A DNA stretch of 64,000 nt from Symbiodinium sp. CCMP2592 (taxonomy: Eukaryota; Sar; Dinophyceae; Suessiales; Symbiodiniaceae). The position numbers and the translations under genes are program-made. This document shows, piece by piece, positions 1 through 64,000 of the stretch. The DNA is taken from contig CAJNDT010002779.1 in assembly GCA_905221615.1 (NCBI GenBank), positions 664,001 to 728,000 on the forward strand, given 5' to 3'. A model generated the notes under the pieces. The model searched no databases. It was not told where the DNA came from and saw only the letters and a program-made list of their open reading frames with translations. The first letter of the stretch is position 1, and each line of letters opens with the position of its first letter.

Positions 1-77
1 CCCAAACCTTTTGCCTCCTACACATTATTCCGCCCAAACACACTTCAACCCTAAACATCTCGAAGCCTACCAGACGC

Positions 78-170
78 TACCCAGAGGCCCCAAAGTAGTT
101 CCTTTTTGGGATTACCCATAGGATTCTATATATGAACCCCAAAAAGGAACTACTGTGGGGCCTTTGGGTA
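78..170. repeat. HP1 hairpin element
   Basis: Near-perfect palindrome whose arms read TACCCAGAGGCCCC and its complement, with an inner arm around AGTTCCTTTTTGGG. It is one of about ten copies in the window, which indicates a MITE-like family. Confidence 0.85.
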
Positions 171-447
171 AAGCCCAGCGACGGCAGGCCCGGGTGCTCT
201 GAAATCCACCACTCCGGCTCCTGTGGTACCGCCGAACATGCCAGGGCACCGAGCTAGAGGATTCCCCAGCCACTACAGTGTCCTTAGGTTCCTTTAAAGG
301 GATCTATAGGCTTTAGGGCCCCTTTTAGGGCTTCTTTAGGGGTCTACCCATAGTGTCCTTAGAATTTTTAAGTTTTGGTTCATATAAAACCAAGAGAATC
401 TTGAAGATATTATCAAAAAGGTTTTGCACTTAGGATCTCCTATACTA

Positions 448-542
448 TACCCACAGGCCCCAAATGTAGTTCCTTTTGGGGGTTACCTTATAGAAGTCTA
501 AATATCGACCCCAAAAAGGAACTACTTTGAGGCCTTAGGGTA
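448..542. repeat. HP1 hairpin element
   Basis: Second HP1 copy. The arms TACCCACAGGCCCC and the complementary right end enclose the AGTTCC/GGAACT inner stem. Confidence 0.85.
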
Positions 543-660
543 GTGTCCTTAGGAATTATTTTAATTTGTGTTCATATAAAACCCAAGAGAATATTGAACA
601 TATTATCATTATTATGGTTCTAAGGGGGATTCCCCCAGAAAGGGTTCATGTTCCCACATG

Positions 661-764
661 ATGCAAGAACCTGATTAAGAAACCCTGGGCCTATAACCCC
701 AAACTGGTAGGATCCATACAAGGAGCCCTGATAAAGGCCCAACGTTCCTTAATCAGGTTCCTAC
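661..764. repeat. HP5 hairpin element
   Basis: Palindrome with arms AGGAACCTGATTAAG-like at the left and CTTAATCAGGTTCCT at the right. Related copies lie near 27.4, 30.7 and 41.1 kb. Confidence 0.8.
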
Positions 765-1180
765 ATTAGTGGATACTTCGGACCCTTTAGGGATCGTGGT
801 TGAAGGGTCCTGAATCTCTGAATAGCCAGAAATGTCAACAGTATTCCTTCAAAAGGGCTGCTTTGAAGGGCAATCTTTATGGGTGTTATAGTTGATATAC
901 GGGTCCAGTGGAAAAGTACAGTAAGGTAAGGGATGATTTAGGAAGAACAGATGTACATTTTTTGGATTCGGTGGGAAAGAGTTAGGGCAGCTTTTCAGTT
1001 CGGCGTGCCAGATTTAGCAATGTAAGCCTGTGCTCCTTCATGCCGGGTTTGGGTTTAGGGTACTGTAGTATATGTAAATAGCAATCACTTTTCGCCTAGG
1101 CTGTTTGTAGCGGTGCTGGACTCTAGAGTAGCTTTCGAGCCTCCCGGGTTTTGGCTGCAGTCTTTTCGTTAGGGCTCTGT

Positions 1181-1265
1181 GGGGGTTTCCGACAATAGGG
1201 GACTCTAATATAGCACCCTAAATAGTAGGATCCTTATTCTGAGGACCCCCAAAATTAGGGGTTGT
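1181..1265. repeat. HP3 element, right arm missing
   Basis: The left arm GGGGGTTTCCGA and the central TAGTAGGATCCTTATT core match HP3, but the complementary CGGAAACTCCC end is absent. Confidence 0.6.
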
Positions 1266-1280
1266 GTTGAGGGTGTTTCC

Positions 1281-1489
1281 AAGGGTAAAAGGAGGGACCG
1301 TTACTAAGGACCCCTAGGTATATACCCTTAATAGAGCCATTATATACCCATTCTATAGCCCATTATATCATAAACCCTAAACCCTAAACCCTCAATATAG
1401 CCCCTTATACTAGTCCTTATAGACCCCTTTAAAGGAACCCTCTTCCCTCTGGGGTAGGGGTCCCCATTAAGGGTCCCTCCTTTTCCCCT
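1281..1489. repeat. HP12 hairpin element with telomere-type insert
   Basis: Left arm AAAGGAGGGACCG and right arm GGGTCCCTCCTTTTCCCC are complementary. The middle carries CCCTAAA repeats. A second copy lies at 42.97-43.10 kb. Confidence 0.7.
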
Positions 1490-1554
1490 GTGGGTCTTTG
1501 TGTTTAGGAGCTCTTGAGTTCGAGGGCTTCCTCGCTGTGGGATCTTCGGCCTTT

Positions 1555-1692
1555 TTGGGGGGGGGGGGGGGGGGGGCCTAAACCCTAAACTCTAAAACCC
1601 TAAACCCTAAACCCTAAAACCCTAAACCCTAAACTCTAAAACCCTAAACCCTAAACCCTAAACTCTCAAACCCTAAACCCTAAACCCTAAAG
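1555..1692. repeat. G-run plus CCCTAAA array
   Basis: A run of about 20 G is followed by roughly 15 CCCTAAA-type units, some CCCTAAAA or CTCTAAA. It is internal to the window, so it is interstitial and not a chromosome end. Confidence 0.9.
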
Positions 1693-2171
1693 GGGGGGGT
1701 CGGAGTGCGACATCACTTTGGCGGAATTGGGCTGTTTCCGGTTATTGGGTTTAGGGTTTAGGTCGGAATTCGGCAAAGCTGTTGGGCAAATCAATGAGGA
1801 GGCCAGCCAGTTTGTAAGTTTTAGGGACCAGGACACGCAGGACGTTTGTTCGTTTTTGCTCTCGTAAAGCAAAACCTGCGCATAAATACAGTTTGTTTCA
1901 GACTATCTACATATAATGTGTGTGTATATATAAGTATATACACGCACACATGCGGATCCCTGAGGAACAGTATTGTTACTCACTGTATGGTGCCGGCAAG
2001 AACACCAACAACCACCCACGACGACAACCATTGCAGCAACTTGTGTTATGAAAACGCAAGTGGTTCTGACCCTCAAGAATCCCTCTAGAATCCCCTAAAC
2101 CCTAAACCCTAAACCCTAAACCCGAATCCCTCTAGAATCTAGAACCAATTAACACGACACCGCGTAAGCAG

Positions 2172-2235
2172 AAGGTTTTGCCGGGCATTCGGTGCCGGCG
2201 CGCCGAAGGGCGACTGCCGGCTTCCCGAGATGTTG
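2172..2235 (+). CDS. Candidate exon, unknown protein
   Basis: After a GTAAGCAG acceptor the frame reads KVLPGIRCRRAEGRLPASRD with GC-rich third positions, and runs up to an HP3 element at 2250. There is no recognisable domain and the 3' border is uncertain. Confidence 0.35.
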
Positions 2236-2249
2236 CTCAAACTTGTGGT

Positions 2250-2351
2250 GGGAGTTTCCGAAAATTAGGGGTACCTTATTTTGGGGTCCTTATAATAAGA
2301 ATCCTACTATTTAGGGTCCTACATTAGGGTCCCCTATTTTCGGAAACTCCC
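2250..2351. repeat. HP3 hairpin element
   Basis: Full copy: left arm GGGAGTTTCCGAAAATTAGG, right arm CCTATTTTCGGAAACTCCC, with core GGTCCTTATAATAAGAATCC. Confidence 0.85.
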
Positions 2352-2428
2352 GTGTGGAGGTTAAGATTAGTCAAGTGTCCTTGCACGTGTGCAGGCACTG
2401 CTTCCAGACAGCAATGTGCTAAGCCCCC

Positions 2429-2471
2429 ATGCCAAACCAAGAGCAGGATTCAAAGCTCTCGGCACTGAACA
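2429..2471 (+). CDS. Candidate exon before a (GTT)n tract
   Basis: The frame from ATG 2429 reads MPNQEQDSKLSALN and meets a possible GT donor (AACAG|GTTCGT). It then runs into a GTT/GCT triplet tract at 2502-2555. Short and unrecognised. Confidence 0.25.
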
Positions 2472-2501
2472 GGTTCGTGAGTTGTGTTCTCGAGGTTGAA
2501 A

Positions 2502-2555
2502 CTGCTGTTGTTGTTGCTGTTGTTGTTGTTGCTGTTGTTGTTGTTGTTGTTGTTG
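2502..2555. repeat. GTT/GCT triplet repeat
   Basis: About 17 triplets alternating GTT and GCT. The Val-rich and Asn-rich open frames here are by-products of the repeat. Confidence 0.9.
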
Positions 2556-2861
2556 GGTTCAGGGCTTGTAGGGTACATCGGCGTGAGGCTAGGGTGTCGG
2601 AGGGATACCAAGAGTGAGGCATTTGGGTGCCTGAGTAGCACTGATAGTTGATAAGTCTTCTGGTTGAGCGCTCATACCGCAAAGCAGATCCCTTAATGGG
2701 GGTTCATATAAAGTACCCTAAGTAATAAGTAGTATAGGGCCCCAAATTAGGGGATCTAGTTTTTGGATCCTCCATTTTGGAGGATTCTTTCTGGCGCCCT
2801 ACACCAAACGACCCTGGAGCCCTGGTAATTCTAAGCGCTCAATCCTAAAATACGGACGCTA

Positions 2862-2982
2862 CTTAAAAGCTCATGGGACTTAGCAAGTAAGGTTATCAGA
2901 TAGGTTATGATTAGGATAACCCCACTTAGGGGACTTATAACCCCAATTATAACCTACTTACTAAGCCCCATGATCCTTCAAG
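2862..2982. repeat. HP2b hairpin element
   Basis: Diverged copy with GCTCATGGGACTTAGCAAG at the left and a complementary CTTACTAAGCCCCATGA stretch at the right. Confidence 0.6.
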
Positions 2983-3012
2983 TAGGCCCCAAAGTCCTGA
3001 AACCCTAAGCCC

Positions 3013-3097
3013 TACCCCAAGGCCCCGAAATAGTTCCTTTCTGGGCTTCATATATAGAATCCTATAGGCTAATCCCAAAAAGGAACTACTTTGGGGA
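3013..3097. repeat. HP1 hairpin element
   Basis: Arms TACCCCAAGGCCCCGAAAT and GGAACTACTTTGGGG. The right outer end is eroded. Confidence 0.7.
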
Positions 3098-3529
3098 AAC
3101 CCCCAACCCGACGATCTCACAGTCCCGAGATGGTAAAACCCAATGGGGAATTCTTGTATAACTCACAAGGTCCCTTTTGGACACAGGGTCCGTGCTTGCA
3201 GCCGGTGCTTCAGAGGTTCATGTTTAGGGGTTTTGTTCTTTAGGGGTTTGGAGTTTGCCATATGGCTTTAGGGGATGAGAGTTTAGGGTTTTGGGTTTTA
3301 GCTGTGCAGCTTCTCTAAACATCTTTGTCGGTAGGTTTCGAAGGCCCGTCTAGGTATCAAAGCCCCCAAGTTCACTGTCACGCCGGACCCTTAACCCTAA
3401 ACCCCAATAAACCCTAATTAACCCTAAACCCTAAATAACCCTAAACCCTAAGAATCCTAAGCCCTGAACCCTAAACTCCAAACCCTAACAAAGCCATGTC
3501 TCCGAGCCCGGGACCTCTCCACATCCCTA

Positions 3530-3661
3530 CTTGGGGGGTCGGGGGACTTAGTAAGTAGTTAGTAAGTAGACTTCTAAGTACCCTAAAAGGAACCCTAATT
3601 GGGGTCATGGTACTTATAAGTCCCTAAAGCAGCCAGTTACTAAGTCCCCCGACCCTCCAAG
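3530..3661. repeat. HP2 hairpin element
   Basis: Arms CTTGGGGGGTCGGGGGACTT and the complementary end AAGTCCCCCGACCCTCCAAG. The inner stem carries ACTTATAAGT-type sequence. Several near-identical copies occur in the window. Confidence 0.85.
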
Positions 3662-3927
3662 TCAACTCCTAGACTCTTAAACCATAAAGCCTCAAACCCT
3701 TAAACTCTAAACCATTGGACTCGTAAAACATGCCCTAAACTCCTAAATCCTCAATCCCTAAACCCTAAACTTTGAGACTCTTGAGCACCAGAAGCAGCCT
3801 CACTGCAAGGCGCCCTAAACCCCTTAAGCCTAAATACTAGACCCTAAACTTTGAGATTCTCCTCAATCCCTATAAACCCTAAGCTTTGAGACTCCTAGCT
3901 TGATCACCAGAACAGCCTCACTGCAAG
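3662..3927. other. Spacer with a duplicated exon-edge segment
   Basis: Mostly CCCTAAA-type filler. The phrase AGCCTCACTGCAAGGC occurs at about 3797-3812 and again at 3914-3929. The second copy is the acceptor of the next exon, so the first looks like a duplicated exon edge. Confidence 0.5.
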
Positions 3928-4004
3928 GCCGGGTCAACATTCAAGGCGACCTTTTGGTGCTAGGCGCGGTCGAGCCCACCGGAGAGCCTGCGACTTCCCT
4001 TTGA
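3928..4004 (+). CDS. Terminal exon, unknown protein
   Basis: After acceptor CTGCAAG|GC the frame reads RVNIQGDLLVLGAVEPTG and on to stop TGA at 4002-4004. Composition is protein-like and third positions are GC-rich. No family is recognised. It appears to be the 3' end of a gene whose other exons I cannot place. Confidence 0.45.
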
Positions 4005-4869
4005 AGGAGGAGTGTACTCCTCGGTTAGGGCTTATGGGTTATATAATACTATAACAGTTAAGGGTTTAGGGCTTAGGGGTTTAGGGTTTTAGACTGTTTT
4101 AGGGAAAAGGAACTACAACGGAGACTGTAGGTATGGGTTATATCATTTCAATAATCAAAATAGCAATAACAGTGGTACGAAAACTGATACTACTGACAAT
4201 AACAGCTATTTGTTGTTGCTATTGTTAGTATTTTTAGTTATATGAGTATGAGTATTAGTCTACTAGTGTTAATCAGTACATTGAACATACCTCTACATAC
4301 GAAACTCATACTGCTCCCACAAACGAAACCGAAAATACTGGCCCCAATTGCAAACCCCTGACTAAATCCTGGAGCCGTCAACGATCTAAACCCGAAGCCC
4401 TAAACCCGGCACCCAAAAGCCCTAAACCCGAAACCCCTGAAGTGTAAACCCTCGACGCAACCCTAAATCCGAAACCCCTCAAGTATCTCAACCCTAAGCC
4501 TCCTGAAACCCTATCTATCCAGAATCGAGATGCGGGCTGGAGAGCAGGGCTGCTTTCGGGGTTCCGTTCAGGCTTTTAGGTTTTTGGGTTAGGGTTTAGG
4601 GTTTTTGCGGGCTGCTTTACAGGTTCCTTTAAGGGGGGGACCTGCAAGGGTTCCTTTAAGCAGTCCTTTTGAGGGCTTTAGGGTTCCTAGAAAAGTTTCG
4701 GGTTTCTATGGGGGCTTAGGGTTCCTATGAAGTTTGCTAAGTGTTCGGAGAGGGCTGAAGCTCTAGGCATTTAGGGTGCGAGGGGATGCTGGATAAGCAT
4801 CCCTTAAACTTACATGTTCGGGATGTCTTACCCTAACTTCGCTACCCGGTGCAAAGTCGGAACCCGACA
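4005..4869. other. Spacer, telomere-type filler
   Basis: This holds CCCTAAA/TTTAGGG-like runs, a fragment of an HP4 arm at 4102-4133 and an AT-rich hairpin around AACAGCTATTTGTTGTTGCT near 4200. No exon is supported. Confidence 0.5.
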
Positions 4870-4926
4870 ATGACAAGACCCGCCAAAGTCGTTCCAAAGC
4901 CGAAGACATTGTTTGGTCCGTTCTAA
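4870..4926 (+). CDS. Small ORF, unknown
   Basis: The ATG-to-TAA frame encodes the 18 residues MTRPAKVVPKPKTLFGPF. It is Lys/Pro-rich and coding-like in composition but too short to be sure. Confidence 0.25.
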   Translation: MTRPAKVVPKPKTLFGPF

Positions 4927-4997
4927 GTTTCGGGTTCTCGGCTTTGTTCGCACGCCTCGAGACGCAAGCCCTTCACGTTCCCAATCCTGCCTCGCAG

Positions 4998-5034
4998 ACG
5001 GCTTGGGGTACCGGCAAGCAGAGGTTTTGGAAAG
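4998..5034 (+). CDS. Candidate exon with good splice borders
   Basis: It lies between CCTCGCAG and AAAG|GTAGGT, both good consensus sites. One frame reads TAWGTGKQRFWK. It is the best-bordered small exon of this part of the window. Function unknown. Confidence 0.4.
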
Positions 5035-5094
5035 GTAGGTTCCATAGTTCAGAGAAGAATTAAGCTGCAGGGTTCAGATGTTTCGGGTTCATGC

Positions 5095-5190
5095 CAGGCT
5101 GCAAAGAGAGTGGGCGTCCAGTTTGTGCCCGGATGCTGGCCGGCGCCAGGGCCCTGTTACTTGCAGCTTTGATTGACGGACAGCAGTGTC
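5095..5190 (+). CDS. Candidate coding stretch
   Basis: The frame reads PGCKESGRPVCARMLAGARA and on to a TAG near 5190, ending just before the triplet-repeat block. It is GC-rich and coding-like. Borders uncertain. Confidence 0.3.
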
Positions 5191-5467
5191 AGTAGTCGTC
5201 GTCGTCGTCGAGTTGTGCTAGTACTAGCATGCCACCACGACTAGTGCTAGTTCCAGTGCTAGTACTATTATGAGAACTGGTCGTACTCCCAGTGAGTACT
5301 AGTAACACTACTATGGCTGCGGCTGTTGCTACTACGACTACTGCTGCTTCTAATGCTAGTGCTAGTGCTACTGCTACTGCTACCACTACTCCTGCTCCTA
5401 CTCTTACTGCTATACTGCTACTATTGTGTTTATTAATTAATCGTATGACTATTAAAACTGTTATTAT

Positions 5468-5516
<49 letters not shown>

Positions 5517-5592
5517 GCTACTGCTACTGCTACTGCTACTGCTACTGCTACTGCTACTGCTACTGCTACTGCTACTGCTACTGCTACTGCTA

Positions 5593-5664
<72 letters not shown>

Positions 5665-5665
5665 C
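5191..5665. repeat. Triplet-repeat block (TAC/TGC/GTC)
   Basis: GTC runs at 5197-5210, (TAC)n at about 5469-5515, (TACTGC)n at 5516-5592, and (TGC)n at 5608-5661. Long poly-Thr/Ala and poly-Val/Ala open frames exist on both strands only because a triplet repeat lacks stops. Confidence 0.9.
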
Positions 5666-6249
5666 TTCATTTACTGCTACTACTAGCACGTACAGTATGC
5701 TCCTACGATTACTACTGCTCCCCATATTCCCAAAGATGCGACTGTAGTCGGACGCAGCATAAGTGCATTCATGAGTGAGTGCATCGAAAACTTTGCAGCA
5801 TGTCAGTGTGCTTCCGCCGGCGATGTTAAACCCTGAGTGCAGCGAAGCCCCACCATGATAGCCCCCTGCGGTTTGGGGTTTAGGGCTCAGGGTTTAGGGT
5901 TTAGGGTCCCCTTAAACCCCATATTAGACTCTCAACCCGGTGCACTCAATCATACAGACGAAAAACGTAAAATCCTGTTTCCTGATTTCGATCCCCCCGC
6001 AAGCCTACACCCGCGTGTTTCTGAAGAGTTACTCCTGTTTGTTTGTTTTACGCATTTATGCTTCTTGACAGCAGCAGATTGCTGTTCTTGTGGGTCTTTG
6101 GAGACTTCTAGTAAAGCCCTTTGAACCCTAAACCTGAAATCCGAAAATCCCTAAACCCCTGACTAAACAAACTCCTAAGCCCTAAATCCCTCAACCCCTT
6201 TTCTTCTAAACTCTAAATCCCTAATCTCCTAAAGTCTTAAACTGCTCAG

Positions 6250-6338
6250 CCAAGAATCCGGGTCCCCAGGCCACGGTCACGGTGCATGGCACAGACATCC
6301 GAATCGTTCCTCGGGAGCAGGACCAGCTGAGACTGCAG
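6250..6338 (+). CDS. Exon of an unidentified protein
   Basis: After acceptor GCTCAG the frame reads NPGPQATVTVHGTDIRIVPR and continues EQDQLRLQ up to a CAG|GC donor at 6338. Third positions are mostly G or C and the residue mix is that of a beta-strand-rich protein. I do not recognise the family. It may belong to the same gene as the exons at 6961 and 7098. An opposite-strand frame here has poorer composition. Confidence 0.5.
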
Positions 6339-6810
6339 GCGGCAGAAGGGGAAGCCAACTTGGGTTTAGGGCTGAGGGCAGTCCTTGCAGGGTGTATAGA
6401 ACCGTACACGATTTACAGTGTTTAGTGTGTGAGTTTTGTAAGGCTTAGGGCCTTAAGGCCTTTGTTGTCTACCCTTACAGGTGTTTTACAAGGTTTGACA
6501 AGGTCAGAATGCCGTTTACAAGGGCTTCAATGTCTTCCTGTTGATGATTTGGTGCCAGGATGTGGGGTACAAGGGTTTTTGGCTTCGCTTGCGGGCTAAG
6601 AGAAAGATGTTACCAGCTGCAACTTCCGTCGTGTGTTCATTCTCAGAACACGCGGAGCTTTTGCAGCATGTCGGGTTGAGTTTCTGTTTTGGGTGTCTGG
6701 GGTTGCATAGATTTGAAGGCGTGTTTGAGCCGGAAGTCTTTCGCGGTCGTGGATGGGTGTGTTCGAACCCATGTTTAAATGTTCGGCTTCAGAGTTTTTT
6801 TTTTGTGCAG

Positions 6811-6960
6811 CTGCGAGTGTTTGGCCCTCACACTGGGTCTAAAAGACCGGAAGGCTTTCCAACTGTGGCGGACCATCCCTTCACGGCTCAACAGCTACGG
6901 GCCCGAAACTGAAACGACACTTCGTTTTGGAACCTCGCCACCTCCCAATCCGCCCCCAAG
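6811..6960 (+). CDS. Candidate exon region, frame uncertain
   Basis: A strong acceptor (TTTTTTTTGTGCAG) precedes 6811. Two frames stay open: one reads LALTLGLKDRKAFQLWRTIP and runs to TAG at 6977, the other reads LRVFGPHTGSKRPEGFP and stops near 6912. The first looks more protein-like. Confidence 0.4.
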
Positions 6961-7015
6961 GCCTTGCCACTGCTCTTAGAAATGCTGAAGCCTGCTTTCA
7001 GAATTCGGGAACTAG
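6961..7015 (+). CDS. Penultimate exon of an unidentified gene
   Basis: It is preceded by the pyrimidine-rich acceptor CCGCCCCCAAG and followed by the perfect donor CTAG|GTAAGT. The frame reads ALPLLLEMLKPAFRIREL plus one base. Spliced over an 82-nt intron to 7098 it continues in frame, which is good support for both exons. It looks like an amphipathic alpha-helical C-terminus. Confidence 0.6.
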
Positions 7016-7097
7016 GTAAGTTTTGTTTCGGGCTTAGGGTTTCGTGTTGAGCTTTTTGGGTCTGTAGGTGATTTGGGAGGCCCTTACAACCTGCAAG

Positions 7098-7135
7098 CGA
7101 AACTGCAATCGATCGCAGACGCCATCAATCTCTAA
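7098..7135 (+). CDS. Last exon, joins 6961-7015
   Basis: It begins after CCTGCAAG. With the leftover G of the previous exon it reads AKLQSIADAINL and then stop TAA at 7133-7135. This is a helical C-terminal tail of unknown function. The 82-nt GT-AG intron is within the usual short-intron size. Confidence 0.55.
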
Positions 7136-8156
7136 ACTCCAGAGAAGTCTTCACACTGGCCTTGAACAAAGGTAGCAGCAACGTATGTACCGAATCCAAC
7201 ACCCAAAGTCCGTTTCATTCGAAGTCCTGTAACTTTGTTGTAACTCCATGCTCCGGAAACCCCCAGTATTTTGTGCACACCAGCCTCTCCCCCCTTGTAC
7301 CATAGATATTGCCGCCCGAAGCTGTGATAAAGACTAAAAACGGCTTAACCTTGGACTGAATACTAATGTGTTAGTAGCACATATTACATGTAATTAAGTC
7401 TTCAAAGATTACTAAATATCCTGAAAGATTGAAAACTCGACCGTGGCGCCTCAAATCCTGAACCCTACTGTTTGGTGCCTCGGCTACACGAGCACTTTGA
7501 CAGCATGTATGGCCGTATGGAAGCCTAAATTACGTCTCTTAGTAGAGTAGCTAACCGTTACATAACCCTGTTTGGTGTACTATCATCCCAATTATACTCT
7601 TCAAGGTAAGGTTAACCTTTAGATGCCTCTGGAATCCTAGACGCTCTTTCAATCCAAAACCGGGAAAACACGAATTAAACCCTAGGGAATCCCTAAACCC
7701 CTAAACCCTAAACCCGTAAAGCTCACTTTGTTGCTTCAGGTTTGGTGCTCGGCTGAGGCTCGAGTCTACTTCATGCACCAGTAGCCCACAATCTGAGATC
7801 TACTTCAGGTTTAGGGTTCAGGGCTACTTTACATGATTGCTTTTGGGAGTTCTACAGGCTTCCTAGGACTTTAACTATGATGTTTTTGGGTTCCTAGGAC
7901 TTGTTAATGATGTTTTTTGGTTCTGTAGGGTTCCTTGGTATACGAACTACTAGATTAGAGCTGTTACTAGATATGCTTCAGAGTTTAGCTAATATGTAAC
8001 GTGAGGGCTCGATGTGTGGATGTGGCTCCCTTTATGTCGGTGTTCGAGGGTTTATGGGTTTTGAGTTCTTAAACCCTAAAGGCCATAAACACTGCTTTCA
8101 GGAATAGTTGGGGCTCAGGGGGTGGATTCAAGAATTATTTAGAGTAAGGGTCGCAG
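7136..8156. other. Intergenic stretch
   Basis: Lower in hairpin elements than its surroundings. It holds CCCTAAA-type filler around 7.68-7.72 kb and some AT-rich sequence. No supported exon. Confidence 0.5.
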
Positions 8157-8449
8157 CGGAGATGACTCCATGGCCGAACATCTCAGCTGCCGCCCTGAAA
8201 AAGGCTTCGCTATGCGGCAGGCATTGGCGAACAGGTCCATGTTGGAGCGAAACTTGGAGGTTCATGGGTAGTTATAAGTAGGGTTATACGTCCCCTGAGA
8301 TGGGTTGTAAGTATAATTACCCTACTTATGCCCCTACTTACAACTATCCATGAACCTCCAAGAAGGGCCTTCTGAATGTCAGGCAGGAGGGCCTGAAGAT
8401 GGCTCCCGGAGTGAAGAGGGATGGGAGACGTGCTGAATGGATAGTACAG
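8157..8449 (+). CDS. Exon interrupted by an HP2b hairpin element
   Basis: After acceptor GGTCGCAG the frame reads GDDSMAEHLSCRPEKGFAMR, on through QALANRSMLER to 8250, where an HP2b element begins. Leaving out 8251-8362 joins CGA directly to AAG, and the frame continues KGLLNVRQEGLKMAPGVKR and on to a CAG|GT donor at 8449. Both sides are charged and coding-like and meet in frame. With the element kept, the frame stops at a TAG inside it. Either the element is spliced as an unusual intron or it is a disruptive insertion. No family recognised. Confidence 0.5.
8251..8362. repeat. HP2b hairpin inside a reading frame
   Basis: Arms CTTGGAGGTTCATGG and CCATGAACCTCCAAG, with an inner GTTATAAGTAGGGTTATA-type stem. 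The flanks share AA. Its ends do not read GT...AG. Confidence 0.8.
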
Positions 8450-8474
8450 GTTCCAGTGGGCGGCAGCAGGCACT

Positions 8475-8536
8475 ATGGCGGCCGCCACCAAAAGTGAAGA
8501 GCTGCGTATGAGTCGGGAGCCAAGCGTTGTCATGAG
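8475..8536 (+). CDS. Possible first exon, unknown protein
   Basis: ATG at 8475 starts MAAATKSEELRMSREPSVVM and ends at donor ATGAG|GTGAGG. Joining over a 73-nt GT-AG intron to 8610 keeps the frame. It could instead be an internal exon following 8449. Confidence 0.45.
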
Positions 8537-8609
8537 GTGAGGAAGCGCTCAAAGAAACGATCCTGAGCATGCTCCGGTGATCGTACCTTCCTGGAATAGC
8601 CAGTTGCAG

Positions 8610-8650
8610 ATCCGACCTGGCCGGTGTTTGCGCTGTGTTCTTGCTACGAG
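8610..8650 (+). CDS. Second exon, hydrophobic segment
   Basis: It lies between GTTGCAG and the perfect donor CGAG|GTAAGC. Joined to the previous exon it reads RSDLAGVCAVFLLR, a short hydrophobic stretch that might begin a membrane segment. No downstream exon could be placed. Confidence 0.45.
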
Positions 8651-8934
8651 GTAAGCTATGCTTCATTTTTTGTTACCGTACAAAGCCAAGAGGCTGAGAT
8701 CTGCAATTTTGTTCTTGTGGGTCTCAGGGCCTTAAAGGTGGCAGCATCATGTGGTTAACTTACGGTTCATTATTCTTCAACGCTTGTGGTTCAGTTTTAC
8801 AGTGTAGGACTAGGGACAACTGTTGAGAGACGAGGCGTAGGGTTGCAGCCAATTTTCTCAAGGGAAAGGTTTTCTGAATGAATAGAATTAGAAGCTCGGC
8901 TTACAGGGCTTAGCTGTGCTTACACGGGAGTTTC

Positions 8935-9027
8935 CGAAAATCAGTTGTACCTTATTTTGGGGTTCTTAAAATAAGGCTCCTACTTTTTAGGGTACTATAT
9001 CAGGGTCCCCTACTTTCGGATACCCCC
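8935..9027. repeat. HP3 hairpin element
   Basis: Left arm CGGGAGTTTCCGAAAATCAG, right arm CTACTTTCGGATACCCCC. Confidence 0.75.
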
Positions 9028-9594
9028 ACATGAATCTTAAATGTCGTATAACACGAGTACACCTGAGAGTTGACCGCCCGAGATTCAAGTGAGACTTGGG
9101 ACATGAGCAAATGTGGGTTCACACCATCCCTGGACCCTAAACCTTAAACCCCATCCCGTACACCTTTAATCCTAAACCCCTAAACCACTAAAGCCTAAAC
9201 CCCTGAACCCTAAACCCTTAAACTCCTAAACCCCTAAACCCCTCCATGACCATTGGAGTCTCACACATAGGCCTTAGGGCTCTCGCAAAGCCCAAGTCCT
9301 AAATTGTTGCTTGAAGTCCCTGTAGTAGCATTCCCAAACCGAGTGAAGTTGTGAAGCCTGTAAGCCTTAGAGCAAGACTGGGGAACCTGAATGCGGTGCC
9401 CTAAACGAGGCAGTGCCACAAACTAGTACACACCTAGACTGTTAAACCTAGTACTTTGTTGGGTTACCCCAGTTTCTGAAAACGGGATCGTCCTAACCAT
9501 AAAATAAGTCATCCAACAATAGGTGCTACATCTAATGGTCTAGGTAGAGTACCGATTTGCAGGAAGAGTGAGGGTTTTTGTGGGGTATCGGGTC

Positions 9595-9689
9595 TACCCT
9601 AAGGCCCCAAAGTAGTTCCTTTTGGGGGTTCATATTTTTAGAATCCTATAAGGTACTCCCAAAAAGGAACTACTTTGGGGCCTATGGGT
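9595..9689. repeat. HP1 hairpin element
   Basis: Arms TACCCTAAGGCCCCAAAGTA and its complement, immediately upstream of a CAG|ATG exon. Confidence 0.85.
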
Positions 9690-9708
9690 CTAGGGTTACT
9701 TCGGGCAG

Positions 9709-9765
9709 ATGGCAAAACCGTTGCCATCCAAATGCGAGTTCAGTTCACGAAAACAAAGGGTGCCA
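9709..9765 (+). CDS. Candidate start exon (CAG|ATG)
   Basis: ATG directly follows TCGGGCAG and reads MAKPLPSKCEFSSRKQR before an HP3 element. An acceptor abutting the ATG could be a spliced-leader trans-splice site, as is usual for dinoflagellate mRNAs. That is inference. Confidence 0.35.
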
Positions 9766-9850
9766 TTATTTTGGGGTCCTTATTATAAGAATCAGAATTC
9801 TAGTACTACTCAGGGTACTACTTTAGGGTCCCCTATTTTCGGAACCCCCA
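9746..9850. repeat. HP3-like element
   Basis: GTGCCATTATTTTGGGGTCC core with right arm CCTATTTTCGGAACCCCC. The left arm is eroded or overlaps the exon. Confidence 0.6.
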
Positions 9851-10031
9851 TGTAGCTGCCCTTGCTTCAAGATAGAATCGTTTGTCTAATCCCTGTGCAG
9901 TGGCTCGAGTACATACTACGAACCACAATAGTGTACCACAGGCCCTGTAGTAAATCCACCGCCAGAAAGCGCTAAAGGTTTAACCGTGAGGTGCAGATCA
10001 CCTTGAAGGAACCCCAAACCCTAAGTTTCAG

Positions 10032-10135
10032 AATTGCAAGCCAGGCATTTCGCATGGCTCGTCAGCTACATGATGCATCGACCCTCTGGACGCGACGGGA
10101 GGCCGGACGTTGGATGTGAAGCTTTCGAACTCAAG
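10032..10135 (+). CDS. Exon of an unidentified protein
   Basis: Acceptor AGTTTCAG and donor CTCAAG|GC frame a stretch reading LQARHFAWLVSYMMHRPSGR and on to CEAFELK. Composition is convincingly coding. The GC donor matches the 54-nt array exons. No family is recognised. An overlapping ATG frame at 10054-10119 is the less likely alternative. Confidence 0.5.
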
Positions 10136-10366
10136 GCTCTAAGCCCTATACGCCCTAAAACGGGTTCCTAAACCCTAAACCCCACTCTAAACCTTGAACC
10201 GGCTTGCTTGGCGCAAGCCCTAAGCCAAGGAGGTCCAAGATTCATGACTTAAACTCTTACACTTTCTCGTTCTTGAACCCACTCTCAGCCACTTAGCCCC
10301 TACACCTCGATCTCCTTAACGCTAGAGATGCCTGGGTAAAGGGACCAGATTCCTAGTCTATGACAG

Positions 10367-10450
10367 CAGAGCATCTCAAACCCGAGCGCCCAAGCGCTCA
10401 GTAGCATGGGACTGACAACTTCAGGTCTGAGAAAGTCAAACCTTGCCAAG
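10367..10450 (+). CDS. Exon of an unidentified protein
   Basis: After CTATGACAG the frame reads QSISNPSAQALSSMGLTTSG and on to NLAK. It is Ser/Ala-rich and coding-like. The end may be at TTCAG|GT or GCCAAG. Confidence 0.4.
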
Positions 10451-10512
10451 CCCACTAAAGCCTAAACCTTAAAGCTTTAAATAATTAAAGCCAACCTCCA
10501 AACCAAAAATCG

Positions 10513-10560
10513 GCGAGCAGCAAAGGAACCCTTGTTACTCCGTGGCACGGCCAAGGAAGG
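10513..10560 (+). CDS. Candidate exon
   Basis: The frame reads RRAAKEPLLLRGTAKEG within GC-richer sequence. Borders unclear. Confidence 0.25.
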
Positions 10561-12010
10561 GACCCTCATTGTTACATAGAGTGCCTTACTACTCCACTGT
10601 CACAAGGTCCGTTCTTCGCATGCAGTACATTCAAAACTCATAGAGCAGTTCTCATCTGCATGAGCAATCTTTGTGTTCAGAGTTCCTAGTTGCGGCTGGG
10701 ATTTAGCGTAAACTAAGGGTTTGAATTAACCATAAAGGTCCAAATATAAAGGTCCAAGTATATAGTCTTTGTCTACGGTTTTCGGCACCTCAAAAGGACC
10801 CAAATCCCTTTGTTTCGCAGTAGGTGTACTTGGAGCCTTAGGTCAAGAGTTGAGTTTCCGGCCTTAGAGGGTGTTTGGAGTTCAGGTGCTTCTGATTAGT
10901 CAATCCCTGGCCCTACATAGCTGTAAGTTTGAAGTCGTTTCGCTGAGTCTTTGCTGGGCTATACTAGAAAAATACACCAGCCCTTTCCCTACCAGCTCCC
11001 CTTCTTCCTTAAACCCTAAACCCTAAACCCTTAGCTAACTTGGAAAGCCTGTTGGGTGGAACTTTCCCGGTTCTTGCAGCCACAGAGTTGCCCCAAAGGA
11101 TCCAACAAATACACACCCCTCCCACCCAAAGCAAAGGCATCCTAGCATTACCCTAAGCCCCGAAGTACCTATATAGGGACTACTTCAAGGCCAATGTGTA
11201 TACTATAGGTATCCTAGAGTACACACGAGTTAAGCATCTTTTTATGTTTTGGTTTTTTATGTTTCGTTTTCTTCTTCGTAGCATTACATGAGTTAAGGTA
11301 GGCCTTGTTATGAGTGTTCTCCCTAAACCCCTAAACCCTAAACCCCGAAACCCTAAACCCCTAAGCCCTATGCTCCCTAAACCCTATAAACCCTACACCC
11401 CTATAGATCCCTTGAAGGAGCCCTTAAAGGAACCCCTAAACCGAACCCCTAAACCCCTAAACCCTAAACCCCGAAACCCTAAACCCCTAAGCCCTGTGTT
11501 TAGGATCCTTGCGGGGGTCTCGGCCCGAATAGCAGACTTGGCAACTTGAACTGGGGTGATTCGACATACACCCGGTGTAGGGTTTAGGTTTTAGGGTTTA
11601 GGGTTTAGGGTTTAGGGTTTTAGGGTTTAGGGTTTTAGGGTTTAGGTTTTAGGGTTTAGGGTTTAGGGTTTAGGGTTTATAGGTTTTAGGGTTTTAGGGT
11701 TTAGGTTTTAGGGTTTAGGGTTTAAGGTTTACAAGCCCCAAACCCTAGAATCCTAAGGCCTTGCCCTCAGGGTGCAAGTACTCCTTCTGATAGGACTTCG
11801 GGGCCTTTTGGGGTATCAAAGACCATAGGCAAGGATGAAACGGGCCCTCAGGGTTGCCTGAACAAAAAGGATATGTTATATACATTGGCTTGAAAATACT
11901 CCCTACAAGGGTACATTGGATCCGACATGTATACTATTTGCGTACATGGACCCTTAAATCTATAAAACCTTGAAAGGAACCCTTGCGGTGCCCTTTGAAA
12001 GAACTATCAC
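10561..12010. other. Spacer rich in telomere-type repeats
   Basis: It includes a CCCTAAA-rich stretch at 11.3-11.5 kb and an almost pure TTTAGGG array at 11580-11735. The Pro/Lys-rich open frame at 11310-11549 is only the repeat translated. A weak hairpin (GGGTACATTGGATCC / GCGTACATGGACCC) lies at 11.90-11.95 kb. Confidence 0.6.
11580..11735. repeat. Interstitial TTTAGGG array
   Basis: About 20 TTTAGGG or TTTTAGGG units in one orientation. This is the plant/alveolate telomere motif at an internal position. Confidence 0.9.
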
Positions 12011-12037
12011 GTGGACCCTTTGGAAAAGAGAGTGCAG

Positions 12038-12112
12038 GCCATCAAGGACGATGTTCTTCGGAAGGCTGCTTCGCGCAGCATCTCGCTCAGCAAAGTTGTG
12101 AATTCATGCTAA
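12038..12112 (+). CDS. Terminal exon, unknown protein
   Basis: After GAGAGTGCAG the frame reads AIKDDVLRKAASRSISLSKV and VNSC, with stop TAA at 12110-12112. It is phase 0 and lies in open frame from at least 12011. Lys/Ser-rich helical C-terminus. No family recognised. Confidence 0.5.
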   Translation, partial: AIKDDVLRKAASRSISLSKVVNSC

Positions 12113-12290
12113 GATGCACCGACCGTAATTGTAATTGAGCACTATAGTCTCCTTAGGAGTTCTTTTATTTTTGTTCATACAAAACCCCAGAGAATATTAA
12201 ACACATTGTTTTTATATTGTTTTTATTATGGTTCTAAAGGGGGGTATAGTGCAAAGGTCTCCTACAGGGTATGGGTTGCAGGAGCCCATT

Positions 12291-12503
12291 CTTGGGGGGT
12301 CGGGGGACTTAGTAGGGGCTCCTTTAAAGGGGATTCTAAGGGTTTCTTTAAAAGGCTCTATAAGGGTCGTATAGGGTTTAGGGTTTAGGGTTCGGGGACT
12401 TAGTAAGTAGACTTATAAGTACCCTAGAAGAGACCCTATATTGGGATTATGGTACTTATAAGTCCTTAAAATAACCAGTTACTAAGTCCCCCGACCCTCC
12501 AAG
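12291..12503. repeat. HP2 element, long subfamily
   Basis: HP2 arms (CTTGGGGGGTCGGGGGACTT ... CCGACCCTCCAAG) with an internal insertion of about 80 bp that repeats CTTTAAAGGGGATTCTAAGG and a telomere-type run. The same insertion sits in the copy at 24634. Confidence 0.8.
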
Positions 12504-12777
12504 TTCTCATCATCAGAGTTTCGATCAGCGCAGACTTTGGTTTTATTAGGCGGGGCCCAAACTCCAAGCTTAGAACGCAGACCTGAGTCGCAAGCAATGC
12601 CCCCCGATGCCGAACCACACAGCGACCCACGACCGTGAATGAGTGCGACTGACTAGCACATCAAATATCACAGTTGTCTGGAACAAACAACAGCTAAACC
12701 TTAAAATCCCCAAACCTCAAAGCCCTACACACCCCGAAGCTCTACATCCACAACCTTACACACCTCGCAACAGTAAG

Positions 12778-12924
12778 ATGCATATCAGGATTGAGACTGA
12801 AAAACACAAGTCATCATCAAAAGCCCGTAGGGCCAAAAGGTTTGAAGGGTTGGGGTCAGTTGTGCGTCCTCAAGGCACCATGCGCTCTCACAGCAGCTTG
12901 CGCTCCACCAGTGGCGGTGTACAG
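12778..12924 (+). CDS. Candidate exon, basic Ser/Arg-rich
   Basis: The frame reads HKSSSKARRAKRFEGLGSVV and on to SSLRSTSGGVQ, ending at donor TACAG|GTCGAA (phase 0). Basic and Ser-rich, so possibly disordered. The 5' border is not clear. Confidence 0.4.
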
Positions 12925-13196
12925 GTCGAAATATCAGGGCTTCTTTAGGGTTTATAGGGTTTAGGCTTCATGCATGACATATAGTGGTCTGAGGAATTCG
13001 ACAATTAGTTTTCGTGTTCCTTCGGCTAAGATACTTACGGTATAGCCGCACCGAAACCGTGTTCTAGCTGTGAAGGGCTCTGTATCACGGCAGTTGTGGG
13101 GCGTTCTAAACATTAGTTCCCCTTTTGTAAAGGGTCCTTCAATTCAGGATATTGGGATAGCTGTTGGGTCGAGAGCTCATTGGGTGTCTAGTGTAT

Positions 13197-13280
13197 ACCT
13201 GGACCCCAAAAGCATTTAGCACACTGGCCGTTTATTGGTCTTGGCCCATTATTTTACCTACTTTGGGGGTTTTAGGTAGG
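13197..13280. repeat. HP10 hairpin element
   Basis: CCTGGACCCCAAAAGCA arm with complementary TACTTTGGGGGTTTTAGG end. A related copy lies at 20675. Confidence 0.6.
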
Positions 13281-13615
13281 TGGGTACAGGGATCCGTGGG
13301 CTGTCTAGGATTTATTCGGCGGAGAAATTTTGACCGCAGATCCAAAGCCCGACTCCCTCAATCACACTCTTACAAAGGAAACTGTGTTTATGCATCAGGA
13401 TCTAGAGTGGCTTTGATTTAGGGTGCTTTAGGGGTAAAGTTGGCTTGTTTAGGTATTTGGCTGCAGAGGTGCTTCAGGGTATGAGGAACAGAGCTTTAGG
13501 GCTCCGGGTTTAGAGCTTAAGCGCTTAAGGCCTAAGGTAAGGTAGCTCTAGTGAAAGCCTGACGCAATCCGGAGCCCTAAATCTTCAACCTCAGTAAGTT
13601 GAGTTTGGTTTACGG

Positions 13616-13795
13616 GCAATCAAACAAGCGGCCATCCTTGCAGGTCCCCCACCGTTGTTCGCTTGCACGAGTAAGTGTAGGAGCATGGCTATCATCGCAG
13701 CATCTTTTTCAACTCATGCTTCGGAGTTCATGGGTGTCGGGTGCAACCTGACCAGCCCCAAAGACCCAAGCTCACTCTGCGACCCAACTCACTGA
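13616..13795 (+). CDS. Candidate C-terminal exon or ORF
   Basis: Open frame with no ATG at its start: AIKQAAILAGPPPLFACTSK, then SMAIIAASFSTHASEF, then GCNLTSPKDPSSLCDPTH and TGA. A possible GT donor (CACGA|GTAAGT at 13672) would shorten it. Coding-like but unrecognised. Confidence 0.35.
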   Translation, partial: AIKQAAILAGPPPLFACTSKCRSMAIIAASFSTHASEFMGVGCNLTSPKDPSSLCDPTH

Positions 13796-13909
13796 CGAAC
13801 CGTTCTTGCATCCTCGTTGACTTGTGGTCCGGAGGTTTAGCGGTTTAGGGTTTAGGATTTAGGGGCTTGTGGGGTTTAGGGTTTGACGTTTGGAGCTGAG
13901 CAACTGCAG

Positions 13910-13963
13910 GAGTCTTGGCAATCACCACTGGAGGAGGACGAGGAAGTCTTTTTGCGTGCACAG
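13910..13963 (+). CDS. 54-nt exon outside the array
   Basis: It lies between AACTGCAG and CAG|GC and reads ESWQSPLEEDEEVFLRAQ, exactly 18 codons in phase 0. It shares length, phase and GC donor type with the array exons at 26.7-44.4 kb but not their sequence. If the intron is retained the frame stops at a TAG near 13992. Confidence 0.5.
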
Positions 13964-14071
13964 GCTCCGCGTCGGCTTGAGTGTATCGCGTAGGCTTCAG
14001 GGTGCACAGGGCAGTCTGCTCGAACCGGAGCCCTCGAGCCCCAAGCCTGTATGCCCCTCATAGCACCCGCT

Positions 14072-14160
14072 TACCCATAGGCCCCATAGCAGTTTTTTTT
14101 TGGGATTGCCTTATAGAATTCTAAATATGAACCCCAAGCCGGAGCTATTGCCTTTGGGTA
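14072..14160. repeat. HP1 hairpin element
   Basis: TACCCATAGGCCCC left arm and a diverged right arm ending GCCTTTGGGTA. Confidence 0.75.
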
Positions 14161-14178
14161 GTTTCTTCCTTCTCACTG

Positions 14179-14301
14179 CTTGGAGGGTCGGGGGACTTAG
14201 TAACTGGTTATTTTAGGGTACCATAACCCCAATTAGGGTCCCTTTTAGGGTACTTATAAGTCTACTTACTAACTACTTACTAAGTCCCCCGACCCCCCAA
14301 G
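14179..14301. repeat. HP2 hairpin element
   Basis: Arms CTTGGAGGGTCGGGGGACTT and AAGTCCCCCGACCCCCCAAG. It sits in the opposite orientation to the 3530 copy. Confidence 0.85.
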
Positions 14302-14457
14302 TGGCAGGTTCTTTGGACTCGCAGCACGTTTGCAAGAATCAGGGCCTCGCCTTCCCCATCTTATTTTGCCAAGCACATCTGCTTGGGGTGTCCTGTAACC
14401 TCCGTGCCGAGGATATGTAACCCTGCCATAATCAAAGGTTGCCGTTCTGGTGCCTTC

Positions 14458-14620
14458 ATACATACATATACATACATGTGTATATATATATATATATACA
14501 TACACATTATTTTATATTGTATCATATTATATCATATTATCTTGTTTATTTCACAGTTTTATATCATATTATATTCTATAATTATGCCAATATTATATAT
14601 ATATATATATACACAGACAC
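14458..14620. repeat. AT-rich simple repeats
   Basis: (TACA)n and (TA)n runs around 14460-14510 and 14590-14612, with an ATATTATATCATATTATA stretch between. The Tyr/Ile-rich open frames are artefacts. Confidence 0.85.
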
Positions 14621-14657
14621 ATACCCCTCCCTTTAAGTCGTAGGTTTGCCAGCACAG

Positions 14658-14732
14658 GCCGGAAGCGCTCGGCGACAGCAAGCTTCCACTGTCGAGGCGC
14701 TGAGCTGAAAGGGGCCGGGAGTAGAGAGTTTT
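14658..14732 (+). CDS. Candidate exon
   Basis: After CCAGCACAG the frame reads RKRSATASFHCRGAELKGAG. It is followed by an HP2 fragment at 14750. Coding-like, unrecognised. Confidence 0.35.
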
Positions 14733-14749
14733 GGCGGTTTGGGGTTTTA

Positions 14750-14808
14750 CTTGGGGGGTCAGGGGACTTAGTAAGTAGTTAGTAAGTAGACTTATGAATA
14801 CCCTAAAG
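14750..14808. repeat. HP2 element, left half only
   Basis: CTTGGGGGGTCAGGGGACTT and the following stem, then a breakpoint into TTTAGGG-type repeats. Confidence 0.7.
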
Positions 14809-15797
14809 GTTTCGGTTTAGGGTTTGGGGTTTTAGGGGGCTTGGGGTTTAGGGGTTTAGGGGTTCGGTTTAGGGGTTCCTTTAAGGGCTCCTTCAAGGGA
14901 TCTATAGGGGTGTAGGGTTTATAGGGTTTAGGGAGTATAGGGCTTAGGGGTTTGGGGTTTAGGGTTTCGGGTTTAGCGTTTTAGGGGTTTGGGTAGGGTT
15001 TTTGGGGGTGTATGGGTTTAGGGTACTGGGGTGTTTACGGTGCAGTATACTGGCCTGAGAAAAGGTAATACAGTTTCTTAGGGGCCTACGTTGTGCAGTT
15101 TTACTATAAGTGTACGTCCCCCCCCCAAGGCCCACTTCTACTTTTCACAGGTGCCTACAGTATTGGGTGTCCTTACCGGGTGTAAGAGTACGAGCCCTAA
15201 ACCAGAAACACTATAACACGCAAAAGAGCCCCAACCAACGCTTCAAACCTTAAAGCCCTAAAGACATGATTACACAGAGCCCCGCCACATCGCGATCGTG
15301 ACATGAAGCCCCCAACCCCTGAAGCCCTGAACTGCACAAAAACCAAACCCTAAACCCTAAACCCCTAAACCCCTAAACCCTAAACCAACTCCGTCCAAGT
15401 CGAACTCAAGCACTGGAGGATGAAGTTCTTGCTTGCTCGGCCCCCCCGAGATTCCCTTACCGTATAGGGTCCACGTACCTCAACACGGTGAATCAAAGAT
15501 TCGTTTAAGGGTGCCATACGGGTTCTTTTAGGTTTAGGGCATGAGGGTTCCTGTGCCCAAGCAGAACATACTTTGGCCGCAAAGTGGTCCTTAAATAGGT
15601 ACTTCTGGGCCAAAGTATAATTTGCTTGGGCGCATGGACCCATAGGGCTAAAAGTATCACCAATGGGGGTTGAGGGTTTTCAGGGATTCCTGAACTAATG
15701 GTAAACATATAAATATATTTCTGACAACATTAACAACAATACAATATAATTACAAGGAGTTGTTTGAAGTAGAACTTACCCTTAAAAGAGTTCGCAG
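14809..15797. other. Spacer
   Basis: TTTAGGG/CCCTAAA filler, a C-run at 15119-15127, and a hairpin at about 15551-15636 (GTGCCCAAGCAGAACATACT versus its complement in CAAAGTATAATTTGCTTGGGC). Antisense open frames over the hairpin are not credible genes. Confidence 0.5.
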
Positions 15798-15868
15798 CCC
15801 TGGCAAGGAATACCGTCTGGATGACTGGAACTCTTGCTGTTCCGCCGGTATCGTGCCAAGACTTTGAG
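15798..15868 (+). CDS. Candidate exon, two frames open
   Basis: After GTTCGCAG one frame reads PGKEYRLDDWNSCCSAGIVP and another ALARNTVWMTGTLAVPPVSC, the latter ending at GAG|GG. Which one is used cannot be decided by reading. Confidence 0.35.
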
Positions 15869-16189
15869 GGTTCAGGGATGACAGTTTCGGCTTTGAGGGT
15901 TCGGGGTTTCGCGTTTAGGGATTCGGGCTTGGGGAGAGTCCATGAATCGTTCAGGGCGGAGGGCGGGAAGCGTGGGTGGGAATCGGGGTTGTTATGCGAG
16001 GGTTACCATAGTCTCTCGAAGTCAGAGAGCAGACGGGCATCAGGGTTTCAGGGTTGAGGAGTTAAGGGCTTCGGGGCTTTGGGTTTGGGGGTTTAGGGTT
16101 TCGCGGCAATATACTCCCTTCAGTGCTGCTTGGCGAGTTTCTTGAAGGGTGATTGTGAGCTTTGGGTAGTGGCGAAGATCCATGTGCAG

Positions 16190-16261
16190 CTTTGGGTAAG
16201 ATCCGGTCATGGCGACGACTGGCTACCTATACGCGCTGGTCGAGGTGCATTGTTCCACTAG
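16190..16261 (+). CDS. Candidate terminal exon
   Basis: After CATGTGCAG the frame reads LWVRSGHGDDWLPIRAGRGA and ends LFH then TAG. An overlapping frame starting ATG at 16210 is also open. Confidence 0.3.
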   Translation, partial: LWVRSGHGDDWLPIRAGRGALFH

Positions 16262-16354
16262 ACCCTAAACCTCTAAACTCCCTCCTCGACGTAGAAACAG
16301 TTCTGTAACATCCGAAGCCTGATCTCAAGGCCCTGGGGCTGTAGTATTTCCCAT

Positions 16355-16551
16355 GGGGGTTTCCGAACCTTTGGGGGGGTACCTTACTTTGGGGTCCTTA
16401 TAATAAGGATCCTACTATTCAGGGTACTATATTGGGGTATCCTTTTTTCGGAAACTCCCATATGGGTGGTTGTCAAAATTAGGGTCGCTTTTTGGCTCCT
16501 TATTGTAATACTGCACAAAGGGGCCCTAATTTTGACAACCACCCACATGAG
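16355..16551. repeat. HP3 and HP3b elements back to back
   Basis: HP3 (GGGGGTTTCCGAACC ... TTCGGAAACTCCC) at 16355-16459 is followed at once by HP3b (GGGTGGTTGTCAAAATTAGG ... AATTTTGACAACCACCC). The two families share their core. Confidence 0.8.
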
Positions 16552-16599
16552 GGATAGAGTACAGGTTGTACTTACGGGCCTTGCTGCACCCCAAACTCC

Positions 16600-16650
16600 C
16601 AGCAGAGTTCTGCCCAGGTTCGCTCTTCTCGCCTTCGGTCTCCGACGAGG
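16600..16650 (+). CDS. Exon upstream of the proline-rich exon
   Basis: After CTCCCAGCAG the frame reads EFCPGSLFSPSVSDEE, then a GAGGAG|GC donor (or a later GT donor at ACG|GTTGAT). Splicing from the GC donor to 16811 keeps phase 0. Confidence 0.45.
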
Positions 16651-16668
16651 AGGCAGCACAGCCCACAC

Positions 16669-16794
16669 CTACGGTTGATGATATAATCCTGCATTACCTT
16701 AAGGACCCTAAACTATGGGTAGTATGGTATACTCCCTATTCTGGGTGATGCAGGATATATATATATATATATATATATATATCATCAACCGTAG
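16669..16794. repeat. HP8 hairpin element in an intron
   Basis: Arms CTACGGTTGATGAT and ATCATCAACCGTAG. An (AT)n tract at 16756-16782 lies in the right half. Related element at 24391. Confidence 0.8.
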
Positions 16795-16810
16795 GGGTTC
16801 GGTCTCATAG

Positions 16811-17107
16811 GCATTTTGTGCTGTACCCCCAGACCTTGACGGCATTCGTTTACATTTACCTAAGCTATCGTGTGACCTGGTTGCATGGATTTCTCAGGGA
16901 CATGGAAGACCAGTGCATGAGTGGTGGCATTGTGGCCAACACCAAGTTGAAGTTATGTCTTTGCACTTCACGAAGCTACCACCACCACCACCGCCGCCGC
17001 CCCCACCACCACCACCACCACCACCACCACCACCACCACCACCACCACCACCACCACCACCACCACCACCACCACCACCACCACCACCACCACCACCACC
17101 AAACTAG
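16811..17107 (+). CDS. Proline-tract terminal exon
   Basis: After TCTCATAG|GC the frame reads AFCAVPPDLDGIRLHLPKLS, then WISQGHGRPVHEWWHCGQHQ, then a run of about 44 Pro and N, with stop TAG at 17105-17107. The non-repeat part is clearly protein-like. The long (CCA)n run is translated as Pro in this frame; the overlapping frame would give poly-His. No family recognised. Repeat length is probably variable. Confidence 0.5.
   Translation, partial: AFCAVPPDLDGIRLHLPKLSCDLVAWISQGHGRPVHEWWHCGQHQVEVMSLHFTKLPPPPPPPPPPPPPPPPPPPPPPPPPPPPPPPPPPPPPPPPPN
16980..17101. repeat. (CCA)n microsatellite
   Basis: About 38 CCA/CAC triplets with a few CCG interruptions at the left end. Confidence 0.95.
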
Positions 17108-17280
17108 GAAAATGGCAACGACCTGAATCCCTCTTAATTACGGCTCACCGTTCCGGTCAGCTTCGGCTTCGCTGCGCTTTGGAAGTCTCGTTGTAACCCC
17201 CGGTCAGACAAGCCCCAAGCCCTGAGCCCAAATGCACAAGTACCTGACGCCAAGTGCAGCTTTGGTTTTCGGGGTCTGAG

Positions 17281-17625
17281 GTTCAGGGTTTAGGGTTTGT
17301 ATGTTATAACTTGAGTTTGTTGCTTAGTGTGGATTGTTGAGGGTTTACCGTTTAGGAGTCACTGCTTAGAGCTGAGGGTTAAACTGCGACACCCTTGGTT
17401 TCGACACCCTTAATTACCAAATCCTGGCCCCAAAGCCTAGCCGCAAGCCCTAAACTGGCCTAAACCCATAAGAAACCCTAAACCGGGTTTAGGGTATAGG
17501 GTTCAGGGTTTAGGGTATAGGGTTTAGGGTTTAGGGTATAGGGTAGAAGGTTTAGGGTATAGGGTTTAGGGTTTAGGGTATAGGGTAGAAGGTTTAGGGT
17601 TTAGATTCCAGCTTGAAGCCCCAAA
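17281..17625. repeat. TTTAGGG-type degenerate array
   Basis: Runs of GGGTTTAGGGTATAGGGT units, including a 45-bp block GGGTAGAAGGTTTAGGGTAT repeated at least twice. Confidence 0.8.
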
Positions 17626-17654
17626 CCCAAAACCCAATGTTTCCATGCGCGCAG

Positions 17655-17702
17655 ATGGCCGAAGAAGAGCGCTGGTTCAACAGCGACAGCGATGTGGACG
17701 AG
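17655..17702 (+). CDS. Start exon, acidic N-terminus
   Basis: The ATG directly follows GCGCGCAG, and the frame reads MAEEERWFNSDSDVDE up to a GAG|GT donor, 16 codons in phase 0. Acidic N-termini of this kind are common. No specific family can be named. The AG|ATG border fits trans-splicing of a spliced leader. It could be the start of a gene continuing into the exons below. Confidence 0.55.
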
Positions 17703-17724
17703 GTCGCTTCGTCACGATGCTCTG

Positions 17725-17752
17725 CTTGGGGGTCGGAGGACTTAGTAAGTAA
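17725..17752. repeat. HP2 fragment
   Basis: Only the left arm CTTGGGGGTCGGAGGACTTA remains, immediately 3' of the start exon. Confidence 0.65.
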
Positions 17753-17774
17753 TCGCTTCCCCCTAACATTCAAC

Positions 17775-17870
17775 CCCCCCCCCCCCTAAAATTAAAACTC
17801 CCGGCCCCCGGAATCTCGCGGTGTCGGGCCCCACATTTAATTTAAAAGGAAAAACATTAGGGGGGGGGGG
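17775..17870. repeat. C/G-tailed hairpin
   Basis: CCCCCCCCCCTAAAATTAAA pairs with the right end ending in ATTAGGGGGGGGGG. A related hairpin lies at 18168-18252. Confidence 0.65.
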
Positions 17871-18253
17871 GCTAGATCTGTATGTGTTTTAATTTGAACG
17901 AAGATTACAGTAGTACTACGCCAGAAGGACCAGGGCTTCGGGGTTAAGGGCTCAGGGCTAAAGCTTTAGGGCTTTGGGCTTTAGGGCTTAAAGTTTAGGG
18001 CTCAGGGCTTTATAGAGCCAAAGATTGCAGCAGTACTTAAGACACCAGAGCTTTAGGGTTTAAGGGTTTAGGGCTCAGGGCTAAAGCGTTAGGGCTTGGG
18101 GCTTTGGGGCTTGAAGTTTAGGGCTCTGGGCTTTAGGGTTCCCCACTCATACGTGGATGCACCGAACCGAAACCCCCCCTAATATAAAAGCTAAACCTCC
18201 GAAATCCAGTTTTACTATTAGGGAGGGGGGGGCATTTAATATTAGGGGGAGGG

Positions 18254-18361
18254 ATTAGTTAGTAAGTAGACTTATAAGTACCCTAGAAGGGACCCTAATT
18301 GGGGTTATGGTACTTATAAGTCCCTAATATAACCAGTTACTAAGTCCCCCGACCCCCCAAG
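18254..18361. repeat. HP2 element, left end lost
   Basis: AGTTAGTAAGTAGACTTATA through the intact right arm CCGACCCCCCAAG. The left arm is replaced by the C/G-tailed hairpin. Confidence 0.7.
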
Positions 18362-18652
18362 TGGCGTAGGGTTTAGGATTTGCGGTTGAGTGCGTAGGGC
18401 TTTGGGGTTTGGGGTTACGGTTTTCATGTAGGGAACTTCCCATGTAATTCAAAGACCCCCTAGACTTGAAGGACTTTGTTCGGACTTAGCAGGGGCCCTT
18501 CAAAGCAAAATGCTACAGCCCAGGAGCCCGACACCCTGAACCTCAAATTCGCCCGAAAGCCTAAAACCTGGAACCCTGAACTCCACAACCACCCTAAACC
18601 CTAAAGGGTTTAGGGTTTAGGGACCCTACACCCTGAACCCCGATTTGTGCAG

Positions 18653-18688
18653 AAGGACGGTGCAAATACGTCTGCTGAGGAGCAGCAG
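18653..18688 (+). CDS. 36-nt exon candidate
   Basis: It lies between TTGTGCAG and CAGCAG|GTGGCC and reads KDGANTSAEEQQ, 12 codons in phase 0. It fits directly after the start exon at 17655. Confidence 0.45.
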
Positions 18689-19056
18689 GTGGCCTGCAGT
18701 TTTTTTTGGGGGGACAGGGGCTTTGGGGTTTGGGTTCAGGCCATTAGGGTCTACGGAAGGTTTAGGGTCTAGGGCTTAGGCGTCAGGACGGTTAGGGTTT
18801 AGGGTGTAGGGTAGGTTTAGGGTTCAGGGTTGCAAGTTCGCTGGCTTTGATTAGTGATTAGCGCACCCCTGTGGCGCAACGACGACGATCTCAGGATGTC
18901 ATGATCTGAGCTGTTCTTTCAGATTTGCCCAGGATCTTCAAGAAGGTCTCACCGGGATCGGGCGGGTTTCAGGGTGGCCAGTGCTTAATGATGCGAATGT
19001 TTGTACCGTTTGTGTACATGCGAAACCGACCCTTAAGCCGTAACCTTACAGTTGTA

Positions 19057-19160
19057 CCCAGAGAACCCAATACCCCTTAATTAAGAAATCTATCTTAACC
19101 AATAGGGGCCTTAATATCATGATTTAAGATATATTCCTTAATTAAGGGGTTTGGGGATCG
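19057..19160. repeat. HP6 hairpin element
   Basis: CCCAGAGAACCCAATACCCC left arm and TTAATTAAGGGGTTTGGGGA right arm, with an ATATC/GATTTAAGATA core. Confidence 0.7.
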
Positions 19161-19413
19161 CTGAGTACACCCCTTGTTGTATGGTCCCGCATACGACAAC
19201 AGCAGCCATGAGCCTCGGGAATGGCTCATGACAGACTGCGAAAGCCTTAACTTGAGGGTTTAGGGTTTGGGATTCAGAATTCAGGGTTTGGGATTCAGGC
19301 TTTAGGGTTTGGGATTTTGGGCTCAGGGCTTTGGATTTTGGCTTCTGGGTGTATCAAGCTAGGGGTCTTTCACCGGTACAGGGTTTTGGCCGTCCGTAAG
19401 CTTCGCGCTGCAG

Positions 19414-20159
19414 GAGGACCTCCTCAGCAATTTCTCTGAACCCCTCTTCTTAGATTTGGTTAGTAGGGAATGGAAGAATGGTAGTAATAGTAGTTATAAT
19501 TGTACCCCATTCCTCCATTCCCTACTAAGCAAAGGTAAGTCTTCTTTCCGAAGCAACCGCAACTTTCGGGCCCTAGGTCGATCCGGGTCACAAGGCCGAT
19601 CGTTCTTTGGTTTCAACCATCCTGTGGCTATCCAGAGATCCCAATACCTCTTAATTAAGGAATATACCTTAGGGTTTCTTAAATAGGGCTCCTTTAAGGG
19701 ATCTATAGGGTTTAGGGGATTCTAGCATCCCTTAATTTCTTAATTAAGGAATATACTTCAAATCATAATATTAAGGCCCCTATTATTTAAGGTATGTACT
19801 CCTTAGTTAAGGGGTATTGGGTTCTCTTGGTATTGCCCGTTGCCTCGACGTTATAACCCTGGCACAGACACACGGAGCTCCGCAACCCCCGAAGGCCCCT
19901 TTTCAAGCTTCAGACCTTCAACCAGTACTTGGGGGGGTCGGGGGACTTAGTAAGTAGTTAGTAAGTAGACTTAGAAGTACCCTAAAAGGGACCCTAATTG
20001 GGGTTATGGTACTTATAAGTCCTTAAGATAACCAGTTACTAAGTCCCCCGACCCTCCAAGCAGTACCCATTCGAAAAAAGCTGCTGGCAGCTTCCGTCGC
20101 ACACGGAGTCTGCGCCGTCGCTTCGTGGTGGGCGCCCGCCTTTGCCGCCGCCAAAGCAG
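19414..20159 (+). CDS. Exon carrying three hairpin insertions
   Basis: After GCGCTGCAG the frame reads EDLLSNFSEPLFLDL up to a small hairpin (19460-19528). A second stretch reads RSGSQGRSFFGFNHPVA up to an HP6 element at 19632-19830, flanked by TAT on both sides. Removing that element plus one TAT gives IARCLDVITLAQTHGAPQPP and on to SDLQPV. An HP2 element at 19928-20060, flanked by CAGTA on both sides, follows. Removing it gives PIRKKLLAASVAHGVCAVAS and on to a GC donor near 20159. A frame reading FKLQTFNQYPFEKSC is also open across the HP2 site, so the true frame needs RNA evidence. Confidence 0.45.
19460..19528. repeat. HP17 short hairpin
   Basis: TTAGTAGGGAATGGA pairs with TCCATTCCCTACTAA around a central AGTTATAAT. 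Confidence 0.8.
19632..19830. repeat. HP6 element with nested insert, TSD TAT
   Basis: Arms CCAGAGATCCCAATACC and GGTATTGGGTTCTCTTGG. A nested insert at about 19670-19735 resembles the TTTAAGGGATCTATAGGG filler seen elsewhere. Flanks 19629-19631 and 19831-19833 are both TAT. Confidence 0.75.
19928..20060. repeat. HP2 element, TSD CAGTA
   Basis: Arms CTTGGGGGGGTCGGGGGACT and AGTCCCCCGACCCTCCAAG. The flanking 5-bp repeat CAGTA lies at 19923-19927 and 20061-20065, the clearest target-site duplication in the window. Confidence 0.85.
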
Positions 20160-20587
20160 GCCCGAGGGCCAGGGCTTTAGGGGTTTTGGGTTCAGGGCTG
20201 CATTTTCGGGTTGTAGGGTTTGTTTGGGGCCGTTTTGTGTGTTTTTCGTTCGGGTTGTTAGGGCTTCATAGTTGAATCGGGGACGCCCGAGGATGTATCG
20301 AGCAGGGACTGTGACGAGGTGGGTGCTGGTGTATCGCCGACTGTTTTCGATTCTTACCATATTCAATCAGGGTTCTACAAAGCAGTGCCTGCAGCTTTTG
20401 CTGCACAGGGCACCTGATCTCGGGTGACTGTTCCGGTGTTTCCACCATAGACTGCTAGCCCCAATGTCACATGGGTTCTTTGTTGCACTCGGCGTCAATG
20501 GGCTTTCACAAATCAAGATTCGCCCTAAACCCTATAAACTCTATACGTCAAACCCCTAAACCCCCAAACCCTAAACCCAAACCCAAG

Positions 20588-20675
20588 ATTCGCCCTTTCT
20601 TTGAGGTGAATGTGGTGGCAGGACCCCTCCTTCAGTCTCGCCCAGATCTTTGGCTGGCCGCTTCAATAACCACTA
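20588..20675 (+). CDS. Exon candidate before an HP10 element
   Basis: After ACCCAAG the frame reads IRPFFEVNVVAGPLLQSRPD and LWLAASITT, then meets the HP10 hairpin. Composition is protein-like. Unrecognised. Confidence 0.45.
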
Positions 20676-20746
20676 CCTGGACCCCAAAAGTAATAATAGC
20701 CCTGTAGAGGTTTTGGGCCATTTTTGTACCTACTTTTGGGGTCTAG
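20675..20746. repeat. HP10 hairpin element
   Basis: CTGGACCCCAAAAGTA pairs with TACTTTTGGGGTCTAG. Confidence 0.8.
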
Positions 20747-20846
20747 CTAATCTTAAATCATGAATTCAAGGCAATCGCCCCAAAGCATTCCGATTCCTAA
20801 GTCATCATCATAACCATTGCGCGTTTCATACCTTCCTACACCAAAG

Positions 20847-20950
20847 TACCCATAGGCCCCATCGTAGTTCCTTTTGGGGATTACCTTATATAGCCTTATA
20901 GGATTCAAAATATGACCCCCAAACAGGAACTACTACGGAGCCTCAAGGTA
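20847..20950. repeat. HP1 hairpin element
   Basis: TACCCATAGGCCCCATCGTA arm, complementary right end GGAGCCTCAAGGTA. Confidence 0.8.
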
Positions 20951-20976
20951 AAGAGTCCTTGCCGAGAGACACACAG

Positions 20977-21012
20977 GTTTGGCAGGCGTCGTCCGCCCCC
21001 GCGCTCCCGCAG
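20977..21012 (+). CDS. 36-nt exon candidate
   Basis: It lies between GACACACAG and CCGCAG|GC and reads VWQASSAPALPQ, 12 codons in phase 0. Confidence 0.35.
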
Positions 21013-21479
21013 GCCGCGAATCATTATAATCGATAGTTTAGAGTTTAGGGTTTAGGGTTGGGGGGATTATAGTAGCATGAGGGTTTAGGGTTCAGGGTTT
21101 AGGGGTTTAAAGTAGTATGAGTTTAAAGGACCCCAAATTAGGCTTTGTTCTTTGGCCCTTTTTGGTTGAACATTGCCCGATACGACTTCTAAAAGCTAGG
21201 TTTATTTTGATTTATCAACTCCGCAACTTAGCAACATGCAGAACCTGTATGTGTTTGGCGTTGTTTCACTTCCAATGCAGCTTTCGCTACAACTATGCAG
21301 ATGCATGAAGTAAGGCAATCTCTCCGGCTCGGTTGCCGCTTTAGTCTACAGTATCAAGGAAATGGAGGATTTATAGAATCAGCCGTAGTTTTAGCTTGGT
21401 GCAGTCATCTGCCTTCTGGTTTTTCAAAAAAGGCCGCAGCCATCCCAACAACAGGTGCAGACTGCCCATTGCTGATTTG

Positions 21480-22000
21480 ATGGGGACCATGATGAGGGGG
21501 GGTCATAGACATGAACGAATGCACCCTTTGCCTTGTGTCGGTGCGTGCGTGCCTGCCTCACGCTTTTCGGGCACAGCCTCCATGAGGTCGCAGCCCTTTG
21601 GCATGCACTTAATCAAGTTGCTTAGTGCGGACCAGTAATCTGACTGTCACCAGTGTGGACTCGCACTAGGAAACGGGATTGAGCCAGCGAAGGAAAAGCT
21701 GTCCTGCTCCTTCGACAAAATCAAACCGATGGCACATAGACGACGCTTGAAAATGCACGCTTGATGCCGCACAGCTGAAAAGCCGGCCTCTTCTTGAAGC
21801 CAGTCGCAAACTCATCTGCGGTGTAGTCTGTGAGCATGTCCTCCGAACGAATGCTCAACAAAGTCTCCTTACACAGTGTGTCTTTTGCGTCCATGATCGC
21901 CATCATGTCGGGTGAGGGCAAAACCTGAATGCCCAGCTTGTGCATGGCACACTTGCCACTATGCACTGCTTGCCCGTAGCGGGCAGACGCACCCATCGCG
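21480..22000 (-). CDS. Minus-strand exon(s), possible DUF6815-type protein
   Basis: On the minus strand a frame from about 21960 down to 21721 reads AMHKLGIQVLPSPDMMAIMD, then AKDTLCKETLLSIRSEDML, then TADEFATGFKKRPAFQLCGI before a stop. From memory, the pattern (pathogen-like 'SPDM..MDAKD.L', then 'EF..GFKK..AFQ') resembles the DUF6815/Cj0069 family, which is ATP-grasp-like. That is a reading-based guess. Just 3' on the same strand a second stretch reads KGCDLMEAVPEKREAG (about 21.59 kb). The family's usual residues after AFQ are not evident, so the copy may be broken or spliced. Confidence 0.35.
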
Positions 22001-22039
22001 GGTGCTGGGGCCTACAAAACTATTCCTGCCCTGCGCAGG

Positions 22040-22328
22040 CCATTTGGGCCCTACATACCTACCTACATACATACATGCTCAGACATACATGCATGCACAC
22101 ATGCATACATACATGCATGCATGCATACACGTGCATACCCATACACACATACATATATACTTACCTACGTATGTCCATGCATATGACATGCATACATGTG
22201 CTTGTACACTGAGTACACTGACATGTTCATGTACATGTTCTCATGTGTATGTAATATTTACGGGTATATGTAGACGAAATGTGTTCATGTCTGTAGATGA
22301 AAATGTATGTGTATTCATAAGTGTCTGT

Positions 22329-22363
<35 letters not shown>

Positions 22364-22370
22364 GTATAGG
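22040..22370. repeat. CATA/CATG-type simple repeats
   Basis: ACATACATGCATGCA-like units, then (CA)n and (TA)n at 22332-22362. Open frames rich in His/Thr/Tyr here are artefacts. Confidence 0.85.
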
Positions 22371-22473
22371 TACATAACATGTGCTTTTAGAATCTTGTAC
22401 ACTTGTTTTTCACCTATACGATATGTTACCTGTTATAGTATGTGTATATATATATATATACATACAGACATAC

Positions 22474-22600
22474 AGTATGTCTACTTCCCTTCCGAGACTG
22501 CGCAGCACGAAGCCAACGAACGGAACCGCCTCGAAGGCTGGTGACCGGTTGTCGGACGAGGAGCCAGAAGAGGACGCCACGGTTTTGCGCTTTCGGCGGT
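22474..22600 (+). CDS. Exon candidate with acidic stretch
   Basis: From ATG 22474 the frame reads MSTSLPRLRSTKPTNGTASK, then AGDRLSDEEPEEDATVLRFR and R, after an ACATACAG acceptor. GC-rich island within AT-rich repeats. Unrecognised. Confidence 0.4.
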
Positions 22601-22699
22601 CAGGGGTGTTTATAGGGTTTAAGGTTCAGGGTTTAGGTTTACGCTTTTTGACGGCTTCGGGCTTTTGGGGATTTCTACAATGTACGAACTGTTTATACC

Positions 22700-22880
22700 A
22701 GTCCATGAACCGACATACAGGTGCATGCACTTATACATGTGTTTATACATGTGTACATGTTTACATGTAGTTACAGATGAATGTTTTCGTATGCGTGTGT
22801 GTGTATTTTTAGATATGTATATACATATATACAATATGCATGTACATACACATAGATATATATATATATATGTACATGTG
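22700..22880. repeat. TACATG/(TA)n simple repeats
   Basis: GTTTATACATGTG units and (TA)n at 22854-22872. Confidence 0.8.
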
Positions 22881-23045
22881 TTAGTTAGTATTGCACCCAT
22901 TACAGAAGTTGGAGTTGCTGGAAGGGTCACTATATGGGTGATATGGTCTCGGGTTTAAGGACCGAGCGATAGGCTTTGGTCCCGGCTTGAAGATGTCTTC
23001 AGTCGCATTTAAGGTTCTATGCAACTGTTTATGAATTGAAGGCCT

Positions 23046-23137
23046 TACCTTGACCCTGAATATCTTAGTTTTCAAGGACTCACATCAGGAAATCATAATA
23101 CGGAACCAACAAAAGTGGGATAGTTAGGATTCAGGTA
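23046..23137. repeat. HP9 hairpin element
   Basis: TACCTTGACCCTGAATATCT left arm, complement AGTTAGGATTCAGGTA at the right. Confidence 0.7.
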
Positions 23138-23200
23138 ATCCTTAACCCGTAAACCTGTCCCATTCCTAAACCCCAAAATGCGTTTAAGTTCTTTAAGCAG

Positions 23201-23236
23201 GAGCAGCCAGCTTTTGAGACTGACGAGGCCGACGAG
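23201..23236 (+). CDS. 36-nt exon candidate, acidic
   Basis: It lies between TTTAAGCAG and GACGAG|GCGGAG and reads EQPAFETDEADE, phase 0 with a GC donor. Read-through stops at TAG 23251-23253. Confidence 0.45.
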
Positions 23237-23275
23237 GCGGAGCTTTTCTCTTAGCATTCATAGCCCGATGGTAGC

Positions 23276-23371
23276 TACTCCCATAGGCCCCAAAGTAGTT
23301 CCTTTGTGGGATCACCTTATGGAATTCTAAATATTATCCCCCAAAAGGAACTACTTTGGGGCCTTTGGGCT
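23276..23371. repeat. HP1 hairpin element
   Basis: TACTCCCATAGGCCCC arm and complementary GGGGCCTTTGGG end. Confidence 0.8.
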
Positions 23372-23739
23372 ACCCTTATAGTAACAGCTAGTTACTGCTG
23401 AGGATCACCGTCATAGCGCGATGATGAGCAGTACTACATGGAGCATAATCAAGTTTACGATAAGGTAGCTATTAGAGGGTGATGATTCGCATTACCTTCA
23501 CGGCTATGTTCAGAGGTTTTAAACGGGTAGCAACAATACAGGCTTGGAGTTAATGTTCAGAGTTAAGGGTTTACGGTAGCTATAGTAGTGTTGAGTCTGT
23601 GGTTGCTGTAAGGGCGTTGAAGTTTGATGGAGGATTGTATGTCTCGATTCCTTAAGAAACTAAAGGTGTTTATGGGATTGAAGATAGGAGTCTCCACAAT
23701 CAAACGACCCTCGTTTGACATATTTGCCTTCCCTAAGCC

Positions 23740-23935
23740 TTGCCGTTGTCATTTTCGTAGTCATGTTCGGCGGCCCTTATCATTATCTGTGTGGTTTCTC
23801 AATCTCGGGCCGACGTGCCAAACGACATTGGAGCTTCCTGCGGCACACTTCGGCGGCCCGACTGAAGCTTCAGTATCGCATCTGCACCTGTCCTATGCAG
23901 CTGCGGATATCCCCGAAACCCTAAGCCCTTAGCCC
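23740..23935 (+). CDS. Coding-like block, frame unresolved
   Basis: GC-richer stretch with two open plus frames, one reading GRRAKRHWSFLRHTSAARLK and one ASVSHLHLSYAAADIPET. An acceptor CCTATGCAG lies inside. No family recognised. Confidence 0.3.
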
Positions 23936-24010
23936 AAAGCCCTAAACCTTAAGCCTGAGCCCCAAGCCCTGAACAGTAAGCCCAACTCATCTCAAGCAAC
24001 GGAGCTGCAG

Positions 24011-24052
24011 GCCATGGCAGAGGCAGAAAGAGCACGGCAAGAGGCGAGACAA
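24011..24052 (+). CDS. Charged helical exon candidate
   Basis: After GAGCTGCAG the frame reads AMAEAERARQEARQ to a possible GT donor (CAA|GTCGAC). It is similar in character to the 18-residue modules downstream and may be a diverged member or leader of the array. Confidence 0.4.
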
Positions 24053-24271
24053 GTCGACGGTTTGCAGTTGCCCTGAAACTCCAATTATACAAGTAGTACC
24101 TATGTGGATGTATAGCATCTGTAAATACTACCTACTTTGGGCTATTTAGAGTCCGTAAATGGTACCTGCTTTGTTTGGGCTATTTGGAGTCTTCGGGCGA
24201 AGTAAGCCGCAGGACTCCAACTCCTAGACGACAATGTCGCTATGTCATAGCCTGAAACCTACAAGGGCAAG

Positions 24272-24350
24272 GCGTTCAAGATCAAGTTTGGCGATTCGCT
24301 CATTGCTTTGCGAGATTTTCGGCCTAAGAGTTTCCACATTTAATCTCGCG
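24272..24350 (+). CDS. Exon candidate
   Basis: After AAGGGCAAG the frame reads AFKIKFGDSLIALRDFRPKS and stops at TAA near 24341. Protein-like composition. It could be a terminal exon or end at an internal donor. Unrecognised. Confidence 0.45.
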
Positions 24351-24390
24351 GTAGCTGGGCCCTAAACCCTAAACCCTAAGCTGGGTTTTG

Positions 24391-24494
24391 CTACGGCTGA
24401 TGATCTAAATCCTGCATGACCTTGAATAAGGAATTCACCATATTTCCCATAGTTTAGGGTCCTTAAGGTAATGCAGGATTTGTATATCATCAAC
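24391..24494. repeat. HP8 hairpin element
   Basis: CTACGGCTGATGATCTAAAT arm, right arm TATATCATCAACG. A further end piece CCTCATCAACCGTAGG lies at 24562-24577. Confidence 0.7.
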
Positions 24495-24633
24495 GCTAAA
24501 CCCTAAACCCTAAACTCCTATAGATTCCTTTAAGGTACCCTTATAGATCCCTTTGAAGGAACCTCATCAACCGTAGGATTCGGCCTCTGGCCTTCGGGTT
24601 CCTATCCTGACTGAACCTTTTCCGTCTCGCCTA

Positions 24634-24856
24634 CTTGGGGGGTTGAGGGACTTAGTAAGGGCTGCTTTAAAGGGGATTTTAAGGGTTCCTTAAAAGGGCT
24701 CTATAAGGGTAGTATAGGGTTTAGGGTTTAGGGTTCAGGGACTTAGTAAGTAGTTAGTAAGTCGACTTATAAGTACCCTGAAAGGGACCCTAATTGGGGT
24801 TATGGTGCTTCTGAGTCCCTAAAAGAACCAGTTACTAAGTCCCCCGACCCTCCAAG
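24634..24856. repeat. HP2 element, long subfamily, TSD TA
   Basis: HP2 arms with the same internal insert as the 12291 copy. TA precedes and follows the element. Confidence 0.8.
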
Positions 24857-24870
24857 TAGCTTCGACTAGA

Positions 24871-25000
24871 GGCGCCTGAAGTTCTCAACTCAGCAGCGCT
24901 TGGTCCCGCCACTTGCAAAGAAGCATCCTGCCTGGTTACCAGACGGTGGATTCCACAACAAGTGCTGCTATTGCTTCATGAGATATACCAGCAGCAGGTA
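24871..25000 (+). CDS. Exon with Cys cluster
   Basis: After TCGACTAG the frame reads RLKFSTQQRLVPPLAKKHPA, then WLPDGGFHNKCCYCFMRYT. The CCYC cluster and preceding His suggest a possible metal site, but this is too short to name. It ends around 24998 (AGCAG|). Confidence 0.45.
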
Positions 25001-25150
25001 CATGGAACAGTACTCTTTTGTCTTAAAGATCCCCAAGGATCCGAGGTATAGCTATGGGGGACTATTTCCCCAGAGCGTGTTAGTCACTCGATCATATAGA
25101 AACCCTACAAATCCTACTACATAGGTAGTTTCGATCGTTTCGGGAAGCAG

Positions 25151-25421
25151 TGCGGGATCTCCCTGAAGGCTGATTTGCACAAGCTTCGTTCTTTGAGCAA
25201 CGTTAACCCAGAGGGTCCAAGTACCCGAATAGTAGGGTTCCAGGTCCTAAAATCCATACTCTGAGTGGTTTTTGGACCTCGAAACCCTACTATTTGAGTA
25301 CTTGGACCCTCTGGGTAACATGGCGGAGAGGAACCCTAAACCCGCCAAGAGCCAGCCAGAGGCAGACACAATTACAGTGTGTGGAGTCGCTGTCTCTGAT
25401 GGGCATGCCTATCGAGAATAG
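25151..25421 (+). CDS. Exon interrupted by HP7 hairpin, terminal
   Basis: After GGGAAGCAG the frame reads CGISLKADLHKLRSLSNV up to 25206. An HP7 element (25207-25315) with TAA on both flanks follows. Removing it plus one TAA gives NMAERNPKPAKSQPEADTIT, then VCGVAVSDGHAYRE and stop TAG at 25419-25421. With the element kept, the frame stops inside it. The second part also starts at its own ATG (25320). Unrecognised protein. Confidence 0.45.
25207..25315. repeat. HP7 hairpin, TSD TAA
   Basis: Arms CCCAGAGGGTCCAAGTAC and GTACTTGGACCCTCTGGG. The inner GAATAGTAGGGTTCC / GAAACCCTACTATTT stems also pair. TAA at 25204-25206 and 25316-25318. Confidence 0.85.
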
Positions 25422-25509
25422 ACACCTGCCCATAACATGATTAATCCGAAGGCCCTATCGGCCGTAAACCCTGAACCGTGAACCGTAGCATGCGCGAATA
25501 GCTGCAAAG

Positions 25510-25545
25510 ATACACCACCGACAGGCCGAGGAGGCCATTCAGCAG
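25510..25545 (+). CDS. 36-nt exon candidate, helical
   Basis: It lies between AGCTGCAAAG and CAGCAG|GTGGGC and reads IHHRQAEEAIQQ in phase 0. Charged and helical like the downstream modules. Confidence 0.45.
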
Positions 25546-25980
25546 GTGGGCATGCAGTCGATGTTGTGCATACGGAGGAGTTCACATCCAAGTCCCTTAA
25601 ACTTGAGCCTTCAGGGTCCATACCAGGAGCCCCCAATGGCCCTTTATTGGAGCCCTTATGGTCCTTGATAGTGGGTATCTAGGGTATATTAGAGAGTAAC
25701 CGGGGGGTAATTATGAGGATCGATGCTTCATTTGTTCAAGAGGGCATTGTGCATTGATTGATGACACCTGGCACCATCTCCTTACGTAGCTATAGCAGTA
25801 CGAAGTCTGCACTCTGGGTCTGTTCATAATAGTGGCATCGATTAAGGATCGATGGCAGGCATTCTTTCGTGTTTCCCGGGTTCCTCCCCTTCCGTGCCAC
25901 ACTTCCTCCTTGCGCATCGGACGAGTTCCGGTGTAACTCGCGCCATAGCTGTCCTAGCCCCGGAACCCATTGCTAAAGCC

Positions 25981-26049
25981 TACCCAAGGGCCCCAAAAGT
26001 AGTTCCTTTTTGGGGTTAAAAGTGAACTACTATGGGGTGTATGGATAGT
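25981..26049. repeat. HP1 element, internally deleted
   Basis: TACCCAAGGGCCCC and AGTTCCTTTTTGGGG join directly to a short complementary end. The central 25 bp are missing. Confidence 0.7.
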
Positions 26050-26096
26050 AACCCATTCCTCAATCTTTGGAGACCTTAACCCCTGTCAACCAAAAA

Positions 26097-26285
26097 CTAA
26101 GGTTCCTGGCTGTCAATACGCATTCTGCTCTTCGCAGAGCCAGGAATGCCCTGCAACCCAATTCCCAAGTCTAAGGCCTGTGGGAATGGTTGCGCTAGGG
26201 ATGTCGTGAGTGTACGTGGGACTTCCATAGCAAGTTGCTGAACGCGATGTTTTGTGCCTATGTATGGGGAGATTCGCAACAACAC
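26097..26285 (-). CDS. Minus-strand coding-like ORF
   Basis: A 62-residue frame beginning MLLRISPYIGTKHRVQQLAM and containing EVPRTLTTSLAQPFPQALDL. A plus-strand exon after CTTCGCAG (SQECPATQFPSLR) is the rival reading. Neither is recognised. Confidence 0.25.
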   Translation of the reverse strand: MLLRISPYIGTKHRVQQLAMEVPRTLTTSLAQPFPQALDLGIGLQGIPGSAKSRMRIDSQEP

Positions 26286-26536
26286 TATAGCTTCATCGTA
26301 TAGGGTTTAGAGAGATGTATTGGCCTTTACAAGAGTTCATAGACTTTTGTAGTGACGTAATCATGACTGATACCCCCAAACCCCCATCCTACGCAACTCA
26401 GCCCTATACCCTAAACAAGAAAGGAACCCTAAACCCTTAAACCCTAGACCCTAAACCCTAAACCGTGGGCCCTAAACCCCAAACTCCTAAACAAACTCCT
26501 TAAAACCTGGCACTAAACCTGAAGGCTCCTGCACCG

Positions 26537-26650
26537 TACCTAGAGTCTCCATTGTCGTTCTGTTTTTGTTAACAAAATTAGTCTATATTATGGGATCCTA
26601 ACCACAAAACTGGTTAACCAAAGAAGGAGCTACAACGGCGACTCTAGGTA
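26537..26650. repeat. HP4 hairpin element
   Basis: TACCTAGAGTCTCCATTG pairs with the right end CGGCGACTCTAGGTA, with inner GGTTAACC-type stem. Confidence 0.8.
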
Positions 26651-26686
26651 GGCTCTTAGCTCCTAAGCCCTTTTTGGAACTTCGAG

Positions 26687-26740
26687 GCGCGTTCAGAGCA
26701 GCTACGAGCGATGCTCGAGGTTGAAGAGACCAAGAAGCAG
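26687..26740 (+). CDS. Array exon 1 (diverged type B)
   Basis: [18 protein letters not shown]. Acceptor TTCGAG, donor CAG|GCAGAC. Diverged but same length, phase and GC donor. Confidence 0.6.
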
Positions 26741-27671
26741 GCAGACCTCGGGCCCAACTTTAGGGCTCAGGGTTTAGGAAAGTTTGGGGTTTAGGGTAAG
26801 GGGACTTACTGGGCCAATTAGGGTCTTTTGAGGGAGCTTTCAGGGGGCTAAAGAGTTTTGGGCCTTTTTGGAGGGCTCTGATGGGGTTTCAGGGCCTTGT
26901 GAGGGCTTCTTGGATTGGAATGTTGCATGTCTCTAATGATTTTTGCTCGGCTTGAGACTTAGGTCTTGCGGCTTGAGGAGGAGCTTTTCTGTTCAGGGTC
27001 TCTGCGGTTTCAGTTGTTTGGGGCCAGGTTGCTCATTGGTGAGAAAATGTTTAGCCGATGAGTTCAAGCCCGCCAACATGGCGTGCAGTACAGGGACGTT
27101 GGTCTGGTTTCAGCCGTGGGATATCGGGTTTAGGCTTTAGGGTTTAGGGTATCGTTGCCACGATGCTGCCATCCCGCTGTTGTCGATACTATGTATGTGC
27201 CAGGTAATGTCAGGAATATGTCTGTCTGCTTCTCGTTCGGGCCGCGCGTCCTGAACTTGCCTACTTACTCCCCGGGCCCTTTTTGCCAGGCGCGTGCTGA
27301 GCAAGAGAAATTTTTCCGGGAGGCCGAAGAGGCCAAGAAGAAGGCCCCTGCATATTAATGTAGGAACCTGATTAAGAAACCCTGGCCCTATATCCTCAAA
27401 ACAGTAGGATTCACACAAGGAACCCTGATACAGGCCCAAGGTTTCTTAATCAGGTTCCTACATTAACTATGATACGGTATGGTACCGTGTTATGGTATCT
27501 TCATGGTCTCTATATACCTATAGTCTCCGTTGTAGTTCCTGGTTTTGGGTAACCACAGTTGATAGCATGGGGTCCTGACCATAAAGTTGGTTAGCCGCAA
27601 AAGGAGCTACACAGGAGACTATGGGTAGTATCTTAAAGTTCATGATGCCTATACATACATACATACATACA

Positions 27672-27707
<36 letters not shown>

Positions 27708-27722
27708 TATATATACACATAC

Positions 27723-27771
<49 letters not shown>

Positions 27772-30700
27772 TGTATACTAGGATGCCCGGTAGTGCCCGT
27801 ATTCCCTTTTTGTAGTCCTAGTTTCCTTACTTTTGTATTCCCAGGTTACTGGGCATCCTAGTATAGGATATCATGTTTTCTAGCCCTGAAGCTTCGGCTT
27901 CGGAAGCCTAGCCCGGTTTAGGGTTTAGGGTTTAGGGTTTAGGGTTTAGGGTTTAGGGTTTTGAGGCTTCGGGTGTTTGGCCACTTGAAATCCCACTACG
28001 GTAGGGGTAGCAAGGCCTGGGGGTGAGAACTGCAAACTACCATCTCCCATAACTGATTGTTCATAAGGTGCTAAGTTTGTTGTAGTATATGATTGTCGGT
28101 TCTTTACTGAGATTGCTACTTTGGATGCAGCACTATCAGTGCTGTATCTGACGTAAAAGAACTGAAGGTATAGTCCAAATCACGGCCATGGCCCTCAAAG
28201 CAGATGGCCGCGGTAGATCCCTCTTGCCTTAAAGCACTAGCCCGTACGGCTCTCGGGCCTTGAGTGTGGGGCGGCCCTGGAACCTAAACCCCTACATAAA
28301 CCCAGGCTTGGGGTTCAGGGTTTTCGGGCACCCGTGGCTTCGACTGGGGTTTAGGTTTACGGTTTTAGGGTTTAGGGTTTCGCAGCATGGTCCTTTAGAC
28401 CCCACCCAATCTTAAATTCGTTTATACTTCGTGGAGTACCTTGTTTTTTCTCGAAGCCCTAAACCCTAAACCCTAGCCCTAAACCCACGAAACCCAAACG
28501 CCCTGTACCCTTAACCCGAAAGCTATTTGGGTCCAAAGACCCCCAACCCTAAAACCTTAAGCTGCTCTTTGATATGGACAGCCCTAAGCCCTATAACCCT
28601 ATAAGCTCCATACACCCTACCTTAACCCTGAATATCTTACCTTTTCGGGACCCATATAAGGAAATCATAATAAGGAACCCGCTAAAAAGGTAGGATATTT
28701 AGGGCTAAGGTAAACCCCATAAACCCTAATAATCTCCTTAAACACCCAGAGATCCCAATACCCCTTAATTAAGGATTATACCGTATACCTTAAATCAGAA
28801 TATTAAGGCCCCTGGTATTCAAGGTATATACCTTAATTAAGGGGTTTTGGGTTCTCTGGGCAGGCTCTTGAAGAGCAGCAGGAAGCTGCAGAGAAAGCCG
28901 AGGAAGCGAAGCGCAAGGCTGGCGGAGCATGTAAATTAAATCAGAGGGCTCCCACCTTGGGGTATTGCCCCAAAATATGGACTTTAAGGGATCCCCAATC
29001 CCCAGGGCCTCCAAGGGCGGGATGGAGGTTGAGGGTTTAGGGTTGAGGTAGTTGGGGTAATCCCAAAATCATAAGAGTCCTTATATAAGGGATCCTTAAT
29101 CCTACCCACCTTCATCCCGCCTTTTGAGGCCTCGAAATGAATTCCTGACTTCGAACCCATGGCTTGATTTGGGTTTACAGGGTTTAGCGGGGTTTTAGGG
29201 TTCAGGATGGTTTACAGGGTTTTCTTTTTGAGGGACTTGTTAAGACTTGAACGTAGACTTTTATAAGATGCTCAGAAAGTTGTCTGACTTGACAAAGCGG
29301 TTTAAGATCAGGGTTCACTGAGTTGACTCGAAAAAGGGCACGTGAAGTGGACGCCAAGTCCGAACAACTTGTAAGTGTTGTGACTGCAGGGTGCGAGTGC
29401 ATGAAATGAACTCATTTGGGCTGGAAGGGGATTGACGGCACACATGCCGGGTTGACCGGTGAGGGTTGAGGGTGCAGCGGTCTAGGCAGGTGGGTATTTG
29501 GAGAGGGGGTAGCAGCCAGGTAGGTAGCGATGCCAGCTTGGTCATAGAAAGCTCGCACAGTCGTAGGTAGGTGGGTAGGTAGGTAGGTAGGTAGGCAGCC
29601 GTTAGCTAGGCAAGGCAGGTAGGCATGCATGACATAGGCACAGACAGATACATGGATGAACACCTTCATTCATACATACATATACACATACAGACGGACA
29701 GACAGAGAGACAGGCAGGAAGGCAGACAGGCAGACAGACCTGCACACAGACATTACCCATGGACATACATACATTTCTTCTTCCTTGCATGTTCACAGCT
29801 CTGTTCACATTCGTTTTCGTCTTGCAATTTACAAAACGGTCCAAGTTTCCTGTATACTAGAATGTATCTATATTAGGAACTACTTGTATGAGTTGGCTGG
29901 AGACATATCCCACCCAGTACCTAGGACCCCTTGGGATTGTACATCTTCAGAAGTGGCTCCAGTGCAGCCTCCCCTGGGTACAAGGCTTTGGGCTCTTAGC
30001 TCAGGATTCAGGGTTCAGGGTTTAGGGTTTAAGGTTTAGGGATTGGGGTTTAGGGTTTAAGGTTTAGGGATTGGGGTTTAGGGTTTAGGGTTTGGGGTTT
30101 AAGGTTTAGGGATTGGGGTTTAGGGTTCAGGGTTAAGGGTCCAACCACCCGAAACTGCCAACAATCCACAGCCACACCGGGGTTCTCTGCTTGCAACTGG
30201 CTGACATAAAACAGTATATATTCCCGATGAAACACGGTAGAACCTTGCCCTATAAACAAGTTAAGGAGTCTTAATTAATAAGAAGCAACAAGGCCAACAA
30301 GCAGCAACATTATTTCTGACTCATACGGTGGAGCGCTAAACCGTATCCCTCAACCCTAAACCCTGAACCCTAAACCCTGAGCCCTAAACCCTAAACCCTG
30401 AACCCTAAACCCTAAACCTTGAACCCTGAACCCTAAACCCTGCACCCTGAACCCTAAACCCTAAACCCTAAATCCTGAACCCTAGCAGGCTCGCGAAGAG
30501 CAAGAGCAGTACTTGCGCGAAGCCGCTGAGGCGAAGCAGAAGGCGCAATTCTGATAAAGTAGGAACCTGATTAAGAATCCCTGGGCCTTTATTAGGGCTC
30601 CTTTAAAGGGGTCTATAAGGGATCCTATAATGGATCTATGATAAGGGTATTATAATAGTGTAGGAACCTGATTAAGAATCCCGGGGCCTTTATTAGGGCT

Positions 30701-33700
30701 CCTTATATAGGACACCTAGTATTTTGGGGATTATGGGCCCAGAGTTTCTTAATCAGGTTCCTACATTATCTGTGCATTTGGTTACGGGTTCCTAGTGCGG
30801 TTTCCGTAGTGGGAACTAGACTAATGAGTTTGGAGTTCATGATTTTTATCTGGGTTTAGGGTATCAAGGGCTCGAATCGGAGGTTGGTGCTTGAGGGTTT
30901 TGAGGGGTTTAGGGGTTTAGGGGAGGTTCTGGAGGTTAGAGCTTTAGGGTTTCGGGTTCAGGGCTTAAGCACTTTGGGCCCTCTAGTTTACGAAGGTTTA
31001 GGGTTTACGGTTTAGAGGCAGGAAGCTTGTTCTGGTCATGGGAGGCATGATTCCTGCTTCTGACTAACACGGGCACCTTTGTTTTAGAGACAAGCGGAAA
31101 AGCCTTAAACCCTAAACCCTAAGCCACCTCGGGAGGCTCGTGAAGAGCATGAGAAGTTCCTCCAAGAGGCCGAAGAGGCCAGGAAGAAGGCAAGTCCGCC
31201 CCGGTTTAGGGTTTAGGGTTAATGGGTGTTGCCAAGCATCTCGCAGCTAAGCCCAGTTCACAACATCAAAAAACCTAAAGTTCCAACACTGTGTTGGATG
31301 TTTATTGCAGGCATCCCGCTATAATCCGTATAAATACCTATAAATACCTTTGACAGAAGTAAAGGCCCCGACAAGCTTGATGCCCCGCTCCCTCCCATCA
31401 ATATATCAAACATACACTCAACCATGATCTAAACCCCCGCCCCTAAAGACAAACCCCTTAAAGCCCAATAATCAAGAACCAGACAACAGACAAAACTCGG
31501 GCTGCAAGGCCTTGGCTGAGCAAAAGAAGGCTGCGGAGGAAGCCGAGGAAGCCAAGATCAAGGCCAGTTTGGCCTCTTTGGGGCTGTAGGGCTTGGGGGG
31601 TAAGGGTTTGGGGTTTAGGGTTTGGGGTTTAAGGTTTGGGGGTTTAGGGTTTAGGGTTTGGGGTTTAGGGTTTTGGGGTTTGGGATTGAGGGTTTGGGGT
31701 TTGGGGTTTAGGGTTAGGATTTAGGGTTTGGGGTTTAGGGATTGGGGTTTAGGGCTTTAACCCCAAACCCTGGCGTCTCAGACTTCTCACGAAGATGAAG
31801 TTTCGTTCGGTCCATCGTCGAGCGCGGAGGCCAAATCCCATGCCTCTTGAGCAGAGAAGTCATATTGCCATAGTCAGAAGAAACAAGGACAAGCCTAGCT
31901 AAGGGCTATGCATACCTACAGGCTCATACCCGACCCTTCTTTCAGATACGTAGCTTTATGGTTTGGATCTGTTGCATAGAAAAGTAGAGACCCTGAAAAA
32001 AGGGGTATGAGCCTACAGGGAAACCCCTAAACCCTATATCACAGCAGACCCATGTTCCACAAGCCGGCTCAAGGCTCTCGCAGAACAAGAAAGGTTCCTC
32101 CAAGAGGCCGAAGAGGCCAAGAAGAAGGCCGATCCCCACCAGTCGCAAGTTGTTTGGGTTTTTTGGGGTTTTGCTGGGCAGATATTAGCTCGAAGCCCTA
32201 AACCCTATGAGCCCTAAACTTCCCTAAACCGACTGGTTTCACGACTTCTTGCCGGATGTCCGTTGGAAGGCCTTGGCGGAGCAGCAAAAAGCCACGGAAG
32301 AAGCAGAGGAGGCAAAGTCAAAGGCCATTTCGTTTGGTTTCGGGTTTAAGGGTTTACCTCTAGTCTCCATTGTAGTTCCTTTTTTTGGTTAACCAAAATA
32401 TTATAGGATCCTAACCATAAAACTGGTTAACCAAAAAAAGGAACTACAATGGAGACTAGAAGTAGGGTTTTAGAATCTTTTCGGGTTTAGGGTTTAGGGG
32501 TTCGTTTGGCCATCTCCGGACCGTTCATGTACCCATAAGTCTCCTTTGTAGTTCCTTTTTTTTGTGTTAACCAAGATTTATGGTATAGGGTCCTAACCAT
32601 AAACGAAGGTTAACCAAGAAAAAAGAGCTACAACGGAGACTAAAGGAAGGGCTCCGTTTGCAGAGGTGCGCTCCCTGCGACCCCTATTGCTGATGCACTC
32701 CGTGCAATTGAAAACGGTTTAGGGTTTAGGGATTTAGGGTTCCATAGAGATGCTCGCTCTACCACACAAACAGCTTTCAGCTCAATGGCCTTCACAGCTG
32801 GACTGTTTCACAAGCTTCATTCGGGCACCGGTTGGCTCTGGGTAGGCCACATGTGACGCAGGTTTTGGTAGTTGTCCGCTCAGCAAGGCTTTGGCCGAAC
32901 AGCAGAAGGCGGCAGAGCAGGCCGAAGAAGCCAAGCTCAAGGCGCGTCTCACGGTCTCGGCGCACTTGGCATTTGTGCTTTAGAGGACTCGGGGAGGTTC
33001 ATCGTCGGGTGTGTGGGAAGCAGCAAGTGCCTTTGCAATAGCTGATAGGTCATGCTGCGCACTCCAAAACCATCCTTAAGCCTTAAGCTCAGTTGGGATG
33101 TCGTCTCCTAGACAAACGAAACGTTAAAGCCATTCAGGAAAAACAGCCTTCGCTTGTTGCACTGCAGACTGCTTTTACAGTCGTTAATACCATGGCCGGC
33201 ACCGGTTGGCGTTGGGTACCCATAGGCCCACAGCAGTTCCTTTTTGGGATTACCTTATAGATTTCTAAATATGAACCCTAAAAAGGAACTACTTTGGCGC
33301 CTTTGGGTAGCCCACACGGATGCATTTTTCGCAGTTGGCGCTGTGCAAGGCTCTGGCCCAACAGCAGAAGGCGGCAGAAGAAGCCGAAGAGGCCAAGCTG
33401 AAGGCGTGTGTCACGGTGCAACACCCGTTGTTGAAATTTGGTTCCTTCAGTTCTATACATCCATGGAGATGTTGTATCGTTTGTTTGATCGCTTGCGTAG
33501 GACACAGCCCAGGTTTCTAGTCACCAGCCGAGAGCTCTACCAAAGTTTTCGTTTCAGCCGAAGTCATGTTTTTGACGTCGCATACTGAGCCGTAACATAT
33601 CCCATCTTCCAGGCTCGCGCAGAGCAAGAAAAGTTCCTCCAAGAGGCCGAAGAGGCCAAGCAGAAGGCGGATCCCGGCATATTGAAAGCAAAACCGGTTG

Positions 33701-36700
33701 AATGCCAGCTTGCTTGTACATTTTTTTGCTTGATGGTCGTTGCAGGCTCTGGCGGAACGACAAAAGGCCGCCCAAGAAGCAGAGGAGGCAAAGTTGAAGG
33801 CCGCTTCTGCGCTTTTCATGGGTTCTATGTTTAGAAGCTTGCATGGATTATTAAGGTTTCAGGGTGGTAGGGCATTAGGGGCTAAGGGTTGATGCTGACT
33901 GCTGCGTTTCGATATGTTCTTTAATTTTGTCAGCGCGGGATTCTTTGGACGGTCTTGGCCTCAGGCCTTGAAATGTTGAATGTACCTATAGTCGGGTTCT
34001 TGAACGGACCTATAGGGGACCTAAAAAGGGTCTATGAGGGTTCTTTCGGGCTTTGGGTTCAGGCTCTGGGATTCTGCGAATAGTCTCCATTGTAGTTCAT
34101 TTTCTGTGTTAACCCTATTTGTGCTTGGGATCCTATAATGCATCTGTCAGCTTTGTGCATGGTACAGCGTAGATGGCTGAGTTTGCCTTAATTGTCTGAT
34201 ACCACTCACTTGCTGCGAAGATGCATGCTTAAAAGTGGCGTGGTCTGCAAGGCTTTGGCAGAGCAGCAGAAGGCAGCCGAAGAAGCCGAAGAAGCCAAGC
34301 TCAAGGCGCGTCACACGGTGTCAAGGACTTTTGGACTCGGAGAGCCTGGTGTAGATGTTTAAACTCTCGTCGACTTCATAGATTACAGCCTTTGCTTCGA
34401 TAATTCGTAGCGAAAAACAAGGCATTCATCAACTGAATTAGCTGGACATGGTTGCATGCGTCGGCTCAGGCGCGCGCAGAGCAACAAAGGTTCCTCCAAG
34501 AGGCCGAAGAGGCCAAGCAGAAGGCGTATCCTGGCGAAGTTGCTGGCATGCCTGCTGCCTCATTTACGCGAGTTTGGGTTTGATGTTCGTTGGAGGCCTT
34601 GGCGGAGCAACAAAAAGCCGCCGAAGAGGCGGAGGAAGCAAAGTTAAAGGCCGCTTCTGAACGTGAGTTGCAGAGGTTTTTTGAAAACCCGACGACACTT
34701 TGCAGTGCGTCATCTTATGAAATTGTACTGAATTCAGCTACAATATTTGTGACAACTGGGCTGTTCTCCAGACCTCAGAATTGGCCGCTTTTCGAAAGCC
34801 ATGGGTTCGCCTGGCAAGGCACTGGCCGAACAGCAGAAGGCGGCGGAAGAAGCCGAAGAAGCGAAGCTGAAGGCGATCCCGGCGGTTCCCAAACCTCGTG
34901 CTTTTTTAGGGGTTTAGGGTTTAGGGTTAGACTCTGGGATGTTGAAGACGTGGTGGAGTGGCGTGTATCATCCATGGGGTACGTAGCAGCCCATGCCTGA
35001 TGATCCTAGAGTTCTAGAAGTAATGTTGCAAAAGGCAAGTTATCGCGCACCCGATAGTGGCTAAGGCTGCAACATGCTAAATGCCATGCATGCGACACAC
35101 GAGGCTAGGGCACACACACACACACAGCATCGCACCAGATTTAGCAGATTTCGCATGAAGTGGCTCAAGGCGCGCGAAGAGCAAGAAAGGTTCCTCCGAG
35201 AGGCCGAAGAGGCCAAGCAGAAGGCGGATCCCGATCGTCTGCGAGGCGCTGCAAGTCAGTCTCCTTTCCTGACGTGCATTGGAGGCCCTGGCAGAGCAAC
35301 AAAAAGCCACAGAAGAAGCAGAGGAGGCAAAGTTGAAGGCCACTTTCTGCACGTGCTCGTTTACAGTTCAGCGCGTGCCACGCCCCCGCCTGGATGTCCC
35401 GTACATTCCGTGCAGATGAAAGTCTGCATGCAGCACAGTTGTTCACTTGAATACTGGCGGGGTTGTCTTGCCTGTGAGCTAGCACCGATTGGCTTTGGAT
35501 AGGCCCCACTTGGAGGCTCATGGGACTTAGTAAGTAGAGTTATAAGTACCTTAACTGGGGATATAACCAATTATGAGTATAGTTACGTTATTTATAACCC
35601 TAGCTACTAAGTACCATGTTCCTTCGATTAGACCCTAAACCCTAGACCCTTAAAGGGAGCCCTATTGTAGAACCCTATAGTACCCTGAAAGAACCCTATA
35701 GCACCATGAACCTCTAAGCTGTGACTGTTAGCTGTCGCTCTGACAGGCTTTAGCAGAGCAGCAGAAGGCGGCGGAAGAAGCCGAAGAAGCGAAGCTGAAG
35801 GCGATCCCGGCGGTTCTCAATCCTCGTGCTTTAATAGGGTTTAGGGATTTAGGGTTTAGGGGTTTAGGGGTTTCACGGTGTACTTGGAGGTTCATGTGTA
35901 GCAGTTATAAGTAGGGTTATTATAAGTCCCCTAATATGAATTATAAGTATAGTTACCATACTTATAACCCTACTTGTAACTACCCATGAACCTCCAAGTA
36001 ACACCTGTTGTGTAGACGGTAGATTCAGACGCACCAATCCAACACCCGAGAAATCACACTGCAAATGCCAAAACATCGACCTACTTAGCTGTCGTTCGGT
36101 AGGCCACAAGGATGCATCTTTCGCTGCTGTCTTTTCGCAAGGCTTTGGCCGAACAGCAGAAGGCAGCAGACGAAGCTGAAGAGGCCAAGCTCAAGGCGTG
36201 TCTGACGAAGTTACATCCAGTTGTTGCATCTCGCGCATCGTTTCCCTGATTCCAAACGTTTGAGTTTATTTCGCACTTCCATGAAGCAGTTGTTGCGTCG
36301 GCTGCGTCACCAGGAGTGTATATGAAACAGCCCATGCATCATGTCACTATAGTATAGCCGGACGTTCATGTTGCAACACCAACGAATCTGTCTCTGCTAA
36401 ACATGCTAAAGGTCATTTAGAGCAACTCACACTATATCGCGGTATCGCAGCAAATGCCGTCTTCCCAGTGCCGGCTCAAGGCGCGCGCAGAGCAAGAAAG
36501 GTTTCTCCAAGAGGCCGAAGAGGCCAAACAGAAGGCGGATCCCGATATGGTGAAAGCAAAACGGCTGGGATGCTAGTTCGTTTGCACGAGTTTTGTTTGA
36601 TGGTCGTTGGAGGCTCTGGCAGAACAACAAAAGGCAGCTGAAGAAGCAGAAGAGGCAAAGTTGAAGGCGGCTTCTGAACGATTTCGAATTGTGGATGTGA

Positions 36701-39700
36701 CTTCGCGCAGACGTCGCTAGTGTGTTCTCTTATAAGTTGTCTGATGTCAGCTGCAAGATTCTTGACAACTGGCCCGTCTGCAGACTTCCAGACGGCGTTC
36801 CTTGGCTCTCGGCCGGTAGGCCGCAGGTGTCTTTCAGCAGTTGTTTGCTTTGGAAGGCTCTTGCCGAACAGCAGAAGGCGGCAGAGGAAGCCGAAGAAGC
36901 CAAGCTAAAGGCGAGTCCCATGGTCTCAACACGTGGGCAATAGATTGCAGGAAGATGATTTATGTATATGCACCAGCCCATGTCTGATGAGACGAAAGGT
37001 CATGCTGCAAAAGGCAAGTTGTCGACCAACCTTGTTGCTAAAGCTGCTAAATGCTGACTGCCATGCATACGGCATACGACACGCTCACGGCATCGGAGCA
37101 GATCCAGTCCCCCATGCAGTGGCTCCAGGCGCGAGAAGAGCAAGAAAGGTTCCTCCGAGAGGCCGAAGAGGCCAAGCAGAAGGCGGATCCCGACCTTTGC
37201 AAGCTGCCGTGCGCAAATTCTCAGTCGCCTTGTCCGGTGTCTGTTTGAGGCCCTGGCGGAGCAACAGCAAGCCACAGAAGCAGCAGAGGAGGCAAAGTTG
37301 AAGGCCTTTTATGGACTGTTCCTGTACATGCTCGTTCAAAGTTCTCCGTGCTTCCAATCGCATTGTAAAACCTGTACTTTGCGTGCAGATGAGCGTTTGC
37401 ACGCAGTCGAGTGATTCACTCGAATCCCAGCGGGGTGAGTGATCTCTGAGGTTTCAGAGAGCTGTGCTGTTTCACAGACGTTCCTCCGGCGCCGATGGGC
37501 TTTGGGTAGGCCACAGTGACGATTAGTTGTTGTCCGCTCTGACAGGCTTTGGCCGAACAGCAGAAGGCGGCAGAAGAGGCCGAAGAAGCCAAGCTGAAGG
37601 CGTGTCTTGCGGTGTTTGACTGTCGTTTAGACTCGGGGAGGTTGTTTCAGACTTCTCGGACTATGTAGACTCCATGCAACTGTTGTTTCGTTGATTCGTT
37701 GAGTGCATCGTCAGGTATGTAGGTCCAGTGTAGGTAGCAGCAAGTGCTGCAACAGCAGTGACATCACACTGCAAACGCCAAGCCGGCCGCCGCCGACCAA
37801 CTGAGTGGTTTCTTGTTAAATGTAAAAGCCATGCACAAGCATTGCTTTTTGTGCATCTTTTCCTGTTGTCGCTTTGCAAGGCGTTGGCCGAACAGCAGAA
37901 GGCAGCGGAAGAAGCTGAAGAGGCCAAGCTCAAGGCGTGTCTGACCATGTCAACACCGGTTGTTGCATCGCGCGTATCCTTTTCAATATCCCACATGTTT
38001 GAGTTTGTTTCAGACTGCCTTGAAGATGTTGCTTCGTCCGCTGCGTCATCGGGTTTGCATATAGGAAACATCTCATGCATCATGTCACTATAGCCCGAAG
38101 CTCATGTTGCAACACCCACGTTTCTGTCTCTGCTAAGGTTGCTAGAGGTCATCTAGTGAAACTCACACTGTATCGCCGTATCGCAGCAAATGCCGTCTTC
38201 CCAGTGCCGGATCAAGGCACGTGCAGAGCAAGAAAGGTTCCTCCAAGAGGCCGAAGAGGCCAAACAGAAGGCGGATCCCGATATGGTGAAAGCAAAACGG
38301 CTGGGATGCTAGTTCGCTTGCACGAGTTTTTGTTTGATGGTCGTTGGAGGCTCTGGCAGAACAAAAGGCCGCTGAAGAAGCAGAAGAGGCAAAGTTGAAG
38401 GCCGCTTCTGAACGAAATTGAACGACGTGACTTTGCGCAGACTCGTGCGTTCTCTTGTCAAGTAGTCTACTGTCTGCTACAAGAGTCTCGACAACTGGCC
38501 TGTTCCGCAGACTTCTAGACCGCCTTCGCAGACCCTCGGTAGACCGCATGTGACCATCTTTTGCAGTTGTTCCCTTTGCAAGGCTCTGGCCGAACAGCAG
38601 AAGGCGGCAGAAGAAGCCGAAGAAGCCAAGCTCAAGGCCAGTCTCATCGTCTCAACACTTGTGGTTTGCCTAGAGTCTCCATTGTAGTTCCTTTTTGGTT
38701 AACCCAAAAATATATTATAGGAATCCCAACCATAAAATTGGTTGACCGAAAAAAGGAACTACAATGGATACTATAGGTGGACGGTGGGAAGTTGATTCAC
38801 AGTGTTGTTTCCGCTGAAGGTGTGGTGGGGTCGGGTATAGTACCTAGTGCAATGGCAACAGCCCATGCCTGATGAGCCGAGAGTTGAGAGGTCATGTTGC
38901 AAAAGGCAAGATATACACCAACCTAGCTGCTAAGACTGCTAAATGCTGACTGCCATGCATACGGCATACGACACGCTCACGGCATCGGAGCAGATCCAGT
39001 CCTCAATGCGATGGCTCCAGGTGCGCGAAGAGCAGGAAAGGTTCCTCCGAGAGGCCGAAGAGGCCAAGCAGAAGGCGGATGCCGACATTTTGCATTTGGG
39101 GTTAAAGCTTAAGACGGGATCCATTAAGGGATCTATAAGGGTTACTATAAGGGATCTAAGCGGAAGCTGCCGTGCGCAGATTCTCGGTCGCCTTGTCCGA
39201 TGTCCGCTGGAGGCCCTGGCAGAGCAACAGAAAGCCGCAGAAGCAGCAGAGGATGCAAAGTTGAAGGCCTTTTGCGGACTGCTCCTGTACATGCTCGTTC
39301 AAAGTTCTCCGTCCTGTCAACTGGCCCCTAGAACCTGTACTTTGCGAACAGATGGAGCGTTTGCGCGCAGTAGAGTGTTTCACTCGAATCCCAAAGGGTG
39401 ATCTTTGCCTGCTTTCTGCCGCGGTAGTTTCCACAACTGGGCTGTTTTACAGACTTTCAGCCGGCACCGATTGGCTTTGGGTAGGCCACAATGACTGTTA
39501 GCTGTTGTCCGCTCGGTCAGGCTTTGGCCGAACAAAAGAAGGCGGCAGAAGAAGCCGAAGAAGCCAAGCTGAAGGTGCGTCTGACGGTGTAACACCTGTC
39601 GTTTAGGCTCTAAGAGGTTGCTTTAGACTTCTCAGGCTATGTAGACTCCATGCAACTGTGTCGTTCGCTCGTTGAGTGCATTGTTGTCTGTCTAGGTCCA

Positions 39701-42700
39701 GTGTACGTTGCAGCAACTGCATCAACAGCCGAGACATCGCGCTGCAAACGCCGAAACATCGACCAACTGAGTTGTTTGTTGCTAAATGTAAAAGCCATGC
39801 ACAAGCATTGCTTTTTGCGACGCCGGCTGTCATGCGATGACTGGCACCGGTTACCTTTCGGTAGGCCACAGGGATGCATCTTTTGCTGTTATGGCTTTGC
39901 AAGGCTTTGGCCGAACAGCAGAAGGCAGCAGAAGAAGCTGAAGAGGCCAAGCTCAAGGCGTGTCTGACCATGTCTGCACCGGTTGTTGCATCACGGGTTT
40001 CCATTCCGTGATTTCAGATGTGTGAGTTTGTTTCATACTGCCTCACCCCTCTAAGATGTCGACAGCCGGAAGATGTCGCTTCGTTTGCTGTGTCACCGGG
40101 TGTGCGTAGGAAAGAGCCCATGCCTCATGTTGCTACGTGTCGCAGCAAATGGCTTTTTCCCAGTGCCGGCGCAAGGCGCGTGCGGAGCAAGAAAGGTTCC
40201 TCCAAGAGGCCGAAGAGGCCAAACAGAAGGCGGATCCCGACATGTTGAAAGCAAAACCGCTAGGATGCCAGTTCGTGTGCACGAGTTTTTGTTTGATGGT
40301 CGTTGGAGGCTCTGGCAGAACAACAAAAGGCCGCTGAAGAAGCAGAAGAGGCAAAGTTGAAGGCCGCTTCTGAACGTTTGAATATCAGCGAATTTTGGCA
40401 CAGATGTCGCCAGTCTTTTCGCGAGGACTCCAATGTCAGCTACAATACTCCTGATAACTGGGCTGTTATGCAGACTTCCAGACAGCCTTCGTTAGCTCTC
40501 GGTAGTCCGCACGTGATCATTTGTGCAGCGATTCGCTTTGCAAGGCTCTGGGCGAACAGCAGAAGGCTGCAGAAGAGGCCGAAGAAGCCAAGCTAAAGGC
40601 GAATCTCATGTTCTGGATGCTCGTGCTTGGGTTTTGAAGCCCCGGTATATTGAAGACGAGGCGGAGTGGGGTTGTGTAGGGAACAGGTGAGAGCCCAAGC
40701 TTGGCTAGCCGAGAGGTCATGTTGCAACATGCAAGTAATTGACCTACATAGTTGCTAAGACTGCTACATGCTAAATTGCTAAATGCCATGCATAGGACAC
40801 ACTCACGACATCGCAACAGATGACGTCATGCAGTCCCACCGGGTCCACGTACCAGCATAGTAGGTACTTAGTAGGATTTGAGCGAGGCGCGCGAAGAGCA
40901 AGAAAGGTTCCTTCGAGAGGCCGAAGAGGCCAAGCAGAAGGTGGCCCACCTGATTGTTGCAAGGTTTATGGTTTTTGGGTGTTTTGGGTTTTTGCAGTGC
41001 AGGGTTGAGGGCATTCGGGATTTAGGTTTTAGTTGGATTGGACCGATTGACTTCCTGTAATGTAAGAACCTCATTTAGAAACCTTGGGCCTTTGTTAGGG
41101 TTCCTTATGAATCCTACTGTGTTGGGGGGGTGTAGGCCCAGGGTTTCTAAATCAGGTTCCTACGCTAACCCTTATTTAATAATATACCCTTACATTATAG
41201 AGGCCAATATATTATACTTTAAGGTACCCTCCTTAACTAAGATAATGTAGTACCCTTATATAGATCCCATATAGTAACCCTTACAGATCCCTTTAAAGGA
41301 ACCCTCACATAGTCCCAGGGTTGCTCAATCAGGTTCCTACATCAAACCCTTGAAAACCCGTTATGATACGCTTATAGTCCCTTCAAAGGAACCCTTATGC
41401 AATATACTCTTACATTATAGAGGCCATAATACTATACTTTAAGTTAACTTTAAGGTATATCCCTTAGTTAAGGGGTCCTTACATTATGTTCCCGCCCGTC
41501 CCATTGAGGCCCTGGCAGAGCAGCAAAAGGCCGCTGAAGAAGCGGAAGAGGCGAAGTTGAAGGCCACTTGGTTTGGTTTAGGGTTTTGGGGGATTAGGGG
41601 TTTAGGGTGTAGGGGTTTAGGGTTGAGGGGTTTAGGGTTTAGGGGTTTAGAGTTTAGCGGTTTAGGGGTTGGGTTTTAGGGTTGAACTTCAGCGCTGAAG
41701 GCTTTGCCCAGGCTTTGCTTGGCAGGGTCCCCGCCCCAATCGCCTGACGCCTCATGTTCATGTGCAGATGCAACTCTGGTGTTGCGTAAAGAGGGATCTC
41801 GGACAGAAGCGAGCCAAACAAACTTTCCTGCCGAAAAACATGCGCAGTATCGAGAGTCATGCGCAGAGCCAGCGGCAGACTTTTCCCTGAACACGTCACG
41901 TTGCGAGACTCACCAGATCATACCGGGCTCAACATAGCTGGCCTGATGCTCGAAGTGAGGTTTCTCGTTCTTTCGGCCTCCAGCAGTTTGAAAACTTGGG
42001 TGCTTCACACACCCTCACATGGCAGCTGTTGGCTTCCGCTAGGCCGCAATAGATGCATGTTTGGTAGTTTTGTCCGCTCTGCAAGGCCTTGGCTGAACAG
42101 CAGAAGGCAGCAGAAGAAGCCGAGGAAGCCAAGCTGAAGGCGTTTCCTCGGTGTCAACACCTGTTCTTCGTATCGTCGGGCGTAGGAGGCATCAAGTGCT
42201 TGACATAAAGATCGACCAACCTACCTGTGTCCTGCTAGGCACGCGAGGAGCAGGAGAGGTTTTTCCGAGAGGCCGAAGAGGCCAAGCAGAAGGCGGATGC
42301 CAACCTTTCGCAAGCAAAGCTGCTGCGGAGGGCAAGTTTTCGTTTGATGTTTGCTGGAGGCCCTGGCGGAACAACAAAAGGCCGCGGAAGAAGCGGAGGA
42401 GGCAAAGTTGAAGGCCAGATTGATCTTCAGCTGGGAGGAGCCGTTTATGCAAGTGAACATCTGTCTGCATGCCGAAATTAGTGAAGTCGATGACTTAAAC
42501 GGCCTCAAGACAAAAACCTTGAAAACTAATTAGGGTGTTTCTTACACTTCCAAAAAACAGCTGTTGGCTTTCCGCTGGCCACATGTGACCAGTGCTTGAT
42601 AGATCTCCGCTCTGCCAGGCCATGGCCGAACAGCAGAAGGCAGCGGAAGAAGCTGAAGAAGCCAAGCTGAAGGCGTGTTTGCACGGTGTTAGCACCCGTT

Positions 42701-43276
42701 GTTTTGACTCGGAGAGGTTTGTTCTGATGTTGTAGTCTCTCGAGAAGATGTTGTCTCTTCGGGTGTATGGGTTGTCGAGTGCGTTGGTAACAGTCCATGC
42801 CTCAGTAGTCAGGTCAGCGCAAAAAGACATCCCCCAGGGTCCAAAGGACCCAATAATTACGTGCTCGGTTTTAGGATGGTAGTTATGTAGGTTACTATTT
42901 GGGAGAGTATATGATGATTAGGTACTTGGACCCTCAGGGACATTGTACAGGCCTTCCAGAGGAAACTATTGCTCCAAGGGGAAAAGGAGGGGCCCTTAAT
43001 AAGGACCCCTAGGTATATACCCTTAATATGTAGCTATTATATACCCCTTGTATGGCCCATCATAGGGTAAGGGTCCCCATTACGGTCCCTCCTTTTCCCC
43101 TTTGATTTGCTGTATCGCAGCAGTTCACGTCCTCTCTGCGCTGGCTCCCAGGCACGCGAAGAGCAGGAGAGGTTCCTCCAAGAGGCTGAAGAGGCCAAGC
43201 AGAAGGCGGCCCCCGCCCTGGTGTTAGGGTTTGGGGTTTGTTGCAAGCTTCCCCAGGTAATATTGTGCAGACTCTA

Positions 43277-43307
<31 letters not shown>

Positions 43308-44382
43308 GGAGTCGTGTTTTGCTTCATGTTCGTTGGAGGCCATTGCGGAGCAACAGAAAGCTGCTGAGGAAGCGGAGGAAGCAAAGTTGAAGGCCATTTC
43401 TGAAAATCAGCTGTAGGCAGTTGTTGAATTTGCGCATGATCTGTGCCGGTATTGCCTGCTCATTGTCATTCCCTTCAGATGAGACCGTACCGTTGATGTT
43501 TTTGCCTAAGCTGAGAGGTATAAGTTTCGGTTGTCCGCCCTTGGCATCTGGCATTTAGCAGGCTTCCATGTGGCAACTGTTTCAAACCCAATTAGACTGT
43601 TGCTCGGTCTGCAAGGCTTTGTCAGAACAACAGAAGGCAGCAGAAGAAGCCGAAGAAGCAAAGCTGAAGGCCTGTTCGGCATTCGAACCCGGTTTGTGTC
43701 CGGCTTTGGGACGTGCGTTGTCAACGAGTCTTTGGATATGCCACCAACAGAACGCCCTAACCCCTAAGCCCCAGACTCTGAGCTGTAGCAGACAGTTTGG
43801 AACCCTAATGTAGTACTCTAAATTCTTAGGATCCTGAATAGTGCGACCTTTGAGCAATAAGCCCGAGTTGATTGAAGCTCCTAGATACCCTTAACATCCC
43901 TAAACGTTTCACCGTCCTAGACTCCAAGACCCTCCGGGGCCCTAAACATCACATGGGGGCTTCCGAAAATAGGGGACCCGAATCTGGCACCATAAATAGT
44001 AGGATCCTTATTATAAGGGCCCCCCCCCAAAAGAAGGTACCCCAAACTTTCGGAAGCTCCCACATCAGTCACCAAGAATCAAAACCCTAAACCCCTACAA
44101 GGCGCACTTCTTTTATTCTTCGGAGATGTGAACGAAGCAAGGCATGTTTCACGAGCCGAAGCTTTGTCGGCCGAAGCGAAGTCATCGAATCAAGTCCTTG
44201 TGGGTTTTGCACTCAAAGGCCTCAAGTAATTTGTAGGTTTAAGGAGGCAGATTTTGTATCAACCTCTCAGATATTAGCCCTAAACCACCGTAAGTATGGG
44301 CTTGTTCATCCTTGATCTGGGATGCGAGGCCCGAGAAGAGCGAGAGAAGCTTCTCCAAGAAACCGAAGAGGCCAAGCACCAG
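26687..44382 (+). CDS. Tandem 54-nt exon array coding an 18-residue-repeat helical protein
   Basis: Forty-seven exons, 46 of 54 nt and one of 51 nt, each bounded by AG|G at the 5' side and AAG or CAG followed by GC (twice GT) at the 3' side, all in phase 0. Type B modules resemble [18 protein letters not shown] and type A modules [18 protein letters not shown]. From exon 7 onward the order is B-A-A or B-A-A-A. Joined, they give 845 residues of uninterrupted, Glu/Lys/Ala-rich helix with no Pro or Gly except one Gly. Eighteen residues equal five alpha-helical turns, so hydrophobic positions stay on one face without drift, as in straight single helices or 18-residue coiled-coil repeats. A structural or cytoskeletal role is inference only. 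True N- and C-termini are not identified; candidate upstream exons start at 17655. Homologous introns show growth by duplication. Confidence 0.8.
27290..27343 (+). CDS. Array exon 2 (type B)
   Basis: [18 protein letters not shown]. Acceptor TTTTTGCCAG, donor AAG|GCCCCT. An HP5 element follows 15 bp later. Confidence 0.8.
27358..27464. repeat. HP5 hairpin element
   Basis: TGTAGGAACCTGATTAAGAA pairs with TTCTTAATCAGGTTCCTACA, one of the most perfect palindromes here. Confidence 0.9.
27515..27627. repeat. HP4 hairpin element
   Basis: TACCTATAGTCTCCGTTGTA pairs with the right end GGAGACTATGGGTA. Confidence 0.8.
27648..27770. repeat. (CATA)n then (AT)n microsatellite
   Basis: About 13 CATA units, then two (AT)n runs. 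Confidence 0.95.
27777..27865. repeat. HP14 hairpin
   Basis: TACTAGGATGCCCGGTA pairs with TACTGGGCATCCTAGTA. Only copy noticed. Confidence 0.75.
27866..28617. other. Array intron sequence
   Basis: TTTAGGG array at 27915-27960, otherwise CCCTAAA-type filler. No further module found in this long intron. Confidence 0.5.
28618..28712. repeat. HP9 hairpin element
   Basis: TACCTTAACCCTGAATATCT left arm and GATATTTAGGGCTAAGGTA right arm. Confidence 0.8.
28745..28860. repeat. HP6 hairpin abutting an exon acceptor
   Basis: CCCAGAGATCCCAATACCCC pairs with the right end TTGGGTTCTCTGGG. The last G is followed at once by CAG|GCT, the acceptor of exon 3. Confidence 0.85.
28864..28917 (+). CDS. Array exon 3 (type A)
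   Basis: [18 protein letters not shown]. Acceptor CTGGGCAG, donor AAG|GCTGGC. Confidence 0.8.
28918..30488. other. Long array intron
   Basis: Contains a hairpin with CCTTGGGGTATTGCCCC near 28950, GGTAGGTA/GACAGACAGG simple repeats at 29.57-29.75 kb, and GGGGTTTAGGGTTTAAGG repeats at 30.0-30.14 kb plus CCCTGAACCCTAAA repeats at 30.35-30.48 kb. Minus-strand open frames at 29.2-29.84 kb follow the simple repeats and are not credible. Confidence 0.5.
30489..30542 (+). CDS. Array exon 4 (type B)
   Basis: [18 protein letters not shown]. Acceptor CCTAGCAG, donor AAG|GCGCAA. Confidence 0.8.
30558..30765. repeat. HP5 element with duplicated left half
   Basis: A left arm at 30558 is repeated at 30659. 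Only one right arm (CTTAATCAGGTTCCTACA) ends at 30765. Looks like an internal duplication of the element. Confidence 0.75.
31136..31189 (+). CDS. Array exon 5 (type B)
   Basis: [18 protein letters not shown]. Acceptor TCGGGAG, donor AAG|GCAAGT. Confidence 0.8.
31509..31562 (+). CDS. Array exon 6 (type A)
   Basis: [18 protein letters not shown]. Acceptor GCTGCAAG, donor AAG|GCCAGT. Confidence 0.85.
31590..31760. repeat. GGGGTTTAGGG intronic repeat
   Basis: Dense TTTGGGGTTTAGGG-type units within the intron. Confidence 0.85.
32074..32127 (+). CDS. Array exon 7 (type B, A-like start)
   Basis: [18 protein letters not shown]. Begins like type A and ends like type B, a possible recombinant module. 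Acceptor CTCAAG. Confidence 0.8.
32270..32323 (+). CDS. Array exon 8 (type A)
   Basis: [18 protein letters not shown]. Acceptor GTTGGAAG, donor AAG|GCCATT. Confidence 0.85.
32355..32464. repeat. HP4 hairpin element
   Basis: TCTAGTCTCCATTGTAGTTC pairs with GAACTACAATGGAGACTAGA. Confidence 0.9.
32530..32648. repeat. HP4 hairpin element
   Basis: Second HP4 copy in the same intron, diverged: TACCCATAAGTCTCCTTTG and CAACGGAGACTAAAGG. Confidence 0.8.
32888..32941 (+). CDS. Array exon 9 (type A)
   Basis: [18 protein letters not shown]. Acceptor TCAGCAAG, donor AAG|GCGCGT. Confidence 0.85.
33217..33309. repeat. HP1 hairpin element
   Basis: TACCCATAGGCCCACAGCAG left arm and GGCGCCTTTGGGTA right end. 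Confidence 0.85.
33350..33403 (+). CDS. Array exon 10 (type A)
   Basis: [18 protein letters not shown]. Acceptor TGTGCAAG, donor AAG|GCGTGT. Confidence 0.85.
33613..33666 (+). CDS. Array exon 11 (type B)
   Basis: [18 protein letters not shown]. Acceptor TCTTCCAG, donor AAG|GCGGAT. The next intron is only 79 nt. Confidence 0.9.
33746..33799 (+). CDS. Array exon 12 (type A)
   Basis: [18 protein letters not shown]. Acceptor CGTTGCAG, donor AAG|GCCGCT. Confidence 0.9.
34252..34305 (+). CDS. Array exon 13 (type A)
   Basis: [18 protein letters not shown], the consensus A module. Acceptor TCTGCAAG. Confidence 0.9.
34470..34523 (+). CDS. Array exon 14 (type B)
   Basis: [18 protein letters not shown]. 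Acceptor CGGCTCAG, donor AAG|GCGTAT. Confidence 0.9.
34596..34649 (+). CDS. Array exon 15 (type A)
   Basis: Consensus A module. Acceptor GTTGGAG, preceding intron 72 nt, donor AAG|GCCGCT. Confidence 0.9.
34819..34872 (+). CDS. Array exon 16 (type A)
   Basis: Consensus A module. Acceptor TGGCAAG, donor AAG|GCGATC. Confidence 0.9.
35170..35223 (+). CDS. Array exon 17 (type B), start of repeat copy 1
   Basis: [18 protein letters not shown]. Acceptor GGCTCAAG, donor AAG|GCGGAT. The next intron is 61 nt, the shortest in the array. Confidence 0.9.
35285..35338 (+). CDS. Array exon 18 (type A)
   Basis: [18 protein letters not shown]. Acceptor ATTGGAG, donor AAG|GCCACT. Confidence 0.9.
35509..35628. 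repeat. HP2b hairpin element
   Basis: CTTGGAGGCTCATGGGACTT at the left with a diverged complementary right end TACTAAGTACCATG. Confidence 0.7.
35747..35800 (+). CDS. Array exon 19 (type A)
   Basis: Consensus A module. Acceptor CTGACAG, donor AAG|GCGATC. The 3' flank matches that of exon 16 for about 40 bp. Confidence 0.9.
35883..35998. repeat. HP2b hairpin element, TSD TA
   Basis: CTTGGAGGTTCATGTGTAG pairs with TACCCATGAACCTCCAAG, flanked by TA on both sides. Confidence 0.85.
36142..36195 (+). CDS. Array exon 20 (type A)
   Basis: [18 protein letters not shown]. Acceptor TTCGCAAG, donor AAG|GCGTGT. Confidence 0.9.
36481..36534 (+). CDS. Array exon 21 (type B)
   Basis: [18 protein letters not shown]. 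Acceptor CCGGCTCAAG, donor AAG|GCGGAT. Confidence 0.9.
36613..36666 (+). CDS. Array exon 22 (type A)
   Basis: Consensus A module. Preceding intron 78 nt. Acceptor GTTGGAG. Confidence 0.9.
36857..36910 (+). CDS. Array exon 23 (type A)
   Basis: Consensus A module. Acceptor TTTGGAAG, donor AAG|GCGAGT. Confidence 0.9.
37129..37182 (+). CDS. Array exon 24 (type B), start of repeat copy 2
   Basis: [18 protein letters not shown]. Acceptor TGGCTCCAG. The preceding 60 bases match those before exon 31. Confidence 0.9.
37250..37303 (+). CDS. Array exon 25 (type A)
   Basis: [18 protein letters not shown]. Preceding intron 67 nt. Acceptor TGTTTGAG. Confidence 0.9.
37546..37599 (+). CDS. Array exon 26 (type A)
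   Basis: Consensus A module. Acceptor CTCTGACAG, donor AAG|GCGTGT. Confidence 0.9.
37881..37934 (+). CDS. Array exon 27 (type A)
   Basis: Consensus A module. Acceptor CTTTGCAAG, donor AAG|GCGTGT. Confidence 0.9.
38217..38270 (+). CDS. Array exon 28 (type B)
   Basis: [18 protein letters not shown]. Acceptor GGATCAAG. The flanking introns match those of exon 21. Confidence 0.9.
38350..38400 (+). CDS. Array exon 29 (type A, 51 nt)
   Basis: [17 protein letters not shown], 17 codons: one Gln codon is lost, keeping frame. The only core exon not 54 nt long. Confidence 0.9.
38583..38636 (+). CDS. Array exon 30 (type A)
   Basis: Consensus A module. Acceptor TTTGCAAG, donor AAG|GCCAGT. Confidence 0.9.
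38669..38778. repeat. HP4 hairpin element
   Basis: CCTAGAGTCTCCATTGTAGT pairs with ACTACAATGGATACTATAGG, inside the intron after exon 30. The homologous intron after exon 23 lacks it, so it is a later insertion. Confidence 0.85.
39021..39074 (+). CDS. Array exon 31 (type B), start of repeat copy 3
   Basis: [18 protein letters not shown]. Here the exon starts GTG instead of GCG. Acceptor TGGCTCCAG. Confidence 0.9.
39213..39266 (+). CDS. Array exon 32 (type A)
   Basis: [18 protein letters not shown]. The preceding intron is 138 nt because of an inserted AAGGGATCTATAAGGG-type piece. Confidence 0.9.
39521..39574 (+). CDS. Array exon 33 (type A, GT donor)
   Basis: [18 protein letters not shown]. 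The donor is AAG|GTGCGT where homologous copies have GC, which confirms this point as a splice donor. Confidence 0.9.
39904..39957 (+). CDS. Array exon 34 (type A)
   Basis: Consensus A module. Acceptor TTTGCAAG, donor AAG|GCGTGT. Confidence 0.9.
40176..40229 (+). CDS. Array exon 35 (type B)
   Basis: [18 protein letters not shown]. Acceptor CGGCGCAAG. Confidence 0.9.
40309..40362 (+). CDS. Array exon 36 (type A)
   Basis: Consensus A module. Preceding intron 79 nt. Confidence 0.9.
40545..40598 (+). CDS. Array exon 37 (type A)
   Basis: [18 protein letters not shown], the only module with Gly. Acceptor TTTGCAAG, donor AAG|GCGAAT. Confidence 0.9.
40887..40940 (+). CDS. Array exon 38 (type B, GT donor)
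   Basis: [18 protein letters not shown]. Donor AAG|GTGGCC in place of the usual GCGGAT. The intron then holds HP5 and related repeats. Confidence 0.9.
41061..41164. repeat. HP5 hairpin element
   Basis: TGTAAGAACCTCATTTAGAA pairs with TTCTAAATCAGGTTCCTACG. A stray right arm lies at 41326-41342. Confidence 0.8.
41165..41490. repeat. Duplicated AT-rich intronic segment
   Basis: ACATTATAGAGGCC followed by an AATACTATACTTTAAG-like stretch occurs at about 41192 and 41414. A partial direct duplication. Confidence 0.6.
41509..41562 (+). CDS. Array exon 39 (type A)
   Basis: Consensus A module. Acceptor CCATTGAG, donor AAG|GCCACT. Confidence 0.9.
42086..42139 (+). CDS. Array exon 40 (type A)
   Basis: Consensus A module. 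Acceptor TCTGCAAG, donor AAG|GCGTTT. Confidence 0.9.
42239..42292 (+). CDS. Array exon 41 (type B)
   Basis: [18 protein letters not shown]. Acceptor CCTGCTAG. Confidence 0.9.
42360..42413 (+). CDS. Array exon 42 (type A)
   Basis: Consensus A module. Preceding intron 67 nt. Confidence 0.9.
42619..42672 (+). CDS. Array exon 43 (type A)
   Basis: [18 protein letters not shown]. Acceptor TCTGCCAG. Confidence 0.9.
42833..42940. repeat. HP7-related hairpin
   Basis: CCCCAGGGTCCAAAGGACCC at the left and GTACTTGGACCCTCAGGG at the right. Internal TTAGGATGGTAGTTATGTAG. Confidence 0.75.
42974..43102. repeat. HP12 hairpin element
   Basis: CCAAGGGGAAAAGGAGGGGC left arm and GGTCCCTCCTTTTCCCCTT right arm. 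It shares CCCCTAGGTATATACCCTTA with the 1281 copy. Confidence 0.8.
43152..43205 (+). CDS. Array exon 44 (type B)
   Basis: [18 protein letters not shown]. Acceptor CTCCCAG. Confidence 0.9.
43274..43306. repeat. (GATT)n microsatellite
   Basis: Seven to eight GATT units inside the intron between exons 44 and 45. Confidence 0.95.
43339..43392 (+). CDS. Array exon 45 (type A)
   Basis: [18 protein letters not shown]. Acceptor GTTGGAG, donor AAG|GCCATT. Confidence 0.9.
43616..43669 (+). CDS. Array exon 46 (type A)
   Basis: [18 protein letters not shown]. Acceptor TCTGCAAG, donor AAG|GCCTGT. Confidence 0.9.
43954..44063. repeat. HP3 hairpin element
   Basis: ATGGGGGCTTCCGAAAATAG and CTTTCGGAAGCTCCCACAT arms. 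Confidence 0.85.
44329..44382 (+). CDS. Array exon 47 (diverged type B, possible terminal)
   Basis: [18 protein letters not shown], then, if not spliced, ADE and TAG at 44392-44394. Acceptor GATGCGAG, donor CAG|GCAGAC. The copy at 47575 has the same layout, so this may be the last exon. Confidence 0.7.
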
Positions 44383-44404
44383 GCAGACGAGTAGGATGAG
44401 GGGT

Positions 44405-44497
44405 TAGCCACAGGCCCCACAGTAGTTCCTTTTTGGGATTACCCTATAGGGTTCTATATATGAACCACAAGAAAGAAATACTTTGGGCCTTTGGGTA
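44405..44497. repeat. HP1 hairpin element
   Basis: AGCCACAGGCCCCACAGTAG left arm with an eroded right end ACTTTGGGCCTTTGGGTA. Confidence 0.75.
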
Positions 44498-44609
44498 CCC
44501 TAAGGGTCCAAAGGACCCAATAATCAGGTACTCGGGTTTAGGATAGTAGTTGTGTAGGTTACTGTTTTGGAAGAGTCATTGATAAGTAGTCACTTGGACC
44601 CCAAGGGTT
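44496..44609. repeat. HP7-related hairpin
   Basis: TACCCTAAGGGTCCAAAGGA left arm, right end CACTTGGACCCCAAGGGT. Abuts the HP1 element. Confidence 0.75.
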
Positions 44610-44984
44610 ATGGCCGCAGGGACACAGAACTTTCACCTTGAACCATAAACCCGATGTTAACGTGTTTTGAATGTAGGGCGACTGTGTGTTTTTTGTCTCG
44701 TCTGTTTAGTTCTCAATCTTGCGTTCTTGTTAGGTAACCCTATAGAGCTCCAGTTCTCTAAATCATGCGATACTGGGTTACATATTACAAATATTATATA
44801 TGGGGGTAGTAGCCTGCTATTTAGGTAACCGGAGACCTAGGGTGAATCATTTGCGGCTAGCATGATGCTTGAAGTTTGTCTACAGTGTGTTTGTAGGGTT
44901 TGAGGCCGAAAACTGGCCCATGCGTTTTCGCTGTTTTGCCTTCGTTCATGAAAACCACAGCAACAGACTGCACTCAATGACAAT

Positions 44985-45265
44985 AGCCCAAACCCAAAAA
45001 AGCAAACAAACCAAGACCAGAAGAACAAACACACAACAGTACTAACAAAACCAAGAGAACCAAAACCATAAATCCAAAAAAAACAAAACCACAAAAAAAA
45101 AAAAAAAAAAAAACAAAAAAAAACAATATTCAGAAAGTCTTGGTGTATAGTCCTGGATAATAACATTCCATAAGACTTTCAGAAAATTGGTTGTTGTTAT
45201 TATTTGTTGTTGTTTTTTTGCTTTGTTTTTTTGGTTTTATGGTTTTGGTTTTCTACCACAAACCA
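44985..45265. repeat. Long A-rich/T-rich imperfect palindrome
   Basis: An A-rich left arm (44985-45125, with a run of about 20 A) faces a T-rich right arm (45187-45262). A short perfect stem GAAAGTCTT/AAGACTTTC lies between. TTTATGGTTTTGGTT-type sequence is shared by both arms in inverse order. Confidence 0.7.
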
Positions 45266-45486
45266 TGGCTATTGTAAGCCGCGTTGCCCTGCAGGGTTGT
45301 GGCCTTGTCAAAGCGCAAAATAGCAAAACACATCTTGCCATGGCGAGTTTTGTGAACGAGGAGGGCACTCACGCCGATACAGTTTGTGATTCGTGGCGTT
45401 CCGTACTCAAGCCTAGTTCTATTTTCCGGTGACTCATATCTGCATAGCAGTCGCGATTCATGACGAGCTTCCGGTGGCCTCCCCAA
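45253..45486 (-). CDS. Minus-strand coding-like ORF, possible OB-fold fragment
   Basis: A 77-residue frame containing NCIGVSALLVHKTRHGKMCF and AILRFDKATTLQGN. The pattern VH..R..GK.CF..LR, from memory, resembles the OB fold at the start of cytosolic aspartyl-tRNA synthetase. This is weak. A plus-strand frame from ATG 45265 (MAIVSRVALQGCGLVKAQNS) is the rival. It lies at the edge of the AT-rich block. Confidence 0.25.
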   Translation of the reverse strand: MGRPPEARHESRLLCRYESPENRTRLEYGTPRITNCIGVSALLVHKTRHGKMCFAILRFDKATTLQGNAAYNSHGLW

Positions 45487-46660
45487 TACCTATTAAATTA
45501 TCTTGGTTTGAAAGGACTGTAGTGATAAAGAATGAAACTAGCGTGCAACCTCTAACCAACTGAACTAGTATTTTTCCAACCACTGCATTAAGGGATCTCC
45601 TGAGTCTTGTACTCTACTAGGCTTAAACATTACAAAAAATGAGATGTAATGGTGTGAACCTCCACATATTATCACTAGAACACAACTACCATGAACAACT
45701 TAGATAACTTAACTTGTATCAATTACTACACACAGCTAACCTAAACCATTCATGCCAATACCTATAGCTGTTCATCTAGTGTTAGTAAGTCATTTTAACA
45801 CTGCACCTGACAAGACATATAATAGTCCTGATAGAGTAGCATTGGTTGTACTAATCATAAGGCATAACGAAAAAGTGCAACAACACAATTAGAGTCATGA
45901 ACATCTATACCAATAGCACTAATTTCCTAGTATAATACCGGTTGAGCCATATTGTGAACAGGCTATATGAAAGATACCGTGTAACAGATAGCATTAGTTG
46001 GGAAAATAGTTTCAGTAGACATTCACTACTTGTCCAGATATGTAGAATACCAACCAAATGACCTTAGCGAACTAGTTGGTAATGAAAATATAACCAATGT
46101 ATTAATCTGTAAAGTTATAGCTCTTGTATCACTGTTCCATACTAATTGTAAACAAATGATGTGCCCAAACTAACTTAGCCTAGTAGACAAAGACAACTCA
46201 TAGCCTCATAGCTAGGATTCGCCGATTATAGAGTTAAACTATTGATTACCAAATGCTGGAAGGATAGACTCCTGAATTCCCAGAGAACCAAATCAAATAT
46301 TGATAGAACATAGCATCACCTCCGAATATGAATCAAATGCAACTGTATTAAAGGTGCATATCTGCTAATAGCCTTAATTAGTAAAGCACCACACCTGTTA
46401 ATATTGGTAGAACCATTAATATGATAGATGACGTAGTCCTAACTGATCTAGTTCTATCGTGGTTATGTAGCTTAACATCAACCTATTGATTTCACAGTGA
46501 ATTACATAGGTGTGAATGTTGATGACAGAGCTGCTATAGCTAAACTATAGACAGTATACGACTAAGATTGATACCATAAGTTGCGAATGAGAACAGTGAA
46601 ATCCTATAGTGGTGGATATAGACTCTAATCTGTACCAGTATAAGCCAGTAAACAATGTGG
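45487..46660. other. AT-rich block without local repeats
   Basis: About 1.2 kb with low GC, no telomere-type filler, no hairpin elements and no long open frame. Stops are frequent in all frames. Composition is unlike the rest of the window. Confidence 0.6.
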
Positions 46661-46679
46661 GTAATTCTGAGGGCACTGA

Positions 46680-46920
46680 ACCCCCAATATTTTAATCGGC
46701 GAAACATCGCCACCGCTGCTTTCACCGAAATCGTGAAGCCTTCTCGGGTCGAGTGAGCGACACAGAACATGGGAACACATGTGTGCGCCCAAAAAAAGAA
46801 CTCTCTCTGCTGCTTCTCTGTGCATTTGAATATCACACATATATCGAAGTAATGGGTTTCAGCAAACAACTAAGATATTCTGTTGTGAGTGCTGGTGCGA
46901 AAGTTTTCTGTTAAAAAAAG
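46680..46920. other. Coding-like stretch, strand unresolved
   Basis: Plus frame contains KHRHRCFHRNREAFSGRVSD; minus frame contains CTEKQQREFFFWAHTC and STREGFTISVKAAVAMF. Neither is recognised. Confidence 0.25.
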
Positions 46921-47099
46921 CCGATCTGTATCCGCTGCCTTGATGTTTTGAAAGCAGTAAAACAGCAAAAACGCAGGGGACAGATTTCGGCTTTAAACCT
47001 GTAGGACTTACTGTTCGTTGTTCGGGTAGAAGAAGGTTCACCTCCTAAAGTTCGGAGTTTAGCTTAACTTGGGCTTTGGGGTTAAAAGGGTGCTGGCAG

Positions 47100-47331
47100 C
47101 AGATGATCACGTGTTGCAGTCGGCTTCCGCCGTCCTTTCTGAAGCGTAAAGGGCGGATGCCAGTTGCGCAGGTCATGTTGAACCCCAAAACCTATCTTAA
47201 CCCCAACCTACCTTTTTAGGGACTTAAAGAAATCATCTTAGGGGGCCCTAAAAAGGTAGGCTCCTTAGGGCCCAGCTAAGCCCAAAGCCGTGGCACTGGA
47301 TTCTCTGGGAGTTGATGGATCCGCTGGTTAG
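47100..47331 (+). CDS. Exon interrupted by an HP9-type element
   Basis: After GCTGGCAG the frame reads QMITCCSRLPPSFLKRKGRM, then PVAQVMLNPK to 47189. An HP9-like element (47190-47280) follows, with CCCAAA on both flanks. Removing it plus one CCCAAA gives AVALDSLGVDGSAG and TAG at 47329-47331. Both halves are protein-like and meet in frame. A GT donor at 47172 is an alternative end for the first half. Confidence 0.45.
47190..47280. repeat. HP9-type element, TSD CCCAAA
   Basis: CCTATCTTAACCCCAACCTACC left arm (inner CCTACCTTTTTAGGG pairs with CCCTAAAAAGGTAGG). CCCAAA at 47184-47189 and 47281-47286. Confidence 0.7.
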
Positions 47332-47430
47332 ATGAAGAACTGGCGGGCCCCAAGATGCGAACCTATTTGCAGATCAATCTCTCCACCCTAAATCCAAACC
47401 CGAAGACCCCATGAATATTTCCCTAAACCC

Positions 47431-47525
47431 TACCTTAGCCCTGAATAACCTACCTTTTTAAGGATTCATATAAGGAAGTCATACTAAGGAACCCTAAAAT
47501 GGTAGGACATTTAGGGTTTAAGGTA
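47431..47525. repeat. HP9 hairpin element
   Basis: TACCTTAGCCCTGAATAACC pairs with the right end ACATTTAGGGTTTAAGGTA. Confidence 0.8.
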
Positions 47526-47574
47526 AGCCCTGAACCTCAATTTGCTTGTGGGCTTTGCAATGTTCATCTTCGAG

Positions 47575-47628
47575 GCAAGAGCAGAGCAAGAGAAGCTTCT
47601 CCAAGAAACCGAAGAGGCCAAGCACAAG
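47575..47628 (+). CDS. Array exon 48 (type B, possible terminal)
   Basis: [18 protein letters not shown], then AHE and TAG at 47638-47640 if unspliced. The 3' flank (GAGTAGGATGAGGG) matches that of exon 47, so the two are duplicates of the same terminal-type exon. Confidence 0.65.
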
Positions 47629-47650
47629 GCACACGAGTAGGATGAGGGCT

Positions 47651-47745
47651 TACCCTAAGGGTCCAAAGGACCCAATAATCAGGTACTCGGGTTTACGATA
47701 GTAGTTGTGCAGGTTACTATTTTGGAAGAGTATATGATAATTGGG
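47651..47745. repeat. HP7-related element, right arm missing
   Basis: TACCCTAAGGGTCCAAAGGA and AATCAGGTACTCGGGTTTA as in the 44496 copy, truncated. Confidence 0.65.
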
Positions 47746-47929
47746 GGATGATGCCTGCAGGGCTTTAGAACGTGGTTTACTATAGATATTCTCGAAAGAA
47801 TTCCTAGCTGCAGGGTTTCTGGCCTAGGGTTTAGGTTGTTGAGTTTGGGTGTCAGGGTTTTCGGGTTCAGGGCTCCGTTCCGAGTTCCAGAGAGTCTGGA
47901 GGGTTCCGGGTTTTGGAGCTTGGGGGTTT

Positions 47930-48055
47930 AGGGTTTGGGATTTGGGGTTTAAGGGTTTACCTAAACCCTAAACCTTAAACCCTAAACCCTAAACCCTAAA
48001 CCCTTAAACCCTAAACCCTAAACCCTAAACCCTAAACCCTAAACCCTAAATTTAG
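47930..48055. repeat. Inverted telomere-type arrays
   Basis: A TTTAGGG run meets a CCCTAAA run at about 47960, followed by about 13 CCCTAAA units. Confidence 0.9.
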
Positions 48056-48568
48056 GCTTTGGGTTTAGGAGCTTCGGGGTTTGGGGTTTTGGGTGTCGGA
48101 TTCCAGGCCTTCAGGGTTTCGGCATGTAGGGCTTTAGGGCTTGTAGGTCCAGCATTTGACATGATGGCATCCGGTACGCGGTGCAGCACGTCTAACCATC
48201 ACCTGGCTTGCATGCAGTGGGACTTAACAGCATACTGCAGAAGCCTAAATAATTGCCAATATTACTTTTCCGGGTTGCGTATTGCATCTATATCTATATG
48301 ATAATATACACCAAGACCCTAGTCTGATTTTTAATTAAGACCCCTCAATTTAGGAATCTCAATTTCAGGCTTGGTGGGGCTGTTCAGCTTGCAGGTTCGG
48401 GGTTGATGGCTTACAGGGCTTGGGACTTTTGGCCCTTTCGGATTTGGGGGATATAAAGCGAGATGAAGAGTGCCACGAACGAAGAGTTACTCCGGAGCCT
48501 CTTTGAAGGTCCAGTCCAGCCGCGCATTAATCGTAGAGCTTACTCCCCCAGATACAAACTGACAAATT
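48056..48568. other. Spacer before the coding block
   Basis: TTTAGGG-type filler fades out near 48.45 kb. No exon supported. Confidence 0.4.
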
Positions 48569-49352
48569 TCATAGGTCAAAGCTTTCGCTCTGCATGCTGG
48601 CTCGAATTGCCTGCTGCTTCACTCTTGCCTGCTGGCTAAACTCCTTGTCCTCTGTGAGGTAATAATGGACTTTGAGGCAAGTTTGTTGCTTGGGTCTTGG
48701 CAATTTCTGGTCACCGGGAACACTCGCAGGTGTGTCGTGGGCTTCCGGTGTTGGTGCACCTGATGATCCGCTAGGAGCATGCTTGGGCCCTGGACGACGA
48801 CTATATGGCCTGGGACCACCCGCGGAGGAACCTCGAATTTGTCTTGTGCGTCGATGGTATTGGCAAAGATCGGGTGGTCGACGAATGCAACAATGCTTCT
48901 TGTCTGCAGTTGGCCCTGGTTTCTTCTGTGTCGCTTCGAGTTTCAGTTGTTTCATGTTTGCCAGCAAGCAATATACCTTCTTGTCTGAGTTGCACATTCG
49001 GACGATGAGCCTCAACAGCACATACCAGGACAAAGTGACCTGCAGCTTGTCTTCATCAGTTTTTTGTTTGTCTTGGCTCCACGTAGAGGAAGACACTCAG
49101 CCGCACATAGTTAGTTTTTGCATATCCGAGGTTTGGGCTATGTGCTGCGACTTCGCAGAGGAGGGCTTCGCTGGGGATCGCCAAAGCGGGTGGCCGCAGA
49201 GTCTGGGAGTCTCGGCTTTGCCTATCAAGCGTCACCTCATAAGTCTTGGTGCTTGGACGTAGAAGTCTGTCTTTCTCCGAGGCGACGATTTCTAGAGCCT
49301 CGGCAAAGTGATGTCTCCTGTGAATCTCGACTGAATAAGTTGGCATGCACAT
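48569..49352 (-). CDS. Minus-strand gene region, unknown
   Basis: Two minus-strand frames in succession. One (49352 to 49056) begins MCMPTYSVEIHRRHHFAEAL and contains EALLCEVAAHSPNLGYAKTN. The next (49096 to 48569, 175 residues) contains EDKLQVTLSWYVLLRLIVRM, MCNSDKKVYCLLANMKQLKL and a Pro/Lys/Arg-rich C-terminal half. Hydrophilic, low-repeat composition supports this strand over the 196-residue plus-strand frame. An intron or frameshift around 49.06-49.10 kb must link them. No family recognised. Confidence 0.4.
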
Positions 49353-49543
49353 GCTTTTGACTCAACTAGCAGATACGACCTGAGGAATGGGAGGCCAATC
49401 TGATGCAGCTGTGCTTCAACTGTGGCATGTATACCGTCACGGAGCAGCCTCGAAGCAGCTGCATGTTTATTCTCCATCGACGCTCGTCTCTTGTCTCGAA
49501 GCAGAAGACTTGTCTAGCGCAGCAGCAGATTCTTCAAGTTGGG

Positions 49544-50046
49544 TCATCTTTGCTTCTGAGGCCGCGGTGGATGCCACTGGTTGCGAAAAGGTGGTTTTCG
49601 CCATGGGTGCCTTTGCCCACCAGGTGGTGTTGCCTGGCTTTCAAATGGAAGGTTTGTTTTCAGGAAGCATTTATCTGCAGACCGGGACCCTTGTGGGGAG
49701 CCAATGTTTCCACTTGAGGCAGCCGACAGTGTTGTGTGGCACCCACCGCTCGGGTGCTGAATGCCATCGGCAAGCAGCCGGATATGAGGAGTGTGCCACC
49801 TATCTGAAGCCGTGCGGAATGTCTTGCCAACCTTTTGAATGTTGCCTTCAGAGTCACTGAAAAGAACATGCAGTCCACTAACCGAGGTACTTGAATCGTG
49901 CAACGACGGCTCGTGCTGGTGCTCCCGGAGCCAAAACGTTCAGGTGCTTTGGATTTCAGACCGGCGACTTCGCGAGTCTGTCCAGAGAGAGTCTTGGCTG
50001 CATCAAATGAATTGGGGATCCGATCAGAGCTGGGCTGGCCAGGCAC
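49544..50046 (-). CDS. Minus-strand coding block, frame change near 49.9 kb
   Basis: The frame from about 50046 reads QPSSDRIPNSFDAAKTLSGQ, then LKSKAPERFGSGSTSTSRRC. A second frame from 49903 contains SVSGLHVLFSDSEGNIQKVG and KTFRTASDRWHTPHIRLLAD. They overlap, so splicing or a frameshift is implied. Possibly the upstream part of the gene above. Confidence 0.35.
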
Positions 50047-50069
50047 GAAATCTGCTCTAATGGCCGGGG

Positions 50070-50365
50070 CCTGCCTGCTGGCTCGACAGAATTTGCCCCT
50101 AATGGCCTTACTGCCTGCTGGCTAGTTGCTGCCTGCTGGCTCGTTAGTACCTGCTGGCTCGACACGACTCCAACCCGCGACTCGCGAACCGCAAACGCAC
50201 GAGCCAGCAGGCATTAAGGATCTAACGGACAAAATCTAATGGAAGATTCTAAATAGACATAACGGCCTTCTTTAGGTGCCTGCTCGCTCGTTTTCACTAA
50301 TGCCTGCTGGCTCGACGAACCGCAATTCGCGAGTCGCCAGCCGCAAGCGCGCCGGAACCGCCAGA
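50070..50365. repeat. CCTGCTGGCTCG repeat cluster
   Basis: TGCCTGCTGGCTCG or its complement occurs at least six times here, also near 50515 and 51.83-51.92 kb. It forms inverted pairs (for example 50150 and 50200). This repeat is not seen elsewhere in the window. Confidence 0.85.
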
Positions 50366-50419
50366 CGCCGAGCCAGCAGGCGCTAAGCCACCTGTCCCGT
50401 TAGATCCCAGGACTGAAGA

Positions 50420-50551
50420 ATGGAGGCCCTGGACAGGTGGCTGAACAGCAAAGTGGAGGAGCGGCGAAGGCCCCCCGAGCGGGGAATCCGGGATTTTCGC
50501 CCTAATGGCCTTAATGCCTGCTGGCTCGATTTACTAACCGATTCCAAGTAG
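50420..50551 (+). CDS. Possible first exon of a plus-strand gene
   Basis: ATG at 50420 starts MEALDRWLNSKVEERRRPPE, charged and coding-like, soon entering the CCTGCTGGCTCG repeat. The real exon probably ends near 50.49 kb. Confidence 0.4.
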   Translation: MEALDRWLNSKVEERRRPPERGIRDFRPNGLNACWLDLLTDSK

Positions 50552-50582
50552 CAGCATTAAAATCAAAACACGACCGTCCCTA

Positions 50583-50730
50583 TTCAGATCCCAATGAGAA
50601 GGCGGCACTGAAAGCATGCTTTGCGAAGTTCCTGGATCTTGCGGATGGGAAGATCGAGAAGCAGGAGCCGGTCTCGGAGAAGACTGGCATTTTCAAGGCC
50701 TCTGAGTGGGCGGCCCGTGCAGTCCAGGTT
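50583..50730 (+). CDS. Exon of an unidentified protein
   Basis: The frame reads YSDPNEKAALKACFAKFLDL, then ADGKIEKQEPVSEKTGIFKA and SEWAARAVQ, ending at CAG|GTTTGG. Convincing composition. The 5' border is at or before 50583. Confidence 0.5.
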
Positions 50731-50819
50731 TGGTCTTCTGATAGGTTTCCTTACATCTCTTGGCTGAAGTGTCTCTGTCACTTTCCAGTCTCCTGATTGA
50801 ACTCAATCCGTGAGTTGAG

Positions 50820-51085
50820 TCGTGGAAAAGCTGTTGGCCCTGAAGGTGATGCTGGATGCCACCCGCAGATCAACAGCTTCAGTGGGCATGCCAATCAGGC
50901 CGCGACAGCTCCTGGATTTGCCCTTGGAAAACACTCTGGAGATCGAAGACCCAGCATCCCCCAGTGCTCCGTCGGCTCCTTCTTTGACTCCGAAGAAGAT
51001 CTACTACCTGCCGAGTCGGGCTGGAACGAAATGTGTCTTGCAGCTTCACGATGCTATTTGGCTGCAATTTCCATCTCAACCATAG
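50820..51085 (+). CDS. Exon of the same plus-strand gene
   Basis: The frame reads VEKLLALKVMLDATRRSTAS, then VGMPIRPRQLLDLPLENTLE, a Ser/Pro-rich linker, and KKIYYLPSRAGTKCVLQLHD. It ends with stop TGA near 51085 if unspliced. GC-rich third positions. No family recognised. Confidence 0.5.
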
Positions 51086-51139
51086 ATGCAATCACGAATT
51101 GAGACAACGTGCCACAGCCTTCGCACGAGGTGCCAGACT

Positions 51140-51665
51140 TGACGTCACACGCCAAAGGGTACAGGCTTCTGCTACGTACCGAAGAAATGTGGAAATTGCT
51201 GGACTGCGAACCCAGTACTGCAACTGGTACATCCGACTGAGCCAGTCATGCAGCGGCGGTTTTGTATTGTCAGTCACAACAGTTAAGTCCGAACCAGGAT
51301 GATGTGGATCGTTGCATTAATAAGTTAAAACTAAGGAGTGAAGGGAACACAGCGGACATCGCCACTGATTGGCAGATCGGCACTGGGGTCCACCTGGTTC
51401 GTCCTCACACATACAAGGGCCAAAAACACTTGGAGGCCCCCGTGAAGATCAACCTCGAAAGTTTTTGTCTTTGGCAGTGACCACTCGTCTCTGGGGCTCT
51501 CGCGCTCCCTCTTACAAGCCAAATCTTCAAGTAGATCTGGTGGATGAGTCTCGCTTTTCTGGCAGCGCGATCGCGCCGAAGAAACGACCGCAAGCTCAGG
51601 TTTTTTTCATTTGCTTCTCGTGGGCTCAGAGAGCATTGAAAATGAAGAAGCCGAAGCAGAGCTGA
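51140..51665 (+). CDS. Further exons of the plus-strand gene
   Basis: Coding-like stretches: CYVPKKCGNCWTANP or, in another frame, YRLLLRTEEMWKLLDCEPST (51.16-51.23 kb); DVDRCINKLKLRSEGNTADI and TDWQIGTGVHLVRPHTYKGQ (51.30-51.48 kb); TTRLWGSRAPSYKPNLQVDL and VDESRFSGSAIAPKKRPQAQ up to CAG|GTTTTT at 51600. Exon borders between them are not resolved. Confidence 0.4.
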
Positions 51666-51949
51666 GATGTGCTTGAATATCAGATGGAATATGGCAAAAA
51701 CAAGGAAAAAAACAGCAGTGTGCTCCCGACTCTGGAGAGCTCGGTTCGCGGAGCAAAAAAACAGTGCATTCGGAGAGAAGCTTTGTAAGCTTAACGCGCA
51801 AACATAAAACACCTGAAGCAGCAGGCTCGCAAACGCAAGACAATCGAAGCAGCAGGTTCACCAACATAAGAGATTCGAGCCAGCAGGCAAGAGTGAAGTA
51901 GCAGGCAAATCCAGCCAGCATGCACAGTGACACCTTTGAATAGGAGGCC

Positions 51950-52050
51950 AAAAGGGGTCTTAGCCTATGGGGGTTTAGTAGGAATTAGGGTTCCCATAAT
52001 AGGGTTCATATTATGGAATCCCTACCCCAAGAATCTTAAACCCCCCCGTT
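51950..52050. repeat. Hairpin, single copy noticed
   Basis: AGGCCAAAAGGGGTCTTAG faces TTAAACCCCCCCGTTTGGCC, with an inner TAGGGTTCCC/GGGTTCATATTATGGAATCCC stem. Confidence 0.6.
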
Positions 52051-52191
52051 TGGCCGCCCATCCAAATTGCAGTTACCTCTGCCCTGAACCCAAGTACTTC
52101 ATGGGTCTGGGAGGTGCTGCACTACTGTAGGGTACTGGATTGCTAGTTTAGGGTTTAGGGGTTTAGGGTTTAGGCTTTAGGGTCTAGGGTG

Positions 52192-52284
52192 TTGTAAGTG
52201 GAGTTATAAGTCCCCTAATATGGGTTATAAGTATGGTTACCTTACTTATCACCCCACTTGTAACTACCCATGAACCTCCAAGTA
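52192..52284. repeat. HP2b element, left end truncated
   Basis: GTAAGTGGAGTTATAAGTCC through the intact right arm TACCCATGAACCTCCAAG. Confidence 0.75.
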
Positions 52285-52349
52285 GGGTATTTTACTGCTA
52301 TAAACAGGGGACGTAGTCTCAAACCCTGAGCACTAAACCATAAACCAAG

Positions 52350-52403
52350 GCTGTAGCTGAGCAGCAGAAGGCCGCAGAAGAAGCAGAGGCAGCAAAGCTG
52401 AAG
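52350..52403 (+). CDS. Outlying 54-nt type A module
   Basis: [18 protein letters not shown] between CCAAG and AAG|GCCATC. Same length, phase and donor as the array, about 4.7 kb beyond exon 48 and past the 48.5-51.9 kb block, so either the array continues or this is a dispersed copy. Confidence 0.7.
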
Positions 52404-53265
52404 GCCATCATTGCCGTCTTGTTAGGGGGGTGGTCTACAGTGATTTACTATTCCTGTTCCGATTGTTGTTGCTGTTGCTATTGCTCTTGTTGTTGCTCTT
52501 GTCGGCTGCTGTTGTCTTTAGTATTCCTGCCACGGCAACAACGATACTGTAGTTTTGTGATAGTTACTATATGTTACTATGATTCGGGTTACTAGTCCTA
52601 CGACCTTTGTCGATTGTGACGTTGTTGTTCTTTCATCATTTAGTGGCAATGTTACTGCTGATGTTACTCGTGCTACAGCTGCTATTCATATTGCTCTTGC
52701 TATGCTACTTGCGGACGATGTTGCGTGCACTTATCTTGCAATTGCTTGGAGTATAGTGATCATCTACAGGATTGCTGTTAGATTGCTTTTGTCCAGGGAG
52801 GCACTAGTAGCGGCTTGCAGGCACTGTGCAGGTACAAGACATGACCTGTAGAGAGTTTCAAGGTCCATGTTTTTGGATTTTGTGCAAACCCTATAAGCCC
52901 TAAGCCCTAAACTTCAGGACTTGCTTCTAAGGGCAACAACAGCCTCCACCCTGAACCTTAAACCCGCAACAGCCTGCAACCCTGCAGCCTTTTGGGCCCT
53001 AGGGCCATGGAGCTCTTGCCATCAAAGCCCCCGCATTCACGACAAGCTGGCCACAAATCTTAAGAGTATTGGCTTCTATAGTGAATTTTCCCAGCTCCTT
53101 TACTGTGCCACAACGCTTTTAGATTGCATTACTACCGTCGTGGTTGTGGTTGAAAGAACTCAAAACCGCTACACAAAAGCAGCGTTCCTGAAACGATGAC
53201 ATCAGGAGCCCTTAATTATAGATCATACATGCATCATGTCAGCCCATGAACCCCTAAACCTCAAA
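52404..53265. other. Mixed spacer with GTT-rich stretch
   Basis: TGTTGCTGTTGCTATTGC-like sequence at 52.46-52.55 kb. Open frames at 52579-52851 and 52921-53199 are weak. No supported gene. Confidence 0.4.
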
Positions 53266-53660
53266 CCCGAAACCCCAAATCGCAAGCCCAAAACCCCTAA
53301 ACCCTAAATCCCAAACCCCGAACCCTGAACCCTGAACCAAAACCCTAAATCCTAAACCCCAAATACCTTAAACCCTGAATCTGATTCCTGAACCCTAAAC
53401 CCCCACAGTACCCTTATAGTACCCTTAAAGGATCCCTACAATCCCAAACCCCACCTCAACCCTAAACCCTAACCCCAAACCCTAAACCCTAAACCCTCAA
53501 AACCCTAAAAACCCTAAACCTTCAAAGCCCTAAAAACCCTGAACCCTAAACACCCTAAACCCTCAAAACCTTAAAAACCCTAAACCCTCAAAGCCCTAAA
53601 CCCCTAAAAACACCTAAAAAGCCCAAACCTTAAACCCCTAAACCCTAAGAAGCCCTAAGC
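53266..53660. repeat. CCCTAAA-rich degenerate array
   Basis: About 400 bp of CCCTAAA, CCCTGAA and CCCTCAAAA units. Confidence 0.85.
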
Positions 53661-53726
53661 TTTCAGGCAAGCACGCCGGCTCTCCTCTCACGATGCGACT
53701 CCGAGGCCGGCCCGGCCCCGGTTTCT

Positions 53727-53950
53727 CTTAGTGGGTGGTTGTGAGAATTCTGGTCCCTTTTTGGGTCCTAGGGTTTAGGGTTTAGGGGTTCCTTAAAGGG
53801 ATCTATATGGGATCTATGTGGGTGGTTGTCAAAATTATGGTCCTTTTTTGGGGTCCTTATAGTAAGGATCCTACTATGTAGGGTACTATATTCGGGTCCC
53901 CTATGTCGGAAACTCCCATATGGGTGGTTGTCACAATTATGGTCCCTTTC
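53727..53950. repeat. Composite HP3/HP3b elements
   Basis: GGGTGGTTGTCAAAATTATG at 53820 with HP3 core and right arm GTCGGAAACTCCC near 53920, followed by another GGGTGGTTGTCACAATTATG. Several nested or truncated copies. Confidence 0.65.
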
Positions 53951-53954
53951 CCTG

Positions 53955-54062
53955 GGCATTAAAATAGCCCAAAAGCCTTATATTATGTGGTCTTTGGGCC
54001 CAACAGCCTTAATATATGAGTCCTTAGATGCCTCGGATTTTTGGGTCCTTATTATAAAACGG
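53955..54062. repeat. HP16 hairpin
   Basis: AAAAGCCTTATATTATGTGG / GGGCCCAACAGCCTTAATAT stem. A relative lies at 56239-56360. Confidence 0.5.
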
Positions 54063-54249
54063 CACCTAATATTTCAGTATGGTACGCCCTGGCGGCGTGT
54101 ATTTTCGTGTGTTCATGTTTTCACCTGCGTTCGCAGATGGCAAGCTTAGCAAGCTTTTCACTTCCAACCACATTGTTTTAGGGTATCCCCAAAACGGTGC
54201 CATAATTTTGGCAACTGCCCACTTCTTGGACTGAGTACAGGGCTTTGGA

Positions 54250-54362
54250 GTACCATACTTTAATACTTAGTAGCTGAGTGGATACACTTTACACGTTTTG
54301 GGATTATATTACCCACTATAAAACTAAAAGTGTACACTTTGGGGGGCTTGTGAACTCAGCAA
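54250..54362. repeat. HP18 hairpin
   Basis: ACTTAGTAGCTGAGTGGATA and AGTGTACACTTT pair loosely with CTCAGCAACTAAG at the right. Single copy. Confidence 0.45.
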
Positions 54363-54862
54363 CTAAGAATACTTTTTTCTTAAAGGCCATTATGAAATGC
54401 AAGTTTATAGTTTTTTCTCCCTGGTTATTTAAAAGCCCAGAGTAGGTAATAAGGGGTTTAGAGTTTAGGGTTTATAGGGGTTGGCAGCTTAGGTTTTCTG
54501 AGTAAGTACAGGTAGCAAGTAGACTAGGGTTCATGGTTTGGCGCAGGGTTGAGGGTTTAGATAGGGCTTCGGGAGTTTAGGGTTTAGGGCTCGGCGTTCG
54601 GGGCTTATAGGGTTCAGTTCAAGGGAGTTCACTTCAAGGGTCGAAGGGCAAATCCAGCTTTAGGGGCTTCTAGATGTTAGGGGGTTTAGGGCTTATAGGG
54701 CTTGGGGCTTTTAGGGTTGAACGCTTATAGGGTTTAGCCTAGGGTATCGTGGTTTAGGGGTTTACGGTTTGGTTGTGCGTTTAGGGTTTAGAGCCTGTAG
54801 TTTCCGGGTCTACGGGGTGTATGGCTTAGGGTTCAGGCCGGGGCACTCTCACTTCCTAGCAG

Positions 54863-55230
54863 TGCGAAGAGATCTGGTGCCGGACACAGGTTAGCGCTGC
54901 ACTGCGGTACCTGGGACGAGCACCATTGGTCGAGCTGATCGAGCTACTTGTGGCTTCGAATGAATCGAATAGCTGATCGAGGCATCGAGGCTTCTGAATG
55001 GACGGCTTGAAGTCGCGGAGACCCGCCTCGCCGCCTTGTGCCACCACGTGGCGTACTTGGTGCAAGGACATGCTGCACGCTGGCCGGGGTGCGAGCAGAG
55101 GCCCGAATGGGCTCACAGTAGAAATAGTTCCAAAACCTTTATATACTATTCTAATGATGAATGTCCCTACTCTGTCCTTCAGACACTTCGAGTGCGAGAG
55201 CCGCATGCCGTGATGAAGAGGCACATGTAG
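54863..55230 (+). CDS. Coding stretch with an 11-bp direct-repeat frame switch
   Basis: After CCTAGCAG the frame reads CEEIWCRTQVSAALRYLGRA, then PLVELIE. AGCTGATCGAG occurs at 54933-54943 and again 38 bp on at 54971-54981. Leaving out the 38 bp joins to EASRLLNGRLEVAETRLAAL, then CHHVAYLVQGHAARWPGCEQ and on to stop TAG at 55228-55230. Unjoined, the first frame stops at 54973. A minus-strand frame of 122 residues spans the same DNA. GC-rich third positions favour the plus strand. Amphipathic, unrecognised. Confidence 0.4.
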
Positions 55231-55935
55231 GAGCTTCAGTCATAGTTAGATCGGGGCTTCGCACTCTATTCTAGAATATTTAAGTATGTAGGGAAACCTA
55301 TATAAAGAACAGTAGTATAGTACTTATCCAGGCTTCTATACAGAGTCTTGTAAAGGGACTTTGTGCACTGCAATCGAGTTTGGGGTTCGCTGAGGACATA
55401 TAGCTTCAACACTTACCCAGCTTCAGTTTGTGTGAGTGCCGTTCTGCTGATGGCTGAGTGCCACACTCAAAGAGATGTTCTAGTAGTAAGTAGCACATAA
55501 GACGCAATATGAAGGCCGGAACCAGTAGTAGCAGTATCCAGAACAACATCCCGGCATAATTGTGCTACAATACGCCCAGCACCCCGTTGTGTCTATCACT
55601 GCCCCTGTACCAGCCCCATGACACCCTACTACAACTGACCTAAACTTTAAACCCGTCTCACATTATTCGGGCCCGTCTATTGAGCCATCTAATCTCAGCC
55701 CTAAACCCTATAACCTCAGCCCCTTACCCCCATGGGTCCATGTACCCAAATATTGTCTACGATAATTTGGTCTTAAAGTAGTCCCTTTTCAGGTACTTAG
55801 GGGCCAAAGTACATACTATTTGGGTACGTGGACGCTTCAGCCAACACCCCTATAGAACCCCTATAGAGACCTTATGGCACCCTTACTTACAGGAACCCTT
55901 CAAGGACTATTTGGGTACATGGACTCTTAGGGTTA
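55231..55935. other. Spacer with a hairpin
   Basis: A hairpin at about 55734-55832 has GGGTCCATGTACCCAAATA and TATTTGGGTACGTGGAC arms. Remaining sequence is AT-richer with no exon seen. Confidence 0.5.
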
Positions 55936-56124
55936 CACAGAAATCCCAATACCCCTTAATTAAAGACTATACCTATATAAATCATAAGGTTAAGGCCGCG
56001 ATTATTTAAGGTATATTCCTTAATTTAGGGGTATCAGAATTCGCTAAACCCTACAGATCCCTCAAAGGATCCCTTTAAGGAACCCTAGGTATTCTTTAAT
56101 TTACGGGTATCGGGCTCTCTGGGT
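55936..56124. repeat. HP6 element with nested insert
   Basis: CAGAAATCCCAATACCCCTT left arm, right end GGTATCGGGCTCTCTGGGT. The insert contains a second AGGTATTCTTTAATTTACGG copy of the right half. Confidence 0.75.
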
Positions 56125-56241
56125 CAATTCTACACAATATACTACATCGACCCGGATCACCCCCACTGCTACAAGGAGCTCGATGCGTCGCAGTGGCCCA
56201 AAGGTCTTAGACACCGGGAGGCCGCGAAGTGTATCGCTAAG
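56089..56241 (+). CDS. Exon of an unidentified protein, 5' edge in HP6
   Basis: The frame reads QFYTIYYIDPDHPHCYKELD, then ASQWPKGLRHREAAKCIAKA partly, ending at GCTAAG|GC near 56241. Strong protein-like composition with an aromatic, His/Cys-rich start. The frame stays open leftwards through the HP6 right end to CCTAG|GTATTC at 56089, so 12 residues could come from the element. No ATG. Family not recognised. Confidence 0.55.
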
Positions 56242-56860
56242 GCTCTAAGGACTCATAGTTTAAGGCTTTTGGGCCTTAAGACCATATTATGTTAGGTATC
56301 CCAAAGGCTCTAAGGAATCATATTTCAAGGCTTTTGGGCCTAAAGACCATATTCTCGTAGGCTTGTTGGGCCATGTTGAGCCTTGTAGGGTATTGGTTCC
56401 GTAAGAACTTGGGGCCTTGGGTTTAGGGTTTCAGGGTTTAGGGTTTAGAGTTTCGGGTTTAGGCTTTCAGGGTTTAGGGTTCAGGGTTTTAGCGCGTGTT
56501 CTTGGGTTTGTTAGGCTTTGGGGATTTTGAGTTTGTTTGGGATTTGGGGTTTAAGCTCATTTAGTTTTATTTAGGTGTTGTTAGGCTTTCGGGATTCTGA
56601 GTTTGTTTGGGATATGGGGCTTAAGCTTATATAGTTTCATTTAGGTTTTTTAGGGTTTTGGGATTCTGAACTTGTTTGGGGGATGTGGGGCTTATTGGGT
56701 TCAGTCAGGGATTTAAATTTAGGGCTGAGGGTTTAGGGTTTAGGGTTTAGGATTCTGGTCTTGGAGTGTGTGTCTGTTTGGGCAAGTGAGGCAGTGTCAT
56801 GGAAGTGAACGGTGTTTCAGATTCAGGGGCTATCTGGCTACATTTGTAAGAATCAAGCGA
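56242..56860. other. Spacer
   Basis: HP16-like repeat (AAGGCTTTTGGGCCTTAAGA twice) then GGGTTTAGGGTTTCAGGG filler and a twice-repeated GGGATTCTGAGTTTGTTTGG segment (56.5-56.7 kb). Confidence 0.5.
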
Positions 56861-56961
56861 GAGTTGAGGAGTAGCAGCAGGAAATGGCAGAGAATACCAA
56901 GCTCAGTGTAGGGTTTAGGGGTTTAGGGTCTAGGGCCTCTAGGTTTCAGGATTCCAGCACT

Positions 56962-57075
56962 TGCAACTTGCAAGCGACCACCACAACAGCAGCAGTGATT
57001 TGTGCCGTCCCCGGCGAGGCTTCGCAAAGCAAGATGGAGTCGTCTCCTTTCAAGGACACCGGGGTTGGAAAAGAT
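56962..57075 (+). CDS. Exon candidate
   Basis: After CAACTTGCAAG the frame reads ATTTTAAVICAVPGEASQSK, then MESSPFKDTGVGKD, ending at GATG|GTAATG. Unrecognised. A short helical stretch QQEMAENTK lies just upstream at 56.87 kb. Confidence 0.4.
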
Positions 57076-57689
57076 GGTAATGCGGAAAGAGTCCTACATC
57101 TTGCCCATTTGAGTTTATGAGTCATCGAGTGCTGCTGGTTTCGATCAGGGTTTCAATCTCCTGGGTTTGATCACCTGCTACCGTGAGTCAAGTCAGTTTC
57201 CTTGGCCAGAAATATTGAGCCCCAAGCCGCTGCTGTTCACATTTGGAGTTTAGGGGTGTAGGGGTTTCGGATTTGGGGGTTTAGGATTGTAGGGTTTGGG
57301 GTTTGGGATTTTCTCCGAGCTGAGCATAAGGCCACGATTTGCAAAAGCTAGTTAACACATGCGTGTCAGGAATAATGGTCAGTGGACGCTTGCATACTCC
57401 TGTCCTGCTGGGTTGGTTCTCATGTGCTCTAAACCCTAAACCCTAAACCCTAAACCCTAAACCCTAAACTCTAAACCTTATCTGCTGTGGCGTCGGTGGA
57501 AGCCTGGGTTGGCAGCGCCTGGCATTGATTGCCTGCACTCTTTTTGGCCATACTACGTTAACCGGGATTGCTAGAATGCTGCACCCTATAAACCCCACCT
57601 TGCCAGCATTTGTGTAGGCCGCCTCTTTCCCTTGAATGTTAAACCTTATTCCGAATCCGAAACCCTAGACGGTAAACCCCATTCTCTCC

Positions 57690-57726
57690 CCCTTCTCTTT
57701 GTCTCGCTCTCTCTTTGTCTCTCTCC

Positions 57727-57770
<44 letters not shown>

Positions 57771-57802
57771 CCTCCCTCTCTCTCTCTCTCTCTCTTCACC
57801 CG

Positions 57803-57838
<36 letters not shown>

Positions 57839-57850
57839 CTCGCTCTCGCT
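57690..57850. repeat. (CT)n tract
   Basis: About 150 bp of CTCTCT with CCCT interruptions. Ser/Leu-rich and Arg/Glu-rich open frames here are artefacts. It leads into an AG that could serve as an acceptor. Confidence 0.95.
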
Positions 57851-57868
57851 GCCCTCGCGCTCTTGCAA

Positions 57869-57903
57869 GGACAAGGACCTTCAGAGGAAGCTGAGTTTGA
57901 GGC
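57869..57903 (+). CDS. Exon candidate after the (CT)n tract
   Basis: After GCTCTTGCAAG either DKDLQRKLSL or, shifted, QGPSEEAEFE is open, the latter ending at GAG|GC. If real, the CT tract is an extreme polypyrimidine tract. Confidence 0.3.
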
Positions 57904-57944
57904 GTGGGGAGCGGCACGCAACAATGCAGTAGATTTCAGACCCT

Positions 57945-58065
57945 AAGCCCTAAACCCTAAAACCCTAAAACCCTAAACCCTAAACCCTAAAACCCTAAAA
58001 CCCTAAACCCTAAACCCTAAACCCTAAAACCCTAAAACCCTAAACCCTAAAACCCTAAAGCCTTA
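57945..58065. repeat. CCCTAAA/CCCTAAAA array
   Basis: About 16 units in one orientation. Confidence 0.9.
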
Positions 58066-58389
58066 AAACATAGAGGTTTAGGGCCGACCCCAGAAGGCTA
58101 AACTCCAAGCATGGGTCCCGGCCTGGACACAAAAATGTCTTACTCAGGCGGTTTAGGGTTTAGGCTTTAGGGTTCAGGGCTGTAGGGTTCAGGGCTTTAG
58201 GGTTTGGGCTTTAGGGTCTGGGCTTTAGGGTTTAGGGTTCAGGGTTTGTCGAGCCATGATTTAGAAGCCCTCAAATCCGAAAACCGTTTTGACCAGACCT
58301 TATCAGCTCCACCTGACTTTTCATGACGCTTGTGCGTTTACGCAATGCGAATCAGACATGTCCGTTACTATGCTTTACAAGTGACTGAG

Positions 58390-58512
58390 TACACATATAT
58401 GTATATATATATATATGTATGTATGTATGTATTCATGTTCAAACATAGAGCTTACATGTGTATGTGTATATATATATATACACATATATATATATATATA
58501 TGTGTGTATATC
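58390..58512. repeat. (TA)n, (GTAT)n repeats
   Basis: TATATATGTATGTATGTATG and later CACATATATATATATATATG. Confidence 0.9.
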
Positions 58513-58576
58513 TAGACATGTTCTGCTCTCGTGCTTGTTATGGTTGTTAGGCAGTTAATGTGCTGTCCATCCACAG

Positions 58577-58630
58577 ATGCCTGCCAGGCGGGCAATCAGT
58601 GAGGGCATTCCGCTTTCCGAAGCAGAAGAG
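58577..58630 (+). CDS. 54-nt start exon candidate
   Basis: The ATG directly follows CATCCACAG and reads MPARRAISEGIPLSEAEE, exactly 18 codons, ending at the canonical donor GAG|GTAAGC. Read-through stays open to TGA at 58715. The size matches the array exons. The AG|ATG border may be a trans-splice acceptor. Confidence 0.5.
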
Positions 58631-59087
58631 GTAAGCGAGGTGCAGTTGTGGGTTCAGAACTTCATGGTTTGGCCGTTTGAGGGTTCAGTTCTGCAAAGGA
58701 GAGTGTGTTGCTTTTGAGGCTTTGGAGTTTAAGGGTTTAGGGCAGGTTACCGTTAAGGATTATGGGGTTTTCGGGGTTGAGTTTTCGAGGCGTCGAGGGC
58801 GTCATGCCTGAGCACAAACCCTGAACGGTTATAAGTCAAGTCTTCAGGAGCCACATGAACCCCAGGATAAGTTGTGGATCATATCCCATATAGGGCACGG
58901 GTCCTCAAGCGACTGTATCCTAACACAAAACCATTCCCAACACCTGACACTCAGCCTATAGAATCCGTCATGAGACAGTGCTCCACTCGGGCTTGAGGAT
59001 CTTTCTCTAGCTACACTCAAACTCTCAACGGGCGTAGTAAGCAGGCCATACTGCGAACTCCAAGTAGGATTACATCAACTCGGGTAC

Positions 59088-59218
59088 TACAGAGGCCTAG
59101 CTATTTACCAGTTTACCTATAGTCTCCATTGTAGTTCCTTGTTTTGGTTAGCCAGTTTTAACCGAAAAAGGAACTACAATGGAGACTATAGGTACAGAGG
59201 CCTAACGATTTACCAGTA
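59088..59218. repeat. HP4 element flanked by a 26-bp direct repeat
   Basis: HP4 proper (59114-59193: TACCTATAGTCTCCATTGTA ... GGAGACTATAGGTA). ACAGAGGCCTAGCTATTTAC before it recurs as ACAGAGGCCTAACGATTTAC after it. Confidence 0.75.
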
Positions 59219-59393
59219 TATTTTGGGGTTCCTATACCTCACAACTGTGGCCCAAAACAGTATTCTAGTCATTCAGGCCCCTGTCATATGTGTATCAGCC
59301 AGCTTAGTGAGTCCTTTGAGCATCTACGTACCTGCCATAGATCTCGCTTACGGGTTTCCGATCTGTTCAATCTGAAACCTGCTCTTCAATCAG

Positions 59394-59496
59394 GCAAGCT
59401 CATGACATCTCGGTCTTGTGTAAGCAAGATGATTCCGGCATGCCTGAAAGGTCTCGGCCGGTGGATAGGTCAGATGAAGCTAACTCAAAACCCAAG
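59394..59496 (+). CDS. Exon candidate, two frames open
   Basis: Acceptor TTCAATCAG, donor CCCAAG|GTTCCT. One frame reads HDISVLCKQDDSGMPERSRP and VDRSDEANSKPK; the other KLMTSRSCVSKMIPACLKGL and GRWIGQMKLTQNP. Not resolvable by eye. Confidence 0.4.
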
Positions 59497-59839
59497 GTTC
59501 CTGAATCCCTAAACTCCCTAAACCCTAATCCTTTTTTGCAACACTTCAGCAACCCGATGGGCCCGAACATAGTATACACTTGGGCCTCAAAGGAGGTCTG
59601 CGATAATGCACATAACATTCCAAAGCCTGATATGAAATGTATGACAAAGTTTAATGAAACGGGAATGGGAATATCATCTTGTAGCATCGTAGCATAGTGC
59701 TCTCAAATCAGGCTAGAGTAGATGATGTTGTAGACTGCACGGGTACATGGACTTTACAGAACTGTATAAACCCATAAACACAACAAGCTCGACAACGTCC
59801 TTGCATTTAAAGGAACCCCTACAAATCCTAGACCAAATG

Positions 59840-59925
59840 GCTATGTCAGCGTGTCAGGCCTCTCCTGACCAAGGTCATGCCGACATCCTTGATGCATTCA
59901 CTGTCTGCAATTGCAGAATATGGTT
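59840..59925 (+). CDS. Exon candidate
   Basis: The frame reads ACQASPDQGHADILDAFTVC before AATTGCAG. Protein-like, borders uncertain. Confidence 0.25.
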
Positions 59926-60023
59926 GTCATGTCTTCGAAACCCCTCGACCCTCAACCCTAGTTACCCTGAACCCTAACCCCTAAACTCCTGGACCCCGAA
60001 ACCGTAAACCCTAGCAGATGTTA

Positions 60024-60135
60024 CCCAGAGACTCCATTATCTCCTTAGTTAAGAAATATACCTTAAATCATATCAGAGATCCTACTATAATTTGGGGTAT
60101 ATTCCTTGATTAGAGGGATACTGGAGTCTCGGGGT
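60024..60135. repeat. HP6 hairpin element
   Basis: CCCAGAGACTCCATTATCTC and the right end GATACTGGAGTCTCGGGG. Confidence 0.7.
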
Positions 60136-60900
60136 ATAGGGCTTGGAGGAGAGTTTACGAACGCCGAAGGCTCCCTAAATCCCTTATCAGGGCATTGGGT
60201 TTTGGGCTATAGGGTCTTGGGCTGGGGGTTTAGCTTAGGAGGGTTTTAGGCCTTAGGGGTTGGGGTTTAGGGTCGGAGGCTCCGTTTACATCATGAAGTC
60301 ATACAGCGACTTTGAAAGAAACCCTAAACCCCTAGACCCTAAACCCTAGACCCTAAACCCCGAAAAGGATTCCTGGGACCCATAATATAGGGTCTAGGAG
60401 GGTTTAGAGCTTTGGGATCTTTTGGCATGGTGTTATCTGGTGAACTAAACAGGGGCGGTGAGAATACACTGTTACCTAAACCGTGAAGCCGTTTACCTGA
60501 ACAGCCCCTTGGATCAGCTCTTACAGTTACGAAAACCTACGAAGTTCGAACGCTCAAAACCTACCAATTATGAATGCCAACTTGAGCTGCGGCTTATAAA
60601 CCCTTAACCCGGGACGCTAAAGCCGAAACCCTCGTGTGGGGTTCATGAGAGGTCGAGGTTCCTTCAGCGGTGTGCCTCAGTCATTTGATGTAGTCCTTAG
60701 TTAGGGCCTTAGGGCTTAGGTCCTTGAAGGAGGGACTTCAAACCGTAAACCCTAAAGCCTAAACTGGGAAGAGCTCCCACGTGACCATGAACCCTACAAG
60801 CCCGAAGAGGCTCGCTCAACCCTACACCATGATCCCTGCACCCTACAGGTCCTAAACCCACAACCCTGTAAACCGTATCCCAAGCCCCTAAACCCGAAAC
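60136..60900. other. Spacer
   Basis: Telomere-type filler on both strands. No exon supported. Confidence 0.5.
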
Positions 60901-60914
60901 CTTAGACCCTCAAA

Positions 60915-61015
60915 CTAAGCTCGACCCGTATCGCGCCGACTCAAGAAGCATGTCGAAGCGTGCAGCTTCCGAAGTACTGCAGTGGCCTCTTAAGCCATCT
61001 TACGGAGTTTAGAGT
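60915..61015 (+). CDS. Candidate coding stretch
   Basis: The frame reads KLSSTRIAPTQEACRSVQLP and KYCSGLLSHLTEF. Borders unclear. Confidence 0.3.
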
Positions 61016-61074
61016 TCAGGTGCTCTGAGATGTGTTCCAATGTCCTTATCTCCTTGGCTTTCCAGGGCTGAAAG

Positions 61075-61125
61075 GTGTACGTCCGTAGAAATGGCGTGAA
61101 GCTGCTCCGGACGGACTCGGCTAGA
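61075..61125 (+). CDS. Exon candidate
   Basis: After GGGCTGAAAG the frame reads VYVRRNGVKLLRTDSAR. Basic, protein-like. Another short stretch CPKLSWLCAPRHIWLRT follows a CTACAG acceptor at 61.18 kb. Confidence 0.4.
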
Positions 61126-61282
61126 TGGACCCCACTATGGTTTTAGTTCCACGTTTCTATTTTAATAAGATCCTACAGTGTCCTAAGCTGTCATGGCTCT
61201 GCGCGCCTCGCCACATTTGGCTGCGCACCTCTGCCGCATGTTCGGTTTGGCTTTTAGGATTTAGGATTTGGCAAGGTCCCTA

Positions 61283-61392
61283 CCCAGAGATCCCAATATC
61301 CCTTAACTAAGGAATATGCCTTAAGTCATATTAGGGATCCCATCAGACTTTAAGGTATACTTCTCGATTAAGCGGTACTGGAGTCCCGAGGT
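61283..61392. repeat. HP6 hairpin element
   Basis: CCCAGAGATCCCAATATCCC left arm and GGTACTGGAGTCCCGAGG right arm. Confidence 0.7.
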
Positions 61393-61599
61393 AGAACCCT
61401 AAACCCAGAGCCGGGTTTAGGATTCAAGGGACTCGATCGGTGACATTTGGCCTAGGGGTGGGCTTAGCTTTATGGTCAGTAGCTTTCGCACTTGATCATG
61501 GGTCTTATATGCTCCAGCCTTCAGAAAAGTGCCAGTTGAGCTCTAGGGCTCTGGGGCTTGTTTGTAAATACAGGTGACAGGCGATATAGTTTTGGGGGT

Positions 61600-61860
61600 T
61601 TGGCCCCCCCTCCTACTCCCCCCCCCCTACCTCTTCCCTGCAACCTGCTTTTCACGCTCTCCATTAATGTTTGGAACCCTCTCCCCTCCCCCCCCTCCCA
61701 CTCTCCCCCTTCAACGCCCTCTCCCCCTACCTGACCCGCTGCCCCACCCCACCACCCGACCCCCTGCCCCTTTCTCCCTGGCCCTGCCTCTTCACGCTCC
61801 CTCCATTACTGTTTGGAACCCTCCGCCCCCCAACCCGCTGCCTCAGGCTGTAGAGTCCCC
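61600..61860. repeat. C-rich low-complexity with a duplicated block
   Basis: CACGCTCTCCATTAATGTTTGGAACCCTC-like sequence at 61652 recurs at 61793. Pro-rich open frames are compositional. Confidence 0.7.
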
Positions 61861-61939
61861 TAGCCCTACACCCTAAAGCCCAAACCCAAAGGCTAAAACC
61901 CCAAACCCTAACGGCCCTAGACCCGAGAGCCCTACAGCC

Positions 61940-62212
61940 ATGAACCCTGAAAGATCTGTCGAATTCGAAGGAACCTTCCCTTAGTGACCACATACCCTTT
62001 ACCAGGCGTTGGGCTGTGTAATAGAGCCATAAAGCTCGTCTAGGGTTCATGCGACGCTTGTAGAACAGATGCTCATACCTTGAAGGCAGCACCGAATGCT
62101 GCATAAAATGTTCTTTGGGCGCATGAGTCTTAGAAGCTTTTCCACAACTGTCCAAGGCCCTCTGTGCGTGTTGTGGCTTTGGGCCAGCGGTGTGCCACTG
62201 CTGCCCAGGCAT
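61940..62212 (-). CDS. Minus-strand exon, unknown protein
   Basis: From ATG at 62212 the minus frame reads MPGQQWHTAGPKPQHAQRAL, then SCGKASKTHAPKEHFMQHSV and YEHLFYKRRMNPRRALWLYY. Basic, aromatic and protein-like until about 61.95 kb, where it runs into repeat. No family recognised. The plus-strand frame at 62096 is weaker. Confidence 0.4.
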
Positions 62213-62487
62213 GAGAGACCAAGTGCCGGGGGGGGCCTTAATAGTTGTAATATGCTTTTGGAGTGTACTGCAAACTAGTTGTACAGGAACTACAATCGAA
62301 TAGAAATAGTACTGACCAGTGGTTCAGGCTCCTAAGCTATAGTATATTGTAGGGTGCCCTGTCGACACGATGAACTCATAGTACGAGTTATGTATTAGCC
62401 ACGCACTTCTGGGCCTTAAATAGGGCTTGGACCCAATGCTGAACGGAAATAGCGAGGTTTGGTCGACAGGGACGCCATGTCCCTTTA

Positions 62488-62595
62488 CATGGGTAGTTGT
62501 CAAAATTCAGGTCCCTTTTTGGGTCCCCTAAATAAGAGGTGCCATTATTCAATAGGGACCCAAGAAGCGACCATCATTTTGACAACCACCCACAT
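62488..62595. repeat. HP3b hairpin element
   Basis: ATGGGTAGTTGTCAAAATTC and ATTTTGACAACCACCCACAT arms. Confidence 0.85.
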
Positions 62596-63110
62596 CGCTT
62601 GAACCGGTGGAGCTGTCTGGGTCGATTTAGGTTTAGGTCGGCCATATACAGTTTGGTCAGTGTTCATTCGGTTATGTGGTAGCAGATTTGGACAGGCACA
62701 ACTAGTATTAATGCCCCTTATAGCCCCATATTGGCAGTAGAACTTACCCAAACACGGTATTCCAATCATTCAGACACCTATACTCAGCGCAGCAAACTAT
62801 CTGAATCCATGTCAGCTGTTTTAAGTTTTTGTCCGGGATGATTGTGGCGAGGCGGTAGAGCCAGACTACTCAAATCAACTGTTTAGGACATTGAAGCAAC
62901 AAAGTTAGCTATTCAAGGTTGCACAAAATTCGCATAAGGGACTCTCTAGGGTCTTCTTAGGCGTCTGGATGCTGTGGGTGTCGGGTTCTAAGACTGTAGG
63001 AACCATCAGGAATGTGATTGCTGCGGGGACACTTGCAGTTTTAGGGGTTTTCTGAGTTTTCTGAGCATGCCAAATAGTTTAGGGAACCATAAGCCCTAAA
63101 CCCTAACACT
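62596..63110. other. Spacer
   Basis: Nothing supportable. Little telomere-type filler remains here. Confidence 0.4.
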
Positions 63111-63185
63111 GGAACTGGGTGGTGCCAAGCCGACAAACCACGGCTTTATGGTTCGGGCGGTTTGTCGGACTGGTATGCGCAGAAC

Positions 63186-63452
63186 AGGTCCATATCATCA
63201 CCGCAGTTGTGGGTTTGCCTTTTGGAAGGGTTGCCTCTACAATTTTGAAGTTGTTTCTCCTAGCCCTAACCCTAGATGCAGCCACAGTTGACCCTTATCC
63301 AGATAAAAAAGCCCTTATGCCACTGTCCAAATCACATTCTCAGCTTCAACTTCTTACGTACTCGTTGGGGGCGGGGGGGGTGAGGGGGGATGAGGCCGAC
63401 ATGTTGTCGTCCTTCTTGTACGCTATCAAAGTCAACGCTGCTTGTTTTGCAG
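63186..63452 (+). CDS. Candidate coding stretch upstream of the last exon
   Basis: After ATGCGCAG the frame reads QVHIITAVVGLPFGRVASTI, hydrophobic, then GDEADMLSSFLYAIKVNAAC before the acceptor at 63452. A G-run at 63.37 kb interrupts it. Confidence 0.3.
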
Positions 63453-63610
63453 GCAAGTGTTTTCATGTGCTTGTCGTCTGGGAGTGGGCTGCTGACAATC
63501 AAGTTTAATTACGTACCTGTTGTTCCCAAGTATAGACCGAAGATGTGGACGCCACCTGACCGTGACAGCGTAGACCCCGTGCAGCAATTGCTTTCGTGTC
63601 TGTTGTCCAG
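63453..63610 (+). CDS. Exon with strong splice borders
   Basis: Acceptor GCTTGTTTTGCAG and donor TTGTCCAG|GTGACC. The frame reads ASVFMCLSSGSGLLTIKFNY, then VPVVPKYRPKMWTPPDRDSV, then DPVQQLLSCLLS. Protein-like with a Pro-rich middle. No family recognised. A minus-strand frame of 104 residues overlaps but has no matching splice sites. Confidence 0.5.
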
Positions 63611-64000
63611 GTGACCATTTATTTGATGAGAAAATAAGCACTATGTCCTTGAATAGGAGATGCCTTTGCAACTGCAGCACTGTGGCACGGTCTAGAACAC
63701 GTGAAAGGTAAAGTATTTGTATCGGTTCTCTTCGTGCTGGCAGCACGAAGGTAACTTCCAGTGTTGGAAGCAGAAAGTCTGAGCTTGCTGCAAACTCAAT
63801 GCTGAGAAAAGGCCCCCCTAAGTTTTCATGTCAGTCAGTGAATGCTGGCATGCACAGCGACATCGGTAGGGCAGCAATGGCCACGCCAGGTAAACTTAGA
63901 GCTCAAGACCAACCGAGAGTGCCATGATGTCTTGATCCGAGTCTCTGACTGGCAACAGCAGCTGGCCTGCAAAACGTACACCGATACCAGATGCTCGGTG
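63611..64000. other. Right edge, nothing resolved
   Basis: Non-repetitive, moderate GC. Probably part of the same gene but no exon can be bordered. Confidence 0.3.

Follow-up and report, generated by a model that had tools for sequence, protein, structure and literature searches.

A plus-strand array of 54-nt modules, each read as one phase-0 exon for an 18-residue helical repeat, in Symbiodinium sp. CCMP2592

Uniform exon arrays as such are already known, and fibrillar collagen and the LRR genes of Tetrahymena provide described examples. In fibrillar collagen, as described in PMC4450265, 54-bp exons encode 18 residues each, a block of 23 contiguous 54-bp exons is present, and growth is proposed to have started from an 18-residue primordial unit by the addition of exons. 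The Tetrahymena LRR genes are described with arrays of exons of exactly 90 bp, all in phase 2 and distributed over thousands of genes, and unequal crossing over is proposed as the route of their growth (PMC6564038). Schistosoma mansoni is reported to possess tandemly repeated 81-base exons together with micro-exon genes, in which exons of 6-81 bp, mostly 15 bp, encode secreted proteins and differential splicing takes place (PMC10526429). In the titin PEVK region 81-116 repeat exons expand and contract, exon duplication is invoked, and very many splice variants are described (PMC6469411).

The locus considered here lies in a 64-kb stretch of Symbiodinium sp. CCMP2592 DNA (the window), where the profile scan places 47 short modules on the plus strand at positions 26687-44382, all of them 54 nt long except for one of 51 nt. 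It shares with fibrillar collagen the 54-bp exon for 18 residues and a rod-like product, predicted in the present case (PMC4450265), but is devoid of Gly-X-Y and uses instead an A/E/K helical unit with one Gly and no Pro in 845 residues; a single 51-nt exon stands here against the recurrent 45-bp exons described there, and the array has GC donors and belongs to a dinoflagellate. As in the Tetrahymena LRR genes, the host is an alveolate and the tandem exons have one length and one intron phase (PMC6564038), whereas here the unit is 54 nt, phase 0 and helical, and one array plus one three-module fragment was present among the genome-search matches listed. The schistosome genes described in PMC10526429 resemble the array in having many short exons, mostly 3n long and tandem in the 81-base case, with longer introns between them, and their mostly 15-bp micro-exons for secreted products differ from the 54-nt exons seen here. 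Titin PEVK is likewise a repeat-exon array with duplication invoked and a structural product (PMC6469411), a role that would apply here by prediction; however, it is rich in Pro, Glu, Val and Lys and is not helical, while the array product lacks Pro and has 0.2% Val.

The locus belongs by its sequence to the general kind in which many consecutive exons have one length and one phase and carry one protein repeat each (48 of 49 modules are of 54 nt). The earlier note on this DNA regarded such a series as very unusual, which is only partly right in view of the collagen (PMC4450265) and Tetrahymena (PMC6564038) descriptions; a uniform exon array for an 18-residue helical rod is absent from the titles and abstract openings listed in searches of the open-access literature, subscription journals being mostly outside this scope. 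If the array is spliced as predicted, a protist would independently have fixed the 18-residue unit of a rod protein to single 54-base exons in phase 0, with an alpha helix in place of the triple helix of animal collagen.

Modules, borders and signs of translation

The modules were detected by a motif scan and then by an 18-residue profile trained on the motif-scan matches, and this procedure returned the set that the earlier note had reported for 26687-44382, the lone 51-nt module being module 29 (38350-38400). That span of 47 modules is confirmed in its content but not as the full extent, because two more modules of the 18-residue type lie outside it (47575-47628 and 52350-52403), which brings the plus strand of the window to 49, 48 of them 54 nt long and all readable in phase 0. 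In the profile scan of the window the 49 real positions score above 30, with a best of 68.1, against a top score of 8.8 in 40 order-2 Markov surrogates read in three forward frames; since these same modules served to train the profile, there is some circularity in their scores, and the surrogates give a background rather than an independent score. Module 1 (26687-26740) is the most divergent, with a profile score of 17.0, which rises to 32.4 once it is included in the profile. Over 124 kb the profile found no degenerate extra modules between the highest non-module match, which scores 24.1 and lies at position 24011 next to the candidate first exon, and the lowest-scoring module (35.0). No minus-strand profile matches occurred in the window or in the 124 kb, and three minus-strand rows of the cruder motif scan all came from one simple RE-rich stretch.

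The borders follow one pattern, as had been claimed previously: AG directly precedes the module and G follows it in 47 of 47 cases, while C follows as the second intron base after 45 modules and T after only two, modules 33 (39521-39574) and 38 (40887-40940), which have GT donors. The 46 introns measure 61-1571 nt with a median of 248, in agreement with the range of 61 nt to about 1.5 kb given before, and their lengths modulo 3 fall into all three classes (13/16/17). All 47 modules are in phase 0 and 3n long, and joining them without a frameshift, as the earlier note proposed, is indeed possible throughout. GC donors are ordinary for a host of this family, since GC or GA donors are reported for 25-74% of introns in Symbiodiniaceae (PMC11453091). 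A T at intron position +6 follows 38 of the 47 modules, positions +3 to +5 being variable, and possibly contributes to the GC-donor signal of dinoflagellates. In 43 of the 46 introns AGGC is present at both ends, and the exact cut could therefore move by a few bases and leave the mRNA unchanged.

Substitution counts point to selection at the protein level. Module pairs seven apart (14-34 versus 21-41), pooled although not independent of each other, give pS 0.304, pN 0.031 and omega 0.08; the A modules among themselves give omega 0.165, and the B modules a saturated pS of 0.77 with pN 0.066, module 1 being taken as B in these counts though the nucleotide profile places it nearer A. Between the two best preserved copies of a 7-module unit (see below) the exons are 94.9% identical with one indel in 375 bp, a 3-nt loss or gain of a whole codon, compared with 80.4% identity and 19 indels over 1250 bp of intron. 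Judged by these figures, the modules evolve like translated exons, with nonsynonymous change suppressed and introns diverging much more. Splicing at the module borders would also agree with codon usage at the end of the unit: with module 29 excluded, AAA accounts for none of the 46 Lys codons at the last position compared with 6 of the 33 at position 7 (p = 0.004), the shortage relative to position 16 (3 of 47) being not significant (p = 0.24), and absence of AAA from the last codon is what an AG|G border would require.

Cassettes, higher-order units and growth of the array

The modules fall into two protein types, A and B, and B is split by nucleotide profile into B1 and B2. The description of the modules as nearly invariant holds for the protein within each of the two types and fails for the DNA, as pairs among the 29 B modules compared are up to 19 of 54 bases apart. 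B1 and B2 share a common protein consensus and differ mostly at synonymous sites, which argues that neighbouring modules are not homogenised.

When each module was scored against a nucleotide profile built without that module, modules 7-46 resolved into 12 cassettes of the order A-B1-B2(-B2), with no exception across all 40 modules and with sizes, in order, of 4, 3, 3, 4, 3, 4, 3, 4, 3, 3, 3 and 3 modules. Upstream of them, modules 2-6 form an irregular 5' part found by the profile at 27290-31562 (+), namely module 2 (A, 27290-27343), module 3 (B, 28864-28917), module 4 (A, 30489-30542), module 5 (A, 31136-31189) and module 6 (B, 31509-31562); the order is irregular in modules 1-6 and 47-49 as a whole. 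All on the plus strand, cassette 1 (modules 7-10, A B1 B2 B2, 32074-33403) consists of 32074-32127, 32270-32323, 32888-32941 and 33350-33403; cassette 2 (modules 11-13, A B1 B2, 33613-34305) of 33613-33666, 33746-33799 and 34252-34305; cassette 3 (modules 14-16, 34470-34872) of 34470-34523, 34596-34649 and 34819-34872; and cassette 4 (modules 17-20, 35170-36195) of 35170-35223, 35285-35338, 35747-35800 and 36142-36195. Then follow cassette 5 (modules 21-23, 36481-36910) with 36481-36534, 36613-36666 and 36857-36910; cassette 6 (modules 24-27, 37129-37934) with 37129-37182, 37250-37303, 37546-37599 and 37881-37934; cassette 7 (modules 28-30, 38217-38636) with 38217-38270, the 51-nt module at 38350-38400 and 38583-38636; and cassette 8 (modules 31-34, 39021-39957) with 39021-39074, 39213-39266, 39521-39574 (GT donor) and 39904-39957. 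The last four are cassette 9 (modules 35-37, 40176-40598) at 40176-40229, 40309-40362 and 40545-40598; cassette 10 (modules 38-40, 40887-42139) at 40887-40940 (GT donor), 41509-41562 and 42086-42139; cassette 11 (modules 41-43, 42239-42672) at 42239-42292, 42360-42413 and 42619-42672; and cassette 12 (modules 44-46, 43152-43669) at 43152-43205, 43339-43392 and 43616-43669.

Above the cassettes a 7-module unit is visible, of which cassettes 5 and 6 make one copy and cassettes 7 and 8 a second. Exon similarity is highest at an offset of 7 modules, a value reached by 16 of 2000 whole-cassette shuffles, and intron similarity has its maximum at the same offset, with 15 of 39 pairs alike versus 3 of 45 at offset 1. 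Within modules 7-46 the intron ends resemble each other by class, with similarities on the acceptor side of 0.470 within and 0.267 between classes and on the donor side of 0.458 and 0.280, and none of 2000 label shuffles gave a likeness as high. Likeness of introns by class and at offset 7 indicates that cassettes, and later cassette pairs, were duplicated together with their introns, and, judged by these patterns, tandem duplication of blocks of exons and introns appears to account for most of the array's growth. The preserved cassettes would record this growth in three-module and then seven-module blocks, with introns that still show the copying. Many introns, above all at both ends of the array, have no homologue at a regular offset, so that the duplication evidence does not cover every intron; the three intron classes may themselves go back to separate introner insertions.

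Predicted product and explanations of the array

The 47 modules joined give 845 residues with no Pro, one Gly and a net charge of -68, composed of 27.8% E, 27.5% A, 15.4% K and 11.8% Q, with 0.2% Val. The strongest period of the joined product is 3.59 residues and the next 2.99; among 46 modules, the 51-nt one being excluded, a hydrophobic residue occupies positions 1, 8, 12 and 15 in 98-100% and position 9 in 93%, while the one core slot left, position 5, has Gln in 43. The core spacing of 4-3-4-3-4, with Gln at 5, and the period near 3.6 are those of an octadecad (18-residue) coiled coil. With 3.6 residues in each turn the 18-residue unit makes five turns of helix, and such a pattern fits either a straight coiled coil or a stable helix on its own. 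The sequence therefore suggests a coiled coil or rod-like structural protein with an Ala/Phe stripe, about 127 nm long if it forms one continuous helix. The earlier reading of one 18-residue helix-like unit per exon gains support from the coding-type evolution and, less directly, from the signs of splicing at the borders. The function itself is guessed from composition, because joined modules 21-30 gave no Pfam match at E 0.01 and no PDB relative, with one weak match to MIC60 (E = 0.71).

The explanation that we consider probable is that the array is the repeat region of a dinoflagellate nuclear gene for a rod protein, with one exon per helical repeat, grown by block duplication and spliced constitutively by default. 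It would have started from phase-0 introns lying between 18-residue alpha-helical repeats, one 54-nt exon each; exon-plus-intron blocks would then have been duplicated in tandem, as A-B1-B2 cassettes at first and as the 7-module unit later, probably by unequal recombination. Introns may subsequently have drifted and gained insertions, while purifying selection held the protein sequence and the splice borders. By default the transcript would most likely contain every module and encode one straight helix of about 845 residues, free of Pro and rich in A/E/K.

A different use of the same exons would be a length device programmed by splicing, in which a variable number or choice of modules yields rods of different length from one gene. 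Any subset of the 47 modules keeps the frame, all being phase 0 and 3n; exon skipping makes up 77% of the alternative splicing events described for the dinoflagellate A. gibbosum (PMC11453091); and the duplicate exons 47 and 48, each followed by a stop, could act as alternative ends. However, duplication of phase-0 exons automatically yields exons of one length and one phase, so neither property speaks for exon choice, and the A-B1-B2 order is kept in all 40 modules 7-46, where nothing points to free choice. Combinatorial isoforms from the array, as raised in the earlier note, may occur but gain no support from the phase symmetry, and a length device as the explanation of the array seems unlikely to us. 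Still less likely is a genetic ruler, in which rod length up to about 127 nm would be set in 2.7-nm module steps by exon inclusion or by exon number between strains; that A modules mark every third or fourth step of such a ruler belongs to the same improbable reading. Irrespective of this, skipped modules would keep the frame and their count would be readable in each long read, so that the array, if spliced as predicted, would offer an uncomplicated natural system in which to test dinoflagellate exon skipping.

The order of events could also have been the reverse, with an intronless tandem repeat present first and introners entering the same AAG|GC site again and again. The introners of Symbiodinium microadriaticum are described as making 4-bp target duplications from which the 5' splice site is taken (PMC9860276), and the AGGC at both ends of 43 of 46 introns parallels these duplications; neighbouring introns are rarely homologous (3 of 45 at offset 1), and intronless 54-bp coding repeats for 18 residues, unrelated in sequence, do exist in the genome (C1411, C1709 and C5368). 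Yet the AGGC repetition is also forced by the codons together with the splice signals, and many introns were copied along with their exons, as the homology within classes and at offset 7 shows, so parallel insertion fits best only the oldest layer of about three introns and the irregular ends, and as an account of the whole array it is improbable. Two further explanations deserve very little credence. A non-coding or decayed minisatellite that merely resembles exons would suit the simple, low-complexity protein, and an unrelated minisatellite of 18-19 codons with shifting frames is present in the genome (C1741), but it is strongly contradicted by the suppression of nonsynonymous change, by the indel asymmetry, by the AG and G borders in 47 of 47 modules and by the 61-1571 nt of other sequence that set the units apart. 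Long repeats are also prone to being mis-joined or falsely expanded in assembly; the window, however, contains no N, and even the most alike 7-module copies differ in about 20% of aligned intron bases, which makes the modules distinguishable and an assembly artefact scarcely plausible.

Ends of the gene and genome context

At the 3' end, modules 47 (A, 44329-44382, +) and 48 (47575-47628, +) read in frame to a stop after three codons, ADE and TAG in the former (44329-44394) and AHE and TAG in the latter (47575-47640), and a stop within three further codons occurs in only 3 of the 49 modules (4, 47 and 48). By their sequence each of the two may close the coding region instead of being spliced as an internal exon, and 44329-44394 is the likely terminal coding exon. 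Module 48 duplicates the exon of module 47 with 87% identity over 98 nt, and the DNA further downstream is 93% identical over 90 nt. Module 49 (52350-52403, +), of B type with a tied B1/B2 assignment (margin 0.1), lies isolated about 4.7 kb downstream and may be a stranded or late exon; the 3' end is thus ambiguous among modules 47, 48 and 49. Between modules 48 and 49 the stretch at 48569-51960, which may be a repetitive element inserted there, has many GCCTGCTGGCTCG-like repeats and three ORFs of 157-196 codons that have no Pfam match at E 0.01.

No N-terminal exons were found, and the sole lead to a start exon is a weak candidate at 24014-24043 (+), with ATG, 10 codons (MAEAERARQE), a phase-0 end and GC following it. 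It came from a helical-composition scan of 124 kb outside the modules, which returned nine places, and it counts as a lead only, because six of the nine are not plain simple sequence. No Pfam family passed its curated cut-off in the three plus-strand frames of about 12.0-27.0, 26.8-34.0 and 44.4-59.4 kb or in two long minus-strand ORFs; the only rows, weak and sub-threshold, were New_glue (E 0.77), Zip (0.22), EMC3_TMCO1 (0.076) and Sec62 (0.53). Some A modules are preceded by the acceptor GGCTCAAG, which is similar to the end of the dinoflagellate spliced leader, but leader relics were rejected on pattern counts, with no match in the window to the 19-base leader pattern at up to 3 mismatches and 4 matches to the 10-base pattern at 1 mismatch versus 6.6 expected.

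The host genome gave 143 matches to the peridinin-chlorophyll protein family PF02429 (best E 2.9e-61) and 14 control genomes gave none, which identifies it as a peridinin dinoflagellate. Large tandem arrays of peridinin-chlorophyll protein genes are present on C1035, C722, C2391 and C784, and three partial matches to this family sit in open frames of about 3100 codons.

No second array was present among the genome-search matches listed, only a fragment of three modules (A B B), which occurs on C5035 and again, almost identical, on C45, the first acceptor being AC and not AG in both copies. The duplication that carries it spans about 12.4 kb (C5035:438927-451371 and C45:149462-161898) at 98-99% identity, and the fragment is taken for an orphan cassette that has lost its acceptor AG, not for a second gene. 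The genome search worked near its limit of sensitivity: the 18-residue query missed even the present array, and another search (E up to 10; 53 matches, best candidates only) missed modules 1, 2, 3, 5, 47 and 48, so that a diverged second array could have been missed as well. The matches on C1411, C1709 and C5368 (35% identity, E 0.3) belong to an identical 365-residue frame with about ten contiguous 18-residue repeats ELKPAGEVPTAAPQATEP (lags 18, 36, 54), rich in Pro and Gly and intronless over the repeat; with the same period but a different sequence they were treated as unrelated and not as intronless relatives. The same conclusion was drawn for C1741:18500-24500, a long minisatellite of about 54-57 bp (18-19 codons) with SPERKAAEDPKKKKQRQ-like repeats and shifting frames.

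Some longer introns of the array contain palindromic elements with ends like TAGGAACCTGATTAAGAA ... AGGTTCCTACAT, at about 27361-27470, 30559-30770 and 41060-41350, which look like introner or MITE-type insertions and in introns 2 and 4 closely follow the donor. In intron 3, TTTAGGG-like (telomere-like) repeats form inverted arms of up to 145 nt at 29976-30483, and such repeats recur in other inspected parts of the window.
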